Source: Desulfovibrio sp. UCD-KL4C
GTDB lineage: Bacteria > Desulfobacterota > Desulfovibrionia > Desulfovibrionales > Desulfovibrionaceae
DNA: 64,000 nt
NCBI RefSeq assembly: GCF_006210265.1
Contig: NZ_VCNC01000004.1
Span: 186,001-250,000 of the forward strand
Direction: 5' to 3'
This document shows positions 1 to 64,000 of the stretch, one piece after another. The first letter of the stretch is position 1, and each line of letters opens with the position of its first letter. A model generated the notes under the pieces. That model was given only the letters and a program-made list of their open reading frames with translations, was not told the DNA's origin and did not search any database. Both the position numbers and the translations under genes were made by a program.

Positions 1-1723
1 CGAGAGTTATAACATCTTCTTTAAGTTGGAGTGCCACTCCCTGCAGCTCTTCCATACTACTTAAAACTTCAGTAACTACCGTTGACCCGTTCATAGCTTC
101 TTCTTTGGCTTTTCCTGCAGTTTCTGCAGAATTTGAAGCATTATGTGCTACTTCAAGAACAGTGGCATTCATTTGTACCATTGCAGTTGAAGTTTCGGTT
201 ATTTGGACAGATTGTTCCTCAATACCATTTCGTGCATGTTCAATTTGGTCAGTAAGTTCACTTGATGCAGATGAAACAATATTAACGACCTCTTCAAGCT
301 CATGTGCGGCTTGAAGTTTACCTTCTCTTTGTGCTTTATCAGCCTGCAGCTTCGCTTCTGTGGCTTCGTCTACTGCAATATTGGCTCTTTCGGTTTCTTG
401 CTCCGCTTGTCTGCTTTTTTCTTCCGCTTCCAAAATCATATTTTTCAGGTTTTCAACCATGGCTTTAAGAGCTTTGGCAAGAACTCCAATTTCGTCTGCC
501 TGATTGACATCTAATTTTTGTTCAAAGTCCCCGGTGGCCACACTTTCAGCGTAAGATACAGCTTTTTTGATAGGGGTAACAATTCCATTTGTCAGGATCC
601 AAATAACAAGACAGCCCAGAATGGCCGCAGCTCCACCGGCTAGAACTCCTGTTACAGTATTGCTGGAGTTCTTTTCATTTATTATTTGATCTAGCTGTAT
701 TTCTTTTGCAAAGACGACTTCACGTTTGACTTCAATTAAAGTTGCCCAAGGAGTTCCCGTTCTTCCAAGAGAAACTGGCGCTAGTACCCGTACTAAACCG
801 CTTTCTTTGCCTAAATCAACATATTTTTTTCCCTCTTTTACAAAAGCTAGAATTTCTCCTGCATTTTCTAATTTAAGCTGACTTAAAGGCAGACCTACAG
901 TAGTTGGATCTCCGCTATTTGCTACAATAATCCCTTGGTTGCTGATAACTTTTACAGTTGCCTGTCCGTCGTAAAGCTTTTTAGCAACTTCTTCACTTAG
1001 TTTTTGAACGAACCCAAGTCTTATATCTGTTCCGGCTATTCCTAAAAATTTTCCGTTAATTTCAATCGGGACTGACATTGTTGTCAGCCAGTCTGTTTTT
1101 CCCTGAACTATATAAGGGAATGGGTCTAAAATATTTTCTTTGCCAGTTTCTCTAGGAGATAAGTACCAGCCACCCTTGCGGATTCCGTTTGGGTGTGTAC
1201 TAGAGTCTTCATATCCAACCAGTGCCTGACGGGCAATGTTACCTTTCGTATCCCTGTTCCAATAGGGAACGAATCTACCGGATGCATCATACCCCTCAGC
1301 CTTATTGTTTGCATAAAGGCTATCGTAATCATCTATTCCATTAGGTTCCCATGCACTGTAAGTCCCTAAAAATTCCCTATTATCTTTTAAGTTTGTAAGG
1401 AGGATGTCATTAAAAACTTTTCTTAAATTTACTGCGGAACGAATTTTTTCATCTTGCCGAATAGCTTTAAATGAGTTTGCAATTGTTCGTGCTGTAATTA
1501 TGTTAACTTCAAGTTTAGATTGAATATATCGAGCTTTATCTTCTGCCGCAGCTGTCAAAGTCTCTCTGGTTCCTTCTTCAATAAGTTTACTCACTTCACT
1601 TGTAATGAAATTTTGGGAAGCGTTTTGCTGAGAAATTTGCAGGAAAACTAAAATAAGAATTGTTACAACAAGGCAACATCCAGACATAACAACAATTTTT
1701 GTTTTAATCGATTTCATTTCCAT
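1..1723 (-). CDS. Methyl-accepting chemotaxis protein, 3' end outside the window
   Basis: A membrane chemoreceptor that would pass a periplasmic ligand signal to CheA/CheW. Translating the minus strand from the ATG at 1723 (good AGGAGC ribosome site just upstream) gives a short cytoplasmic start, one hydrophobic segment at about residues 10-28, and a long periplasmic part resembling a double Cache sensor with the usual WEPNG, YW and GWY landmarks. A second membrane segment follows (translated around bases 590-670), then a HAMP region and the start of a coiled, Ala/Glu-rich signalling domain that runs off the window. The frame is open throughout. The ligand cannot be read from sequence. The upstream gap 1724-1958 is AT-rich and I see no gene in it. 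Confidence 0.9.
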   Translation of the reverse strand, partial: MEMKSIKTKIVVMSGCCLVVTILILVFLQISQQNASQNFITSEVSKLIEEGTRETLTAAAEDKARYIQSKLEVNIITARTIANSFKAIRQDEKIRSAVNLRKVFNDILLTNLKDNREFLGTYSAWEPNGIDDYDSLYANNKAEGYDASGRFVPYWNRDTKGNIARQALVGYEDSSTHPNGIRKGGWYLSPRETGKENILDPFPYIVQGKTDWLTTMSVPIEINGKFLGIAGTDIRLGFVQKLSEEVAKKLYDGQATVKVISNQGIIVANSGDPTTVGLPLSQLKLENAGEILAFVKEGKKYVDLGKESGLVRVLAPVSLGRTGTPWATLIEVKREVVFAKEIQLDQIINEKNSSNTVTGVLAGGAAAILGCLVIWILTNGIVTPIKKAVSYAESVATGDFEQKLDVNQADEIGVLAKALKAMVENLKNMILEAEEKSRQAEQETERANIAVDEATEAKLQADKAQREGKLQAAHELEEVVNIVSSASSELTDQIEHARNGIEEQSVQITETSTAMVQMNATVLEVAHNASNSAETAGKAKEEAMNGSTVVTEVLSSMEELQGVALQLKEDVITL

Positions 1724-1958
1724 TTTTGCTCCTAGCCCAAATATTGCTTTTTATTAAACAAGTTTCATCCTGACAGGGTATAAAAAAATAATACTATACT
1801 TAACTATAAACGATTCCTCCATTATGTAAAGTTTTTAAAGATTTTTATGCCAAGGTTTTTAATAGTTAAGTAAAGCTCCTATTTTAGTATAGATTACTCG
1901 TAGTAAAATTTTTTATCTATTATAAATTAAAATATTTAGCTTTCGATGTGATAATAAA

Positions 1959-1995
1959 AAAGCCAGCCTCCTTAATTGGAGACTGGCTTTACTTA
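1959..1995 (-). terminator. Rho-independent terminator
   Basis: Arms AGCCAGCCTCC and GGAGACTGGCT pair around a short AATTAA loop; read on the minus strand the hairpin is followed by a run of six T. It would end transcription coming from the ncRNA/agcS side (minus strand) before the chemoreceptor gene. The plus-strand side also has a short T-rich tail, so it may work in both directions. Confidence 0.75.
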
Positions 1996-2142
1996 AAGCA
2001 CGCCATAGTTATTGCCTCGAACTAAGTAGTTCGAAAAAGAATCTTCTCTCTCTGTTTTTAATCTTTTCGCCTGGGTACGACTTGCAGTCAGCGTTTAGCT
2101 TAAGCTAGCAGAACCCGTTTAGACCAGTTTGTTTTATATCAA
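1996..2142. other. Gap between terminator and RNA candidate, no gene seen
   Basis: No convincing reading frame on either strand. It holds two small palindromes (CGAACTACTTAGTTCG near 2019-2034 and a TTAGCTTAAGCTA core near 2096-2108). I considered a tmRNA tag reading here and dropped it. Confidence 0.4.
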
Positions 2143-2310
2143 TAAAAAGTCCTCCTTGTCGTTTGACAGGGGCTGGAGACGCCCGGCAACACTCGCTGTG
2201 AAGGTGGTGAGGTCCGCCATGCTGCTCATCCCGTAAGGGCACGGTTTGCGATTGCTCTGAGTTCGCATATTATGCGAGGTTGCCGGGGAAAATACTCCAT
2301 GACCTGATTA
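2143..2310 (-). ncRNA. Structured RNA candidate, perhaps 6S-like
   Basis: A long imperfect stem closes about 80 nt: CCCGGCAAC plus CTCGC at 2182-2196 pairs with GCGAG plus GTTGCCGGG at 2274-2287, one base bulged, and an outer GGAG/CTCC pair extends it (2175-2178 with 2295-2298). The GC content is well above the neighbouring gap. Read on the minus strand, the structure is followed by a weak hairpin and TTTTT at about 2143-2147, so a transcript of about 165 nt is plausible. Length and a long closing stem with internal loops would suit 6S RNA, but I could not match the conserved 6S, SRP or tmRNA cores. It lies just downstream of agcS and could also be part of that 3' UTR. Confidence 0.35.
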
Positions 2311-2326
2311 AGTTGGTTAACACCGC

Positions 2327-3700
2327 CTAAAGTGCGGCGTCCTTTTCATCTTTTATTTTTTTAGCTTTAAAGTACTTATTTGTTTCTGCGACTACAACTG
2401 GGGTCAGTAGTAACAACCCTATAAGGTTAGGAATAGCCATTAAGCCGTTCAGAGTATCTGATATGTTCCAGACCAGACTGAGTTTGGCTACAGCTCCTAC
2501 CCCTACAAAGCATACAAATAGTATGCGGTATGGCATTATCGCTTTGACACCGAGTAGATATTCAATAGATTTTTCACCATAGTAACTCCAACCGAGAATG
2601 GTAGAGTATGCAAACAGAATTAAGCCGATAGTTACAACGTGAGCACCACCTGGCATACCTGCAGCAAAAGCTATAGTTGTTAATTCAGCGCCGGTTGCTC
2701 CGCCTGACCATGTTCCGGTAAGGATCAAAACAAGACCGGTCATTGTACAGACGATAATGGTATCGATGAATGTCTGAGTCATAGAAACCAGAGCTTGAGT
2801 GATTGGACTCTTGGTTTGCGCAGCAGCAGCAGCGATAGGAGCACTACCCAATCCGGATTCGTTTGAGAAAACGCCTCGGGCAACACCCATGCGGATACAC
2901 ATCATAATTGATGCTCCGGCAAATCCACCTACAGCTGCAGTAGGAGTAAAGGCCTGCTCAACGATGAAAGCTAAGGCAGCTGGAACCTGCGCGATATTGG
3001 CGATGATGATGTAGGCTGCGCCGGCCATGTAGAAAACAATCATTACTGGAACAAGGAGGCCTGTTACACGACCGATATTCTTGATTCCGCCAAGAATAAC
3101 AGCAGCAGTACAGACCATGAGGACGATTCCGGTTACCATCGGTGAGATATGGTAAGTGCTTTCAACAGCATCTGCTACTGAATTTGACTGCACCATATTA
3201 CCGATGCCGAATGCAGCTATGGAGGCACAGATAGCAAAGATAGTTCCAAGCCAAGGCATTTTTAGACCGGCGGAAATATAATACATCGGTCCACCGCTCA
3301 TCTCTCCGTGTTCGTCAACGATTCTGTATTTTACAGCCAGAACTGCTTCCGAATACTTTGTAGCCATTCCAACAAGACCGGTGATCCACATCCAGAATAA
3401 AGCTCCGGGGCCTCCCATTGCAATCGCTGTGGCTACCCCTGCAATGTTACCGGTTCCGACTGTTGCCGAAAGGGCCGTCATCAGTGCCTGAAAGTGTGTG
3501 ATATCCCCTGGTTCATCAGAAGGTTCATGACGTTTAATAAGGGCGAGATACAGAGCGTACCATAGTTTTCTGAATTGAATGCCGCGCAGAGAAAATGTGA
3601 GCCAAAATCCAGTTCCAACAAGTAAAATCAACATCGGCGGTCCCCATGCGAACGCACCGATTTTACCAACAATTCCATCCAGTGTAGTCAAAAAATCCAT
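2327..3700 (-). CDS. agcS: Sodium:alanine (glycine) symporter, AGCS family
   Basis: A 457-residue inner-membrane transporter that takes up alanine or glycine with Na+. It has about ten hydrophobic segments and the two family landmarks: [11 protein letters not shown] followed by [10 protein letters not shown] in the N-terminal half, and [19 protein letters not shown] near residue 280. The length is normal for the family. AAGGAG lies 11 nt before the ATG at 3700. The gene is 83 bp downstream of alanine dehydrogenase on the same strand, so uptake and oxidative deamination of alanine are probably co-transcribed from the sigma-54 promoter upstream of ald. The precise amino acid is inferred from the neighbour; the family also includes glycine carriers. 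Confidence 0.93.
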
Positions 3701-3717
3701 AAGTAAGTAGTCTCCTT

Positions 3718-3746
3718 GGGCTTTTATATATAAGATATAAAAGCCC
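3718..3746 (-). promoter_or_regulatory. Intercistronic hairpin between ald and agcS
   Basis: GGGCTTTTATAT and its complement ATATAAAAGCCC form a 12-bp stem. On the minus strand it ends directly before the AAGGAG ribosome site of agcS and has no T-run after it, so it looks like an mRNA processing, stability or attenuation element, not a simple terminator. It could set different levels of Ald and symporter from one transcript. Confidence 0.5.
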
Positions 3747-3783
3747 TTATTGAGATTAATCGGAGGCGCTTACACGCTAAAAT

Positions 3784-4899
3784 CTATTGCAGTACTTTCT
3801 CCACAGGAACGTATTCAAGGTTAAATGCATCAGCAACACCTTTAAAGGTAACATCACCTTTAACCATGTTGATACCTGTTTTAACTCCGTTGTTGTCGAG
3901 CGCAGCCTGTTTCCAGCCTTTGTTTGCGATCTGGACAGCATAAGGAAGAGTTGCGTTGGTGAGGGCCATTGTTGATGTCATTGGGACAGCGCCAGGCATA
4001 TTGGCAACGCAGTAATGAATTACACCGTCAATATTGTAAACAGGGTCTCCGTGAGTAGTTGCTTTAGATGTTTCAAAACAACCACCCTGGTCGATAGCTA
4101 CGTCAACAATAACAGCTCCGTCTTTCATAGATTTGAGCATGTCGCGGGTAACAAGTTTAGGTGCTTTAGCTCCGGCGACAAGAACTGCTCCGATAACGAC
4201 ATCAGCTTCCAGAACAAGTTCACGAAGAAGGGTAGGGGAGCTCATCATTGGGAAGCAATTTTTAGGCATAACTTCTGAGAGGTGACGGAGTCTGTCGAGG
4301 TTCATGTCGAGCAGAGATACTTTTGCGCCAAGTCCGCAAGCCATCTGAGCAGCATTTGTACCAACAACACCACCACCGATGACGACAACGTTAGCTGGAG
4401 CAACACCGGTTACGCCACCCATGAGAAGTCCTCTTCCACCGTAGAAACGTTCGAGATATTTTGCTGCTTCCTGAATAGACATGCGTCCAGCAACTTCACT
4501 CATAGGAGTAAGCAAAGGAAGATCTCCTGCAGCACCTACAACTGTTTCGTATGCGATAGCGACTGATTTATTTTTGATAAAAGCTCTTGTGAGAGGTTCG
4601 TCAGGAGCAAAGTGGAAATATGTGAAAACAATCTGTCCTTCGCGGACCATGTCATACTCAGAAGGCTGTGGTTCTTTAACATGCATTACCATTTCACAGT
4701 TTTTGTATATTTCAGCAGGTTTATCAATGATTTTTGCTCCTGCTGCAACATAGTCTTCATCAGGGAAATTACTACCGACGCCTGCAGATTTTTCAACCAT
4801 AACTTCATGGCCGTTTGCGCGCATTACTTCTACGCCGGCAGGTGTCATTGCAACTCTGTTTTCTTCAGACTTAATTTCTTTTAGGATTCCTACTTTCAT
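3784..4899 (-). CDS. ald: L-alanine dehydrogenase
   Basis: Catalyses reversible NAD-dependent conversion of L-alanine to pyruvate and ammonia in the cytoplasm; in sulfate reducers this feeds alanine-derived electrons and pyruvate into metabolism. The 371-residue protein is the usual length. The start MKVGILKEIK is typical, the catalytic lysine lies in MHVKEPQ (about residue 75) and the catalytic histidine in YFHFAPDEP (about residue 96). The Rossmann NAD site is VVVIGGGVVGTNAAQMA near residue 170. CAGGAGAT precedes the ATG at 4899. It heads the ald-agcS unit and is probably activated by the ACT-PAS-AAA regulator encoded just upstream, from the sigma-54 promoter at 4991-5006. Confidence 0.97.
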   Translation of the reverse strand: MKVGILKEIKSEENRVAMTPAGVEVMRANGHEVMVEKSAGVGSNFPDEDYVAAGAKIIDKPAEIYKNCEMVMHVKEPQPSEYDMVREGQIVFTYFHFAPDEPLTRAFIKNKSVAIAYETVVGAAGDLPLLTPMSEVAGRMSIQEAAKYLERFYGGRGLLMGGVTGVAPANVVVIGGGVVGTNAAQMACGLGAKVSLLDMNLDRLRHLSEVMPKNCFPMMSSPTLLRELVLEADVVIGAVLVAGAKAPKLVTRDMLKSMKDGAVIVDVAIDQGGCFETSKATTHGDPVYNIDGVIHYCVANMPGAVPMTSTMALTNATLPYAVQIANKGWKQAALDNNGVKTGINMVKGDVTFKGVADAFNLEYVPVEKVLQ

Positions 4900-4990
4900 T
4901 TTTAATCTCCTGATACTTAACTGTTTAACTAGTTATTTTGAGCGGTTGAAGTGAATACCTATATTAACAACACTTTGTCTACTTCTGTAA

Positions 4991-5006
4991 GGCAATCCTC
5001 GTGCCA
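4991..5006 (-). promoter_or_regulatory. Sigma-54 (RpoN) promoter of ald
   Basis: Read on the minus strand this is TGGCAC, five bases, then TTGCC, an excellent match to the -24/-12 consensus TGGCAC-N5-TTGC. It lies about 90 bp upstream of the ald start codon, giving a plausible 5' UTR of about 80 nt. A sigma-54 activator gene lies on the other side of the same gap. Confidence 0.85.
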
Positions 5007-5055
5007 TATTAGAAAAATATTGATGTTTTCCTTAGTAAAAAATGCAGAAAGGTTG

Positions 5056-5132
5056 TGGAATTGGCATAGGAGTAGGGTTTACCTAAATTGCTGTGAAGGG
5101 ATTCTTTGGTCAAAGCTGTCTTTGGAATTGGC
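5056..5132. promoter_or_regulatory. Possible activator binding repeats upstream of ald
   Basis: The decamer TGGAATTGGC occurs at 5056-5065 and again at 5123-5132, in the same orientation, 67 bp apart (about 6.4 helical turns), 50-130 bp upstream of the sigma-54 promoter. That is where enhancer sites of a sigma-54 activator are expected. Only two copies are visible. The rest of the gap 4900-5219 shows no gene. Confidence 0.4.
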
Positions 5133-5219
5133 TTACAAGTGGTAACAGAAAGTAGGGAATGGTATGTATTAGTACCAAATAAATATGATAAGTACTTTAA
5201 AGAGCTGTAATGATAGTCT

Positions 5220-6896
5220 TTATGTTAGTGGTTCTATTTCGTTCCTGCGGTACGATTTGTTACCACATTGGATTTGATATTTCTCAATCTTTTTGAGTAG
5301 TGCTGTGTGAGATATATTTAGTTTTTTAGCAGCCTTGCGGATACTTGGTGTAGAATTGAGTGCTTCAATGAGTATGGCCGATTCGTATTTGGCAATCAGG
5401 TCTTTTAATGGCTTTCCTTCTATTTCGGCAGGTGCTGAGCATCCGCGTTTGCACTTTTTTTGAGGTTCAGAACTTAGACATATTGCACTTGTGCCGATTT
5501 CACTTGAGTCACTAAGAAGGGCAGCACGTTCTATAACATTTTGTAATTCTCTTACATTTCCTGACCAACAGTGACTGTATAGTTTCTGCAAAGCGTCAGG
5601 GCTGATAGTCTGAGCTTTTTTATCCAGTTTCAGATTAAATTGCTGAAGGAAGTTGTCAACCAGAAGAGGAATGTCTGTGAGTCTTTCTCTTAAAGGAGGG
5701 ATTTGAATGGTTAGCACATTAATTCTATAAAAGAGATCTTCACGGAATTCTCCGTTATCGACCATTTCTTTAAGGTTCTTGTTGGTGGCGGTAATGACGC
5801 GGGCATTAACGGGAATTTCTTCGAATCCACCGATTCTACGTACAAGTCCTTCCTGTAGTACTCTGAGTATCTTGGCTTGTGGCCCGGGTGGCATGTCTCC
5901 GATTTCATCAAGAAAGATTGTGCCATTGTGGGCTGCCTCGAATAATCCAGGTTTCCCTTTCTTTTTAGCCCCGGTAAATGCACCGTCTACATAGCCGAAT
6001 AGCTCGCTTTCAATAAGCGGTTCCGGCAGAGCTGCACAGTTTATAGGGATAAAAGGTCCGGTTCTGCCGCTTTCAAAGTGAATGGCTTTGGCGAAAAGTT
6101 CCTTACCCGTGCCGCTTTCTCCGGTAATTGAAACAGTAGTATCGGTTCCTGCAATTTTTCTGGCAAAAGCAATAAGATTTTTGATGGATGGCCGTTGACC
6201 TATAAAATCGTCAAAAGTAAATTCCAGAGGAGTCGAAACCGCGTCGACCATAGCTTTTACTTCTCTAAGGTCTTTCATTAAAAGTACAGCCCCGACAAAA
6301 TTGCCCTGAGAATCGTTTATAGGTTTTGCAGAACCGTAAAACTCAACTCTTCCAGTACTGGTTACAACGGATTTTCTTCTGCTGACCGGTACTCTTTTTT
6401 CAAGACATTCCATGAGGATGTTGTTTTCTTTCGGACTGGTTTCTTTGACGTGAACTCCGATTATGTTCTCATGGACCATGCCGAGAAGGCGACATGCAAC
6501 TTTGTTGGCTGTGTTGATTATACCGGTTGAATCAACAGAGAGGACTCCTTCGCTCATGCCATCAAAAAGAGTTCTAAACCACTTGTCTCTCTTTTCTTGA
6601 GGTAATCTTCTCAGTTCACTATGGCTTTCGAGTTTCGGCAGAGTGGAGAAGAGAGAGAATAAAGCTCTTTTATCAAAATTTTGAGTTGTTTTTTCGATTT
6701 CAACAGAAATTTTTGCGAAGCCGTCTTTCTGTTCTACTTCCATGCTGATAATATTAAGTCCCTGGTCTGTCATTAACTTAGCGATATCAAAGACAATTCC
6801 TATTCTATCTTCAAAGAGAAGCTTGAACTTGAGGTTACTAGCATTCTTGTTTGAGTTGGGCTGTAGGTTTTCTCTAATGCGAATAGGGGCTTTCAT
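5220..6896 (-). CDS. TyrR-like sigma-54 activator (ACT-PAS-AAA+-Fis)
   Basis: A 558-residue enhancer-binding protein that would remodel RNA polymerase-sigma-54. Domains in order: ACT-like amino-acid sensing domain (about 20-95, FKLLFEDRIGIVFDIAKL), PAS (about 105-215), AAA+ with Walker A GESGTGKE, the sigma-54 contact loop GAFTGA, Walker B IFLDEIGD, and a C-terminal Fis-type helix-turn-helix (SIRKAAKKLNISHTALLKKI). This order is that of TyrR/PhhR, which sense amino acids. It is adjacent to ald-agcS and its sigma-54 promoter, so control of alanine use is likely. AAGGAA lies about 11 nt before the ATG. The inducer is unknown; alanine is a guess from context. Confidence 0.9.
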   Translation of the reverse strand: MKAPIRIRENLQPNSNKNASNLKFKLLFEDRIGIVFDIAKLMTDQGLNIISMEVEQKDGFAKISVEIEKTTQNFDKRALFSLFSTLPKLESHSELRRLPQEKRDKWFRTLFDGMSEGVLSVDSTGIINTANKVACRLLGMVHENIIGVHVKETSPKENNILMECLEKRVPVSRRKSVVTSTGRVEFYGSAKPINDSQGNFVGAVLLMKDLREVKAMVDAVSTPLEFTFDDFIGQRPSIKNLIAFARKIAGTDTTVSITGESGTGKELFAKAIHFESGRTGPFIPINCAALPEPLIESELFGYVDGAFTGAKKKGKPGLFEAAHNGTIFLDEIGDMPPGPQAKILRVLQEGLVRRIGGFEEIPVNARVITATNKNLKEMVDNGEFREDLFYRINVLTIQIPPLRERLTDIPLLVDNFLQQFNLKLDKKAQTISPDALQKLYSHCWSGNVRELQNVIERAALLSDSSEIGTSAICLSSEPQKKCKRGCSAPAEIEGKPLKDLIAKYESAILIEALNSTPSIRKAAKKLNISHTALLKKIEKYQIQCGNKSYRRNEIEPLT

Positions 6897-6918
6897 AGTA
6901 ACGTTTTTCCTTAATTAC

Positions 6919-6950
6919 AGTTTGTCCGCTAAAATTTTAGCGGACAAACT
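6919..6950. promoter_or_regulatory. Perfect 32-bp palindrome before the TyrR-like gene
   Basis: AGTTTGTCCGCTAAAA and its exact reverse complement are joined with no spacer. It is centred about 38 bp upstream of the regulator start codon. It could be an autoregulatory operator, or form a transcript hairpin. No converging plus-strand gene ends here, which argues against a terminator. Confidence 0.5.
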
Positions 6951-7180
6951 TTTGTTTTGGAACGTGAACTAAATCAGCTTAATGGAGCAGCGTTAAACAC
7001 AGGATATTTAAATTGTAATGATTTATCTAATTAATATATCAAGCACACTAAGCCACAATTTTCTCAATTACTAGTTTGAATTTTGATTTTTCGGAACATT
7101 GTAACTTTCATCTGTGGCAACAGTTTGCCAGTCTTGTACTTTTGGCAAGAGACACTTTCAGTGTTTCTTGCATTATTTTC

Positions 7181-8497
7181 TCAGGGCATGACCAAAGTGA
7201 CAAGATCATAATCAGTTACACTTTCAATTTCAGCCTCGACCATCATTCCAGGAGCAAGCTTTACTCCGCCTTCAGGAGCGCTTATGTACGTTATTCCATC
7301 TACTTCCGGTGCTTGGAACCAGACTCTTCCGGTAAAAAGGCCATCCCATTCATCACTTGGTTCCTCAACAAGAACCTGAATTGTTTCGCCAACTTTTTCA
7401 TTCAGAATTTCACGGCTGATAGAAGCTTGCAGCTCCATCAGAATATTGCGTCTTTCTTCACGCAATTCTTCGGGAAGCTGCTCCATCTCACCCGCAGGAG
7501 TTCCTTCTTCAGCTTGATAAGCAAAAACACCCAAGTTTTGAAATTTAGTTTCTTTCACAAATTTGAGTAGTTCATTAAAATGTTCATCTGTTTCACCTGG
7601 ATATCCAACGATAATGCTGGTACGCAGTACTGCCTCAGGAATATGTTTGCGGACCTTATCGATAACTTTTCTAGGATCGCGGGCAAAAGGGCGGCCCATG
7701 GAGGAAAGCACATCAGAGTGGGCATGCTGAATAGGAATATCAAAATATGGTAAGAAGGGTTTGCCCGCTCCAGCTAGAAATTCCAACATGGAATCAGTCA
7801 TTCCTGCAGGATATAGGTACATAAGTCTGAGCCATTCAAGTCCCTTGAGGGGGAGAAGCTGCTCAATCAAAGATTTCAAATTTATATCAGGATTGTTTAG
7901 GTCTGCCCCGTAAGCTGTAGTATCCTGACCGACGACGACAAGTTCAGGAATACCTTGCTCCAGAATCTCTTTTGATTCGGTAATAAGGGTGGAAGGTTTC
8001 TTACTTACCTGCGGACCGCGTATAGACGGGATTGTACAGAATCTGCATGAATGAGAGCATCCTTCACTGATTTTAAGGTACGCAAAGGATGGGCCGGTGC
8101 TGATAGCCCTTTGATATGTTTTTGGAAGCTCACGCTTAAGAGCTTTGGCGGCCATTACAGGCCATGAATCCAGATCAAAGGTTGAAAGCCATAGATCCAC
8201 TTCCGGTAAATCTTCTTCCTGCTTTCCGTATCTGCTGACAAGGCATCCAGCTACAGCAAGTACAGGTTTAGGAGTAATGTCTTCAATGGCATTGGCTACT
8301 TCTAGGATTGACTGTACTGATTCTTCAACTGCAGGCCTTATGAAGCCACATGTATTTATGAGGACAAGATCTGATTTTTCAGGACTTTCTGCTGCAATCA
8401 TATTGCCGCCCAACGCTCCAAGCATTCTTTCTGTATCAACTCTGTTTTTGGGACAGCCGAGGCTTATTGTGAAAACTTTTAATTTTTTATTAGGCAT
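7181..8497 (-). CDS. rimO: Ribosomal protein S12 methylthiotransferase
   Basis: Radical-SAM enzyme that methylthiolates an aspartate of ribosomal protein S12 using two 4Fe-4S clusters. In 438 residues it shows the N-terminal cluster domain (SLGCPKNRVDTERMLG, later NTCGFI and VAGCL), the radical-SAM motif CSHSCRFC (about residue 145), and a C-terminal TRAM-like beta domain. The RimO-type ISEGCSHSCRFC and short linker favour RimO over MiaB. Only a weak ribosome site (GGAATAA) is seen before the ATG at 8497. It appears to be a single gene with no operon partner. Confidence 0.95.
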   Translation of the reverse strand: MPNKKLKVFTISLGCPKNRVDTERMLGALGGNMIAAESPEKSDLVLINTCGFIRPAVEESVQSILEVANAIEDITPKPVLAVAGCLVSRYGKQEEDLPEVDLWLSTFDLDSWPVMAAKALKRELPKTYQRAISTGPSFAYLKISEGCSHSCRFCTIPSIRGPQVSKKPSTLITESKEILEQGIPELVVVGQDTTAYGADLNNPDINLKSLIEQLLPLKGLEWLRLMYLYPAGMTDSMLEFLAGAGKPFLPYFDIPIQHAHSDVLSSMGRPFARDPRKVIDKVRKHIPEAVLRTSIIVGYPGETDEHFNELLKFVKETKFQNLGVFAYQAEEGTPAGEMEQLPEELREERRNILMELQASISREILNEKVGETIQVLVEEPSDEWDGLFTGRVWFQAPEVDGITYISAPEGGVKLAPGMMVEAEIESVTDYDLVTLVMP

Positions 8498-8630
8498 GAA
8501 ATTTATTCCATATTGAGAAAATTATTTTAGATTTGTAATGATTTCGCGGTGAATTGTCTGTGAACTCGAATTTCACCCTGTTTACCCCATTCTTTTATAT
8601 CTGCAAAGGTGGAAATATGGTGATTAGAAA

Positions 8631-8660
8631 TTGTTAATTTTTCTTAAAATAGTTTATTCT
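8631..8660 (+). promoter_or_regulatory. Possible sigma-70 promoter of the PAS kinase gene
   Basis: TTGTTA, 18 bases, then TATTCT, 37 bp before the start codon at 8697. Both hexamers match the consensus in four or five positions in an AT-rich gap, so chance is possible. Confidence 0.3.
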
Positions 8661-8696
8661 TGCCTATTACCACCGATATAGCCAGAGGGAGAGATT

Positions 8697-10151
8697 ATGC
8701 TTGATAGCCTATTGTGTGAAAAACATTGCGATTTTATCGGAATTTTAGGCAATCCTGTGGTGATATCTTCACTTCTTGATCATATGCGGGGCAGCAAAAA
8801 AGAAGTCGATGATATTAAATTGGTTGCAGGAGTCCTTGTTGACTGTAAAACTAACGATTTAAATGCTAAATTTAATATTCCCATGTATGAACAGGTTGAG
8901 GATATGCTTAAGTCTCATCCTGAAATAACAATGGTTTTTGAGCTTTCTGGCGACCTCTCACGCGTGAAATGTCTTCGTGATATTCTGCCAGCACATATAA
9001 CTCTCGTTGAACTTCCTGCTGCACGTTTTTTCTTAAAGCTTCAAGCTACTGATCGTCTATGGATAGCTTGTAAAGTCGACTTAATGCAGACTCAGGCATT
9101 ATTTAGAAGCGTTGTGGATCAGCTTCCTGAGGATATATTGATTATAGGTCCTAATGGAATGATAATGGATTGCAATAAGCATTTTTCAGAATTTATCGGG
9201 GAAGACGTAAAAGAAATCAGAGGGGTTGATCCCTTAAAATATTATGAATTTCTTGCAAATGCCTGTCCTTTAAAAAATGGAATTATTGATGTTAAATCAA
9301 TGGTAAAAGGAAAACGCGAAGAATTGATGTTCTCGGAAGAAGACACTGAAGGTAAACTTAATTTTTATAGAATCTATATTTATCCGATCTCCGATGAACA
9401 GCGTGGAGAGGTTGTCCAGCTTGTTGTAATGCGTAGAAATATTACTGAAAGGACTCTTATGGAGCAAAGAGTGCGCCAGTCTGAAAGGATGGCTACTGTT
9501 GGTGAGCTTGCTACTTATGTTGCTCATGAGATTAGGAATCCTCTGGTGGCTATGGGGGGATTCGCAAAAGTTTTGATGAATAATATTTCCCTTGATGAAG
9601 ACAGCCGTAAAAAAATAGGGATAATTTTTGAAGAAGCTAAGCGGCTAGAGACACATTTAAAAGACGTTTTAAGTTTTGTACGGTCACATGAAGTTGAAAT
9701 AACGGCCTTTAATCTTAATGATGAAGCGAAAAGTGCAGTAAATTTAATGGCTCTTGGATGTGAAGAAAAGGGAGTTGAATTCGAGTTGGTTTTGGACCAG
9801 CAGAATCCGGTAGGGAAAGGCGGGGCTGAACAAATAAAGCAGTGTTTAATTAATTTGATAATTAATTCTATGGAGGCCATGCCTGACGGGGGAGTAATTC
9901 GTGTCTCAACAGGAGTGACAAAAGACAGGGTATGGTTGCAAGTAAGCGATAACGGCTCCGGGATTTCGGCCGCAAAGCGCGATTTAATTTTTGATCCCTT
10001 CTATTCGACTAAAATTAATGGAAATGGTTTGGGGTTGTCGATGGTGAAAAAAATCATGGAAGATTTCGGAGGCGAAATTGAGATGGTAAGCCGTGATGGA
10101 GAAGGGACAACCGTAACATTACTTTTGACTCCGTCTATAACGGTTGCGTAA
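8697..10151 (+). CDS. PAS-domain sensor histidine kinase
   Basis: A 484-residue soluble sensor kinase. The first 130 residues resemble a nucleotide-binding Rossmann-like sensing domain (start FIGILGNPVV, then an alpha/beta pattern); a PAS domain follows (about 140-250, ILIIGPNGMIMDCN), then the H-box VAHEIRNPL (about residue 280) and a full HATPase with N box NLIINSMEAM, DNGSGIS and GNGLGLSMVKK. No membrane segment is seen. AGGGAGAG gives a strong ribosome site. No response regulator is adjacent, so its partner is unknown. It precedes rdgB by 101 bp with a hairpin between. Confidence 0.88.
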   Translation: MLDSLLCEKHCDFIGILGNPVVISSLLDHMRGSKKEVDDIKLVAGVLVDCKTNDLNAKFNIPMYEQVEDMLKSHPEITMVFELSGDLSRVKCLRDILPAHITLVELPAARFFLKLQATDRLWIACKVDLMQTQALFRSVVDQLPEDILIIGPNGMIMDCNKHFSEFIGEDVKEIRGVDPLKYYEFLANACPLKNGIIDVKSMVKGKREELMFSEEDTEGKLNFYRIYIYPISDEQRGEVVQLVVMRRNITERTLMEQRVRQSERMATVGELATYVAHEIRNPLVAMGGFAKVLMNNISLDEDSRKKIGIIFEEAKRLETHLKDVLSFVRSHEVEITAFNLNDEAKSAVNLMALGCEEKGVEFELVLDQQNPVGKGGAEQIKQCLINLIINSMEAMPDGGVIRVSTGVTKDRVWLQVSDNGSGISAAKRDLIFDPFYSTKINGNGLGLSMVKKIMEDFGGEIEMVSRDGEGTTVTLLLTPSITVA

Positions 10152-10201
10152 AAAACTGCTAACGAGTAATAGTCTCTCATCATATTATTGATAAAATGAT
10201 G

Positions 10202-10219
10202 GATGCAAATATTTGCATC
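10202..10219 (+). terminator. Palindromic hairpin after the PAS kinase gene
   Basis: GATGCAAAT and its exact reverse complement abut, and TTTAGATTTT follows. The position 50 bp after the stop fits a weak intrinsic terminator; the T-run is interrupted. Confidence 0.45.
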
Positions 10220-10252
10220 TTTAGATTTTAATATATTGCATGGGAGACGGGT

Positions 10253-10861
10253 TTGAAAACAGTAGTTCTTGCTACCAGTAATAAAGGAAAGATCGCTGAA
10301 TTTAAAGAGCTTCTTAAAGACTTCGAGCTCATAGTCAAAGGTCTTGATGATTATCCAGAGATCGGTGAAATACCGGAACCTGGTGAAACTTTTCTGGAAA
10401 ACGCTATAATTAAGGCTCAGACCGTCGCTAATATAACAGGTCTTATTGCCGTTGCTGACGATTCTGGTTTGGAAGTTGATGCCCTTGACGGAAGACCCGG
10501 TGTATATTCCGCAAGATATAGCGGAGATGGTGCAACCCCTGCAAAAAATAATATTAAACTTCTTGAAGAACTTAAAGGCGTGGATGAAGCAAAACGTACT
10601 GCTCGTTTCGTGTGCGTAATGGTTGCAGCCACGCCTGACAATATCCGTATACAAAGTCGCGGGGAATGGAATGGGCGTATAGCTTTTGAACTATCTGGAG
10701 TTGAAGGGTTTGGTTATGATCCTTTATTTTTTGATCCTGAGCTCGGCTGCGTTTCTGCTGAAATGACACGCGAAACTAAAAATTCACGCTCACACAGAGG
10801 CAAGGCTTTAAGATCGCTTATGACTCAATGGGCTGACTTTCAAAAGAAGATTAACGGTTAA
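10253..10861 (+). CDS. rdgB: dITP/XTP pyrophosphatase
   Basis: House-cleaning enzyme hydrolysing non-canonical purine triphosphates (dITP, XTP) to monophosphates. The 202-residue protein has the substrate loop TSNKGKIAEFKELL at its N terminus, the catalytic DDSGLEVDAL (about residue 68), FGYDPLF and SHRGKALRSL, all hallmarks of RdgB/HAM1. The start is TTG, supported by GGAGAC five bases upstream and by the alignment of LATSNKGK with the family N terminus. It is followed closely by glmS (48 bp), possibly in the same transcript. Confidence 0.95.
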   Translation: MKTVVLATSNKGKIAEFKELLKDFELIVKGLDDYPEIGEIPEPGETFLENAIIKAQTVANITGLIAVADDSGLEVDALDGRPGVYSARYSGDGATPAKNNIKLLEELKGVDEAKRTARFVCVMVAATPDNIRIQSRGEWNGRIAFELSGVEGFGYDPLFFDPELGCVSAEMTRETKNSRSHRGKALRSLMTQWADFQKKING

Positions 10862-10909
10862 TAATTTTTTTGACCTGCTTACCTTAATAATAATCAGGAG
10901 AATTTATAT

Positions 10910-12733
10910 ATGTGTGGAATTATAGGATATGCCGGGCATCGTCCTGCGGTGCCTTTGATCGTTGAAGGGTTAAGAAGACTTGAATATCGCGGATATGACT
11001 CTGCTGGTGTTGCAACTGTACAGAACAAAGAAATTGATCTTGTCCGTGCATCAGGCAAGCTTGCCGCGCTTGATGAAAAATTAGCTCATATCAATGTAAC
11101 CAATTCCACTTTCGGGGTAGGCCATACCCGTTGGGCCACTCATGGTGTTCCTGTTGAAAAAAATGCTCACCCTCATCTTGATCATGACAAAAAAATAGCC
11201 ATGATTCATAACGGGATTATTGAAAACTATCAGGAAATTAAGGCAGATCTGCTTACTAAAGGATATGAATTCCGCTCTGATACAGATTCAGAAGTTTTAG
11301 TGAATCTTATTGCCGAGGGCCGTAAGCATACTGAAACCATGCTCAAAGCGATTTCTTGGGCTCTTAATCAAGTTGAAGGCGCGTATGCGATTGCGCTTGT
11401 CTGCGTTGATGAGCCAGGAATAGTCTATGCTGCGCGTGTTTCCAGTCCTCTTGTTATGGGGGTCGGAGTCGGTGAAAATTTTGTGGCTTCCGATATTCCT
11501 GCATTCTTGCCTTATACCCGTGAAGTTGTTTTCATTGAGGACGGGGAGCTGGTCAAGATTACTTCCGCATCATGGGAAGTTTTCAGAGCTGAGACTCTTG
11601 AGCCTGTTGAAAAAGAAGTCCGTACAATAAATTGGGATGTTCAAGCCGCGCAAAAGGGCGGTCATAAACATTTCATGATTAAAGAAATTTTTGAACAGCC
11701 TAAAGTCATTTCAGACTGTCTGGCTGGTCGTATCGATATTACTAAGTGTGAAGTTGTCCTGCCTGAAATTACAGGTACGGAGCCACCAGAAAGATTGCAC
11801 ATCATTGCTTGCGGAACTTCATATCACGCTGGGCTCTGGGGCAAAAATCTTATTGAACAGTGGGCAAAAATTCCGGTTGATGTCGAAATTGCTTCGGAAT
11901 TCCGCTACCGGGATCCTATTTTGAGCAAAGGAAGTCTTGCTCTTGCAATTAGTCAGTCCGGTGAAACCGCTGACACCTTGGCAGGGATTAAGCTTGCAAA
12001 GCAAAAGGGGCTCCAGATTCTTGGACTTTGTAACGTTGTCGGTTCCAGTGTTGCCCGTGAATCTGATTACATTATGTACACACAGGCCGGTCCTGAAATA
12101 AGTGTTGCATCCACCAAGGCCATGTGCAGCCAGCTCACTGCATTGCTTCTACTGGCTCTTTACTGGGGAAGGCGCAAAGGAACGATTGATGATGCGACTT
12201 ACAGCCGCGCGGTTAAAGATTTACGCAATATTCCTTCAATACTAGATGCAGAACTTCCTGCAATGCGCAGTAGAGCAAAAGAACTTAGTCGTGAATATTC
12301 CGAGGCAAGCAGCTTTTTCTATTTAGGCCGCGGGCTATGTTTTCCGCTCGCTCTTGAAGGAGCTTTAAAGCTTAAGGAGATTTCTTATATCCACGCAGAA
12401 GGTTACGCTGCTGGTGAAATGAAGCATGGTCCCATCGCGTTGATTGATCCTAATTTCCCTACATTTGCCTTGGCCCTGAAGGATGATCTGTTTCCTAAAG
12501 TGAAATCTAACCTTGTAGAAGTTCAGGCCAGAGGCGGAGAAATTATAGCCCTCACCAACCCCGGAGTGGAACTAGATGTCGAACACCGCTGGGTTTTACC
12601 AGAAGTGTGGGGACCGCTTAATGCGTTCATGGCACTTCCGGCATTACAGCTGTTTGCATACGAAACAGCTGACTATTTAGGTAAGGATGTTGATCAGCCT
12701 AGAAATTTAGCTAAATCTGTAACTGTTGAATAA
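10910..12733 (+). CDS. glmS: Glutamine--fructose-6-phosphate aminotransferase (isomerising)
   Basis: Makes glucosamine-6-phosphate for peptidoglycan and lipopolysaccharide. It has 607 residues, Cys2 as the glutaminase nucleophile (MCGIIGYAG), EYRGYDSAG, GHTRWATHG, the N-terminal Ntn domain and two SIS sugar-isomerase domains, ending with DQPRNLAKSVTVE, the highly conserved C terminus. CAGGAGAA precedes the ATG. The DNA for this last segment is what TnsD of Tn7 recognises, and a Tn7-like left end starts 26 bp past the stop codon, so this is the attachment-site gene of the whole island. Confidence 0.98.
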   Translation: MCGIIGYAGHRPAVPLIVEGLRRLEYRGYDSAGVATVQNKEIDLVRASGKLAALDEKLAHINVTNSTFGVGHTRWATHGVPVEKNAHPHLDHDKKIAMIHNGIIENYQEIKADLLTKGYEFRSDTDSEVLVNLIAEGRKHTETMLKAISWALNQVEGAYAIALVCVDEPGIVYAARVSSPLVMGVGVGENFVASDIPAFLPYTREVVFIEDGELVKITSASWEVFRAETLEPVEKEVRTINWDVQAAQKGGHKHFMIKEIFEQPKVISDCLAGRIDITKCEVVLPEITGTEPPERLHIIACGTSYHAGLWGKNLIEQWAKIPVDVEIASEFRYRDPILSKGSLALAISQSGETADTLAGIKLAKQKGLQILGLCNVVGSSVARESDYIMYTQAGPEISVASTKAMCSQLTALLLLALYWGRRKGTIDDATYSRAVKDLRNIPSILDAELPAMRSRAKELSREYSEASSFFYLGRGLCFPLALEGALKLKEISYIHAEGYAAGEMKHGPIALIDPNFPTFALALKDDLFPKVKSNLVEVQARGGEIIALTNPGVELDVEHRWVLPEVWGPLNAFMALPALQLFAYETADYLGKDVDQPRNLAKSVTVE

Positions 12734-12753
12734 TATTGGTTAATTTGTTTTAT

Positions 12754-12758
12754 GGGTG
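12754..12758. repeat. Target-site duplication GGGTG at the glmS-proximal border
   Basis: The pentamer GGGTG directly before the left transposon end; the same pentamer lies at 41682-41686 and 57700-57704 between other right and left ends. Tn7 makes 5-bp target duplications about 25 bp downstream of glmS, as here. Confidence 0.8.
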
Positions 12759-12824
12759 TGTGAGTGAACAATAAAGTTGGAAACTAAACATTAAAGATAG
12801 AAACCATACAATAAAGTTGGAAAC
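12759..12824 (+). repeat. L-A transposon end with three TnsB-type sites
   Basis: Terminal TGTGAGTGAACA, then three sites AATAAAGTTGGAAAC (12770-12784), ATTAAAGATAGAAAC (12790-12804) and AATAAAGTTGGAAAC (12810-12824), spaced at exactly 20 bp. Tn7 left ends also carry three TnsB sites. Confidence 0.85.
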
Positions 12825-12827
12825 TAT

Positions 12828-12875
12828 AACCGCTTCTGATATACTCTTTAGACGAGTAATCAGGAGCGGTTTTTT
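12828..12875 (+). promoter_or_regulatory. Terminator-like hairpin holding the tnsA ribosome site
   Basis: AACCGCTTCTGAT (12828-12840) pairs with ATCAGGAGCGGTT (12859-12871) with one G-U pair, an inner ACTC/GAGT pair, and a T-run reaching to the tnsA ATG at 12876. The 3' arm contains AGGAG at 12862-12866, the only ribosome site for tnsA. Folding would both stop readthrough from glmS and hide the tnsA start. The same arrangement recurs at the other left ends. Confidence 0.75.
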
Positions 12876-13694
12876 ATGGCAAAGACAAATAGCGAAAAAA
12901 TAGAATCGAAGTTTAAGCGATGGATCAAAGAAGGGCGCGGGTCTGGCCATGGGCAGGAATATCTTCCGTGGATTAAAGTCAGTGATGTTCCATCGCAAGG
13001 AAGATCGCACAGGGTTTTTGGGTTTAAAACCCGACGAACTCACCATCTTCTATCGGATATGGAATTGGCTGTGTTTCTATCTTTGGAGTGGAACGAGGAG
13101 ATCTGTGATATACGTGAGCAATTTCCACTCCGCAGAGAAGACACACTTGTTCTTGCCGAAGAGGCGGGGATTCGGCATCCCTCCATTTCTGGAGTGCCGC
13201 ACTATATGTCTTCTGATTTTCTTGTAAATTCCACTCGGGAATCGGAACCCAAATTTGCAATACAAGTAAAACCAGTGAAGGAACTGTTTAAACCCAGAAC
13301 AGTTGAGAAGCTTGAGTTGGAAAGGCGGTATTGGGCAACAAAGCAGATCCCATGGTTCATTATAACCGAGCGAGATATACCCAAGGCCGTTTTCCACAAT
13401 ATTGAGTGGTTGTATCCTGCTCAAGTGGACGAGATTCCTATTAAGATTTTGCTGAAACGTGCTGAGATATACGCCTATCATTTTGAGCAGGATCCGGACA
13501 CCAGAGTCATAGATATCGCTAAGTCTTTGGATGCTGCATATCAATTGGAAAAGGGAGAGTCTTTGTTGGAGATAAGGCAACTTCTGGCCAAACGTTTTTT
13601 TGTTTTCGATATATCAAAGCCTTACCTCAAGCTTACAGCCAATGAACTGGAAAGGACTGATTTCAGAACGATTCTGGAGGCTGCAAATGTTTAG
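12876..13694 (+). CDS. tnsA: Tn7-like transposase subunit TnsA (5'-strand endonuclease)
   Basis: TnsA cleaves the 5' ends of the transposon so that, with TnsB, the element is cut out and pasted. The 272-residue protein keeps the restriction-enzyme-like catalytic residues at the same numbers as in Tn7: E63 (SDMELA), D114 (MSSDFLV) and K132 (IQVK), followed by a C-terminal DNA/TnsC-binding region. It starts right after the T-run of the leader hairpin, and its end overlaps tnsB by 8 bp, typical of translational coupling. First gene of an apparently intact tnsABCDE operon. Confidence 0.96.
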   Translation: MAKTNSEKIESKFKRWIKEGRGSGHGQEYLPWIKVSDVPSQGRSHRVFGFKTRRTHHLLSDMELAVFLSLEWNEEICDIREQFPLRREDTLVLAEEAGIRHPSISGVPHYMSSDFLVNSTRESEPKFAIQVKPVKELFKPRTVEKLELERRYWATKQIPWFIITERDIPKAVFHNIEWLYPAQVDEIPIKILLKRAEIYAYHFEQDPDTRVIDIAKSLDAAYQLEKGESLLEIRQLLAKRFFVFDISKPYLKLTANELERTDFRTILEAANV

Positions 13695-15780
13695 AATTAA
13701 CGAGGTCCTTAAATACGAAGACCAGAAGTACAGAGTTTTAGAATTCGTCGGTAATCAGATTGTCTGGATCAATATTGAGAAGTCTTCAGGAATGCCTTCG
13801 ACTGTTTTGTTTAACGAGCTATTAGAGCTGATTGATAGCGAAGCACTGTCTCGTGTTGCTGATCCATTTGAGGAATTAGCTTTTATGGCTCCGGAACAAG
13901 GTAGTGTTCTGCAGAAAAAGCGTGATAAAAATTATGAACTAATAAAGCCTGTTGTTGAGAATCCTAAGTTCTATTTGCCAAAAGTTCGATCCGCATTGAT
14001 ACAGGAAATTGTTTCTAAAACCGGGACGATAAAGAAAACTATGTATCATTTGCTACGCCGTTATTGGCAGCGTGGGCAAACTCCGAACGCCCTACTTCCC
14101 GATTATAAGAATTCAGGAGGTAAAGGTAAAAAACGAAAAGTTTCAGATAAGAAACTGGGGCGGCCCCGCAAGTATATGCCGGGGGTTGGCGGTGTCATTG
14201 ATAAACATGTTGAGCGTCTTTTTAGGATAGCAATTGATAGATATCTCCTGAAGGATTCTGGTGTAAGTTTGCCATACGCGCATGGAAAATTTGCGGGGAT
14301 ATATAAAAATTATTTTCCTGAAGTTCCAGAATCAGAGATTCCAACAAAGCGTCAGCTGCAGTACTTTTACAAACGTGAATATAGTCAGGTTGAAAGGTTA
14401 AAAAAAAGAACCAGTACCATCGAATACAATAAAGACATTCGTCCTTTCAGAGGCACAGCAAGCGGTAACGTTTTAGGGCCTGGTTCCCGTTTTGAGATAG
14501 ATGCTACAATTGCAGATATTTACCTTGTTTCTGACAGTGACCGGGGGAATATTGTCGGCCGACCGGTTATCTACATGGTCATTGATGTCTTCAGTAGAAT
14601 GGTTGCCGGTTTTTATGTCGGATTTGAGTCTCCATCATATGCTGCTGCGATGCAGGCCCTTGCTACGGCCATGACTGATAAGGTGCAGCTGTGCAAAGAG
14701 TTTGGCTTTGAAGAGGTTGCTTATGAAGACTGGCCGATAGTGGGGTTGCCTAATGCAATTCTTGCGGACAGAGGAGAGTTGCTTGGTCATCAAATTGAAT
14801 CTCTTGAACGCAGTTTTGCAGTGCGCATTGAAAATGCTCCGCCATACCGTGGTGATGCAAAAGGCATTGTCGAGCGAAGTTTCAAAACACTTCAGGCTGA
14901 TTTTAAGCCGTTTGCTCCCGGAGTTGTTGGAAAAACACTTGTTAAAAAGCGTGGGGGAAAAGACTACCGGCTGGATGCCAAGCTGTCAGTGAGTGAATTC
15001 AAGAAGATAATTTTATCTTCAGTCCTGTACCATAATAGGTTTCATCTTTTGAGTAAGTATGACCGGGATGTTGATATGCCCGTAGATTTGGAAATGACAC
15101 CGTTGTCGCTTTGGAATTGGGGAATTCAGAACAGGACGGGGCGATTGAGAGTTGCCTCTGAAGATGCGCTCAGAATTAGTTTACTGCCCCGAGTGAAAGC
15201 TACTGTTTCCGAATTGGGGATTTCAGTTTTTGGGGTATATTATACGTCTTCTGAACTCATGAAGAGTGGATGGATGCATCGATCAAAAGATGTTCGCAGG
15301 CCTGTGGGGTTGTATGCAGCCTATGATCCTGCTTCTGCGGATCATATCTATCTTTTTCCGTATAAGGGGAAAAGTGATTACTGGGTGTGCACATTGACTG
15401 ACCGATCCAGAGAATTCCGGGGAAGCTCTTTCTGGGACGTGTGGCAGGTAAAGGATGCGCAAAAGCGGACTAAAGCGAAAAGTAAGTTGAAGGCAGAAGA
15501 ACAGAAGCGGCTACATGAAGAGTTTGTTGCTAAAACGATTAAAGAAGCTGAAAGAAAAGCCACTGACACCAGCCACATGAGCAATGTCAAGCGGATACGT
15601 GGAATTCAGAAGAATAAAGCAAAAGAAAAAGAAGCTGAGAGGAGTGTTCTGTTTTATAAGCCGGAAAAGCCACGGACGAGTGGACCTGCGAAGGTTCTTA
15701 CACTCAATGGCGAACCGCAGGAAGAAGATTATAGTTACCCTGATTATACAGAAGAACTTTTTGATGATGAGGAGAGTTAG
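13687..15780 (+). CDS. tnsB: Tn7-like transposase subunit TnsB (DDE transposase)
   Basis: Binds the end repeats and performs 3'-end cleavage and strand transfer. I chose the ATG at 13687 (697 residues, Tn7 TnsB is 702) because it overlaps the tnsA end by 8 bp; the open frame extends further upstream inside tnsA. Catalytic D272 (FEIDATIAD), D361 (LADRGELLG) and E396 (KGIVERSF) agree with the Tn7 positions. N-terminal helix-turn-helix part (HLLRRYWQRGQ), central integrase fold, Mu-type beta barrel (ALRISLLPRVKA) and a charged C-terminal tail for TnsC contact. tnsC begins at the base after the stop. Confidence 0.97.
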   Translation: MFRINEVLKYEDQKYRVLEFVGNQIVWINIEKSSGMPSTVLFNELLELIDSEALSRVADPFEELAFMAPEQGSVLQKKRDKNYELIKPVVENPKFYLPKVRSALIQEIVSKTGTIKKTMYHLLRRYWQRGQTPNALLPDYKNSGGKGKKRKVSDKKLGRPRKYMPGVGGVIDKHVERLFRIAIDRYLLKDSGVSLPYAHGKFAGIYKNYFPEVPESEIPTKRQLQYFYKREYSQVERLKKRTSTIEYNKDIRPFRGTASGNVLGPGSRFEIDATIADIYLVSDSDRGNIVGRPVIYMVIDVFSRMVAGFYVGFESPSYAAAMQALATAMTDKVQLCKEFGFEEVAYEDWPIVGLPNAILADRGELLGHQIESLERSFAVRIENAPPYRGDAKGIVERSFKTLQADFKPFAPGVVGKTLVKKRGGKDYRLDAKLSVSEFKKIILSSVLYHNRFHLLSKYDRDVDMPVDLEMTPLSLWNWGIQNRTGRLRVASEDALRISLLPRVKATVSELGISVFGVYYTSSELMKSGWMHRSKDVRRPVGLYAAYDPASADHIYLFPYKGKSDYWVCTLTDRSREFRGSSFWDVWQVKDAQKRTKAKSKLKAEEQKRLHEEFVAKTIKEAERKATDTSHMSNVKRIRGIQKNKAKEKEAERSVLFYKPEKPRTSGPAKVLTLNGEPQEEDYSYPDYTEELFDDEES

Positions 15781-17439
15781 ATGCCACTTCCTAAAAATAC
15801 AGTTTCTGCTGTCTACAGAGATGAAAAAACACGGAGATACAAAGGGAATCCAAGTATTGAAGCCTTGCCTCCGAAACTACACACCCAGCATATTAAGAAA
15901 TATTTTACCGGTAAGGTCGATTTTGATGTGCGTGATATATATGAAAACGATATAGATAGAATTCATATGGTTTCCTCCTTGCTTGATGATTTTTTTCAAC
16001 CTCTTACGATGCACGTTGATTTTGAAAGAAAGTTGTCTCTACTGATTAGGAAAGGGTATGTTGGGAGAAATTTATCTGACGGCTCACTTCGTAAGCATCT
16101 GCAAAATGGCTATGAAAGGATTATGGATGGTGATCTTGAAGCTCGTGTTTTTAAAGGCTCATCTTCAACAGCTTCGAGTATGTTGCTAACAGGTGTGCCC
16201 GGATGTGGTAAAAGCTCAACTGTTAATCTGATTTTGTCGACGTATCCCCAAGTTATTTTTCATGAAAAATATAATTTTACCCAATTAGTTTATTTGAAAA
16301 TAGATTGTCCTCATGATGGTGGAATTAAAAATCTTTGCATTAATTTTTTTCGAGCTTTAGACCGAGTTTTGGATACTGACTACGAGACTATATATGTAAA
16401 GAAAAGACATAATATTGAAACATTACTGAGCTTAATTCCTCAAGTCGCGAATAAGTATGGGTTAGGTGTTTTAGTAATTGATGAAATTCAGCATTTATAT
16501 GGAAGAAGCTCCGGTGGAGCTGGTAACATGATGAGCTTTTTTGTGGCCATGGAGAATTCAATTGGGCTGCCTGTAGTTTTTATTGGAACTCCCAAGGCTA
16601 GAGAGATTTTTGAAAGGGAATTACGTTTAGGGCGTAGAATTCTTGGCGCTGGTTCTTTGACTTGGGAACCAATGGAAAACAGACAGGTCATTAATCCAGA
16701 ATCAGGAAAAATTAAAAAAAATGAGTGGCATTTTTTTACCGATGTTCTTTGGAAATATCAGTGGTTGAAAGAGCGAGATTTAGTTTTAAGCGAAGAAATC
16801 CGTGACTGCTGGTACGACTTGTCTCAGGGAATACATGATATTGTTGTGAAACTATTTGTTTTAGCGCAAATACGAGCCATTACAACAAAGACAGAGAGAA
16901 TAACCCCAAAACTGATGGAAAAAGTTTATTATGATGATTTGAAGCCTGTGCATTCAATATTGGGAGCACTCAGGTCTAAAGACCCGGAAAGAATAGCTCA
17001 ATATGAAGATTTGACTTTGCCAGGAATTGAAAAAAGGATTCTTAAATTATCGACAGTTATTACAGACGCTTTAAACAAAGAAGACTTTCCTAGAGTTGAT
17101 TACAATGGCAATAAAGATGCGTTAAGACTCCATAATCTTCTTTTAGCTGCAAATTGTGAAGAATCCAGAGTTATTCCGCTTGTGCAAAAGGTTTTTGATG
17201 AACATCCAGATGTTTCTATACATGAACTATTAAGAATTGTTTTAGATTGGTACGGATCAAATGATTCGAAAGAGAAAGAACTTAAACCGAAAGTCATAAA
17301 ATCTATACCTCAATCAAAATGGAACACGCTTGAATCGAATGATTTGCGTTTTAAATTATCTCAGAACAACGATGGCGATTTATATAACCGGCTAAAAAAG
17401 GATTCACTGATTTTTGATGTGAATTCATGGCTGCAGTAG
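15781..17439 (+). CDS. tnsC: Tn7-like regulator ATPase TnsC
   Basis: AAA+ ATPase that links target selectors TnsD/TnsE to the TnsAB transposase and carries target immunity. It has 552 residues (Tn7 TnsC 555), Walker A GVPGCGKS at 138-145, Walker [11 protein letters not shown] with D234 E235, and an N-terminal extension plus C-terminal tail as in Tn7. It follows tnsB without a gap. Intact. Confidence 0.96.
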   Translation: MPLPKNTVSAVYRDEKTRRYKGNPSIEALPPKLHTQHIKKYFTGKVDFDVRDIYENDIDRIHMVSSLLDDFFQPLTMHVDFERKLSLLIRKGYVGRNLSDGSLRKHLQNGYERIMDGDLEARVFKGSSSTASSMLLTGVPGCGKSSTVNLILSTYPQVIFHEKYNFTQLVYLKIDCPHDGGIKNLCINFFRALDRVLDTDYETIYVKKRHNIETLLSLIPQVANKYGLGVLVIDEIQHLYGRSSGGAGNMMSFFVAMENSIGLPVVFIGTPKAREIFERELRLGRRILGAGSLTWEPMENRQVINPESGKIKKNEWHFFTDVLWKYQWLKERDLVLSEEIRDCWYDLSQGIHDIVVKLFVLAQIRAITTKTERITPKLMEKVYYDDLKPVHSILGALRSKDPERIAQYEDLTLPGIEKRILKLSTVITDALNKEDFPRVDYNGNKDALRLHNLLLAANCEESRVIPLVQKVFDEHPDVSIHELLRIVLDWYGSNDSKEKELKPKVIKSIPQSKWNTLESNDLRFKLSQNNDGDLYNRLKKDSLIFDVNSWLQ

Positions 17440-17449
17440 GTACTGCGTA

Positions 17450-18961
17450 ATGCTCAATTTTCCCGTGCCATATCCTGATGAGCTTATCTATAGCACTGTG
17501 GCTCGGGCTGGTGTGCATGCAGGAATGACGAGCCCTAAACAGCGACTGGATGAAGTTTTTGCTAATCGTAAAGTGATCGCGACTCCAGACTTACCCGCTC
17601 ATCTCAGGAAAATTTCAGAGTTATACCCTCGATCTTTAAATCTTGATGTTGCGAACATCATTTACAAGCATACTCTTTTTCCTCTCTACGCTCCCTTTGT
17701 TCCAGAAGACCGAAGAATTCAGAGTATAAAATGGATGGCTGGACAATCGAAAGGTGCTGTCCACCTTGCTCTTGGAGCTGCAGCTTCTCGGATAAAGCAA
17801 ATTCGCTTTTTCAGATATTGTCCTGATTGTCTTGATCAGCAACTTTCTCAATTTGGAGAGTTTTATTGGATGCGCAGTTGGCAGGTTGCCGGTACTAATG
17901 TTTGCCCGCAACATGGACCATTGCATAATTCTAGAATTGAATTGCATGGTCGGCATAGACATCAGTTTTTTGCTCTTAGGCCAGATGTTTGTGTAGGGGA
18001 AGCTTGTGAATTCGGCTGTGCAGAGGATGTCCGTATTGCTGAACGTATTAGTGAACTTTTGAGCACGTCCCCGGTAGAATCCCCTTCTTTTGAGCAGTGG
18101 GGGCTTTTTTATAAACTATTAGCGGGAGACAACGGCTGCGCCAAGGGCAAGAATGTTTTGCATGATTTGGTTTCAGAAAAAGTCATTGCCAAATGGACAA
18201 CGAAGTGGCTCGAACAGAATAGTCTTCTCTCTTCAATGAATTCAAATTCGTATTGGCTGAAATCAATTTTTAGAAAGCATAGAAAGTCATTCAGTTACCT
18301 TGAGCACATTGTCGTTTTAGAGTCTCTGTTGGATTCAGGATGGAACTTTCAGTCGATCTTGAATAACGTCTCCAGTTTGAAAGTAAAGAGTGTTGTGAGC
18401 TGTCCTGTGGATTTTTCAGAAGATAGGCCTAATCAAGAAACTCTCGATATGCGTAGCTCGTGGGAAACATTCCTTAAAGAGTTCGGGGTGAAAAAGGCTC
18501 GCTTTTCCGGCGGGGCAGCCATCTATGCCTGGTTATATCGAAATGACCGTGCTTGGTTGATGAAAATTAACGGTCAGCACCGCCGGTCTTCTCGTTCTGA
18601 AAATAGGCGGGTTGATTGGGAAAAACGGGATCAAGATATTTTGATTACTTTGAAGGAAGTACGCCAAAGGACATTAAACGATATGGAAGGTCCAAGGCGC
18701 TCCAGAAATTGGTATTTGGATCAGCTTGGCACCAAAGCAACAGTTGAAGCGAATCTTGATAAACTTCCATTAACTGTTGAGTTCTTTGAAAAATATTGTG
18801 AGTCAGTACCCGACTATCAGATCCGGAGGATTGCCGTTGCTATCCGCCACCTTGATGCTGCCAGTGAGCCCATACGGAGATGGAAAATTTTGAGATTGGC
18901 TGGTCTGAGTGATGAACGAATTAGTGCTGAGGCGGAATTGTATTTTAAAGAAGTGAGGTAG
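17450..18961 (+). CDS. tnsD: Target selector TnsD (TniQ family)
   Basis: Sequence-specific DNA-binding protein that recruits the transposon to the glmS 3' end. The 503-residue protein has the TniQ start (PVPYPDELIYSTVAR) and the zinc-binding set C124, C127, C152, H155, the same spacing as Tn7 TnsD. The remaining 350 residues are the DNA-recognition part with several helix-turn-helix-like segments. The element sits just after glmS, which agrees with TnsD-directed insertion. It starts 10 bp after the tnsC stop and ends 5 bp before tnsE. Confidence 0.94.
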   Translation: MLNFPVPYPDELIYSTVARAGVHAGMTSPKQRLDEVFANRKVIATPDLPAHLRKISELYPRSLNLDVANIIYKHTLFPLYAPFVPEDRRIQSIKWMAGQSKGAVHLALGAAASRIKQIRFFRYCPDCLDQQLSQFGEFYWMRSWQVAGTNVCPQHGPLHNSRIELHGRHRHQFFALRPDVCVGEACEFGCAEDVRIAERISELLSTSPVESPSFEQWGLFYKLLAGDNGCAKGKNVLHDLVSEKVIAKWTTKWLEQNSLLSSMNSNSYWLKSIFRKHRKSFSYLEHIVVLESLLDSGWNFQSILNNVSSLKVKSVVSCPVDFSEDRPNQETLDMRSSWETFLKEFGVKKARFSGGAAIYAWLYRNDRAWLMKINGQHRRSSRSENRRVDWEKRDQDILITLKEVRQRTLNDMEGPRRSRNWYLDQLGTKATVEANLDKLPLTVEFFEKYCESVPDYQIRRIAVAIRHLDAASEPIRRWKILRLAGLSDERISAEAELYFKEVR

Positions 18962-18966
18962 AACAG

Positions 18967-20580
18967 ATGTCTGACTATGTGTTTCCCCAGTTTGATTCAG
19001 ATGTTCGGATTGATTCTATTGGTCCGATGTTTAAAGCCAAGGACCACACTCGGTGGGGCGTAAATTTACAGCTTTATCGTCCACAGAAGAAGTCCTCTTT
19101 GACAATTTCCAATGCTCCTATTTTAGCCAGAAAGAGATATCTCAACCCGACAATCGATCACGGTCTTAAGGGCTGGGGAGAAAGTTTCTATATTTCAAGC
19201 ACGAAAGAATGGCAGGCAGCGCGAATAGGAGATTGCCCGATTAAAAGTCTTGAGATGGATAAGCGGCAGTTTTGTTTTGTCGTACCAATGAGAGATGGGA
19301 AGACTGCTTATTTACCTCAGTTTGAGTTTGGGAGGATTCTTTTTTTTCATGATGGTTATTTGTCTAGGACAGCCCTTATGCCAGAGTGTCTGGATCTGGA
19401 TTTTAATGTCAGTACTGATTGGAGTAACAATAAAGCGTATATAGAAATTATGCCTACATCCGGATATCCTTTAGGGAGCTTCAATGACTTGGATCGCCGA
19501 AATTATTTAAGTTGGATATTGCTGGATGAGCAAGCACGGAAATCTTATGAGAGCATCGGTCTGCATCTGAAAAAATATGGCTATCAATCAGGCTACTACC
19601 GGAAGTGGGATTTCCGTTTTGATCCTCCTGAATTGCCTGGTGCTTATTTTAGTGTGCGCGGGTGGTTCGATCAGGATACAAATTCAATCTTTGTGTATGA
19701 AATCGACAAAATTAAAAGGATAAAGGCTGATATTCCTGATGAGATTGACATGTATCATCCTGAATTTACAACTCCAAGTCAGGAACGTAATGAGAAAGGG
19801 ACACCTGTAGCTCCTGCCGGAGATATATCAGGTTTTCGTTTACATGATGATGAAGATGCGAATGCTGATAGTAGTCGGGTAATTATCCAAGGCGATAAAG
19901 TCGAATCTGAATTTAGCAAGGCCTTCATTACAAACAGGATCTCTGAGAAGAAACGAAAAGTGAGTTCGGTAATTCCTGATGGAGGTGAAAGTAAGGGACA
20001 TGTTCTTGATGTTAGCTCAGAGGAGCCTATGGCGGGGCAAGGGCGTGCTGGGTCCGACTGGAATATAATTCATGATGTTACGGAAAATACCCATTTGTTT
20101 GAAAGCAAATTTGACTGCTTTTTGGGTATGGTCAATGCCATGACAAGCTATGACGGATGTGTAGGGATTTCAAAGAAAATTCACCCGTTACCTTCTGTTA
20201 CCCGTTGTACAAAGTACCGTCTTTCAACGGACGGTACCCCAAGATGTATGGCTGTCATCGAATTAGAAGTTCAGGGGAAACATGTCACCTTGCTTGAAGT
20301 TGATACCTCAGATGCGGAAAAAGCCCTTTCCACAAAGGTTTTAGTCAATCGTAATTATTCAGAATGGAAGGATGACTTGAAAAAAATTATGTATGAACTA
20401 GTTCGTGGGTCGCTTGTATGGCCTTCAAAGGTTTTAACCCAGATTTGTGGCTCCGGTGGACATCTTGGTATTAAGCATCCGCAATGCGCTGGGGGACATA
20501 AAGGTCTGCTTCTTCCTGATACTATTGAAGGGTGGGCTGGGCGGTTTTATGGACGGATATTGGAGTTGTTAGAATTTTAA
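18967..20580 (+). CDS. tnsE: Target selector TnsE
   Basis: In Tn7, TnsE directs insertion into replicating DNA (lagging strand, conjugal plasmids) through the sliding clamp. This 537-residue protein is the length of Tn7 TnsE (538) and closes the tnsABCDE order. Recognition rests on position, length and the conserved C-terminal domain (LSTDGTPRCM, LLEVDTSDAEKAL, HLGIKHPQC, GWAGRFYGR). The same C-terminal block survives as remnants at 42292-42894 and 61424-61475, which confirms a common ancestry of the units. The next 180 bp show no gene. Confidence 0.9.
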   Translation: MSDYVFPQFDSDVRIDSIGPMFKAKDHTRWGVNLQLYRPQKKSSLTISNAPILARKRYLNPTIDHGLKGWGESFYISSTKEWQAARIGDCPIKSLEMDKRQFCFVVPMRDGKTAYLPQFEFGRILFFHDGYLSRTALMPECLDLDFNVSTDWSNNKAYIEIMPTSGYPLGSFNDLDRRNYLSWILLDEQARKSYESIGLHLKKYGYQSGYYRKWDFRFDPPELPGAYFSVRGWFDQDTNSIFVYEIDKIKRIKADIPDEIDMYHPEFTTPSQERNEKGTPVAPAGDISGFRLHDDEDANADSSRVIIQGDKVESEFSKAFITNRISEKKRKVSSVIPDGGESKGHVLDVSSEEPMAGQGRAGSDWNIIHDVTENTHLFESKFDCFLGMVNAMTSYDGCVGISKKIHPLPSVTRCTKYRLSTDGTPRCMAVIELEVQGKHVTLLEVDTSDAEKALSTKVLVNRNYSEWKDDLKKIMYELVRGSLVWPSKVLTQICGSGGHLGIKHPQCAGGHKGLLLPDTIEGWAGRFYGRILELLEF

Positions 20581-20759
20581 ATGTGAGGTTCATAGGCTCC
20601 ACCTTTTTGTGCTATTTGGGAAATAGTTGGTAGGAGGATTAATGTAAAGTTTGTAGTAGCTATACAAATTAAGAGACGGAAAGTATCAAGTGCAATCTAA
20701 CCGGAGAATTTAAGACTGTCAGGTTCATTATGAAACACTACAATTTTGCATAGGGTTGG

Positions 20760-21350
20760 CTATTGTAGTTTTTCAAATGTATTTTTTATCTTTATATACT
20801 GTGTTGTAATTGTCGCTATTTTATGAGCGACAGGATCATGCTCATCTAATGTTTCCAGAATATTACTTAATGAGATAATTTTAAGTTCAATTTGTTCAGT
20901 CAACCATATAAACGAATGTCGATTTAAGTAAAGTTTAAGGTTTGAGAACATATATTTTCCCAAATCAGACTTAGGGTATATGCAACCATTTTCTTTTCTT
21001 CCGATGTGTTCAGTATAAGCTGACGAGCAGGGGTCAACGAACCCCTCATTCCCATAGTTGTGTACATACTCGTCCTTTGTTGGCCATTTGCAACTTTTAG
21101 CGATATTACAATAGCTGCATGCATATACTAGATTTGAATAGTCAGTAGGTGTTATTTTCTCCATTAAAGCTTGAGGAACAAAATGGTCAATGTGAAAATG
21201 GCTATCTCTTTTGTGATCTGGTTCGTCGCAATATCCGCACCGACGATTAAAGTCTTCCTTCAATGGGAGACGGTATTTTTGATACTTTGTTACTTGGCTA
21301 ACATCTTCACGGCGTTTAGGGGGCTTATTTCTAAATTTAGTCATTTCCAA
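20760..21350 (-). CDS. HNH endonuclease, probable effector
   Basis: A 196-residue protein with an HNH nuclease core: C38/C41 (RRCGYC) and C78/C81 (CSYC) as zinc knuckles, H53-I-D55-H56 as the catalytic start and N73 (YSNLVYAC). The remaining C-terminal half is helical and unassigned. Its start lies inside the end of the response regulator gene (14-bp overlap), so the two are translationally coupled. It would cleave DNA (or RNA) in the cytoplasm. The place after a kinase, a receiver protein and a DNA methyltransferase suggests a nuclease whose action is gated by a phosphorelay; this is inference. Confidence 0.8.
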   Translation of the reverse strand: MEMTKFRNKPPKRREDVSQVTKYQKYRLPLKEDFNRRCGYCDEPDHKRDSHFHIDHFVPQALMEKITPTDYSNLVYACSYCNIAKSCKWPTKDEYVHNYGNEGFVDPCSSAYTEHIGRKENGCIYPKSDLGKYMFSNLKLYLNRHSFIWLTEQIELKIISLSNILETLDEHDPVAHKIATITTQYIKIKNTFEKLQ

Positions 21351-21969
21351 GTCCTTTAATTACGTCATCAAGCCCTTTAGATATTTTACCTAACTCTTCT
21401 AATATATTTGATTCTTTGATGCTTTTGGGGAGTGAGCTTTTTTTTGATAAAGATTTTTCAAGGAAATCATCGAGCTCGATGATCCTTTCTCTGTCATATT
21501 CTGTTGGATTTTCTTTTTTTATCAACACCATGAGCTCTTCTTCGGCTTCTCTTATCTTATTTTTATAAATGAAAATTGTATTCAGCAGCTTACTTTTGAA
21601 TGTGGGATTTGTTGTGGCATCTTTTTCATATACAAGAAATGGTCTTTTAACATTTTCCACAGCTTCAACATCGTAGCTGGTTAGGTACACTACTGGAAAA
21701 TCAGGTCTTTCTCGCAAAATTTCTTCAACAAGTGTTGCACCATTGAAAGAGCAGTTTGTATACTCTTGAAGTCTATAGTCCACAATTACTGCGTCAACTT
21801 TTTGTTCAAATATCTTACTAACTAGATTTTCTACAATAGTTTTGTCGTTTAAGGTAAAGTTGCTGATTATTGTTATTTTGTTTTCTTCATCTTCTAGATC
21901 TAGGGTCGCGTTCATGATGTTCTCTTTGTCGTCATCTATGTACGCAATGCGGATTTTTGGGTTTGACAT
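21337..21969 (-). CDS. Response regulator receiver protein
   Basis: A 210-residue protein with one receiver domain: acidic D12-D14 (AYIDDDKEN), phospho-acceptor D64 (VIVDYRL), T97 (VVYLTSY) and K116 (YEKD). The C-terminal 90 residues are charged and helical with no known output domain, so it may act on the HNH protein by direct contact. It overlaps that gene and starts 3 bp after the stop of the histidine-kinase/GHKL gene, so the three are one transcription unit. Confidence 0.85.
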   Translation of the reverse strand: MSNPKIRIAYIDDDKENIMNATLDLEDEENKITIISNFTLNDKTIVENLVSKIFEQKVDAVIVDYRLQEYTNCSFNGATLVEEILRERPDFPVVYLTSYDVEAVENVKRPFLVYEKDATTNPTFKSKLLNTIFIYKNKIREAEEELMVLIKKENPTEYDRERIIELDDFLEKSLSKKSSLPKSIKESNILEELGKISKGLDDVIKGLGND

Positions 21970-21972
21970 ATG

Positions 21973-24459
21973 TTATTTTTTTGTTGGAAATTTGATTGTT
22001 ATTGAAAAACCTGGACGGTCGTTACTAATTTTGATTGTTCCTTTGTATTCATCTACTACAGATTGTACAAGATACATACCTATACCTGTCCCAAGAGGTT
22101 CGCCTTGTTTATCGAGTTTTGTTGTAAATAATGGAGTCATAATCTCATAAGGATCCTCGATTGAAGTGGCCAGGCCTGGGCCAGAGTCTTTATATGTTAC
22201 TATTATGAAGTTGTTCTCTTTTTGCCATTTGACAAAAATCTCCCTGTTTCCAGAAAAACCTTCTTGAGTAAAAGCTGTAATGGAGTTTGCAATAAGATTG
22301 TTGAAAATAGTGTCTAAATCAATTGTAAAGGCATCGAGTCTGCAGTTATTGTTTGGCAGTGCTTCGTGATGGAAAGAAATTTTTCTAAGTCTAAAGACCT
22401 CAGACCATGTCTCGCTATAGTTATGAAAGTAGTCGTCAATAATGATCATATGTCTTTTTCGTTTGTCTGGTTTTACTGCAGTTAATGAGTAATCAATCCA
22501 ATGAAAAACGTTTTTGTCTTGATTCTCAATTGAATCCACAAATAGTAATGGATTTCTAGCGTCTTCCATTGAGTCAAGAGTCTCGCTAGGTATATGCATA
22601 GAAAATAATTTTTTTAATCTTTGGCTACGACCTTTTATTTTATGCTGCAGGTTCTTCAGCTCGTGGGCAAATGAGGTCACGATCAGGCCTACTCCTGCAA
22701 GACTGCGCAAAACTTTCATTTCATTTGCCATCTCTTTCATTTCTTGCTTTTGCTTATCGTAAGCTGCTGCGAGAGACTTAATATCTGATTGTGACGGCTT
22801 CTCGTTAGGTGAGTTAAGAATTTTTTGTGCTAATTTGTCAGCTTCTTCTTTATTCTTTTGTTCAACATTAGCTTCTGCATGGGCTTCTTTGATTGCTGCC
22901 ATGACAGTATTTCGGTCTTTTTCAAATTCTTGAATTATACTAACCAAAATTTTTTTGAATAAAGAGAAAATTTCATTTTCTTGAATTCCTTCTCGTCCAG
23001 ATTTATCTTGGAAGCTAACATTCTCAATGCGTGAAATGTGCACGGCACCAGAAATTTGATTAGGTCTGATTTTGTATCCTCCGAGTCTTCCTACACCACC
23101 GGGGCTTTCCGCTTGACGTTCTCCTAGTCCCAGCCAGTCGTTTCCTCCTTCTCCGTATGGACGAACTTTAAAGCCATCACGAAAAATTTTAACTCCACCA
23201 AACTTCCCTAGCCAGTTTCGCCTTTTAGTAGAATCAAATCTTTTATATGGATATATTTTTTTCTCTTGTCCTGGAATTTGTCTTTTTAAAAAGTAAAATG
23301 AGAAAGAAAAATCTCCAATTTGAGCTATTCTGAAGTCGCTCTCGTTTACATTAATTAAACTTGAGATGGATTTTGATAAATTTGTTTGCGAGGAAATTAT
23401 TTTAGATACGGGTGTTTGGGGAGTGAATTTTTTGTTTTTGGATTTTGCTTTTGTGTATAAAATTTCTACTTCGTCTTTATATACTTCATTTCTTGAGAGC
23501 TTTATAGCTACATGCTTTGTTTTATGGCTATAATCGGCAGTGACTTTATAGTCGTAGTCATCACATGGAGCTGGTAATATCTCTCCATACATTTCCTCAT
23601 TATGAGAATAAAGATCAATCACAAAATCTTGTTGTTCTTTAGGTGGAGTAAGCTCTTCGAGGTTTTTGAATATTACATCTATTTCTGCTTCGTGCCATGA
23701 GTCCCGCAGTTTAGAAATTTTAATTATAGTACCATTTGGAAAGGTAATTTTTTTTAAGCGACGTGTAAGGGCTTTGTTTTTATTGTTAAACGATAGTTGT
23801 TGGTATACTCTTTCGGGATCTATTGAATCTAGTTTTGCCTTAATATCTGAAAGGACGGTGTTCTGATTTTCAAAGGCTGTCCAATCTACTTGCCAATAGA
23901 AAGCTTTTTGTGAACCTTTAGGGATAGTCCACATTTCAGCAACGGTTCCAAGTCTATCTAATGCAAATCTTCCAATGCCTTTAGCTCCTGATTTAATTCT
24001 TGATTTTTTGGATTTGTAGTTTACTTCTTTGTTATCCGTTCCAATAAGCATCCATTGGTTTTCTATTGTTTTTTCGTCCATGCCATCGCCATTATCAATT
24101 ATATATAAACACCCTTGGTTTTTAAAGAATATATTTAGATTCTGGAATTCTTGTTCAGAAATATCTTTAGAGAGTAAATATTCACCCTTTTCGCGTGTAT
24201 AGAAATTTTTGAAGTCAGAATTCTCAATATATTCCGTGTATTTTTCAGGTGAAAGGCTATTTGGAGGGTAAGCAAATTCTACATCAAAGTATACAATGCT
24301 ATTGTCTGCATCCGCATCATAACTATTTTTTACAAGTTCAATGATGGCTCCGCTCGCATTTGCAACATTTTCACGTCCAATTAAGCGAGCCGTTCTAGCT
24401 GATACTTCAAAAGGAATTTCTCTCATAGTTATCCCGCTAACGTTAGGTAGGATGTTCAA
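21973..24459 (-). CDS. GHKL ATPase / histidine kinase hybrid (two ATPase domains)
   Basis: An 828-residue protein with two Bergerat-fold ATPase domains. The first, at the N terminus, is Hsp90/MutL/MORC-like: E41-N45 in IIELVKNSYDADAD, D122-G126 in IIDNGDGMD, and GAKGIGRFALDRLG near 158-171. A middle region includes a charged coiled coil (about 530-590). The C-terminal part has an HisKA-like helix SFAHELKNL and a true kinase ATPase (NNLIANSITAF, DSGPGLA, GTGIGMYLVQSVV). It would sense something through the first domain and phosphorylate the adjacent receiver protein. Prokaryotic MORC-like GHKL proteins occur in restriction-modification neighbourhoods, which suits the methyltransferase upstream. 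The ligand is unknown. Confidence 0.82.
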   Translation of the reverse strand: MNILPNVSGITMREIPFEVSARTARLIGRENVANASGAIIELVKNSYDADADNSIVYFDVEFAYPPNSLSPEKYTEYIENSDFKNFYTREKGEYLLSKDISEQEFQNLNIFFKNQGCLYIIDNGDGMDEKTIENQWMLIGTDNKEVNYKSKKSRIKSGAKGIGRFALDRLGTVAEMWTIPKGSQKAFYWQVDWTAFENQNTVLSDIKAKLDSIDPERVYQQLSFNNKNKALTRRLKKITFPNGTIIKISKLRDSWHEAEIDVIFKNLEELTPPKEQQDFVIDLYSHNEEMYGEILPAPCDDYDYKVTADYSHKTKHVAIKLSRNEVYKDEVEILYTKAKSKNKKFTPQTPVSKIISSQTNLSKSISSLINVNESDFRIAQIGDFSFSFYFLKRQIPGQEKKIYPYKRFDSTKRRNWLGKFGGVKIFRDGFKVRPYGEGGNDWLGLGERQAESPGGVGRLGGYKIRPNQISGAVHISRIENVSFQDKSGREGIQENEIFSLFKKILVSIIQEFEKDRNTVMAAIKEAHAEANVEQKNKEEADKLAQKILNSPNEKPSQSDIKSLAAAYDKQKQEMKEMANEMKVLRSLAGVGLIVTSFAHELKNLQHKIKGRSQRLKKLFSMHIPSETLDSMEDARNPLLFVDSIENQDKNVFHWIDYSLTAVKPDKRKRHMIIIDDYFHNYSETWSEVFRLRKISFHHEALPNNNCRLDAFTIDLDTIFNNLIANSITAFTQEGFSGNREIFVKWQKENNFIIVTYKDSGPGLATSIEDPYEIMTPLFTTKLDKQGEPLGTGIGMYLVQSVVDEYKGTIKISNDRPGFSITIKFPTKK

Positions 24460-24704
24460 TCTTTAATTATTCTTAGCATCGTTTAGCATAAACTCAGCAT
24501 AGAAGCTATTTGTCATGTTCAGTTCAGTTTTTTTGGTATCTTAAGGTTTGGAGTATATATGGCTGTCTCAATAGATTATAGGAAAATTCAAATCATAGCC
24601 TATATCTAAGTGGTATATTTTATGTGGCTGTTGTTGCTGGCTTTGGACATGCAGTTTTGTTTTTCATGCATGGGAGTAAAATTTATTTGTGCTAAAATAG
24701 TATT

Positions 24705-26285
24705 CTATAGTGTGTTATGTGTTGTCCTCAAGCGTCTACATTTTACTTTTTTGTATGTTTGTTGGAGCATTCCGATCTCAGTATTTGTTATTCCAGGGAT
24801 AGAATGGAGAATGTGTCGATCGTTTGTTTGAAGAAATGTCTCGATGTTTTCTTTTGCTTCGAAAGAATTTAAAAAGTGTCTATAGTTCCGCGTTTCTTCT
24901 GTATACGGCAATGGGAGGGTTTTGAATTCATTGGGAGTAATTTCGAGAACTCCTCCACCGTAGTACCTTCCGTATAGTTCGGAACAGAGCAAAGTTAATG
25001 AGTTGTAGAAGGACATGACAAATTTATCCATGGAAAATTTGTCATTCATGCGAATTCGATAAGCAGCATCTGTAACAAGAACTTTAGCTTGGTTGTCCAG
25101 CACCTTAGGATATTCATGTCCTCTTTTGAAAAAGAATCCTTCGCTTTTCCATATAGAAGGGACGTCATGCCACCGTTGCCGTAGAGAGCATTTGTACCTG
25201 GTGTGAATTGATTTATCAGTTCCTATTGCAAGATAGTCAATCAAGCCCTGATTAAATTTGTGTTTATCTACCCCATTCAAATCAAGTAAGAAGCATGGTT
25301 TGCCGTTTGTACGTAACTGTTCGTAGTTCTCATGAGTGTAACGAGCAGCGCCGTTAACAAACATCCCTTTTTGGATGATGGGTTTGACGTGTTTGTTTAA
25401 CGAATATTTATCAACGATCTCCTGTGAAACTATAAAATAATTGTTTGCGGCTGTTACAATTCCAGCGACAGAAGAACAGTAGCTCGAAATTGGCTTGCAG
25501 AGTTGATTTAGTCTGTCTACTAAACTGAGCTCCTCTTCATCTAAAATAAAAGATGTCCATTTAGTGTTTTCAGCGCCATCTCGCCTGCGTAGGCGCATTG
25601 GGGCTTGGCAGAGTTCTTCGATTGAATCAACTTCGGTGAAGAAAAATCCATTTTCGTCCGCTGTTTTGCTGGCAATTAATATTACAGTATCTTGCTCAAG
25701 TGTTTCAAAAGCAAGTTTTTTAAAAGATATTATTTCTATACGTTCAAAATTATTCAATAAATATGTTCTGATTTCTTGTGCATATTTGACTTGCAGTAAT
25801 TCTGTAGGGATTACAAATGCCATAATACCATGTGAAGAGAGTATCCGTGAAGACTTTACGACAAATGAAGTCCAAATATTAGATATTTCTCTGTTCGCTA
25901 ATCCCGCTTCAATATGAATGTTTTTGCAGGCCGTAGCTTGATCTGCAGTAAGATTTTTCTTGCTTATGTATGGAGGATTGCCAAGGATTATATCATATGC
26001 TTGGGTACTGTTCCACAAAAGAAAGTCTTTGTTAAATAGCGTTGCAGAAGGGTAACTTGTTTGGGCTTGGTTAAGTACTTCTGATTCAATTTCGACACCA
26101 TCAACTTGCAATGCTTCTTGACTATCACACTCTTCTATAGCTCTAAAGAAAACGCCATCTCCACAACTAGGTTCAAGAATGCGAACATGGCCAAAGCCTT
26201 GAACCATGTTTAACACTCTTTGTGATATCCATTTGGCAAGCTTAGGCGGAGTATAATATCTACCTCTTTTTTTATTTGTAACCAC
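24705..26285 (-). CDS. N6-adenine DNA methyltransferase
   Basis: A 526-residue class-I methyltransferase with the SAM site ILEPSCGDGVFF (about residue 35) and catalytic NPPYISKKNL (about residue 103), the order of gamma-type adenine methylases such as M.TaqI/Eco57I types. The C-terminal half, with RYYGGGVLEITPNEF near the end, looks like a TaqI-type target recognition region. The start is GTG at 26285, 2 bases past the stop of the HTH gene. No classical restriction enzyme is adjacent; the HNH gene downstream is the best candidate partner. The 245-bp gap to the GHKL gene has no visible gene. Confidence 0.85.
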   Translation of the reverse strand: MVTNKKRGRYYTPPKLAKWISQRVLNMVQGFGHVRILEPSCGDGVFFRAIEECDSQEALQVDGVEIESEVLNQAQTSYPSATLFNKDFLLWNSTQAYDIILGNPPYISKKNLTADQATACKNIHIEAGLANREISNIWTSFVVKSSRILSSHGIMAFVIPTELLQVKYAQEIRTYLLNNFERIEIISFKKLAFETLEQDTVILIASKTADENGFFFTEVDSIEELCQAPMRLRRRDGAENTKWTSFILDEEELSLVDRLNQLCKPISSYCSSVAGIVTAANNYFIVSQEIVDKYSLNKHVKPIIQKGMFVNGAARYTHENYEQLRTNGKPCFLLDLNGVDKHKFNQGLIDYLAIGTDKSIHTRYKCSLRQRWHDVPSIWKSEGFFFKRGHEYPKVLDNQAKVLVTDAAYRIRMNDKFSMDKFVMSFYNSLTLLCSELYGRYYGGGVLEITPNEFKTLPLPYTEETRNYRHFLNSFEAKENIETFLQTNDRHILHSIPGITNTEIGMLQQTYKKVKCRRLRTTHNTL

Positions 26286-26287
26286 AG

Positions 26288-26545
26288 CTACCCAATCTTT
26301 TCTTTGCTTAACATTTTCAGTGTGATCCTAAGGTTATACAACTCTTTGTGGGCTTCCAAAAAAGGACTAACCCAAGAAGGCACAGTTTTTATTTGTTTGT
26401 TCTTTCTGCGGGCTCCCCAACCTCGCACCGTAGGCAAAGGGGTACAAGAAATATCTGAAAACTCTTTGGGGCTCAATTTCATCCCTCTCAGGGTCTCCAT
26501 AAACAATTCATATCTCATAGAGCAAACCTTACCTGATTTGTCCAT
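26288..26545 (-). CDS. Small HTH controller protein
   Basis: An 85-residue protein resembling single-domain Cro/Xre-type regulators: LSPKEFSDISCTPLPTVRGW reads as the helix-turn-helix, followed by VPSWVSPFLE, a pattern common in phage-like repressors. A start at the second ATG (26518) is equally possible because TAAGG precedes it. It is the first gene of the methyltransferase operon, where restriction systems often carry a controller (C) protein. The paired operator at 26563-26615 begins 18 bp upstream. Confidence 0.65.
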   Translation of the reverse strand: MDKSGKVCSMRYELFMETLRGMKLSPKEFSDISCTPLPTVRGWGARRKNKQIKTVPSWVSPFLEAHKELYNLRITLKMLSKEKIG

Positions 26546-26562
26546 TTTTGTCCAGATTTAAG

Positions 26563-26615
26563 TGTAATTTACATTATAAAACATGCAATTTAATTTTATT
26601 AGTATGTAAATTACA
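26563..26615. promoter_or_regulatory. Paired inverted operator between divergent cargo operons
   Basis: TGTAATTTACAT (26563-26574) and ATGTAAATTACA (26604-26615) are exact reverse complements separated by 29 bp of AT-rich DNA, and each half is itself nearly palindromic. It lies directly upstream of the HTH gene and about 175 bp from the divergent nuclease gene. Likely binding sites of the HTH protein. Confidence 0.6.
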
Positions 26616-26791
26616 AAAAAGAGTCTCCAAAACAGAATTGTTTTTTTGAAGATGCAAATACTATTTTAAGTGAGGGGGGAAGTCTAAATAGGCAACGACA
26701 TAGCTTGTTGTGTCGACTACAACGTCGTACAATGGTACGTTTCTGATTAAATCGAATAATATTTTCTCACACTTATAAAAAAGGGATGATT

Positions 26792-27556
26792 ATGAATGCT
26801 ATCGAATATCAAAAATCTTTGTCCAAAGAACTTGAGATCGTAAAAAATCGTGTACGGAGTCTAATTGGTAGTCGGCATTGGGGGGAAGAAGGAAGGTTTA
26901 AGGAAGCCGTTTTAAAGAATATGTTGCGGAAGGTCCTTCCTAAAAATAGGTCGGTGGGTACAGGATTTATAGTCAATTCTAATGATTCAACTCAGCTGAG
27001 TAAACAGATAGATATAATTGTGTATGATAGTGATTTGCCCGTATTGTTTTCTGAAGGTGATTTTATTATTACAACGATGGAAAATGTGAAAGCTGTTGTT
27101 GAAGTTAAGTCTAGCATTGGAAATGGAAACAATACTCTTAATAGAGTTGTCGAGGATTTTAATTTATGCATTAACCCCATTGTTGGTCAGTTTGACATTG
27201 GCAATGTTTTTTTTGGTATTTTTGCTTATGAGTGTTCTGTCGCCAACCTTGTACAGTGTGTAGAAAGATCTGGAGTTAGTGCTGGAGGGGTGATAAACCA
27301 TTTAGCACTAGGGAAAGATTATTTCGTTCGTAGATGGGGTGGAGGTCAGTCTGAAAGGCTTGGGGTCCAAAATTACTCCGGAAATGATTTTTACAATGTC
27401 TATAGAATGAATAATCTTTCCTATTCTTACTTCATATCAAACCTGATTCATCAGGTCTGTGGAGGATTGAGGAACCGAAGTTGGTTCTCTTTTCCAATCG
27501 AAGGAACAAAAGAGATTAATAGAGAGGGGACTGTTTTTTGTCAGGAAGGAGATTAA
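26792..27556 (+). CDS. DUF6602-like protein with PD-(D/E)XK nuclease features
   Basis: A 254-residue protein. An N-terminal helix pair is followed by FKEAVLKNML, then GTGFIVNS, QIDIIVYD (D74, D79) and AVVEVKSS (E104, K106), the order of a PD-(D/E)XK core. I recognise the pattern of the DUF6602 group. The C-terminal half is unassigned. I prefer the ATG at 26792 because GGGA is properly spaced there; an ATG also occurs at 26786. It precedes a DisA_N-type gene by 106 bp on the same strand; together they may be a nucleotide-signal/effector pair. A DNA-degrading role is inference. Confidence 0.7.
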   Translation: MNAIEYQKSLSKELEIVKNRVRSLIGSRHWGEEGRFKEAVLKNMLRKVLPKNRSVGTGFIVNSNDSTQLSKQIDIIVYDSDLPVLFSEGDFIITTMENVKAVVEVKSSIGNGNNTLNRVVEDFNLCINPIVGQFDIGNVFFGIFAYECSVANLVQCVERSGVSAGGVINHLALGKDYFVRRWGGGQSERLGVQNYSGNDFYNVYRMNNLSYSYFISNLIHQVCGGLRNRSWFSFPIEGTKEINREGTVFCQEGD

Positions 27557-27662
27557 ATTGCAGATAGATATCAATATAGTTTTCTTAAACAGTGGGCGTC
27601 AGGTTGGCATCTAATGTATAGATATTGTTTTGTATTTCATTCAATTTTGAGAGAATAGACCT

Positions 27663-29138
27663 ATGCTGAGTAAGAAAGAAGAATCATATTTTTATAGATA
27701 TTGTTTCAATCAATTGGCGGATATCTATAGTCATATTAGTGCAGATATTTTTGTAGATTTTTATTTTATCAAGATAAATCATCATAGAGATAGTATTTGT
27801 AGTGATGAAATTTCGATTGAAGGCGATGGGTTTGGAAAAGATTTTGGGACGGAAGATAGGCTACGGAGAAAAGTCTATGAATATAAAGCAGGCGTAAATA
27901 AAAAAGGTAGTTTCAATGTTGGAATGTATATTTTATATTATTGTGATGTTATAGAAAAGTTTGTTAGTGAGCGTGAGGGGGATAATGGTTTTAAATGGTT
28001 TATATCTGGAAATGGTCTTCAATATTTGAAAGAAAGTTATATCTTTTTTGTCAAATTAGATAAGAATATATATAAGGAATTACAGGCCAGCAGTTCCGAG
28101 GAAGGTTGTGATCTCCAGCCGACCCTTATTGATAAGTTTAATAATGAGGTCCGAAAAGAATTAGAAAGGGTCTTTCGAACAGATCATACAAGGACGTTGG
28201 TTGCAGACTTAGATTGGAAAATGAGGAGCTATCAACAGCTAATTAATAAAGCTGGAGATTCATTGTTGACTGATATTCAAAGAGATTTTAATTATTCAAC
28301 CCGATCATTCTTGTTTGACAATATTAACGAAGTGGCCGTGAGGGCATATGAAGGATCTCAAGCTAACGGTGAGATTGTAATTTCTAAGCCTGAAGCCCAT
28401 GGCATTGAAAAGTTAATTGAATTCAAGGAGCCAGTTGAGTTTGAACATACTGCTTCAGTGAGAAAACTTTTGGAACTGACGGGGGAGGATACACAATTAC
28501 TTTCTGATGCGACATATATTTACGGAGTTGGTAGATTTGACACTAAGAATTCGACGGCCAACTCTGAGAGAATATATGTAATAAGTTTCAAACAATTTTT
28601 TTACTGGGAACTATACCATAGAAAGAAGCCCATTATGGGTGTTAAGCATGGCAGAGTTAGTTTTCCCCAAAAAAAAATAGATAGTTGCCAAATAGAGTTA
28701 GATTTAAAGAGAATATTTCACGGGATAGATGATAAAGATTTGTCAAGTTTAGGCTTGATTATAAGAGAGATGGTTCAACAAAGACATGGAACTCTGTTAG
28801 TCATTACCTCTTCAGCTGAAGAAGAGGCTGAGCGCTTGCAAAAGCAAAGTATTCCAATACAAAAAGTACCCTTAGACCAAACTTTAGTACAAGCTATATC
28901 ATCGATTGATGGAGCTGTATTGATTGATCCAAATGCTAATTGCCATGCAATAGGGGTTATTTTGGACGGTGTTGCCCAGAGGGGGAAGGGAGATTCATCA
29001 CGTGGCGCACGATATAATTCTGCATTTAGGTATTATGAGCATCAGAGCCTCGACAAAGAGAAACAATTATACATAGTGATTGTTTCAGAGGACGGGATGA
29101 TCGACACCGTACCTCCGATAACTAATAGAGGATGTTAA
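27663..29138 (+). CDS. DisA_N (diadenylate cyclase-like) domain protein with N-terminal sensor
   Basis: A 491-residue protein. The C-terminal 130 residues follow the DisA_N fold: LGLIIREMVQQRHGTLLVI, then SIDGAVLIDPN (D416-G417-A418, the cyclase DGA motif), GDSSRGARYNSA (R447, R450, in place of the RHR motif) and VIVSEDGMID. This variant motif occurs in DAC-type proteins predicted to act in conflict or signalling systems. The first 350 residues are unassigned and could be a sensing domain. Enzyme activity would make c-di-AMP or a relative; the altered RHR motif leaves that open. Last gene of unit A, 47 bp before the right-end repeats. Confidence 0.7.
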   Translation: MLSKKEESYFYRYCFNQLADIYSHISADIFVDFYFIKINHHRDSICSDEISIEGDGFGKDFGTEDRLRRKVYEYKAGVNKKGSFNVGMYILYYCDVIEKFVSEREGDNGFKWFISGNGLQYLKESYIFFVKLDKNIYKELQASSSEEGCDLQPTLIDKFNNEVRKELERVFRTDHTRTLVADLDWKMRSYQQLINKAGDSLLTDIQRDFNYSTRSFLFDNINEVAVRAYEGSQANGEIVISKPEAHGIEKLIEFKEPVEFEHTASVRKLLELTGEDTQLLSDATYIYGVGRFDTKNSTANSERIYVISFKQFFYWELYHRKKPIMGVKHGRVSFPQKKIDSCQIELDLKRIFHGIDDKDLSSLGLIIREMVQQRHGTLLVITSSAEEEAERLQKQSIPIQKVPLDQTLVQAISSIDGAVLIDPNANCHAIGVILDGVAQRGKGDSSRGARYNSAFRYYEHQSLDKEKQLYIVIVSEDGMIDTVPPITNRGC

Positions 29139-29184
29139 AAAAGTATTTTTATTCTTTTGGATATTATTTCCCTAACAACTTAGT

Positions 29185-29386
29185 AAAGAACTCTATTACT
29201 CAAAAATCTAATCTGCAAACTCATTAAACTCATTTTTTTAGTATACAACTTTATTACTCAAAATGGGCTGCGGTCTTAAGAGAAATCTGAGTCAGTATAC
29301 AACTTTATTTTTGGGACTCGAAAATTGCCCTTTGAAAAATGAGGATTTGCGGCGAGTCTAGTATACATCTTTATTACTCACCTACA
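29185..29386 (-). repeat. R-A transposon end with four TnsB-type sites
   Basis: Sites on the plus strand: a degenerate one ending CTATTACTCA near 29185-29202, GTATACAACTTTATTACTCA (29241-29260), GTATACAACTTTATTTTT (29295-29312) and GTATACATCTTTATTACTCA (29361-29380), ending CCTACA at 29386. Four sites, as in the Tn7 right end. The GTATAC flank differs from the GGAAAC of its own left end. Confidence 0.8.
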
Positions 29387-29391
29387 TTCAT
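29387..29391. repeat. 5-bp spacer TTCAT between R-A and L-B
   Basis: Five bases separate the right end of unit A from the left end of unit B. The sequence is TTCAT, not the GGGTG found at the other junctions, so this join was probably not made by a simple insertion at the glmS site. Confidence 0.6.
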
Positions 29392-29469
29392 TGTGGGTGA
29401 ACATTAAAGTTGTATACTAAAGCCGTTCCTGTTGGACTGTAAATTCAGTCTAAAATAGGAGCGGTTTTT
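29392..29469 (+). repeat. L-B transposon end and leader hairpin
   Basis: TGTGGGTGAAC, a single site ATTAAAGTTGTATAC (29403-29417), then a hairpin: AGCCGTTCCT (29421-29430) pairs with AGGAGCGGTT (29457-29466) with an inner GGACTG/CAGTCT pair, followed by T7. The tnsA gene that should follow is missing; the hairpin now runs into the end of cusA from the opposite side and can serve as its terminator. Confidence 0.7.
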
Positions 29470-29476
29470 TTCAATT

Positions 29477-32400
29477 CTATTTTCTCCTAAATTTGATTTC
29501 CTCAACCCCGCAGTAAAGGACAGGCACTACAAACACAGTCAGGATTGCTACGGTCATGCCTCCGAATGATGGAATTGCCATAGGAACCATAATATCTGAT
29601 CCGCGACCTGTTGAGGTTAGGATAGGGAGTAGTGCAAGGATAGTAGTTGCCGAGGTCATCAGAGCCGGGCGGATTCTTCTTTGTGCTCCTTTAATGATAG
29701 CCTGCTTGATTTGGGGAATGCTGGTAGCTTTACGTTCATTTTTAGTTTCATCCAGATAGGTTGCCATAATAACTCCATCGTCCGAGGCTATGCCAAATAG
29801 AGCTAAAAAACCGACCCAAATGGCAACACTTAAGTTGATGGGAGCTACCTGAAATAATTCGCGCATGGGTGTGTTAAATACGGTAAAATGCATAAACCAC
29901 GGTTGACCGTACATCCATACCATAAGAAATCCGCCGGACCATGCAACGAAAATGCCTGAAAAGACCATTAGAGTTGTTGCTAGGGATTTGAACTGTAAAT
30001 ATAAAATAAGTACTATGAACATCAGTGCCAGTGGCAGGATTATAGCAAGTTTCTTTTGTGCTCTGATCTGATTTTCATAACTACCTGCAAATTCGTATGA
30101 CACTCCGGCAGGAATAGTCAGCTCGCCTGATTTAATTTTAGAATTAAGAAAAGTCTGAGTCTGCTCAACTACATCCACTTCGGCAAACCCTGGTTTTTTG
30201 TCGAACAGTACGTAGCCGACCAGAAATGTATCTTCACTTTTGATGACCTGCGGTCCGCGAATATATTTTATCTCTGCCAGTTGGCTGAGCGGGATTTGCT
30301 CTCCGGCCGGAGTGCTTACAAGAATATTGCCGAGATCATCTATGTTATCGCGCAGCTCTCTCATGTAGCGAACCCTGACAGGATAACGTTCACGACCTTC
30401 GACAGTCGTTGTCACTACCTTACCGCCGACAGCCACTTCAATAACATCCTGTACCTGTGAAAGCATAATTCCATATCTTGCAATGGCTTCACGATCGATG
30501 ACAATTTCAAGGTATGGTTTACCCACGATGCGGTCGGCAATAACGGCTTCCGGCTGTATTGACCCTACCTGCTTGAGCAGTCTTTCCAGATCAAGAGCTA
30601 CTTTTTCCAGTGTTTCCAGATTTGGGCCCTTAACTTTGATGCCCATGGGAGCTCGCATGCCGGATTGCAGCATTACAATTCTTGCGGCTATTGGTTGCAG
30701 TTTCGGTGCGGAAGTTACTCCGGGTATTTTAGCTGCTTTGACTATTTCATCCCATATATCATCCGGAGAAGTTATACCTTTCCAGCTCTTGCGTTTTGGA
30801 TTCAGCTCTGGACTAAGGGCAGATCGCCAAATTCTGAAAGGTTTACCATTTTCATCAGGGATAAGTTCTCCATTGTCGTCTCTAGCATAGTATCCTTGCA
30901 CTAAATAGGGATATCCGTCCTTTGCCGGAACAAGGTCACCTTTGACATTGCGAAAGTAGTCTTTTTGATCGGGGTCAAATTTAAAACGGAGTCTCTCTCC
31001 TGATTTACTAACAACATATTCGGATTTATAATTAATGACAGTTTCGATCATGGAAATAGGCGCTGGATCGAGAGGCGTTTCTGCTCTTCCGAGTTTGCCA
31101 ACGGCCGATTCCACTTCTGGAATAGATTGAATCATCATATCCTGTTTACGCAGAACATCATGAGCTTCGCCTATGGATGCATGCGGCATAGTGGTGGGCA
31201 TGAACAAAAATGCGCCTTCATCAAGGTCCGGCATAAATTCCTTACCTAAGCCGGGGAAAGTGTGAGCCAGTTTGATGTACGGAGCAGAGGTTCTGATTGT
31301 GTCAGGTAGGAATGATGTAAGATTGCCGAAGCCAAGCCAGATAGACATTCCCAACGCAATGATAAAAGTTGGCAGAGATAAAAAGAGTAATTTATGATTA
31401 AGGCACCATCCAAGCATTCTGGCGTAGTTGTAACGGAATAATTCGAAAAAGAGCATTAAACTTCCGATAATTAAGGCTACAAAAGCATAATTATTGCTCA
31501 TGCCTTTTTCCGGTCCGAGCGGCAGCCACGAACTTGTAAGAACGGAGGCGACCAAACCTACAATTGTCCATGTTTCCGCGTAACCTATAAATTTATGAGT
31601 CTTCTCTGGAACAAATGGTAATATAAAATGTTTTATGCCTAGATAGATAAAGAAAATTCCAACCCACCATTTCAGCATTATGGAAAGAGCAATCCCTGAA
31701 ATGATGTAGAGGCCCGAATGAATATAGGTCTGCTTCCCTTTGGTAAATTTTTTACGCGCAGTAAACAAAAGTTGAGCTAAAGGCGGTAAAATCGTCAAAG
31801 CTACAATTATAGAGGACAACAGTGCAAAAGTCTTAGTATAAGCTAACGGCTTGAACAGTTTTCCTTCAGCTCCGTCCATGGCAAATACAGGCATAAAGCT
31901 GACGATTGTAGTCGCAACAGCAGTCATTACTGCGCTGCCTACTTCTGTTGTTCCATCGTAAATAAGTTTAAGACGGCTGACTCCCTCTTTTGCCGTTTCG
32001 AGTTTTTTCAGTATGTTTTCACAGATGATAATCCCCATGTCGACCATGGTTCCGATTGCAATTGCAATTCCTGACAGAGCTACAATATTTGCGTCAACCT
32101 TGAAGACTCTCATACCCATAAAGCTCATGAGTACGGCAAGAGGCAATAATGAAGAAATAAGTAATGAACTTTTAAGGTGCATAACCGCAATAAGGACTAC
32201 AATGATAGTGATCAGTATTTCTTCAGTCAGGGCTGTGTTAAGCGTGCCGAGGGTCTCATGAATCAGATTTGAGCGGTCATAAAAGGGGACAATCGTCAGT
32301 TTACTTTCTGTTCCGTCCGGCAGAATCTTTGAGGGTAATCCCGGTGAAATAGCTTTTATCTTGCTTTTGATATTATCAATTACCTGCAGTGGATTTTCGC

Positions 32401-33376
32401 CATAGCGGACAACTGCAACTCCGCCGACAACTTCTGCACCGCCTTTGTCCAGAACTCCACGACGCAGGGCCGGACCTTCAGCCACCCGTGCGACATCGCG
32501 GACATGGATAGGGATGTTATTTACAACTTTAACAACTGAGCTTTCAATATCAGATATCTTTTTGATGAATCCGATACCTCTGATGACATATTCAGCGTTG
32601 TTAATTTCGATAGTACGTGCGCCGACATCAAGGTTGGAATTTTTTACAGCGCGGTATACTTCGCTAAGAGTTACATTAGCGGCTCTCATTGCATCGGGAT
32701 CTACATCAATCTGATACTCTTTTACAAAACCTCCGACCGAAGCCACTTCACTTACTCCTTCAGCAGAGAGCAAAGCGTAGCGGACGTACCAGTCCTGTGT
32801 TGAACGCAATTCATCAAGGTCCCAACCTCCGGTGGGATTGCCGTCAGGGTCGTGCCCTTCAATTGTGTACCAATAGACCTGACCTAAGGCGGTTGCATCA
32901 GGCCCCAATGACGGTTTTATACCCGCGGGAAGAGTGCCTGCCGGAAGACTGTTAAGCTTTTCGAGCAATCGCGAACGGGACCAGTAAAAGTCTACATCTT
33001 CTTTAAAAATGACGTAAATTGTTGAGAAACCGAACATGGAGTAACTGCGAACGGTCTTTACTCCTGGTACTCCTAGCAAGGCCACGGTCAGCGGATAACT
33101 TATCTGATCTTCCACATCCTGAGGGGAACGACCGAGCCATTTGGTGAAAATAATCTGCTGATTCTCACCGATATCAGGAATTGCATCAACGGGGACGGGG
33201 GATCTGTCTATTCCGTCAATTTTCCAGTTGAAAGGCGCAGTATATATTCCCCCGCAAATGACCATAATCAAGAGGATGGCAACAATCAGTTTCTGCTCAA
33301 GGCAAAACAGTATGACCTTTTCTGTTAAGGTGCGGGGTACAGGGCGTTTTGGTTCAGGTTTTAAATTATCACTCAT
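29477..33376 (-). CDS. cusA: Heavy-metal efflux RND pump, CusA/CzcA type
   Basis: Inner-membrane proton-driven pump of the HME-RND family that expels Cu+/Ag+ (or divalent metals) with the adaptor and outer-membrane channel encoded upstream. 1299 residues, longer than E. coli CusA (1047): the extra parts are additional hydrophobic segments at about 545-660 and a loop near 810-880. Seen: the N-terminal membrane anchor, SYPLTVALLGVPGVKTVRS, GIAIAIGTMVDMGIIICENI in the membrane core, and RRIRPALMTSATTILALLP near the end. It is third in a cusC-cusB-cusA order, 12 bp after cusB. Metal specificity is inferred from its partners. Confidence 0.92.
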   Translation of the reverse strand: MSDNLKPEPKRPVPRTLTEKVILFCLEQKLIVAILLIMVICGGIYTAPFNWKIDGIDRSPVPVDAIPDIGENQQIIFTKWLGRSPQDVEDQISYPLTVALLGVPGVKTVRSYSMFGFSTIYVIFKEDVDFYWSRSRLLEKLNSLPAGTLPAGIKPSLGPDATALGQVYWYTIEGHDPDGNPTGGWDLDELRSTQDWYVRYALLSAEGVSEVASVGGFVKEYQIDVDPDAMRAANVTLSEVYRAVKNSNLDVGARTIEINNAEYVIRGIGFIKKISDIESSVVKVVNNIPIHVRDVARVAEGPALRRGVLDKGGAEVVGGVAVVRYGENPLQVIDNIKSKIKAISPGLPSKILPDGTESKLTIVPFYDRSNLIHETLGTLNTALTEEILITIIVVLIAVMHLKSSLLISSLLPLAVLMSFMGMRVFKVDANIVALSGIAIAIGTMVDMGIIICENILKKLETAKEGVSRLKLIYDGTTEVGSAVMTAVATTIVSFMPVFAMDGAEGKLFKPLAYTKTFALLSSIIVALTILPPLAQLLFTARKKFTKGKQTYIHSGLYIISGIALSIMLKWWVGIFFIYLGIKHFILPFVPEKTHKFIGYAETWTIVGLVASVLTSSWLPLGPEKGMSNNYAFVALIIGSLMLFFELFRYNYARMLGWCLNHKLLFLSLPTFIIALGMSIWLGFGNLTSFLPDTIRTSAPYIKLAHTFPGLGKEFMPDLDEGAFLFMPTTMPHASIGEAHDVLRKQDMMIQSIPEVESAVGKLGRAETPLDPAPISMIETVINYKSEYVVSKSGERLRFKFDPDQKDYFRNVKGDLVPAKDGYPYLVQGYYARDDNGELIPDENGKPFRIWRSALSPELNPKRKSWKGITSPDDIWDEIVKAAKIPGVTSAPKLQPIAARIVMLQSGMRAPMGIKVKGPNLETLEKVALDLERLLKQVGSIQPEAVIADRIVGKPYLEIVIDREAIARYGIMLSQVQDVIEVAVGGKVVTTTVEGRERYPVRVRYMRELRDNIDDLGNILVSTPAGEQIPLSQLAEIKYIRGPQVIKSEDTFLVGYVLFDKKPGFAEVDVVEQTQTFLNSKIKSGELTIPAGVSYEFAGSYENQIRAQKKLAIILPLALMFIVLILYLQFKSLATTLMVFSGIFVAWSGGFLMVWMYGQPWFMHFTVFNTPMRELFQVAPINLSVAIWVGFLALFGIASDDGVIMATYLDETKNERKATSIPQIKQAIIKGAQRRIRPALMTSATTILALLPILTSTGRGSDIMVPMAIPSFGGMTVAILTVFVVPVLYCGVEEIKFRRK

Positions 33377-33388
33377 GGCTGTTACGCT

Positions 33389-35551
33389 CTATTCCTTTTC
33401 TTTGAGCTGACGCTTAATTTCACCGCACTGGAGCATGGTTTCTCCAAAGTAGGGATTTCGAATATTCTCGTCGCTTTGCAGCCACATGGCCCCTTTAAAA
33501 TCAAAAGCCATAGGGCAGAATATTTCGTAGACAGGCTGAGACGATTTGATGCCGAGTTTGTCCACAACGTCGATCATGCCGTACGAAAGAGGTTCCAGTC
33601 CGGCGCGTACTCCCACAATATCCTTTGCACTGCGTATGGAATCAATCCCGTCATTGATATTTTTGAAGGCGTCCATCCAGATTTTATGTGGTTCACTGCT
33701 GAGAGATCCATGATCTATTTTTTTTAGTTCCGCAGCCATCAGCTCTGCGTGTGTTTGCGCCAAAAGCATATTATCTGTCGCAAGCGCATCTGTGAAAGCT
33801 GAGTATGAAGCATATACTTTCCCCATTTGAATTTTGAAAGTTTCAGGGGTTTCAACTTTGCTTCCAGTGTTTTTGGCAAGGTTTGATATGTTAAAAGCAT
33901 TATCAAGTCGTTTAAAATGTTTTGCCGTTTCATCTGTAATTGATTTCAGCCTTAGAGCATTCTTTGCATCGCGACCAATTACAGCGTCATTAGTAAGAAG
34001 CATGGATAACTCTTTCCAGACAAGTGAGTTGTCTCCTTTGAGTCCTGCACTGTCTATAGCTTTAAGGCTGTCATAAAACTTGGAATAGAGCATGCGGGTT
34101 TTGTCGATAGAGTCAGCCTTGGCTGAATTAATCAGAATATCAAAACTTTTTTTCAGGTGTATTAATTTAGAAACGAAGATAGGAGGCAGCGAGTGTTCAG
34201 ATCCTTTGTTGTCTAGGACTGTTTTTACGCCGCTTTCCTGATTCATCATGCTTGGCTTAGCTATAATCTGCAGGGCACTGTCTATCTTGAAATTTCCATT
34301 TGTAACAACTTGCTCACCATCTACCAGACCATATTTTACCACGTAGAAGTCCCCGGCTTTGGGGCCGAGTACTATTTCCCGTCCTTCGTAAACTCCTTCT
34401 TTGCCGGGTACAGCAATATAGACTACAGCACGTTTTCCGGTAATGAGCGGAGCTGATGCCGGGATAACAAGCTGAGATACTGCATTTTTATCAACCTGAC
34501 TGACAGCGCGCACAAACATGCCGGGTTTAAGTTTCAATTCCTTGTTCGGAACTTCAAGACGGATTCTGATCGTTCTGGTTTTTTCATTAACAACCGGATC
34601 TATGTAAGTGACTTTTCCTTGAAATGATTTGCCGGGGTATGCTTCGGTCGTGAAATCAACCTGCATTCCCATTTTAATCCATGGCAGGTCTGATTCATAC
34701 GCTTCAAGAAAGACCCAGACTCTTGAGAGGTCGGCAATGGTGTAAATGGGAGTTCCTGTCTTAACATAAACTCCTTCAACTACGTCTTTTTTCAGAACAA
34801 TGCCGCTCATTGGAGAATAAAGTATAATGTGTTCGGCCGCTTTGCCGTTTTTTATGATATCTGCAATTTGAGATTTGGAAAGACCGAGTAGGCGGAGTTT
34901 TTCACGGGAAGCTTTTTCAGTGCGCGCAGCAGTGTCTTTTACGATCTGCATAGAACTTCCGCGTAATGCTTCTTTTGCTTTTACAGACTGGATAAGTTCA
35001 ACTTGCGCGGTAAGAAGTTCGGGACTGTATATGGAAGCCATGGCTTGTCCTTTACGGACTGAACTTCCAGTGTAATCTATGTAAAGTTTATCTATCCGTC
35101 CTCCGGTCCATGCCGTAATGGTTCCCATGCGGGTTTCATCATAATCAACCTTTCCCACCATGCGGGTTTCAACACTGACATTTCTTTTTTGAACAGCACT
35201 GGTCTCGATTCCGGCAAGTTTACGTGCCTGAGCTGTCAAACTTATCTGCCTAAGGCTGATTGCTTCGTCTCCTGATTTTCCGCCTTTTTCAAGCGGGATC
35301 AGATCCATAAAACAAATCGGACATTTGCCCGGTTTCGGCAACTGAATCTGCGGATGCATGGAACAGGTCCAGACCACTTCGCCTGTTTCAGTTACTTCGG
35401 CATCAAGTCCATGTCCGGCGTGCTCATCTACAAGCTGTTTTTCAGCGGTTGTACTGTCATTTCCGGAAAACCAGTATCCGGCCACGAATGCGATCAGTAC
35501 GATAGCGATGACCGGTATAATTGATGATTTTATGTCTTTAAATTTTTTCAT
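33389..35551 (-). CDS. cusB: RND periplasmic adaptor, CusB type, with metal-binding ends
   Basis: Membrane-fusion protein linking pump and channel in the periplasm. 720 residues: an N-terminal membrane anchor (VIAIVLIAFVAGYWF), a heavy-metal-binding domain with TCSMHPQI and CPICFMDLIP (about 60-90), the biotinyl/lipoyl and beta-barrel adaptor core (120-440), then a DUF3347-like helical region and a C-terminal CPMAFDFKGAMW...CGEI element typical of copper adaptors in this group. The Cys/Met-rich motifs favour Cu+/Ag+. It starts 24 bp after cusC. Confidence 0.92.
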   Translation of the reverse strand: MKKFKDIKSSIIPVIAIVLIAFVAGYWFSGNDSTTAEKQLVDEHAGHGLDAEVTETGEVVWTCSMHPQIQLPKPGKCPICFMDLIPLEKGGKSGDEAISLRQISLTAQARKLAGIETSAVQKRNVSVETRMVGKVDYDETRMGTITAWTGGRIDKLYIDYTGSSVRKGQAMASIYSPELLTAQVELIQSVKAKEALRGSSMQIVKDTAARTEKASREKLRLLGLSKSQIADIIKNGKAAEHIILYSPMSGIVLKKDVVEGVYVKTGTPIYTIADLSRVWVFLEAYESDLPWIKMGMQVDFTTEAYPGKSFQGKVTYIDPVVNEKTRTIRIRLEVPNKELKLKPGMFVRAVSQVDKNAVSQLVIPASAPLITGKRAVVYIAVPGKEGVYEGREIVLGPKAGDFYVVKYGLVDGEQVVTNGNFKIDSALQIIAKPSMMNQESGVKTVLDNKGSEHSLPPIFVSKLIHLKKSFDILINSAKADSIDKTRMLYSKFYDSLKAIDSAGLKGDNSLVWKELSMLLTNDAVIGRDAKNALRLKSITDETAKHFKRLDNAFNISNLAKNTGSKVETPETFKIQMGKVYASYSAFTDALATDNMLLAQTHAELMAAELKKIDHGSLSSEPHKIWMDAFKNINDGIDSIRSAKDIVGVRAGLEPLSYGMIDVVDKLGIKSSQPVYEIFCPMAFDFKGAMWLQSDENIRNPYFGETMLQCGEIKRQLKEKE

Positions 35552-35575
35552 GATATATTTGCTTGATATATATGG

Positions 35576-36943
35576 TTATTTTACAGGTGGGGATATCGCT
35601 GTATGGGGCAGCATAGAGCCATGAATTGTGCATGGTATTTCATGACCGACTAGGTATTCAATGGCGGCAACTCTTTTGGCCTGTTCTGCCAGCGATTGAT
35701 AATAGACAAGTTGAAATTCGATAAGGGTTCTTTCTGCATCAATCAGGTCGGCGGATGAAGCTGTTCCGGATTGAAAACCTTCAATGGAAACAGCAAGTGA
35801 CTGTTCTGCTTTGGGCGTAAGTGAGTTCCTGTAAAGGTTCACTTTGCGGATAGCATCTTCGTAACGATAGATTTCCAGCTCAAGGTCGGCAGATAGATTG
35901 CGTTCAAGCCCTGTTCTTTCGCGGCTGGCTGACTTAACTTTCTGCTGAGCCTCAACAAGCTGAGCTTCTTGTTTATCGAACCAGATAGGAAGGTTTATAG
36001 ACATCCCGGCAACAACAGGATCTTTATTTTCGTTGGTAACATTGGGAGATCTGGATTTACCTGTTTGGATATATTCAACTCCGAAGGAAAAGTCAGGAAA
36101 GTAGTCTTTTTCAGCCAGTTCTACAGAAAGTTTTTCTTTATTAATTTTATGGGTAAGAGCCATCAGACTAGGATTGGCTTCCTTGAAATCTTTTTTAAGC
36201 TGCTGTGGGTCGGCTTCTATCTTCATGATCGGGATAAAAGCAGGCAGGGGTAAAGATTGTCCATCCGGCCTGTTCATGGCGGCAAGCAATTTCGCAACTG
36301 TAGGTCTTTTGCGTTCTTCCAGAGAGCGGAGTCTATCCTCAAGTTTACCGAGTTCTACTTGGGTTTTTATGAGTCCGTCATACTTACCCGAGCTGGTGGC
36401 GTATTTGGAGCTGGCAACGGATTCGAGATATTTCATAAGCTCAATATTTTCACGAGTGATGCGGATTGCCTGTGCAAGGTAGGCGTAGTCGTAGTAATTA
36501 GTTTTAACTTTGTAGAATATCTTGAGTTTAAGGGCATCAAATTTTGCTTTTTTAATATCTGCATCACGCAAGGCCTGTTCACCTTTAAGATTCAGTTTGC
36601 CGAACCATGGAAGAGTCTGACTTAATCCATATTTAAATTCCTGTGGTCCAGTCCGGGTCTCCACCGGCTGAATAAACCATGCAAAACTGAATCTAGGGTC
36701 CGGTAGGCTTGAAACACTTGTTTCGCGTTGTAAGGCGGCTTTCCAGCTGTAGAATGCCGCGTAGAGGTCGTCATTATTGCGTGCAGCTTCAATCAGATAT
36801 TCTGTAAGATCTTTTATTTCACCGTGTTTGGTTTTGTACTCAGCCATGCTGTTACTTGAGCTGTTCTGGGCACGTCCTATACTTGGCAATAGGATAAGCA
36901 CTGCTATGATTAAGAGTGCGGTACATTTAAAAATTTTAGACAC
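35576..36943 (-). CDS. cusC: Outer-membrane efflux channel, TolC/CusC type
   Basis: Outer-membrane factor forming the exit duct of the efflux system. 455 residues with a signal peptide (hydrophobic LLIIAVLILLPSIGRA) and two repeats of the long alpha-helical OEP pattern (about 60-240 and 260-440), ending near LVYYQSLAEQAKRVAAIEYLVG. First gene of the minus-strand operon; promoter elements must be in the 500-bp gap up to the PP2C gene. Specific residues cannot assign the metal. Confidence 0.9.
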   Translation of the reverse strand: MSKIFKCTALLIIAVLILLPSIGRAQNSSSNSMAEYKTKHGEIKDLTEYLIEAARNNDDLYAAFYSWKAALQRETSVSSLPDPRFSFAWFIQPVETRTGPQEFKYGLSQTLPWFGKLNLKGEQALRDADIKKAKFDALKLKIFYKVKTNYYDYAYLAQAIRITRENIELMKYLESVASSKYATSSGKYDGLIKTQVELGKLEDRLRSLEERKRPTVAKLLAAMNRPDGQSLPLPAFIPIMKIEADPQQLKKDFKEANPSLMALTHKINKEKLSVELAEKDYFPDFSFGVEYIQTGKSRSPNVTNENKDPVVAGMSINLPIWFDKQEAQLVEAQQKVKSASRERTGLERNLSADLELEIYRYEDAIRKVNLYRNSLTPKAEQSLAVSIEGFQSGTASSADLIDAERTLIEFQLVYYQSLAEQAKRVAAIEYLVGHEIPCTIHGSMLPHTAISPPVK

Positions 36944-37032
36944 TGGTTCTCCTGCACGTTTTTATCTGATGATCATTTTGTGTTTGAGCAATTACTATTC
37001 CATTCCATATATAAAGCCGTATAATGGTATTT

Positions 37033-37256
37033 AGTCTGGGTATAACCTATTTCTATCTGCTATAGCCAGACTTTATTAAAATATTCTGTGCAAGTTCTGT
37101 CGTATTAGTTTATGTAATTACAGGATATTGCGTTTAGTTGTTGCACTTTTTGCACAAAGTTTTTAAGTGCAACCTATTGTTAATCTATACTAAAATGGTA
37201 TAGATTTTTTAGTGTGAATAAGAAACATAAATTATTGTGCAATTTTTTACACAATA
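37033..37256. promoter_or_regulatory. Four inverted repeats between cusC and the PP2C gene
   Basis: The 506-bp gap 36944-37449 has no gene but holds AGTCTGG/CCAGACT (37033-37039, 37066-37072, extended by TATA), GTTGCACTT/AAGTGCAAC (37140-37148, 37165-37173), AATCTATAC/GTATAGATT (37182-37190, 37198-37206, followed by a T-run) and TATTGTG/CACAATA (37233-37239, 37250-37256). They are suited to operators of a metal or stress regulator that is not encoded in this unit. Confidence 0.5.
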
Positions 37257-37449
37257 GTTGATGTGTCGGTTAATTAAATATGTGCTGTTTATTTTAACAC
37301 CTTATAATAATTAAATAAATATCATATGGAATGTAAAATGTAATCTCTATGCAAAATTGTTGAGCGTAATACTTAGATATGAGGTATATTGACTCAAACT
37401 TTTATCATCTCTTTTTTTAGTGTAGTTGCTCTCCAAAAACAGGAATTTT

Positions 37450-39588
37450 ATGAAGATTAGATTTAAACTGCTTTTGCTCTTGTTACTTGTTTCAATTGTA
37501 CCCCTTGTTGCCGTGCAGACCGGGGTGCTTGAATCGTTGCATTCTCTTTCTGGGGAGATCGGCGGAGAAGTTCGTAGTGAGCTTGTAAACAAAAGCAGTG
37601 TTGAATTAAAAAGATTGGTGGAAGATCATGCGAGGGTTCTTTCAAAAGAACGTAAAATTGTTGAGTTGAGGTTGCAACAGCTCTCTGCCGAACTGACCGC
37701 ATGGATTGAAGAAGGGGACATGTTTGTTCTGCCAGAGATACTTGTAGATTCTACAGATCATGACACCGAGAGTGACTATGAGCGGCTTCAGCAAAAATAT
37801 GGGCAGCATAATTTTGTTATGCACGGGAGACGGGAGATCGACTTCAATTATGTCGGTTATGGTTCCGGATATCTTGGAACAGCGGATAGAATTATTCAGC
37901 AGAGATCAACTGATGCGATATTTCCTCTTTTTAAAACAATTGAACAAAGAAATCCTAACCTGACTTTATGGATTAAAGCAGATTTTATTTCAGGAGAATC
38001 ACTTACCTATCCGGCACGTTCAACAGGTATGTCTATGGGGCAGATGATGAATGAATCACAGCCTCAGACGGCTTCTATTCTTCAGGAAAATTTGCTCCCA
38101 ACTTGGTCACTTCCTAAAAAAGATCCCCTGACAGGAAGAACAGTCCTTACTGCTTCTTTGGCAATAGTGGTACAGGGAAATATAGTGGGATCTGTCTCTA
38201 TTGATGTTCCACTTGATACTCTTTTATCCGGCAATAATCATCTTGATATGTTTTCTCATAATATTGATTCATTGCTAATCAAGCCGCAGCTGAATGATAA
38301 CGGTACAGGTGTGGTTGAAGTTGTTGCGAAAGAAGTTTCCGGAACTAACCTTAAAACCATGATGCATATGTGGGAGCCTTCAACTGCTGAGGTCATGCTT
38401 TCCTCTTCTGATTCTGTATTATTTTCTAAATTTAAAGAGCTTCTTAAAGAAGGAAAGTCCGGCGTTGTAAGCATGCCATATAAAGGGCGTGACAGTATCT
38501 GGGCTTTTTCAGCTCCTGATAAACGTGGTATTTCACTGGTTTTAATTCTGCTTTATGATGATGTCGTTAAGCCTGCTGAGAATGCTAAAAAATTCGTAAC
38601 TTCCGTAATATCACAGCAATATCGTAGTACTTTTTTGGTGCTTGTTGCCGTAGTTCTGCTCGTTTCAATCCTCGCTTTTATGCTGTCTCATCGTTTTACA
38701 AAAAACATTTTGATTCTTGCCAAGGGCGTAAAGCGAATTGCATCCGGTGATTTTGCTGCCAAAGTTGAAATTTCAAATGCTGATGAGGTTGGTGAGCTTG
38801 CGGATAATTTTAATAAAATGGTTCCCAGTCTTCAGGAGCATATCGAGATTAAAAGCGCTCTTGATGTTGCGATGGAAGTGCAGACAAATCTGTTGCCGCA
38901 GAGTTCCCCTCATATTTCAGGATATGATATCTATGGTGAGAGTAAGTATTGCGATGAACTGGGCGGAGATTATTTTGACTACATCAAACCTTATGCAGAT
39001 CAGGAGAATATCCGTTTTACTGTGGGAGATGTCAGTGGGCACGGGGTTCCAGCGGCAATGCTTATGGGGTCTATCCGGGGTTATGTGCGGGCACGGAGTT
39101 TAAGTAGTGGCACTCTCGGGGAGGTTTTAGCAGATGTGAACAAATTGGTGGCGGAGGATACCTGTAAGACAGCTCAATTTATGACCATGGTTATGGTTGA
39201 ACTTGATCCCTTAAAAAATGAGTTGCGCTGGGTAAGGGCCGGGCATGATCCTGCATTGATATTTGATCATACCCAAGATGAATTTATTCAACTCGAAGGG
39301 GACGGAATTGCCCTTGGAGCTGTTGCAGAGGCAACATATTCCGAAAGCTGCTGTTTCGATTTGAATGCTGGTCAGATTTTAATTCTGGGAACTGATGGGA
39401 TATGGGAAGCTTCCAACGGCGATGGAGAATTTTTCGGAAAAGAGCGACTGTGGAGAGTGGTAAATTCTGCAAAGGATTTGCCTGCCGAAACTCTTGTAGA
39501 AACCATTTTTGATGCTGTGCATAAGTTTACAGGCAGAAGCAAACAAGAAGACGATCTCACCGTTGTGGTCGTTAAAAGAAATAATTAA
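37450..39588 (+). CDS. Membrane sensor with HAMP and PP2C (SpoIIE) phosphatase
   Basis: A 712-residue integral membrane serine phosphatase of the RsbU/SpoIIE type that would dephosphorylate an anti-sigma antagonist or similar protein. Start at 37450 because AGGAATTTT precedes it. N-terminal membrane segment (FKLLLLLLLVSIVPL), a periplasmic Cache-like sensor (about 40-390), second membrane segment (FLVLVAVVLLVSILAFML), HAMP (about 420-465) and PP2C domain starting EVQTNLLPQ, with GGDYFDY, VGDVSGHGVPAAMLM and GTDGIWEA metal-binding motifs. No antagonist gene is nearby, so the target is unknown. It may respond to metals, as it is linked to cusCBA. Confidence 0.88.
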   Translation: MKIRFKLLLLLLLVSIVPLVAVQTGVLESLHSLSGEIGGEVRSELVNKSSVELKRLVEDHARVLSKERKIVELRLQQLSAELTAWIEEGDMFVLPEILVDSTDHDTESDYERLQQKYGQHNFVMHGRREIDFNYVGYGSGYLGTADRIIQQRSTDAIFPLFKTIEQRNPNLTLWIKADFISGESLTYPARSTGMSMGQMMNESQPQTASILQENLLPTWSLPKKDPLTGRTVLTASLAIVVQGNIVGSVSIDVPLDTLLSGNNHLDMFSHNIDSLLIKPQLNDNGTGVVEVVAKEVSGTNLKTMMHMWEPSTAEVMLSSSDSVLFSKFKELLKEGKSGVVSMPYKGRDSIWAFSAPDKRGISLVLILLYDDVVKPAENAKKFVTSVISQQYRSTFLVLVAVVLLVSILAFMLSHRFTKNILILAKGVKRIASGDFAAKVEISNADEVGELADNFNKMVPSLQEHIEIKSALDVAMEVQTNLLPQSSPHISGYDIYGESKYCDELGGDYFDYIKPYADQENIRFTVGDVSGHGVPAAMLMGSIRGYVRARSLSSGTLGEVLADVNKLVAEDTCKTAQFMTMVMVELDPLKNELRWVRAGHDPALIFDHTQDEFIQLEGDGIALGAVAEATYSESCCFDLNAGQILILGTDGIWEASNGDGEFFGKERLWRVVNSAKDLPAETLVETIFDAVHKFTGRSKQEDDLTVVVVKRNN

Positions 39589-39615
39589 AATTAAACAAAA
39601 CAGAGGGATTATCAA

Positions 39616-40086
39616 ATGAAAAAGATTTTAAACATAACTATGCTGGTCGCATTTATTGTTGCAATGTCTACGGCTGCTTTTGCTATGGATATGAACATGG
39701 ATCACAGCTCCATGCAAGGTAATGATAAAGTTACAGGGTCCATGCATGAAGGAATCATGATTATGGAGAAAGGACTTGAAGATATGAAGAATGGAGCGGA
39801 CATGATGAAAGATTCTGCTACCATGAAAGAAGGAATGGCTCTGATGAGTAAAAAAATGATGTCTATGCATAACGGTATGAAAATGATTGAAAAATCTGCC
39901 GAAGGAACTCCTCATATGTCTATGATTGAAAATTCTATGAACAATGCCAACAAGGGCATGATAGAAATGATGAAGGGGATGGGTATGATGAAAAAAGGTT
40001 CCGCAGACGGCATGACTATGATTAATGGCGGCTTGCAGACAATGGAAAAATCTCTTGAAGAAGTAAAAGCCATGTCCGGTATGTAG
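39616..40086 (+). CDS. Methionine-rich periplasmic protein, probable copper/silver binder
   Basis: A 156-residue protein with a clear signal peptide (cleavage after STAAFA) and a mature part with dozens of Met plus some His (MDMNMDHSSMQG at the start; MMKGMGMMKKG later), arranged in amphipathic helical repeats of about 20-25 residues. Met-rich sequences bind Cu+ and Ag+. It follows the PP2C gene by 27 bp with a GAGGGAT ribosome site and sits with the efflux system, so a periplasmic metal-sponge role is likely, as for SilE/CusF although not homologous in pattern. Confidence 0.75.
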   Translation: MKKILNITMLVAFIVAMSTAAFAMDMNMDHSSMQGNDKVTGSMHEGIMIMEKGLEDMKNGADMMKDSATMKEGMALMSKKMMSMHNGMKMIEKSAEGTPHMSMIENSMNNANKGMIEMMKGMGMMKKGSADGMTMINGGLQTMEKSLEEVKAMSGM

Positions 40087-40186
40087 TTGTTTAGCTCAAA
40101 AAAAATTAAGGTTTGGTAAAGAACTTTCTTTTTAAAGTACAAATAGCGGCTATTGAAAAGACTGGAATAAGTAAGCTGTGAGTTAA

Positions 40187-40207
40187 GGTCTTTATTACTC
40201 ACCTATA
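40187..40207 (-). repeat. R-B transposon end (single site)
   Basis: GGTCTTTATTACTCACCTATA resembles the terminal part of R-A, but only one site is recognisable and its flank (GTTAAG) fits neither dialect well. Confidence 0.6.
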
Positions 40208-40212
40208 GGCTG

Positions 40213-40295
40213 TTGCGGGCAAGTAATAAAGTTAGAAAAAAACTAAGGCCGTTCGTGATATGCTCTGTAAAAGAGTAATCAGGAGCGGTTTTTTT
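40213..40295 (+). repeat. L-C transposon end and leader hairpin
   Basis: One degenerate site (AATAAAGTTAGAAAA, 40225-40239) then a hairpin: GGCCGTTCGTGAT with ATCAGGAGCGGTT, inner CTC/GAG, T7, and ATG at 40296. The loop and arms match the L-A leader, not those of L-B, L-D or L-E. Exact left terminus uncertain by a few bases (40211-40213). Confidence 0.65.
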
Positions 40296-40836
40296 ATGAC
40301 TAGAAAAAATCAGGCTATTCAGAAATCAAGATTCAAAAATGGATTAAAGAAGGGCGTGGTTCCGGCAGGAACCATAATTATAAAGCTCTGGTTGAAAGTT
40401 AGTGATTTTTCTTCGCAAGGGCGTTCTCATCGGATTTATGGGCACAAGTCACAGCGCACTATCTCTTTTCTGATTTTGAACTTGCCGTGTTTTTAATTTT
40501 GGAATGGGATCAAAGCATTACAGAGATTAGATAGCAGTTTCCTTTTAAAAGCGAAGAAACTCTTGAACTTTCCAACTCCGCCGGTATTCCCCACCCATCA
40601 TCTTCTGGCGCAATGCAATATATGTCATCAGACTTTCTCGTAAATACTTCCAATAACTCACGCTCAAAGTTCGCCCTTCAAGCAGAATATGTGAAAGCTC
40701 TATCTGATCATCGAACTGTTGAAAATCTTGAGCTTGAGAGGCGCTACTGGGATAAAAAGGGGGTTCCTGTTTTTTAATTGCCGAGCGGGAAATACCTGAA
40801 AATGTATTTAAAAATATTAATTAGTTGGTTCTGTCG
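40296..40836 (+). pseudogene. tnsA: tnsA pseudogene of unit C
   Basis: Reading across frames recovers the TnsA protein: SQGRSHRIYGHKSQRT, then in another frame SGAMQYMSSDFLVNTS and NLELERRYWDKKGVP, then EREIPENVFKNI. At least three frameshifts or stops interrupt it. The catalytic D and surrounding motif remain readable, but no functional product can be made. Confidence 0.85.
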
Positions 40837-40849
40837 TCGGCCAGTCATT

Positions 40850-41523
40850 TTGATGTGGCCAGTAGCCAAAATTTCAGCACTGGATGATTATGTCAGGATG
40901 CTCAGTTGTAACCAGATGGTTGATGACTTGGAAGTCTCCGTGGATGTCGCAGTGAGTTGGATAAAATACTTTGCGGCTTCATCTCCAGATCAGTTTACTA
41001 CAAACAAAAAAGAACAAAGGCCTTCGTTTTTAACTGTATTTACTCAAAAAATTATGAGCACGGCTGAAGCCTCTAAACGCCTAGTCGCATTATGTTTTCC
41101 TGCAAGGGTTTATACTCATTTGCTCATGTTTTCGAGTATAAAATACCACCAATTGTTAACCATTTGGATTTGTACTCAAAGAAAGGGTTTAGGTATGAAC
41201 CTCGCTCCAGTTCCGTGGTAGTTCCTGAAGAAATTGTTAGCAATGGATACGATAGCTTTGGTGTGGTTCTGGATGCAACCAACAAGCTTCCTAAACAGTT
41301 AGATTTAGAGTCAGTTTCTGACCCATATCTTGTGTTTTCAGATAGCTCTAACTTTTTGGCAGTCACTGATCGTGTTTTGGTTGAGTCAGTTCTGTTTCGT
41401 CTTCTAGGATTGTTTGATGGTGATATAAGATATTTCTCGCCTATTTTCTTTGATTATCGGATTCGGTGGAATTTGGAGTGTGCATTAAGAAAGGTTGAAT
41501 TTATATTTATATCGTTCGTTTAA
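40850..41523 (+). pseudogene. Broken gene of unknown family, copy 1
   Basis: Two frames join near 41095: the first ends with VALCFPARVYT, the second continues LYSFAHVFEY, VNHLDLYSKKGFRYEP, VPEEIVSNGYDSFGVVLD and SNFLAVTDRVL. A homologous fragment lies on the other strand at 61617-62081 with VALCLPARVYT, YSFAHIFDSQ and VTNHLDLYPKNGF. I do not recognise the family. The end of this copy lies just before the R-C repeats, so it was cargo at the right end of a unit. Confidence 0.6.
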
Positions 41524-41535
41524 ATTATAGTTTCA

Positions 41536-41681
41536 GTTTCTAACTTTATTACTCAGGATTTATTCTTTAAAAGTTAGGATTTTAATTTAGTTTCCAACTT
41601 TATTTTTAAAAAATAAAATTCGGTTTATGTAAAATCAAGTAGCTATAAAAAAATAGTTTCCAACTTTATTACTCACCCACA
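41536..41681 (-). repeat. R-C transposon end with three TnsB-type sites
   Basis: GTTTCTAACTTTATTACTCA (41536-41555), GTTTCCAACTTTATTTT (41590-41606) and GTTTCCAACTTTATTACTCA (41656-41675), ending CCCACA at 41681. The GTTTCC flank is the complement of GGAAAC in L-A; it is therefore the dialect partner of L-A, 28.9 kb away. Confidence 0.8.
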
Positions 41682-41686
41682 GGGTG
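41682..41686. repeat. Target-site duplication GGGTG between units C and D
   Basis: Same pentamer as at 12754-12758 and 57700-57704, exactly between R-C and L-D. Confidence 0.75.
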
Positions 41687-41806
41687 TGTAGGTGAACAAT
41701 AAAGATGTATACTGAACAATAAAGAAGTATACCAGACAATAAAGTTATATACTAAAGCCGTTTCTGTTAGACTAGTAATACGGTCTAAAATAGGAGCGGC
41801 TTTCTT
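41687..41806 (+). repeat. L-D transposon end and leader hairpin
   Basis: TGTAGGTGAAC, then sites AATAAAGATGTATAC (41698-41712), AATAAAGAAGTATAC (41718-41732) and AATAAAGTTATATAC (41738-41752), again at exactly 20-bp spacing. The hairpin AAAGCCGTTTCTGTT / AATAGGAGCGGCTTT (41754-41803) holds AGGAG for the ATG at 41807. Confidence 0.85.
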
Positions 41807-42289
41807 ATGTCAAAAAGAAATAGTGGCTTAACAGAGGCAAAGATCAAAAGGTGGATCAAAGAAGGGCGTGGAGCTGGGCGTGGTCCGGCTTATTCTCCTT
41901 GGTTACGAGTCCGTGATATTCCTTCTAAAGGTAGGTCCCACCGAGTTTTTGGGCACAAATCACGGCGAACACATCATCTATTCTCCGATCTTGAGTTAGC
42001 TGTCTTTTTAACTCTTGATTGGTCTCCCAAAACAACTGAAATTCGAGAACAGTTCCCGTTGCAACAGGGCGTCACCCTTGAGTTGGCAAAAGAGGCCAGC
42101 ATCAGACATCCTCAAGTTTCAGGAACTCTCCAAGTCATGTCCTCAGACTTTCTGGTCAACTCCTCCGATTCCACTCGCCCGAAATTTGTACTGCAAGTAA
42201 AATACGCTAAAGACTTAAGCGATCCAAGGACTGTGGAGAAACTTGAGCTGGAACGACGCTACTGGGCTTATAAAGAAGTTCTTCATTAA
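41807..42289 (+). pseudogene. tnsA: Truncated tnsA of unit D
   Basis: 160 residues closely follow TnsA of unit A and retain the E (SDLELA), D (MSSDFLV) and K (LQVK) positions, then end four residues after RRYWAYK because a deletion joins the gene to the 3' part of tnsE. The C-terminal 110 residues needed for TnsC contact are gone. The N-terminal catalytic domain might fold, but without tnsB it is unlikely to act. Confidence 0.9.
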
Positions 42290-42291
42290 GT

Positions 42292-42894
42292 ATACCAGAT
42301 GATGAGAGCAAAGAAGTAGTTTTACAAGATGTCAGCATGAATGAATCGGTGGCTGGACGTGGTAAAGCCCGTGCAGAATGGAATACAATTAATGACACAA
42401 CAGATAACGACCATTTGTTTGAGAGAAAATTTACTTGTTTTTCAAATATGGTCGACAGATTGAAAGCTAATAGATGGTGCGAGTTTATTTCTTTAGATAC
42501 CAAGAGCTTGCCCCGACGAGGCCGAAGTAAAAAACACCTTCTTTCAACTGACGGAAGTCCAAGGTGTGTGGCTATTGTTCAGTTTAAGATAAGAGATAAG
42601 CATATAGTCTTTTTAGAAGTAGATACCTCTGATGCGGTGAAACCTATTTCAACGTTGGCTATATTAGTACGAGATGCGGCGAAATTAAAATATCAAATAG
42701 GTAAGGTAATGTCCGAGTTTGTAACTGATTCTCTAACATGGCCTACAATATTGCTTTCAGATTATTATGGTAAATGTGGATATGTCAGAATACCGCATCC
42801 TGAATCTAAATCTGGAAATAAAGGAGTCCTACTCCCTAATTCGGTAAATGGATGGGCTAATAGGTGCTTAGTCGCTGTCAGGAAGTTGCGTTGA
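42292..42894 (+). pseudogene. tnsE: 3' remnant of tnsE in unit D
   Basis: Codes for the last ~200 residues of TnsE (IPDDESKEVV, VAGRGKARAEWN, LSTDGSPRCVAIV, LEVDTSDAVKP, VNGWANRCL), parallel to the C terminus of the unit A protein. An ATG at 42337 could start a 185-residue product. The tnsBCD genes and most of tnsE (about 7 kb by comparison with unit A) are deleted. Confidence 0.88.
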
Positions 42895-42980
42895 TTTTAA
42901 TCTGTTACAGTTTTTCATTGCAAAAAATTGTAATAGAGAAGTTGGAGCACATCCGCAGATTCCGAAAGTTCTGCATTTGC

Positions 42981-43128
42981 CACCAACTACCCAAATTTTA
43001 TTTAAGAACTGGTAGTGGGTGAATAAAATTTCATTGCTGGAAATATTCTTGTTTTTTGTATTTCATCTATATATCTTTAACCCTGTTTAACCTAGTTTAG
43101 CCGGGATGTATCCACAGAGAGGATACAT
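42981..43128 (+). promoter_or_regulatory. Leader with competing hairpins upstream of hsdM
   Basis: In the gap 42895-43244 (no gene) CACCAACTACC (42981-42991) can pair with GGTAGTGGGTG (43011-43021), while AAATTTTATT (42993-43002) can pair with AATAAAATTT (43022-43031). The arms interleave with no loop length left for a pseudoknot, so only one can form at a time. A third hairpin ATGTATCC/GGATACAT lies at 43106-43128. Confidence 0.4.
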
Positions 43129-43244
43129 TGCCCACAAGAGTGGCCGTCTACAAGAATTCAAAAAAGACGAAGTCGATGAGTAGGGCTGCGAAGTAAAATA
43201 TGACGAAGTTACCAAAGTAAACTAACAAAATCAGGATTTTATAT

Positions 43245-44791
<1,547 letters not shown>

Positions 44792-44795
<4 letters not shown>

Positions 44796-45397
44796 TTCTG
44801 GAAAATAAACTAGGCATCAGTGATCAGATTGAACTGGCCAAGGTCGAAGAGAAAATAAGTAAGCAAAAAGCCAAGCAGCTGTTTGAGTCGGGTGATATCA
44901 AAAAGGTAAACATCGGAACATTTGAAGGACTCGTATTCATTCATTCCTATTTGTTTGGTGAAATTTATGATTTTGCCGGCAAAATACGAGAAGTGAATAT
45001 TGCCAAAGGAAATTTCCGTTTTGCGCCGCTCATGTATCTGGAAGCAGCCTTGAAGCACATAGATTCCATGCCGCAAAGCAACTTTGATGAAATAATTAAA
45101 AAATATGTAGAGATGAACATCGCCCATCCTTTTCGCGAAGGTAACGGCCGCGCAACTCGCATCTGGCTGGATCTCATTTTGAAAAAAGAGATTCGAAAGG
45201 TCATCGACTGGAATCAAGTCGATAAAGAGGAATACCTGTCCGCCATGGAGCGCAGTCCGGTGAAAGATGTTGAAATTAAGGTGCTGTTAAAAAGCGCGTT
45301 GACAGATCAGATCGATGACCGCGCTCTGTTTATGAAAGGCATAGACGTCAGCTATTTCTATGAAGGCTATAGTGAATTTAAGACTGAGGAGCTGTAG
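44792..45397 (+). CDS. fic: Fic-domain AMP-transferase, self-inhibited class
   Basis: Transfers AMP (or a related group) to a target protein. 201 residues with the complete Fic motif [12 protein letters not shown] at 112-123, and the C-terminal motif SYFYEG (S187-E191), matching the inhibitory (S/T)xxxE(G/N) element of class III Fic proteins such as the Neisseria one. The overlap with hsdM and the 1-bp gap to hsdS show that it is part of the restriction operon. Its role there is unknown; a toxin or regulator of the operon are options. Confidence 0.88.
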
Positions 45398-45398
45398 C

Positions 45399-46523
45399 AT
45401 GAGCGAATTGAGTTTTATGGAAAAGTTGATGGATGGGGTTGAGGTGGAGTGGAAGGCGTTGGGGGAACTCGCTGAAAATCTAGATTCAATGCGTAAACCG
45501 ATTAAGAGTGGATTAAGAGATTCAGGTAAAATACCATATTACGGGGCATCGGGCATTGTTGATTATGTTAAAGATTATATCTTTGATGGTGACTTTTTAC
45601 TTGTCTCCGAAGATGGTGCAAATTTGATCGCAAGGAATACACCAATAGCATTTAGTATTAGCGGAAAAAGTTGGGTGAACAATCACGCTCATGTGCTTAG
45701 GTTTAAGACATACGCTGAACGACGCTATATTGAGTATTATCTAAACAGCATTGATCTGACACCATACATCTCCGGTGCAGCACAGCCAAAGCTTAACAAA
45801 AAGAACTTGGAGAGCATTTGTATTCCAAACCCTTCTCTTGAAGAGAAAGAACGTATCGTCCGCATGCTGGACGCATTCACCGAGCTTACCACCGAGCTTA
45901 CCACCGAGCTTACCGCTCGCAAAAAACAATACAACTATTATCGTGACCAGTTGTTGAGTTTTGAAGAAGGGGAAATGGAGTGGAAGGCGTTGGGGGAAGT
46001 GCTTCACATGCGTGCTGGAAAGCATATATCAGCAAGTAAAATCTCGCCAAGTTATAATGATGAATATTTTTATCCATGTTTCGGAGGTAATGGAGTTCGT
46101 GGCTTTGTTAAAGAGCAAAGCCATGATGGAGAGCATTTGCTAATTGGTAGGCAAGGTGCACTTTGCGGGAATGTTCAGCGAATGAAAGGTCAGTTTTATG
46201 CAACTGAACATGCTGTAGTTGTTACGACTAGTAATGAAATAGATATTGACTGGGCTTTCCATGTGCTAACCGTTATGAATTTAAACCAATATGCCTCTCA
46301 GTCTGCTCAACCTGGCCTCGCAGTAGGGAAATTACAAGGGTTAAAGATTCTTTTACCTACTATAGATGAGCAGAAACGCGTTGCATACATTCTAGATAAA
46401 TTTGACGCCCTGACCACCTCCCTCACCGATGGTCTACCCCGCGAAATTGAATTGCGCCAAAAGCAATACGAGTATTACCGCGACTTGATGTTGAGTTTTT
46501 CCAAGTCTAAGGTAGAGGCGTAA
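45399..46523 (+). CDS. hsdS: Type I restriction specificity subunit HsdS
   Basis: Determines the bipartite DNA target. 374 residues with two target-recognition domains (about 15-140 and 195-325) and two similar helical spacers (LEEKERIVRMLDAF and DEQKRVAYILDKFDAL), each leading into a KKQYNYYRDQLL or QKQYEYYRDLML segment. The central spacer contains three copies of a TELT-type tetrapeptide encoded by exact 12-bp repeats, as in EcoR124-type subunits where repeat number sets the gap in the target. I use the ATG at 45399, one base after the fic stop. Confidence 0.95.
   Translation: MSELSFMEKLMDGVEVEWKALGELAENLDSMRKPIKSGLRDSGKIPYYGASGIVDYVKDYIFDGDFLLVSEDGANLIARNTPIAFSISGKSWVNNHAHVLRFKTYAERRYIEYYLNSIDLTPYISGAAQPKLNKKNLESICIPNPSLEEKERIVRMLDAFTELTTELTTELTARKKQYNYYRDQLLSFEEGEMEWKALGEVLHMRAGKHISASKISPSYNDEYFYPCFGGNGVRGFVKEQSHDGEHLLIGRQGALCGNVQRMKGQFYATEHAVVVTTSNEIDIDWAFHVLTVMNLNQYASQSAQPGLAVGKLQGLKILLPTIDEQKRVAYILDKFDALTTSLTDGLPREIELRQKQYEYYRDLMLSFSKSKVEA
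45879..45914 (+). repeat. Three 12-bp repeats in the hsdS central spacer
   Basis: ACCGAGCTTACC occurs three times in perfect tandem (45879, 45891, 45903). Each unit adds four residues to the helical spacer between the two recognition domains. Slippage would change the number without breaking the frame and alter the spacing of the recognised half-sites. Confidence 0.9.
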
Positions 46524-46524
46524 G

Positions 46525-47652
46525 ATGAACAAAACACTAACAGAAATAGCTCAGGAGCTTAAGGATAACCCTAAAAAGGTACAGCTGATCTACGCCTTTA
46601 ATGGAGTGGGTAAAACGCGGCTTTCACGTGAGTTTAAAGAACTCATTATGCCAAAAGGTGTAGAGAGTGACGAAACGGATGATCGTCGCACAACTGTTCT
46701 TTATTACAATGTCTTCACGGAAGACTTGTTCTATTGGGCTAATGACCTTGAGGGTGATGCCGAAAGAAAATTGAAAATTCAGCCCAATGCTTACACTCAG
46801 TGGGTGTTGCAGGACCAGGGGCAGGATCAGAATACGATCAGCAATTTTCAACACTATACTAGTGACAAATTAACTCCTTACTTTAATAATGATTTTTCTG
46901 AGGTTACATTCTCGTTTGGGCGTGGCAATGCTGTGCGAACCGAAAATATTAAAATTTCCAAAGGCGAAGAAAGTAACTTTATTTGGAGTATTTTTTACAG
47001 CCTTATTGAGCAAGTAGTTCATGAACTAAATATTACCGATTCTGACGATCGATCTACAGATCAATATAATAATCTGGAATATATTTTCATTGATGATCCT
47101 GTGAGCTCATTGGACGAAAATCATTTGATTGAGTTGGCAGTGCAGCTGGCTCAACAGATAAAATCTAGTAATTTTACTGGTGATAGAGGGCTAAAGTTTA
47201 TAATCTCAACGCACAGCCCGCTTTTTTACAATGTTCTTTGCAATGAATTGGGTGTGAAATCTGGTTACATCTTAAGGCGAAATGAGGATGAGACATTTGA
47301 ACTTGATCCCAAAAAAGGAGATTCAAATCAGAGTTTTTCCTATCACCTTTACTTAAAACAATGTATTGAGCAGGCCATTTCTGAAAATTCAGTTCAAAAA
47401 TATCATTTCACTTTGCTACGCAATTTATATGAGAAAACAGCAACATTTTTAGGTTATCCTAGATGGTCAGAATTATTGCCCGACGATAAACAGACTTATT
47501 TTAATCGCGTTATTCAATTTACAAGTCATTCGACCTTGTCGAATAACGTTGTCGCTGAACCAACTCCACAAGAGAAGGAAATTGTTAGCTTTTTGCTTGG
47601 GCATTTGAAAACTAACTACGGCTATTGGCTACAGGAAGAAGAAAATGATTAG
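46525..47652 (+). CDS. prrC: PrrC anticodon nuclease
   Basis: RNase kept silent by the type IC restriction complex and released when a phage inhibits it, cutting tRNA-Lys in the anticodon loop. 375 residues; ABC-type ATPase part with Walker [10 protein letters not shown] (23-31), signature SKGEES (145-150) and Walker [12 protein letters not shown] (187-197); the nuclease triad is R299, E303 ([10 protein letters not shown]) and H335 (FTSHSTLS), matching Arg320/Glu324/His356 of E. coli PrrC. The gene sits between hsdS and hsdR, exactly as in the prr locus, and overlaps hsdR by 8 bp. Apparently intact. Confidence 0.95.
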
Positions 47653-50600
47653 TGAAACCAAACCAATTGTAGAATCAAAAAATTTCATTGTTTTAGACAA
47701 ATATACCAAGGAATGGGAGGTCTGCGAAACCTACCAAAGTGAGTACGATTTAGAGTCTGAACTTATCGCTGACTTGCAAAATCAGGGCTACGAATATTTA
47801 TCTGGCTTAAACTCTTTCGAAAAAATGTTGTCCAATGTGCGTGAACAGCTGCAGGTCTTGAACACGATGCAGTTTTCGAACGATGAATGGATACGCTTTG
47901 TCAAAAACTATCTGGATAAACCCAGCGATTCCATTGTCGATAAAACTCGTAAAATCCATGATGACTATATTCATGACTTTGTCTTTGATGACGGACATAT
48001 ACAGAACATATATCTTGTGGATAAGAAAAATATTGCCCGCAATAAAGTTCAGGTAATCAAACAGTTTGAGCAAGCAGGAAGCCACGCCAACCGTTATGAT
48101 GTGACTATACTCGTTAACGGTTTGCCCTTGGTGCAGATTGAGTTGAAAAAACGCGGAGTGGCGATTCGTGAAGCCTTTAATCAGGTGCACCGTTACAGCA
48201 AGGAGAGCTTTAACAGCGAACATTCCTTGTATAAATATTTACAGATTTTTGTGATTTCAAACGGAACGGATAGTCGCTATTTTCCCAACACCACGAAGCG
48301 AAGTAAAAACAGCTTTGACTTCACCATGAACTGGGCAAAGGCCGACAATAGTCTAATCAAAGATCTGAAAGATTTTACGGCTACTTTTCTTCAGAAAAAA
48401 ACTTTGCTTAATGTGCTGCTGCATTATTCGGTGTTTGATGTCACTGATACTCTGCTGGTGATGCGTCCGTATCAGATTGCGGCAACGGAGCGTGTCTTGT
48501 GGAAGGTGAAAAGCTCCTATGAAGCAAAGAGCTGGAGTGATCCCGAAAGCGGCGGTTATATCTGGCATACTACCGGTTCCGGCAAAACCTTAACCAGTTT
48601 TAAGGCGGCGCGTTTGGCGACTGAGGTGGAGTTCATTGATAAGGTGTTTTTTGTCGTCGACCGAAAAGATCTGGATTACCAAACCATGAAAGAATATCAG
48701 CGCTTTTCGCCTGATAGTGTGAATGGTTCTGACAGCACATTAGGTTTAAAGCGCAATCTGGATAAAGACGACAACAAGATTATTGTAACCACTATTCAGA
48801 AGCTTAACAACCTGATGAAAGGTGAAAGTGACCTGCCTATTTATAACAAGCAGGTGGTGTTTATTTTTGATGAATGTCATCGCAGTCAGTTTGGTGAAGC
48901 ACAGAAAAACCTGAAGAGAAAATTTAAAAAGTTTTATCAGTTCGGTTTTACCGGCACGCCTATCTTTCCACCAAATGCCCTTGGTGCGGAGACCACGCAA
49001 AGCGTATTTGGCTGTGAGCTGCACTCGTATGTAATCACTGACGCCATTCGCGATGAAAAGGTCTTGAAGTTTAAGGTGGACTATAACGATGTACGTCCAC
49101 ACTTCAAGGCGATTGAAAGCGAGCTGGATGAGAAAAAGCTTAATGCGGCGGAAACCCCACAGGCCTTGTTGCACCCTGACCGTGTCAAGGAAGTCACGCA
49201 ATATATCCTGAATAATTTTAGGCAGAAAACACATCGTCTAAAATCCGGTACGAAAGGCTTCAATTCCATGTTTGCCGTGAGTAGTGTGGATGCGGCTAAG
49301 CTTTACTACGAGTCGTTCAAGCAATTGCAAAAAGACAGTGATAAGCCACTTAAAGTGGCCACTATCTTTTCGTTTGCGGCCAATGAAGAGCAGGATGCTA
49401 TAGGTGATATTGCGGATGAGGGTTTTGAGCTTTCAGCCATGGACAGCAGTGCTAAAGAGTTCTTAAGTGCGGCTATTGCCGACTATAACACCCTGTTTAA
49501 AACTAATTTTGGCGTGGACAGCAGAGGTTTCCAAAACTATTACCGCGACCTTGCTAAGCGTGTGAAAAGTCAGGATGTTGATCTACTGATTGTGGTGGGG
49601 ATGTTTCTTACCGGCTTTGATGCTCATACGCTGAATACTCTGTTTGTTGATAAGAATTTGCGCTATCACGGCCTGATACAAGCCTATTCGCGTACCAATC
49701 GCATCTATGATGCCACCAAGACCTTTGGCAATATCGTCACCTTCCGTGATCTGGAGCAGGCCACGATCGATGCTATTACTCTGTTCGGCGATAAAAACAC
49801 CAAAAACGTGGTTTTGGAGAAAAGTTATAAAGAGTACATGGAAGGCTTTACCGATGTGGTAACTGGTGAAGCACGACGCGGCTATATGGAAGTGGTAACA
49901 GAATTGCGGCGGCGTTTTCCCAACCCGGATAAGATTGAAAAAGAGTCAGACAAAAAAGCCTTCGCGAAACTGTTTGGCGAATATTTGCGGGTGGAGAATG
50001 TACTGCAAAACTACGATGAATTTGCCAGTCTGAAAGCTTTGCAAAGTGTAGACATGACCGACTCGGAAGCGGTTGAGGCATTTAAGGCCCTGCATTATTT
50101 AAACGATGAAGAATTAAAAGCTATGCAGGATATCAAGATGCCTGCTGATCGCAAAATTCAGGATTATCGCTCTACTTACAACGATATTCGCGATTGGTTA
50201 CGCCGTGAAAAAGCAGGTGCAGAAAAAGCCGAGTCCACAATCGATTGGGATGATGTTGTCTTTGAAGTGGACCTGCTCAAATCTCAAGAGATTAACCTCG
50301 ACTATATTCTGGAGCTAATTTTTGAAAACAGTAAGAAGGTTAAAGACAAGGCCGCGCTGGTTGAAGACGTGCGTCGAGTGATTCGTGCCAGCCTTGGCAA
50401 TCGCGCAAAAGAGAATTTGTTGGTTGATTTTATCAACCAAACCGACCTTGACCGAATCGGTGATAAGGCCAGTGTTATTGATGCTTTTTTTACTTTTGCC
50501 CAAGCGGAACAAAAACGAGAAGCAGAAGAATTAATTGGCTCTGAAGATTTGAATAAAGATGCTGCAAAACGTTATCTCGTTACCTCATTAAAGAGGGAGT

Positions 50601-50746
50601 TTGCCAGTGACAATGGAACAGAGCTCAATTCCGTTCTGCCTAAGATGAGCCCACTAAACCCACAGTATCTTCCCAAAAAACATAGTGTTTTCCAAAAAAT
50701 AGCCGCTTTTGTTGAAAAATTTAAGGGCGTGGGTGGCGAGGTTTAA
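47645..50746 (+). CDS. hsdR: Type I restriction endonuclease/translocase subunit HsdR
   Basis: ATP-driven DNA translocase and nuclease of the restriction complex. 1033 residues: N-terminal PD-(D/E)XK nuclease ([18 protein letters not shown] near 150-170), SF2 helicase with Walker [16 protein letters not shown]-type box [11 protein letters not shown], motif GFTGTPI, and the second RecA domain ([21 protein letters not shown]), then a helical C-terminal part. It starts inside the end of prrC. Completes the operon hsdM-fic-hsdS-prrC-hsdR; a terminator follows. Confidence 0.96.
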
Positions 50747-50834
50747 TACATAATGAAGGAAGCTAGGAAGTCACTCTTTGCGCAGTCTTCCGGTTTTGAT
50801 CAGTTAAGAATTGTAGGAAATATCCATGAATTTT

Positions 50835-50866
50835 AAACCCCGCCGTGTGAATACGGCGGGGTTTTT
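50835..50866 (+). terminator. Rho-independent terminator of the hsd operon
   Basis: AAACCCCGCCG and CGGCGGGGTTT form an 11-bp stem with an 8-base loop, followed by TTTTTG. It lies 89 bp after hsdR. The remainder of the gap up to 50979 shows no gene. Confidence 0.9.
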
Positions 50867-50979
50867 GTTGTTATAAACGTATTGCATTCAACTTCAAGCA
50901 GCGGTTATTGACAACACAATGTGTGTCTTTCATAAACTAAGAATGCCCGATGTCATGAAAAAATAGCCAGGAGTGAGTC

Positions 50980-52380
50980 GTGGATATCAGTGCTTGTTTA
51001 TCAAATTGGGGCTCAGTTGCTTCAATTGTCGGAGTTGGGCTTTGGTCTATCAGTCAGGCTGCTCTTAAAGGACTCAGGGGTTATGTTGACCTCAGAAAGA
51101 TCTCCGAGCAACAGTATCAAAGTCAGCTCAAGAAAGAGTTAGCTGATATTTTATTTTCACTAGCTAACGGGGGTGGTCCAAAAGCTAACCTATTGCGAAA
51201 TGGACTTTCAAGAGATGTTGACGTTGATTTTTTGTACAAGCTTGCCGATCAGTCTATTTTGGATGATATCTTATCCCTCTGTATTGCGCAGCTTTCTTCT
51301 GATTGGAGAAAATACAAAAAGAAACAATCTGCGCAATTGGAGAATATAAGAAATTGTTGCGGGGCAGATCGCGACGACCTATCCTCGGAGGAGTTTGAAG
51401 AATATATGAAGGCGGTCATGCCATTACTTTCTGTTAGCTTGTTTCGAGAGCTAGGGGCTGGTGACCGTGCTGTTCTTAATGAGTTTAGCCAGTTTGGAGA
51501 TAAGCTCGAGGGCGTCGTAGGAGTAATTAATTCCAAACTGGATTTTCTATGTGAGTGTAAGGAGAATAAGCAAGAATATGAATTTGATGCTGATTGTATA
51601 AGATGTTTCGCTTTTGTTAACTCCCTTTTATTTTTAAAGCGAGACCATATAAGAGAAATAATGTGTGAGGATACGGGTATAGTAGATGATTTTAGATATT
51701 TTTACGAACTCGATAAGTTTATTAATGACAACGACACGAATACTATTCTTGGATTAATTCTCAAGAGAGTGAGGGAGATCTCCGCAGATAGATATTCGTT
51801 TTTGTCTGATGAAATCTTGGCTGATGCCAGAACCCTGTGTTTTTTAATTTTAGTTTTGAAATCTGAGTTTAAAGAGTCTGAGATTTTAACCCACAAGGAT
51901 ACAAATATTTTTAAATGCGATTATCATGATGGTAAATTAAGGGATCTTGATGCAATGTTGTCTCCTTTGTTGAATAAACAATTTGAGCCTCAGGGTATTA
52001 AGCAATATTATTATGTGTTTGAAGATATGCCAGAGGCTGGATTTACCCGCATTGGAAATAAAGCCGATGCATGTAATGCCGTTTTTAATTCTCTATACAA
52101 TGTTGATTTTGATACAGCTAAACTTGATGATGAGGAGAGAAGAAGATTTAATATTTTTGGTGAAGCTGCTGATGAAGTCAGAATGGATAAGTCTCCCCAT
52201 TATTTTTTTATGGTCTTTCCCAATAGCAATAGCCTTGATATCTCCAACGCATTGTCTGAGGTTTTTCCCCAAGTTGTTTTTGTGAATAAGTATTCTGATG
52301 ATGGTGCACTTAAAATTGTAGACGAAGACACTTTTTCGGCCCTAGCGGATAAAATGGCATTATTTTTAGGTGATGAATAA
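50980..52380 (+). CDS. Unknown protein, first gene of the MoxR/FGE module
   Basis: A 466-residue protein with a GTG start behind CAGGAGTG. Residues 9-30 are hydrophobic (WGSVASIVGVGLWSISQAAL) and may be a membrane anchor; the rest is mostly helical and acidic, with a short alpha/beta part near the end (HYFFMVFPNSNSL, FPQVVFVNKYS). I do not recognise the family. It overlaps the MoxR gene by 8 bp, so it belongs to the same unit. In published descriptions of MoxR/vWA-based conflict systems a third, poorly conserved partner protein is usual; this may be that partner or the effector. Confidence 0.7.
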   Translation: MDISACLSNWGSVASIVGVGLWSISQAALKGLRGYVDLRKISEQQYQSQLKKELADILFSLANGGGPKANLLRNGLSRDVDVDFLYKLADQSILDDILSLCIAQLSSDWRKYKKKQSAQLENIRNCCGADRDDLSSEEFEEYMKAVMPLLSVSLFRELGAGDRAVLNEFSQFGDKLEGVVGVINSKLDFLCECKENKQEYEFDADCIRCFAFVNSLLFLKRDHIREIMCEDTGIVDDFRYFYELDKFINDNDTNTILGLILKRVREISADRYSFLSDEILADARTLCFLILVLKSEFKESEILTHKDTNIFKCDYHDGKLRDLDAMLSPLLNKQFEPQGIKQYYYVFEDMPEAGFTRIGNKADACNAVFNSLYNVDFDTAKLDDEERRRFNIFGEAADEVRMDKSPHYFFMVFPNSNSLDISNALSEVFPQVVFVNKYSDDGALKIVDEDTFSALADKMALFLGDE

Positions 52381-53311
52381 TAAAATAAGGCTGGTGAACG
52401 AAATGGATTATTTTTGGGATGAAAAGCATAAATTTGCAATCAAGGCCGCGATTAAAGCAAAACGCCCTTTACTTGTTCGCGGGGAGCCTGGTGTGGGCAA
52501 AAGCACGCTTGCTAAAGCTGCGGCATTTAATTTGCTGAACAGGTATTATATTTCTGAGACTGTAACCGCAAGCACTGAGGCAAACGATCTGCTTTGGCAG
52601 TTCGATGCGGTTCAACGCCTTGGAGACGCACAGGTATCAAAATCAGATAGCACGATCACACTCGACAAAGAGAAGTATATTGCTCCAGGAATATTATGGT
52701 GGGCATACCAGCCAGAAGAAGCGTTAAAGCGGTATGGAGATTGTTCAGGAGGATGTTCTCCCTCAATTAAAATAATGGAAGAATTGAGAATTGGTAATGA
52801 AAATTCTAAAAGTGATTCTGGCACTAGGACCAATGGGTGGGTTGTTCTGATCGACGAAATAGACAAGGCGGATGCTAACGTACCGAATTCGTTGCTGGAA
52901 GCTTTTGCAGAGAATGGTTTTACAGTCCCATATTTAAAGAATGCGGTGGAGTTAGATACTGATTTGGGCCAGCCTCTTATAATAATTACTACGAATGAGG
53001 ACCGGCAGCTTCCTCCTGCATTCTTGCGCCGTTGTTTTGTTCTTCATATGGAAATACCGGACGAGTCAGATGAGGCCGTTAAATGGTTGCTGGATCGTGC
53101 TGGGGCGTGCAGTGATATTGATGTTGATCCTAAGACGTTGCAGTATCTTGCTGTAAAGGTTGTTGATGATCGGGAGAGAAGTTCGGGGCCACATAGGCCA
53201 GGCTTGAGCGAATTTTTGGATCTTGCCCGTGTTTTTTCGTTGTCGCCCAAGATCTCCTCGGCAGAATTGGGAGAAAGCTTTTCCTTTGTCCTTCAAAAAA
53301 ACGCGCGATAG
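52373..53311 (+). CDS. MoxR-type AAA+ ATPase
   Basis: A chaperone-like AAA+ ATPase that usually works with a von Willebrand factor A domain protein. 312 residues: Walker A GEPGVGKST (about 37-45), Walker B VVLIDEIDKADANVPNSLL, sensor 1 IIITTNEDRQLPPAFLRR, sensor 2 GPHRPGLSEFLDLAR. The ATG at 52373 overlaps the preceding gene; GTG at 52370 is an alternative. It stops 6 bp before the large vWA-like/FGE gene. The set resembles the MoxR-vWA-partner conflict systems described for many bacteria. Confidence 0.88.
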   Translation: MNNKIRLVNEMDYFWDEKHKFAIKAAIKAKRPLLVRGEPGVGKSTLAKAAAFNLLNRYYISETVTASTEANDLLWQFDAVQRLGDAQVSKSDSTITLDKEKYIAPGILWWAYQPEEALKRYGDCSGGCSPSIKIMEELRIGNENSKSDSGTRTNGWVVLIDEIDKADANVPNSLLEAFAENGFTVPYLKNAVELDTDLGQPLIIITTNEDRQLPPAFLRRCFVLHMEIPDESDEAVKWLLDRAGACSDIDVDPKTLQYLAVKVVDDRERSSGPHRPGLSEFLDLARVFSLSPKISSAELGESFSFVLQKNAR

Positions 53312-53317
53312 CAATTC

Positions 53318-56290
53318 ATGGGCAACCGTAATTATAAACATACTTCAGGGCCAGTAGGACTCGCCGATATTGAGTTGCTGTTAAGAGAGTTTCCTAGTGG
53401 TGACCGGAAAGTAATCGGTGGTTTAGTTGGGTATGACTATTTTCCCGAAAGGGTTTTTCAAGGTGGAGGTGTCTCTGGTGGACAGCAGAATGATTTAATC
53501 CAGCAGAAGGAAGCCAGTGGGGGTGAATCAAATGAATTTCCAGAATCGACTGAAAAGCCGTTAAAGCCCAATTTTTGGTTTGTTGAATCTAGGAAACGGT
53601 TGGATAAGGATCGTCCGCCTTCATCCGACGGTATTGATTTCGGTAATGGAGAATTGCCAAAATTGAAATCATCTCCCCCCCCTCCTTTCTCTCCGATATC
53701 TTCATGGGCAAAGTTGTGGCCGATCATCAAAAAAGCTCTTCATGGGCGGAAGAAGTCCCGCCAGCCTGATGTGGTAAAGGCTGTCCGTATGCTTGCACGT
53801 GGGGCTTTCCTTCAAGAAATTCCTTTGAAAGAGTCGAACGTTTGGGCTCCATTCTCGCAGATTCTTGTTGACGTTCATTTGCGATTGTTTCCGTTCTGGA
53901 CTGATTTTCATATGGTTGTAAACGGTGTTTCCGATTTGGTTAGTAAATCAGGGCTTGAAAAGCATTTTATTCGATTTGGTCCGCTTGAGGATGCCATTAA
54001 TCACGAGCGGATGGAATATTACCCATTGCAAATTGATCCATATGGAGCTCCTTTACTTATCTTATCTGACTTAGGAGTTTATGGATCGGACAGTGATAGG
54101 GAAGATTGGTGTGAGTTTGGTCGCATGCTTCATGAGCAGGGCATTAATCCTGTTGTTTTGACTCCCGTTCCTGAACGTCTTTGGGATGATCGTCATAAGC
54201 ACCTCTACAAGATGATTTGCTGGGATGACTCCATGTCCTGTGCGACTGACGGACTGAGCAAGTCAGGCTTGCTGCCTACGGCTGAGAGTGTCCTCAAACT
54301 TTGTTCGTCAGCACTGCGTATAGAGCCGGGTTTGTTGCGAAAGGTAAGGCGTATTCTGCCCGGTGCGGATGTTGGAGTAGAAGGCCTTGTCTGGAACCAT
54401 CCTGATGTCATTAGAACTAGCTTGTCGTGCTCAATCAGGCCTGAAAAGATTGTTGCTTATCAGGATAGTCTTTGCCGCATTCAGAAAGATGCGGGGCAGC
54501 TCGGTAACGATTCGCTTCTCCTGATGAAGGCTCTCTTTGATAAATCTTTTCAGGTAATACAAGACTACCATACAGAGCTTCCTGTAGAGGTCCGCTTGGA
54601 GGAACAGCTTGTCCAGCATTCTTTGAAGTTGTGTTTTTCCAATGCTGGTAATGGTATAGGAGAGGATTTATCTGTTCTTCCGGAAGAGTTGGTCCATTAT
54701 CTGGGCTGGCTTAAAGAAGGTGCTATCAGTTTTGAAGATACGGACCACGAATCTGTACAGAATTGGATCAGACGTATGGGGATGCGACAAAATAGGTCTG
54801 TCCTTAATGTTTATGGAGCTGGTTATTTAAAGAGTGCCGTTGCCAATGCTTTTAAAGATCAACCTAAAGATCAACCGCTTCCTAAAATTATTGTAGAAGA
54901 CGATGTAAAGAAAGCCCGTGGTGAAGATCCAGTTCCGCCTAGGTTCTGGGAAGCTTTGCAATATGGCGAGCAACTTGTTTTTAGGATGAAGACTTCTCAT
55001 ACCAGTGCAGTGAGAGGGGAGACCCCGTTATTTTCTTTTTCCGCTCAGGAGAAATTGACCCTTTTTACTGGAGAGAAAGAAGATAATTTTGAATTAAAAG
55101 AGGGTTTACTATATCCACTAGAGAAATTATCGAAAGTAGTGGTCTCTTCTTCTAAGGAAGAGTTTGTCCTCTCCTTAGAACCCAAACCCGACTGGGCCGA
55201 ATCAATCTATCGCGATTTCACAGGCCTATACGCGACCCTACCTTTGAATGATTCCAAGATTCAATATGAACTTCCAACTGAAATAGATTTGATGAAGGGC
55301 TATTATAGTAGCATTGAGAAAGATGACCAGAATGATGAGCCTTTTAAGCTTAGTGCTTCCCAACTGAGTGGATCTGATTCTTTGAGTGGGGGCAGATCAC
55401 AGAATGGTTCCAGTTTGCTAAGTAAAATTATTCGTAAGCACTCTGGTGATAATTATGAAGAAGGCTTCTGGCTAAACCGCTCACAACTTGAGCAAATATT
55501 AGAATCAGGAGTTCCATATGTTTCATGGGCGGAAACATATGGCTTTGATCAATACGGGCTCTACGCAGAGCTAAATATTTTAGGCATTACCCAACGTATG
55601 CGCTGGATACAGCCCGGAATCTTTTTGATGGGGTCTCCCGAAGATGAGCCTGACCGTGATAATGATGAAAAGTTACATGCAGTTACTTTGACTAAAGGTT
55701 ATTGGCTTGCTGATACGGCTTGTACTCAGGAACTGTGGGAAAAGGTTATGGGTAATAATCTAAGCTATTTTAAAGGTGACGCGCGATTACCCGTTAAAAG
55801 TGTCTCATGGGGTGCTTGTCAGGAATTTTTACAAACCGCAAATAAGGAACTAAAAGGACTTAATCTCCAGTTCCCCACCGAAGCGCAATGGGAGTACGCC
55901 TGCCGTGCCGGAACAGAAACTCCTTTTTCATTTGGCGATAACATTAATACAGATCAAGTTAATTATAACGGAAACCATCCGTATAAAGATGCAGTGAAGG
56001 GTGAATATAGAAAGCACACTGTCGCTGTAAATGAACAGCCCTGCAACCAATGGGGGCTTTACCAGATGCACGGCAATGTATGGGAATGGTGCGCTGACTG
56101 GTATGGCAAGTATCAGCAAGAATCAATTAATGATCCTCAAGGTCCTGCAAATGGCGAGCTCCGTGTTATGCGTGGCGGCAGCTGGGTTAGCTACGGTAGG
56201 CACGTGCGTTCTGCCGCCCGTTACGGGTACAATCCCGACGTCCGTTACGACGATTTCGGGTTCCGTTTTTCCCTAGGCCAAAAGGGGTAG
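53318..56290 (+). CDS. vWA-like protein with C-terminal FGE (lectin-fold) variable domain
   Basis: A 990-residue protein. Residues 1-150 are Pro/Ser-rich and disordered. About 150-340 look like a degenerate vWA or SAV_2336-type domain (ILVDVHLRLFPFW in place of the metal site; LLILSDLGVYGSD; GINPVVLTPVPERLW). 340-730 are unassigned. About 735-990 form a formylglycine-generating-enzyme (FGE) type domain, a C-type lectin fold (RWIQPGIFLMGSPEDE, VSWGACQEFL, FPTEAQWEYACRAG, MHGNVWEWCADW, MRGGSW, GFRFSLGQKG). The last 40 residues are a DGR-type variable region. Such FGE domains are binding modules, not enzymes. Probable ligand-sensing arm of the MoxR system. Confidence 0.82.
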   Translation: MGNRNYKHTSGPVGLADIELLLREFPSGDRKVIGGLVGYDYFPERVFQGGGVSGGQQNDLIQQKEASGGESNEFPESTEKPLKPNFWFVESRKRLDKDRPPSSDGIDFGNGELPKLKSSPPPPFSPISSWAKLWPIIKKALHGRKKSRQPDVVKAVRMLARGAFLQEIPLKESNVWAPFSQILVDVHLRLFPFWTDFHMVVNGVSDLVSKSGLEKHFIRFGPLEDAINHERMEYYPLQIDPYGAPLLILSDLGVYGSDSDREDWCEFGRMLHEQGINPVVLTPVPERLWDDRHKHLYKMICWDDSMSCATDGLSKSGLLPTAESVLKLCSSALRIEPGLLRKVRRILPGADVGVEGLVWNHPDVIRTSLSCSIRPEKIVAYQDSLCRIQKDAGQLGNDSLLLMKALFDKSFQVIQDYHTELPVEVRLEEQLVQHSLKLCFSNAGNGIGEDLSVLPEELVHYLGWLKEGAISFEDTDHESVQNWIRRMGMRQNRSVLNVYGAGYLKSAVANAFKDQPKDQPLPKIIVEDDVKKARGEDPVPPRFWEALQYGEQLVFRMKTSHTSAVRGETPLFSFSAQEKLTLFTGEKEDNFELKEGLLYPLEKLSKVVVSSSKEEFVLSLEPKPDWAESIYRDFTGLYATLPLNDSKIQYELPTEIDLMKGYYSSIEKDDQNDEPFKLSASQLSGSDSLSGGRSQNGSSLLSKIIRKHSGDNYEEGFWLNRSQLEQILESGVPYVSWAETYGFDQYGLYAELNILGITQRMRWIQPGIFLMGSPEDEPDRDNDEKLHAVTLTKGYWLADTACTQELWEKVMGNNLSYFKGDARLPVKSVSWGACQEFLQTANKELKGLNLQFPTEAQWEYACRAGTETPFSFGDNINTDQVNYNGNHPYKDAVKGEYRKHTVAVNEQPCNQWGLYQMHGNVWEWCADWYGKYQQESINDPQGPANGELRVMRGGSWVSYGRHVRSAARYGYNPDVRYDDFGFRFSLGQKG

Positions 56291-56299
56291 CCGGAGGCG
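56168..56299 (+). repeat. DGR-type variable region VR1 and its conserved 3' tail
   Basis: Codons 56168-56257 differ from VR2 (57303-57392) at about 20 bases, nearly all in NNC codons where a template AAC would give both forms: TAC/CAC, CAC/ATC, GCC/CGC, TAC/GGC, GTC/GAC, GAC/AGC, TTC/GTC. Directly after, 42 bases (56258-56299) starting GGGTTCCGTTTTTCCCTAGG are identical in the two copies and would be the homing-initiation region. Confidence 0.8.
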
Positions 56300-56325
56300 C
56301 AAAAGGAAGAGGCGAGCCCCTGCCG

Positions 56326-56348
56326 GGCTGCGTGGCGGAGCAGCAGCC
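56326..56348 (+). repeat. Hairpin downstream of VR1
   Basis: GGCTGC and GCAGCC form a stem with an 11-base loop, 27 bp past the shared tail. The same hairpin follows VR2 at 57461-57483. Target-side hairpins just past the variable region are known from retroelement-diversified genes. Confidence 0.55.
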
Positions 56349-56392
56349 AAGGTCTGGGGCGGTAAGTTCTGTATAAACTGCAAGGATATTGT

Positions 56393-56518
56393 ATGAAGTA
56401 TGCTTTTTTTACTGTGCCGATTGGGTGCAAAGAGTCCGAGCAGGAGTTGAATTCTTTTTGCTCCAGCCACCGAATTCTGTCAGTGGAAAAGCATTTTGTG
56501 GTGGATGTCGAGGCTTGA
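56393..56518 (+). pseudogene. Remnant of a DGR accessory gene (HRDC-associated type)
   Basis: A 41-codon frame with a fair ribosome site (AAGGAT). The product begins MKYAFFTVPI and continues EQELNSFCSSHRILSVEKHF, a pattern I recognise from the N terminus of accessory proteins encoded between DGR targets and the reverse transcriptase, which usually go on into an HRDC domain. Here it stops at TGA after VVDVEA. The next 88 bp up to 56606 hold no further gene. Confidence 0.5.
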
Positions 56519-56606
56519 TGGCAAAAAGAAAATGGCCATCGGTATGTTAGTAGGACTTCCGAAAGCTTGCCGATGTGCCGCTCATTAAAATTAAGGTGAT
56601 AAAAAT

Positions 56607-57425
56607 ATGACCTGTGGTTTCATAGATAATTGCGCGCTGCCAGCCCCTTTTCCTCCGCTATGGGCAACCGCTTGGGGGCAGGACCAGTACGGACTTTGGG
56701 CTGATTTGCAGATTGAAGGAGTCGATCAACGTATGCGCTGGATTCGCCCCGGAACTTTTATTATGGGGTCTCCCGAAGATGAATCGGGGAGAGGTGGCAG
56801 TGAAGTGCAGCATGAAGTTACTTTGACGAAAGGCTATTGGCTGGCAGACACAGCATGTACTCAGGAACTGTGGGGAAAGGTCATGGGCAATAATCTAAGT
56901 AAGTTTAAAGGTGACGCGCGATTACCCGTTAAAAGTGTCTCATGGGATGCTTGTCAGGAATTTTTACAAACCGCAAATAAGGAACTAAAAGGACTTAATC
57001 TCCAGTTCCCCACCGAAGCGCAATGGGAGTACGCCTGCCGTGCCGGAACAGAAACTCCTTTTTCATTTGGGGACAATATTACTACCAAGCAGGTAAATTA
57101 TGACGGTAACTATCCATATAGCAACGGAGAAAAAGGTGAATACAGAGAGAAGACAGTTGCAGTAAAGGAACTTCCCTGCAACCAGTGGGGACTTTACCAA
57201 ATGCACGGCAATGTGTGGGAATGGTGCGCTGATTGGTATGGCGACTATGAGAAAAAATCTGTTAAAGATCCTAAAGGTCCTGCAGGTGGCGAGCACCGTG
57301 TTGTGCGTGGCGGCAGCTGGATCAGCCACGGCGGGATCGTGCGTTCTGCCCGCCGCAACGGGGGCTATCCCGACGACCGTTACAGCGATGTCGGGTTCCG
57401 TTTTTCCCTAGGCCAAAAGGGGTAG
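56607..57425 (+). CDS. Stand-alone FGE (lectin-fold) variable protein
   Basis: A 272-residue protein consisting almost only of the FGE-type domain, near-identical in blocks to the C-terminal domain of the 990-residue protein (a run of about 165 bp shows a single mismatch). It keeps WIRPGTFIMGSPEDE, FPTEAQWEYACRAG, MHGNVWEWCADWY, VRGGSW and GFRFSLGQKG. The last 40 residues are VR2. The first 18 residues are unique and contain Cys and Pro. No signal peptide. It is probably a second, separately diversified binding module of the same system, or a duplicate of the original target gene. Ribosome site AAGGTGAT. Confidence 0.85.
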   Translation: MTCGFIDNCALPAPFPPLWATAWGQDQYGLWADLQIEGVDQRMRWIRPGTFIMGSPEDESGRGGSEVQHEVTLTKGYWLADTACTQELWGKVMGNNLSKFKGDARLPVKSVSWDACQEFLQTANKELKGLNLQFPTEAQWEYACRAGTETPFSFGDNITTKQVNYDGNYPYSNGEKGEYREKTVAVKELPCNQWGLYQMHGNVWEWCADWYGDYEKKSVKDPKGPAGGEHRVVRGGSWISHGGIVRSARRNGGYPDDRYSDVGFRFSLGQKG

Positions 57426-57434
57426 CCGGAGGCG
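57303..57434 (+). repeat. DGR-type variable region VR2 and conserved 3' tail
   Basis: Variable stretch 57303-57392 followed by 42 bases identical to the tail of VR1 (57393-57434). The three third-position changes (GTT/ATC, GGT/GGC, CGT/CGC) could also come from template A. Confidence 0.8.
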
Positions 57435-57460
57435 TAAAAGGAAGAAGTGAGCCCCTGTCG

Positions 57461-57483
57461 GGCTGCGTAGCGGAGCAGCAGCC
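57461..57483 (+). repeat. Hairpin downstream of VR2
   Basis: GGCTGC with GCAGCC around an 11-base loop, at the same distance from the tail as the VR1 hairpin. Confidence 0.55.
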
Positions 57484-57552
57484 AAGGTCAGGGAGCGGCG
57501 GGGTGGAACAGGTCGTGAACTGAAAAATGGATGTGATTTACTTGAAATTTTA

Positions 57553-57699
57553 GTATACAACTTTATTGTTCAAAAAAGCCCGATTTTTTAGGAGTGAGGC
57601 TAATCCAGTATACAACTTTATTATTAAGCTACGGAATTGAGTCCATGAGAAATAAGGCTTTAAAAGCCGTTCAGTATACAACTTTATTGTTCTCCCACA
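57553..57699 (-). repeat. R-D transposon end with three TnsB-type sites
   Basis: GTATACAACTTTATTGTT (57553-57570), GTATACAACTTTATTATT (57608-57625) and GTATACAACTTTATTGTT (57674-57691), ending CTCCCACA at 57699. Same GTATAC dialect as L-D. Confidence 0.85.
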
Positions 57700-57704
57700 G
57701 GGTG
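57700..57704. repeat. Target-site duplication GGGTG between units D and E
   Basis: Third copy of the pentamer, exactly between R-D and L-E. Confidence 0.75.
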
Positions 57705-57802
57705 TGTGGGTGAACAATAAAGATCTTACTGAGTAATAAAAAAGTATACTAAAGCCGCTTCTGTTAGATTAAAATACGATCTAAAACAGGAGCGGCTTTT
57801 TT
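57705..57802 (+). repeat. L-E transposon end and leader hairpin
   Basis: TGTGGGTGAACAATAAAG, two sites (one degenerate, second AATAAAAAAGTATAC at 57735-57749) and the hairpin AAAGCCGCTTCTGTT / AACAGGAGCGGCTTT (57751-57798), T6, then ATG at 57803 with AGGAG in the 3' arm. Confidence 0.8.
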
Positions 57803-58620
57803 ATGTCAAAAAGAAATAATGGCTTAACAGAGGCAAAGATCAAGAAGTGGATCAAAGAAGGGCGTGGGAACGGCCATTGACCTATGTATAAGCCTTGGCT
57901 AACTGTTCGGGACATTGCTTCCAAAGGTAGGTCTCACCGAATTTTTGGCCACAAATCCCGCCGAATACATCATCTTTTTTCCGATCTAGAGCTGGCTGTT
58001 TTTTTAGTCTTGATTGGTGTCACAAGACAATTGATATCCGTGAGCAGTTTCCATTACAGCAAGAAGTCACATTTGAATTAGCAAGAGATGTCGGTATCAG
58101 ACATCCCCAAGTCTCAGGGTCTTTCCAAGTCATGTCCTCAAATTTTCTGGTCAACTCTTTTGATCCAGCTCTTCCGAAATTTGTACTGCAAGCAAAATAC
58201 GCTAAAGACCTAAGCGATCCAAGAACCGTGGAAAAGCTTGAGCTGGAACAACGCTATTGGGAACATAAAAATGTTCCATGGTTTCTGGTTACTGAGAAAG
58301 AGATTTCACGAACAGCTTCTCAGAATATTGAATAGTTATACCCTGACCAGCAAAGGGATTATAAATTTAGTGAGTTGGCTGAGCAATTGACCTTTTACCC
58401 TCACCATTTTGCGAAGAACTCTTCCTCAACCATAATTCAAATTTCAAAATTACTGGATGTTAAATATGACCATGAAGCCGGGGAATCGCTGGCTGAAATT
58501 AGAGAACTTTTAGCGAGTCGATTACTATCTTTTGACGTGAATATTCCATTCAGAAAGATAACCCCTGCGGATATTCGTTTCGTGGATGATATTTCTGTTT
58601 TGGAGGCTATTAATGTTTAG
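57803..58620 (+). pseudogene. tnsA: tnsA pseudogene of unit E
   Basis: All of TnsA is recognisable across frames: MSKRNNGLTEAKIKKWIKEG, KGRSHRIFGHKSRR, SDLELAVFL, MSSNFLVNSFDPALPKF (the catalytic D is now N), KNVPWFLVTEKEIS and a C-terminal domain up to the TAG at 58620. A stop at about 57878 (TGA after GNGH), a frameshift near 58010 and a stop at 58333 (TAG) disable it. Its end overlaps the tnsB start as in unit A. Confidence 0.9.
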
Positions 58621-60548
58621 GGTAAATGAAGTCTTTGCATATGAAGGTAAGTTGTTCCGTGTTTTGCAAATCTTATCGGAACAATTGGTTTGGATTGACA
58701 TGGCTGACCCAAAGGCCTTTCCAGTGGTTATGCTTACTAAAGAGTTACGTATAGCTTTAGAGGACGGTGTACTTCTTCGTGCTGAAGATCCTTTTGCACA
58801 ATTAGCGTTTGAAACTCCTGAGCCTGGTTCCTCTGCTCAGAAAAAACGAGACAAAAATTATACGCTGATTTTAGATATTGTTGCTGATCCCCGTAGCTAT
58901 CTTCCCAAAGTTAGGGCTGTGTATATAAATGAAATTGTGTCTGACGGTCGGGCTACGAAACGTAGTATATACATAGCCTTGCGCAGATACTGGCAGCGCG
59001 GGCAAACACCCAATGCTTTACTTCATGACTATAAGAATTCAGGGGGTAAGGGAAAAAAGAAGAAGGCTTCGGGTAAATTGGGAAGGCCCCGGAAATATAC
59101 TTCAGGTGTGGGAGCTGTAATTGACGAGCAAGTCGAACAGCTTTTCAGAAGAACAATTGATAAATACCTTTTGAAAGATAAAAAGATTAGCATTGCTTAT
59201 GCTCATAGAAGGTTTAAAACTTTATATAAAAATATTTTTCCGGAGATATTGGACTCTGAAGTTCCCACCAAAAGACAGATGCAGTATTTTTATCAGCGTG
59301 AATATAGTCAGATAGAAAGGTTAAAAAAAACGAACCAGCTCTATTGAATACAACAAAGACACACGCCAGCTAATAGGGACTGCAACCAGCAATGCTTTGG
59401 GGCCAGGTTCCCGTTTTGGGATCGATGCTACAATTGCAGATATCTATCTCGTTTCGGACAGTGATCGAGGAAATATTGTCGGCCGTCCGGTCATCTACAT
59501 GGTTATCGATGTCTTCAGCAGAATGGTTGTGGGATTTTATGCAGGCTCTTGCTACGGCAATGACTGATAAGGTTGAGTGGTGCAAGCAATTTGATTTTGA
59601 TGATGTTACCTACGAAGATTGGCCCGTTGTTGGCCTGCCTAGCGTAATCCTTGCGGACAGGGGAGAGTTGCTCGGGCACCAGATTGAATCACTTGTAAGT
59701 AATTTGGGTGTGCGTATTGAGAATGCCCCACCCTATCGGGGTGAAGCGAAAATGTCTGTTTTTGAATTTAAGCAGATAATTATGTCTACTGTTCTGCTTC
59801 ATAATAAATATCACGTGCTTGAGAAATACGACAGAGAAGTCGATATGCCTGCTGATCTGGCAATGACTCCTTTGTCTTTGTGGAATTGGGGAATTCAAAA
59901 TAGAACGGGCCGATTAAGGACAGCTTCAGAAGATGCTCTTAGGATTAGCTTGTTGCCCAGAGTCAAGGCCACTGCTTCTGAATTGGGAGTTTCTGTTTTT
60001 GGGGTATATTATACCTCCTCAAAACTCATGAAAAGTGGTTGGATGCACAGATCAAAAGATGTTCATAGACCGGTGGGGATGTTTGCGGCCTACGACCCTG
60101 CTTCAGCTGATAATGTTTATCTTTTTCCTTTTAAGGGAAAGTCTGATTATTGGGCCTGCTCGTTAACCGATCGCTCTAGAGAGTTTCAAGGGAGTTCTTT
60201 CTGGGATGTGTGGCAGGTCAAGGATGCGCAAAAGCGGGCTATAGCTAAAAGTAAACAGGAGGAAGCTGAATAAAAGCGACTTCATGAAGAATTTGTTAGC
60301 GGTCTTATCAAATCTGCTAAAAAGAAGAGTCCTGACACAAGGCATATGAGCAACGCTGAGCGGATACGTGGAATCAGGGGCAACAAAGTTCAAGAAAAAG
60401 AAGCTGAGAGGAATGTCCCGTTCTATAAGCCGGAAAAAAATGTAATGATGAACCTGCGAAGGTTTTTTCTTTGAATGGGGATATCCAGGAAGAAGATTAT
60501 AGTTATCCAGATTTTATAGATGAACTTTTTGACGAAGAGGATAGTTAA
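58613..60548 (+). pseudogene. tnsB: tnsB pseudogene of unit E
   Basis: The first 240 residues are intact and close to TnsB of unit A. Then an extra base after an A8 run near 59331 shifts the frame, about 50 bp are missing around 59540 (the GFESPSYAA part), and a deletion near 59749 removes the third catalytic residue E with its surroundings. A stop (TAA at 60271-60273) and further drift follow. No DDE transposase activity is possible. Confidence 0.92.
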
Positions 60549-61380
60549 ATGACGCTCCCGAAGAATATGGTAAGAGCAGTTTACCCCCCCCCTCTGCTGT
60601 TCCGAGATATAAAGGAAATCCATGTATTGAGGCTTTGCCAGTTGAAATGTCTCATGCGCAGGTGAAGAAGAGTTTGCGTGGTGATGTTAAGTTTAACATT
60701 GAGGATATCTTCGCAGATAAACGCGTGCGGGCACATATGATCCCATCTTTATTGGACGATTTTTTTCAGCCTTTAGCTGCTCATATTAAGCTTGAGGAAC
60801 GGCTATCTATAATGATTAGGCGGGGGAGTGTTGGGCGAAATTATGAAGATGGTTCTTGGGCAGCCCATATGCAGAACGGCTATGAGCGGCTTAAAAGTGG
60901 AAAACTTGATACTTGTACGTTTAAGAAGGCTCATTCCACAGCTTCAAGTTTGCTGCTTCTTGGGGGCTCCGGTAGTGGCAAGACAACAGCATTAAATCGT
61001 ATTCTTGTTACATATCCTCAGTCTATTTTTCATCAAAAATATAATTTTATTCAGGTAGTTTATTTGAAGATAGATTGCCCTCATGATGGGGGATTAAGAA
61101 TCTCTGTGTCAATTTTTTTCGTGCTTTGGATCGAGTTTTGGATACTAACTATGAGAAAAGATATGTCCAAAAGAGATCTACTGCGGAAACATTGCTAAAT
61201 TTGATGCCTCATGTTGCAAATCTGCATGGACTGGGGCTGTTGGTTATTGATGAGATTCAGCATTTGAGCAGAAAAGGTCGGGCGGTGTTGATAAGATGCT
61301 CAATTTTTTTGTCACAATGGTCAACACAATTGGACTTCCTGTGGTTTTAGTTGGGACACCTTAGGCCAGATCAATCTTTG
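60549..61380 (+). pseudogene. tnsC: tnsC pseudogene of unit E
   Basis: Start MTLPKNMVRAV, then a frameshift at a C8 run near 60585, an ATPase region with Walker A GGSGSGKTT, and, after another frameshift near 61090, Walker [13 protein letters not shown]. It ends in a stop near 61363 in the region corresponding to GTPKAREIF of the intact protein and joins a tnsE tail by deletion. Confidence 0.88.
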
Positions 61381-61423
61381 AAAGGGATTTACGATCAGCC
61401 CGCAGAGGGGCTGATACTGTTGC

Positions 61424-61475
61424 GGGATGGGCTGGTAGGTTTTATGGGCGGGTTAAGGAACTGGTAGGTTATTAG
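61424..61475 (+). pseudogene. tnsE: tnsE tail of unit E
   Basis: One frame reads GWAGRFYGRVKELVGY then TAG, matching the last 16 residues of unit A TnsE (GWAGRFYGRILELLEF). It is joined to truncated tnsC, so tnsD and nearly all of tnsE were deleted. Confidence 0.8.
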
Positions 61476-61616
61476 AATAAAAGATTTTATTTCATTTTAA
61501 TATTCTCATTCCAAGAAAGTTGTAACAACAAAGTTGGAATCGTTAGTTTTGTGCCTTAATAGACTAGATTTATTTTTTTCCTCTGAACGGCTAAAGCTGA
61601 GCATGATTCTCTTATA

Positions 61617-62081
61617 TTAGTTTACAAGCCAAATACCTCCAAATTGATGATCAAAATAAATTGATGAAAAATATTTTGTATCGCTATTAAATAATCCTAA
61701 GAGACGGAAAAATACTGATTTTATCAGCAAATGATCAGTTACAGCCAAGAAATTGGAATTATTTGAGTATACAAGGTATGGATCAGAAATTGTCGTGAAA
61801 TCTATTTGCCCTGGGGTTTTATTAGTAACGTCGAGAACTCCGCCAAAACTATCATATCCCTTAGCGATCATTTCTTCCGGTACTTCTACGATTTGCGTGT
61901 TGGGATTATAGCTAAAACCATTTTTTGGGTACAAGTCTAAATGGTTAGTCACGAGTGGCCGTTGGGAATCAAAGATATGAGCAAATGAGTATAAATAGCC
62001 ACAGGTTGTATAAACCCTAGCTGGTAGGCATAAAGCTACTGGGCGGCCATCTGTTTTAGCTGTATCAATAAGATTATTAAA
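61617..62081 (-). pseudogene. Broken gene of unknown family, copy 2
   Basis: On the minus strand the frame reads FNNLIDTAKTDGRPVALCLP, then YSFAHIFDSQRPLV, NHLDLYPKNGFSYNPN, VPEEMIAKGYDSFGGVLDVT and SNFLAVTDHLL, homologous to the fragment at 40850-41523 on the other strand. Its 5' part is cut off by the IS remnant at 62082. The family is not recognised. Being present in two units suggests it was standard cargo of this transposon group. Confidence 0.65.
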
Positions 62082-62533
62082 GGTTTATCCGGCTCAAGCG
62101 TACTTTTGACAAAATAAAGAGACATGTCGGCCAATCGGTGAAAGAACCACCCATCATTGAAAGGATTAATCGCCATGTCCACGAATTTCATTTATTACGC
62201 CTTAGCGCTGTCCGGCTATGACGATGTCTGGCAGGATTTTGTTGCCGGTAATGTGCTGATTTATGTCAAACCAAAAGCAAAGCTTGTAGAATGCTCCCGC
62301 TGCAAGGACCGCCATGTAATCCGTAAAGGAAGAAGTGAACGTTGGTTACGCACCGTTCCCATCGGTATCAAGCCGATTTGGATCATCGTCGATGTCCCAC
62401 GGGTCCAATGGAAGGCACAAACAACAAAATCAAAACCATGAAAAGGCAAGCCTACGGATACCGTGATCAGGATTTTTTCAAACTCAGGATCATGAGTATT
62501 CATGAAGCAAAGTACGCTTTAACCGGATGAACC
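62082..62533 (+). mobile_element. Internally deleted ISL3-family insertion sequence
   Basis: Imperfect inverted repeats GGTTTATCCGGCTCAAG (62082) and CTTTAACCGGATGAACC (ending 62533) bound 452 bp. Inside are the two ends of an ISL3-type transposase, with about 0.8 kb missing by comparison with usual elements (1.2-1.4 kb). Flanking 8-bp repeats are not evident. Confidence 0.75.
62175..62530 (+). pseudogene. ISL3-type transposase remnant
   Basis: The first part keeps the N-terminal zinc-ribbon C-S-R-C and the start of the catalytic region (WIIVDVPRVQ); after the junction near 62407 another frame gives MEGTNNKIKTMKRQAYGYRD and the normal C terminus IMSIHEAKYALTG. The catalytic core is missing. 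Confidence 0.8.
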
Positions 62534-62547
62534 TGAAAAAAGTAGTT

Positions 62548-62562
62548 AGGAGCGGTTTTTTT
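62548..62562 (+). repeat. Possible remnant of another leader hairpin
   Basis: AGGAGCGGTTTTTTT is identical to the 3' arm and T-run of the L-B and L-C leaders. The 5' arm is absent, cut by the IS. It may be a trace of a further left end, or the original downstream region of glmS. The stretch 62534-62659 holds no gene. Confidence 0.35.
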
Positions 62563-62659
62563 GCAAAGAAGTACGTAGTAAAAATAGAGTTGATTTTTAC
62601 AATGGCGGATTTGTATAAAGAGTTAATTCGGACAGTTATCTTTCGCTGCCCGGACTTGA

Positions 62660-63535
62660 TTATTTTTCAACTTCTGCAAAAAGAGCTGCATGATAGGACG
62701 AGCGTACAAGTGGCGCACAATACATATGGGGTATACCTTTTTTACGACCGTATTGCGCATATCTATCGAATATATCAGGGTGAACATAGCGCTCGACACC
62801 GGGATGTTTTAAAGAAGGTCGCATATATTGTCCGATGGTTACTATGTCACATTGAATCGCAGCAAGATAATCGATTACTCCATGGACTTCTTCGTCATTT
62901 TCGCCAAGTCCAACCATTAGACCTGATTTGGAGACACAACCTGCTTTTTTTACTCGTTCAAGTAGTTCGAGACTTTGTTTGAAATCTGCTTGTGGGCGGA
63001 TGCTCGTGTAGTGCCTGGGGGGCGTTTCAACATTATGGTTTATAATATCAGGGTGGGCTGAGATTACTTTGTTTAATGCTTCTTCGTTACCTTGGAAATC
63101 AGGGATAAGTACTTCAATAGTGGTTTTTGGGAATTCTTTGCGTATGGCGTTAACTGTTGCCGCGAAGTGGCTGGCTCCGCCATCGTTAAGGTCGTCACGA
63201 GTAACGGAAGTCACTACTACGTGTTTAAGATCTAATCTTTTGGAAGCTTCTGCCACTCGTTCAGGTTCCGAAGGGTCGAGAGGAGAAATTCTTCCATTTT
63301 CAATATTGCAAAAGGCACAATTACGGGTACAGGTATCGCCCATAATTAAAAAAGTAGCAGTGTGTTCTGAAAAGCATTCAAACATATTAGGACACTTTGC
63401 ACTTTGGCAGACCGTGTGAAGATTTAGATCCTTCACCAACGTGCGCGTTGCAGAGTATGTTTTGTTGCAAGGAATTTTTACCCTAAGCCATTCAGGAATA
63501 CGTAAATATTTTTCAGATTTATTTTCAGAACACAT
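62660..63535 (-). CDS. lipA: Lipoyl synthase
   Basis: Radical-SAM enzyme that inserts two sulfurs into octanoyl groups on lipoyl-domain proteins. 291 residues with both cluster motifs: CQSAKCPNMFEC (auxiliary cluster) and CTRNCAFC (radical SAM). RSSYHA near the C terminus supplies the conserved serine ligand of the auxiliary cluster. It follows gcvH on the same strand; GcvH is a substrate, so they work together in the glycine cleavage system. The ribosome site is weak (AAGAG). It is the first ordinary chromosomal gene beyond the island. Confidence 0.96.
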   Translation of the reverse strand: MCSENKSEKYLRIPEWLRVKIPCNKTYSATRTLVKDLNLHTVCQSAKCPNMFECFSEHTATFLIMGDTCTRNCAFCNIENGRISPLDPSEPERVAEASKRLDLKHVVVTSVTRDDLNDGGASHFAATVNAIRKEFPKTTIEVLIPDFQGNEEALNKVISAHPDIINHNVETPPRHYTSIRPQADFKQSLELLERVKKAGCVSKSGLMVGLGENDEEVHGVIDYLAAIQCDIVTIGQYMRPSLKHPGVERYVHPDIFDRYAQYGRKKGIPHMYCAPLVRSSYHAALFAEVEK

Positions 63536-63549
63536 GATTGAACTCTTGA

Positions 63550-63599
63550 ACGTTTCGTTCTTTAAAAAAGAGCGGCTCCTTATAAACGAAGCCGCTCTA
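63550..63599 (-). terminator. Terminator/attenuator between gcvH and lipA
   Basis: On the minus strand AGAGCGGCTTCG pairs with the AGGAGCCGCTCT arm, followed by T6 (63565-63599), and then a small GAACG/CGTTC hairpin (63550-63562). The lipA start codon lies only about 30 bp after the T-run, leaving no room for a separate promoter, so it probably reduces rather than abolishes readthrough into lipA. Confidence 0.7.
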
Positions 63600-63641
63600 G
63601 TCTCTATTTATATAACTATGGAGGAATATTTGTCGGAAAGG

Positions 63642-64000
63642 CTACTTAAGTTTTGCCGAGTAATCAGCAGCATTCAACAGCTGTGTTTTTTCGGCATTTT
63701 CATCAACAGTAATACGAAGCATCCAACCATCCCCATAAGGAGAGGTATTTACATCGGAAGAATCATCTTCGAGGGCTTCATTTGTTTCGGTAATAGTACC
63801 CGAAATAGGCATGTATAGACTGCTGACAGCCTTGATTGATTCCACCGTTCCAAATTCTTCTCCTACTGAGAAACTCTCTCCAGTGGAGGGAAGGTCCACA
63901 AAAGCAACTTCTCCAAGCTGCTCCTGAGCAAAATCAGTAATGCCGACTACTGCGGTATTATCATCACCGATACGTACCCAAGTGTGTTCTGGATGGTAGA
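63642..64000 (-). CDS. gcvH: Glycine cleavage system H protein, 5' end outside the window
   Basis: Carries the lipoyl arm that shuttles the aminomethyl group in glycine cleavage. The visible 119 codons run from YHPEHTWVRIGDD to the stop; the lipoylated lysine is in TVESIKAVSSLYMP, and QLGEVAFVDLP and GDGWMLRI are typical. The frame is open to the window edge and the start lies just beyond. Upstream of lipA, which lipoylates it. Confidence 0.95.
   Translation of the reverse strand, partial: YHPEHTWVRIGDDNTAVVGITDFAQEQLGEVAFVDLPSTGESFSVGEEFGTVESIKAVSSLYMPISGTITETNEALEDDSSDVNTSPYGDGWMLRITVDENAEKTQLLNAADYSAKLK

Follow-up and report, generated by a model that had tools for sequence, protein, structure and literature searches.

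Two adjacent genes in the window, the 64-kb stretch of DNA analysed here, end in sequences that resemble the variable regions (VRs) of a diversity-generating retroelement (DGR), raising the question of whether they are still being rewritten. The original prediction placed paired VRs at the C-terminal ends of a 990- and a 272-residue protein, attributed them to adenine mutagenesis and mutagenic homing, and held that diversification is either driven in trans or frozen. Both open reading frames were found. Target 1 (53318-56290, + strand; 990 aa) has a C-terminal FGE/C-type-lectin domain (FGE-sulfatase, E 7.1e-41) preceded by a long N-terminal extension in which no domain was recognised (residues 1-741 gave no Pfam match at E<=0.1). 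Target 2 (56607-57425, + strand; 272 aa) consists of the FGE/C-type-lectin domain only (FGE-sulfatase, E 1.3e-41). Both proteins match PF03781 and carry the VR at the C-terminus of this C-type-lectin/FGE fold. By sequence and by fold, the closest solved structure to target 2 is Treponema denticola variable protein 1 (2y3c), which was the top match to a structure model of target 2 (pLDDT 91.4; TM 0.75/0.73; E 1.1e-19).

A complete locus in another genome of the same genus, G004, provided a real template and reverse transcriptase (RT) for comparison. Its gene order is target 1, HRDC, RT, template repeat (TR), target 2, with an HRDC protein matching PF00570 (E 1.3e-13) and an RT matching PF00078 (E 3.3e-17); a second RT, on contig C15, is known as an RVT_1 match alone. 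The G004 VRs differ from their own TR at adenines only (18/30 and 17/30 mismatched, 0/88 elsewhere). The counterparts of this 118-base TR in the window are VR1 (56159-56276, + strand) and VR2 (57294-57411, + strand). They differ from the G004 TR preferentially at its adenines (VR1: 18/30 versus 16/88 elsewhere, p 3.6e-5; VR2: 15/30 versus 12/88, p 1.2e-4) and differ from each other at 14 of the 30 template adenines and 6 of the 88 other sites (p=4e-6), in line with the predicted mutagenic homing. Three of the six non-adenine differences are third-position C/T changes, and at all three third-position differences VR1 has T where VR2 and the G004 TR have C. The other three, at TR positions 9, 72 and 91 (0-based), may mark adenines of the window's own, lost template. 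A run of identical bases had been predicted at the VR ends together with an identical hairpin. The identity stood, at 44 rather than 42 bases (56256-56299, + strand, covering the VR1 3' end, the stop codon and the start of the tail); the hairpins are similar, not identical (76/81 from 56267). The predicted hairpin 3' of VR1 (56316-56360, + strand) lies where a DGR would have its target hairpin. Its folding energy, like that of the hairpin 3' of VR2 (57451-57496, + strand), is no better than that of shuffled sequences (z -0.03 and -0.40); z ran from -1.29 to +0.08 across five copies, so energy alone gives no statistical support.

Could these be ordinary FGE paralogues, with VR likeness produced by gene conversion and differences by positive selection? 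Upstream of the VRs, two successive 20-codon blocks have no third-position differences between the targets, which suggests gene conversion between the paralogues. However, the changes within the VRs follow the adenines of the G004 template, and their codon positions are skewed. Over the 32-codon stretch that begins with RGG and ends with GFR, VR1 and VR2 differ at 10 first, 5 second and 3 third positions, compared with 32, 27 and 70 over the 220 codons upstream (third-position share 3/18 versus 70/129; Fisher p=0.0045). Variation in the VRs thus falls on first and second positions and hardly touches third ones. Together with the former presence of an HRDC-RT-TR cassette between the genes, described below, this leaves the paralogue explanation extremely improbable.

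The trace of that cassette is a deletion scar between the targets. An HRDC remnant ORF (56393-56518, + strand; 41 codons) retains the first 38 codons of the DGR accessory gene, 82% identical at the amino acid level to the corresponding part of the G004 protein (residues 1-38; PF00570 when intact), and then runs into the scar. The junction itself (56506-56514) is 9 bases that align to neither flank. To its left, the sequence is 79% identical to G004 7493-7711; to its right, a spacer remnant (56515-56604, + strand) has 78% identity to G004 9280-9370, 3' of the TR (E 1.5e-15). The junction thus corresponds to a loss of ~1.57 kb, G004 7712-9279, which holds RT, TR and the remainder of the HRDC gene. 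VR1, TR and VR2 are repeats that could collapse during assembly, so the cassette might be present in the organism and missing from the assembly. Such a collapse would fuse two VRs, or a VR with the TR, yet the junction joins HRDC codon 38 to the spacer beyond the TR, and three other genomes carry comparable but different junctions. We therefore regard misassembly as very improbable.

The cassette is gone from these three genomes too, G012 and G014 of the same genus and G020 of the same family; their scars differ, and both target reading frames remain open. RT and TR have thus been lost from four of the five paired-target modules examined in the family. Of the 31 family genomes that matched the 272-aa protein, the analysis drew on at most seven; the module of G160 was read by eye alone, and G282, outside these seven, has two FGE genes side by side. 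The G012 deletion encloses that of the window genome (G000), and the two may share a first deletion. The stop codon of the remnant HRDC ORF overlaps the target 2 start in G014 and lies 5 bases from it in G012. HRDC remnants also occur in an Accumulibacter locus. G014 has an RT known as an RVT_1 match alone. An 888-aa RT in G012 was considered as a trans-acting enzyme and rejected: its 27% identity to the DGR RT covers that protein in part, and the G012 genome yielded no TR.

Searches confirmed the prediction that the 64 kb contain neither RT nor TR and extended it to the whole assembly (3.93 Mb, 11 contigs, 99.91% complete), where a search for the tail beside a template and a DGR-type RT had been proposed; neither was found. 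The RVT_1 profile had no match in window or assembly at E<=0.001 or at E<=0.1, and the G004 RT protein had none in the assembly at E<=10. VR DNA recovered both VRs and six matches of at most 27.4 bits (E>4) from the assembly, none a TR, and a 20-base tail pattern with up to 3 mismatches occurred there twice, again without a TR. Of the parts of a complete DGR, the RT and the TR are absent, and the accessory gene (Avd or HRDC type) is reduced at the locus to HRDC codons 1-38. Trans diversification within the assembled genome was therefore rejected.

An RT and TR on a plasmid, phage or incoming conjugative element outside the assembled genome could still diversify the VRs, and 11 contigs may miss a replicon. 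Remote action has parallels: in Synechococcus L101, VRs with 0/32 third-position differences share a contig with a TR (1-2/103 non-A mismatches) and an RT ~22 kb away, and the sections of Dore 2024 available to us describe trans diversification of the targets of DGR 4 and 5. By contrast, VR-gene DNA matched none of 72,556 plasmid records and, among 50,697 phage records, only two, both from one Microcystis phage, over a 45-base stretch outside the VR; the tail pattern matched no IMG/VR contig. The G004 RT protein matches 4,148 plasmid records, every one at <60% identity, but these RTs are untyped and say nothing about the window VRs. Moreover, homing from a G004-like TR would bring the non-A bases of that TR into the VRs, yet 12-16 of 88 such sites differ. 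Since the assembly also lacks both RT and TR, an external source is improbable.

Third codon positions provide a rough clock for such losses. Over the 32 VR codons, paired VRs differ at 0 third positions in G004, 0 in G020, 1 in G012, 3 in the window and 11 in G014; RT-bearing pairs have 0-1. G020 has 0/32 although neither RT nor TR was found in its searched sequence, so the clock is blind to recent losses. Three differences in the window is a small count, which gene conversion between the paralogues could have lowered. This divergence (3/32) is below that between the target 1 bodies of G000 and G012 (61/221; p=0.029), so the freeze looks, by this sequence measure, younger than the split of the two genomes. 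A sites differ between the G000 and G012 orthologues at 18/30 and 23/30, which indicates that the element was active after that split. In both targets dN is below dS between these genomes (0.136/0.452 and 0.147/0.401). Between the two predicted alternatives, the scar, the lack of RT and TR in the assembly and the third-position differences that have begun to accumulate favour the frozen state. With the VR signature and the complete locus in the same genus, we consider it very likely that both genes are former DGR targets whose VRs were frozen when the cassette was deleted in place.

A wider, rough survey covered 84 loci (80 from relatives plus G000, G004, G012 and G014). The G004 RT was matched within the locus sequence in eight relatives (L038 partially) and in G004, and 27 loci had at least two usable VR ends. 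A rank test of third-position differences separated RT-bearing from RT-less pairs (one-sided p=0.002), although it is weak, because a common template may never have existed for some of the RT-less pairs, and the L041 genome has a close RT elsewhere. The RT-bearing pairs (n=6) were G004 0, L032 0 (a TR-VR pair), L035 1, L043 0, L060 0 and L083 0. The RT-less pairs (n=11) were G012 1, G000 3, G014 11, G020 0 (from the codon-position comparison, not from the 27 loci), L033 5, L039 22, L041 8, L044 18, L046 1, L051 3 and L027 14 (one value of 14, 18 and 14). Omitted were L025 (contig end), L029, L057, L073, L077 and L096 (pairs of unequal length only), L054, L056, L079 and L097 (no MoxR gene found) and L101 (RT remote). 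Twelve relatives without a nearby RT, several of them draft or MAG genomes, were checked genome-wide: no RT was found at E<=1e-5 in L027, L029, L033 and L046, and only matches of E 1e-6 to 1e-12 in L039, L044 and L051. L026 has a 33%-identical RT, L025, L036 and L041 have 44-45%-identical RTs elsewhere, and L101 has its remote RT. In L025 and L041, a TR-like stretch beside the RT has 5-12 non-A mismatches to the VRs and so does not look like a current template.

The targets belong to a larger module. Upstream, on the + strand, lie a 466-aa protein (50980-52380), the first module gene, and a MoxR-like AAA ATPase (52370-53311; PF07728 AAA_5, E 3.5e-13). Relatives of the ATPase occur in 20 of the 80 relatives' loci and in G004, G012 and G014; a homologue of the 466-aa protein was recognisable among the 84 loci in G012 only (42% amino acid identity). 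The 466-aa protein has no known domain (no Pfam match at E<=0.1), and nothing usable came from sequence searches with Pfam, PADLOC and PDB. It occupies the place of the variable first gene in related modules and is possibly an effector. Judged from its surroundings, the module is carried in a Tn7-family island. The island starts with clustered CAACTTTATT-type sites that recur in both orientations (41532-41756), putative Tn7-type ends, followed on the + strand by ORFs with TnsA-like (41807-42289; PF08722, E 5.5e-15) and TnsE C-terminal (42337-42894; PF18623, E 7.5e-34) domains. Neighbouring cargo comprises five type I restriction-modification genes (43245-50746, + strand): HsdM 43245-44795, Fic 44792-45397, HsdS 45360-46523, AAA_13 46525-47652 and HsdR 47645-50746. 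A second site cluster (57549-57753) ends the cargo, and a tnsA-like stretch and a tnsB-like ORF follow; a Mu-transpos_C match in 59392-60273 (E 0.0029, 18 bits) is under the 21.7 cut-off.

We propose that a complete DGR once sat between the two genes and rewrote the C-terminal loops of both proteins, its targets, from a shared TR. A deletion would then have taken out RT, TR and most of the HRDC gene but spared both open target frames, so that the VRs stayed as last written, with drift starting from this event. The targets may still serve as fixed sensors in a system of conflict with phages or plasmids, with the MoxR-like ATPase relaying their signal, possibly to the 466-aa protein. The MoxR-like ATPase adjoins a long target and a short, CLec-only target, as in DGR clade 5A; unlike clade 5A members such as Thiohalocapsa PB-PSB1 DGR 8, the window lacks the RT, a whole accessory gene and the TR (PMC10907252). 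In the parts of that study available to us, MITE-like arrays have taken the place of RT genes at some Thiohalocapsa loci, and trans action serves some of the targets. VMAP and MoxR-vWA ternary conflict systems, as described in the available part of PMC7159879, likewise combine a MoxR ATPase with a protein that has an FGS (FGE-like) domain and are associated with DGRs, whereas neither residues 1-741 of target 1 nor the 466-aa protein gave a Pfam match to a vWA or VMAP domain (E<=0.1), although degenerate ones could escape.

Orphan DGR targets are already known, and the window is a well-resolved instance. According to the sections of PMC4891356 available to us, T. denticola isolates without RT and TR keep adenine-biased targets, which the authors consider leftovers of lost core DGRs, and the intact DGR has an HRDC accessory gene, as does the intact G004 locus. 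Most T. denticola targets are predicted lipoproteins, in contrast to the MoxR-AAA-linked pair here; those sections report no mapped deletion junction, whereas the window junction is mapped and losses are ranked by third-position differences. In Anabaena PCC 7120, all3226 likewise retains remnant TR-VR homology without a nearby RT; it is one of three dispersed paralogues, whereas the window keeps both targets at the original locus with the scar between them (PMC7517822).

The targets in the window bear on how DGRs are counted and on what becomes of their products. DGR surveys typically start from the RT, and surveys of this kind miss target genes that have lost it. If the targets are immune sensors, as others propose, they are natural cases of hypermutated receptors that have become fixed, and scars and the third-position clock allow the losses to be ranked. 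We think it doubtful, though conceivable, that repeated loss of RT and TR was selected, turning a hypermutable sensor into a fixed receptor, with the HRDC start kept as a leader cistron for target 2. Whether the mutator was lost by neglect, or once a good receptor had been found, is a testable question.

Four genes of the window make up a module. They encode a 466-residue protein with no known domain (50980-52380), a MoxR-like AAA ATPase (52370-53311), a 990-residue protein with an FGE domain at its C-terminal end (target 1, 53318-56290) and a 272-residue FGE protein (target 2, 56607-57425). At their 3' ends the two FGE genes carry paired variable regions (VRs), with 10, 5 and 3 differences at codon positions 1, 2 and 3 over 32 codons, compared to 32, 27 and 70 over the 220 codons before. 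At the VR end both genes enter an identical run; the original prediction of a shared tail held, but its length is 44 bases rather than 42. Stretches further upstream in the two genes (55676-55975 and 56811-57110) are 91% alike across 300 bases with strongly diverged blocks adjoining, and have no third-position differences in two consecutive 20-codon blocks. This near-identity probably reflects recent gene conversion between the paralogues. Judged by sequence comparison, the variable member of the module is its first gene: the 466-residue proteins of this genome (G000) and the same-genus genome G012 are 42% identical and the ATPases of the same pair 89%, and no recognisable counterpart of the 466-residue protein was found in the same-genus genomes G004 or G014.

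VR-gene DNA matched 5 of 17 genomes of the genus: G000 itself, G004, G012, G014 and, weakly, G007. G004 carries the full diversity-generating retroelement (DGR; locus L121, reverse-complement coordinates), with target 1 (4682-7492), the accessory HRDC gene (7599-8096), the reverse transcriptase (RT, 8068-9075), the template repeat (TR, 9109-9226) and target 2 (9372-10190). Compared with their own TR, the G004 VRs have adenine mismatches at 18/30 and 17/30 sites and none (0/88) at the other bases. For the window VRs against the G004 TR, the adenine mismatches are 18/30 and 15/30, and those at other bases 16/88 and 12/88. Because the G012 VRs likewise differ at most of these non-adenine positions, the mismatches there largely represent divergence between the lineages' templates.

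Alignment of G004 with the 316 bases that separate the window's targets gives two main blocks, 56291-56505 (G004 7493-7711, 79%) and 56515-56604 (G004 9280-9370, 78%). Relative to G004, the TR, the RT and all of HRDC from codon 39 onward are absent. In the left block lie the tail hairpin and an ORF of 41 codons that is 82% identical to HRDC residues 1-38. The lack of an RT or TR, originally noted within the window, extends to the whole G000 assembly: an RVT_1 profile search that recovers the G004 RT at 2e-17 gave no matches at E<=0.001 or E<=0.1, the G004 RT protein had none at E<=10, and a degenerate tail pattern had three occurrences in G004 (at the TR and both VRs), two each in G000 and G012, one in G014 and none in the remaining 13 genus genomes.

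Homing holds the non-adenine sites of paired VRs equal, and drift sets in after its loss. Between species, with one genome sampled for each, third-position differences over the 32 VR codons were 0 in G004, 0 in the same-family genome G020, 1 in G012, 3 in G000 and 11 in G014; those of the preceding bodies were 29/220, 65/223, 61/220, 70/220 and 74/212, respectively. The G014 VR is as diverged as its body (p=1.0), indicating an old loss. In G014 VR codons without a TR adenine, 7/10 changes were synonymous compared to 18/60 sites (p=0.011), an excess suggesting that the scaffold is kept under selection. VR-VR or VR-TR pairs at RT-bearing loci had 0, 0, 1, 0, 0 and 0 third-position differences, and VR ends with a local TR had 0-4 non-adenine mismatches to it, except at locus L038 (5/45 and 9/110), whose RT matched only in part; no TR match was obtained for one VR end each of loci L024 and L032. 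An apparent exception to this clock, locus L101 of Synechococcus sp. Tobar12-5m-g (0/32 without a nearby RT), was rejected since an RT and TR lie ~22 kb along the same contig. Across loci L101 and L180 of this contig, the VR pair departs from the TR at 1-2 of 103 non-adenine sites and looks like a case of action at a distance.

The 272-residue protein matched 31/288 family genomes at E<=1e-40, and modules were examined in six (G000, G004, G012, G014, G020 and G160); the second gene of G160, judged by eye, was not like a full target, and this genome was left out of further comparison. In G012, G014 and G020 both targets are open with no HRDC, RT or TR between them, and short ORFs of 17, 21 and 13 codons, respectively, are HRDC-like over their first ~8-10 codons. 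No TR or DGR-like RT was found in these three genomes; G020 lacks any RT, and G012 and G014 carry other RTs. The HRDC start codon and ~8 first codons (window 56393; L122 11663 and L123 10744, both reverse complement; L158 8277) are retained at all four RT-less loci among the family modules examined, including the old loss in G014. In G014 the short ORF runs into the start of target 2, and in G012 it stops 5 bases before target 2. G000 and G012 could share a first deletion, since the stretch missing from G012 encloses that missing from G000. However, VR-pair third-position differences of 3/32 (G000, p=0.029) and 1/32 (G012, p=0.0015) are below the 61/221 between G000-G012 orthologues, and these data speak for separate losses. 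Outside the family, locus L026 of Candidatus Accumulibacter meliphilus has two HRDC stretches (residues 1-60 and 1-64) with no RT nearby. They lie at 10906-11091 and 14274-14471, in the vicinity of a MoxR gene and three FGE ends, and both continue into similar repeat-like sequence; the gene preceding MoxR presumably starts like a TIR protein.

Judged by sequence features, a Tn7-family island carries the window module as cargo: end-like repeated sites lie at 41.5-41.76 and 57.55-57.75 kb, and the island also has a TnsE ORF, a TnsA-like ORF and a type I restriction system. Three related tnsA-like stretches (within 40100-42300 and 57540-61200) each lie behind an end-like repeat cluster (40.3, 41.8 and 57.8 kb; Pfam was applied only to the 41.8 copy), accompanied by weak tnsB-like and AAA ORFs, the latter of which we take to be tnsC-like. 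Together these features look like Tn7-family insertions in a nested or tandem arrangement, some of it decayed, that end near a putative lipoyl-synthase-like gene at 62660-63535. Within the type I restriction system, a Fic-domain gene (44792-45397) lies between hsdM and hsdS, and an AAA_13 gene (46525-47652) between hsdS and hsdR. Module neighbours are relaxase and ArdC-type genes in G004 and G012, additionally a topoisomerase in G004, and an IS transposase and HsdM in G014.

The predicted model of the 272-residue protein (pLDDT 91.4) best matched T. denticola variable protein 1, a DGR product. The module is arranged like the clade 5A DGR loci described in PMC10907252, with a MoxR ATPase, a long target and a short CLec-only target; there the targets are proposed as antigen sensors and the ATPase as a relay in ternary systems. 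By analogy, the window targets would act as sensors and the ATPase as relay. Targets remaining without RT and TR in T. denticola (PMC4891356), a VR paralogue without RT in Anabaena (PMC7517822), and RT replacement with trans action in Thiohalocapsa (PMC10907252) have been described, and we therefore place the window locus with known orphan targets. In a literature search of partial coverage, no paper was seen to treat the locus itself or a Tn7-family element with a VR pair among its cargo. The kind is already known; this locus adds unusually direct evidence on the manner and order of mutator loss.
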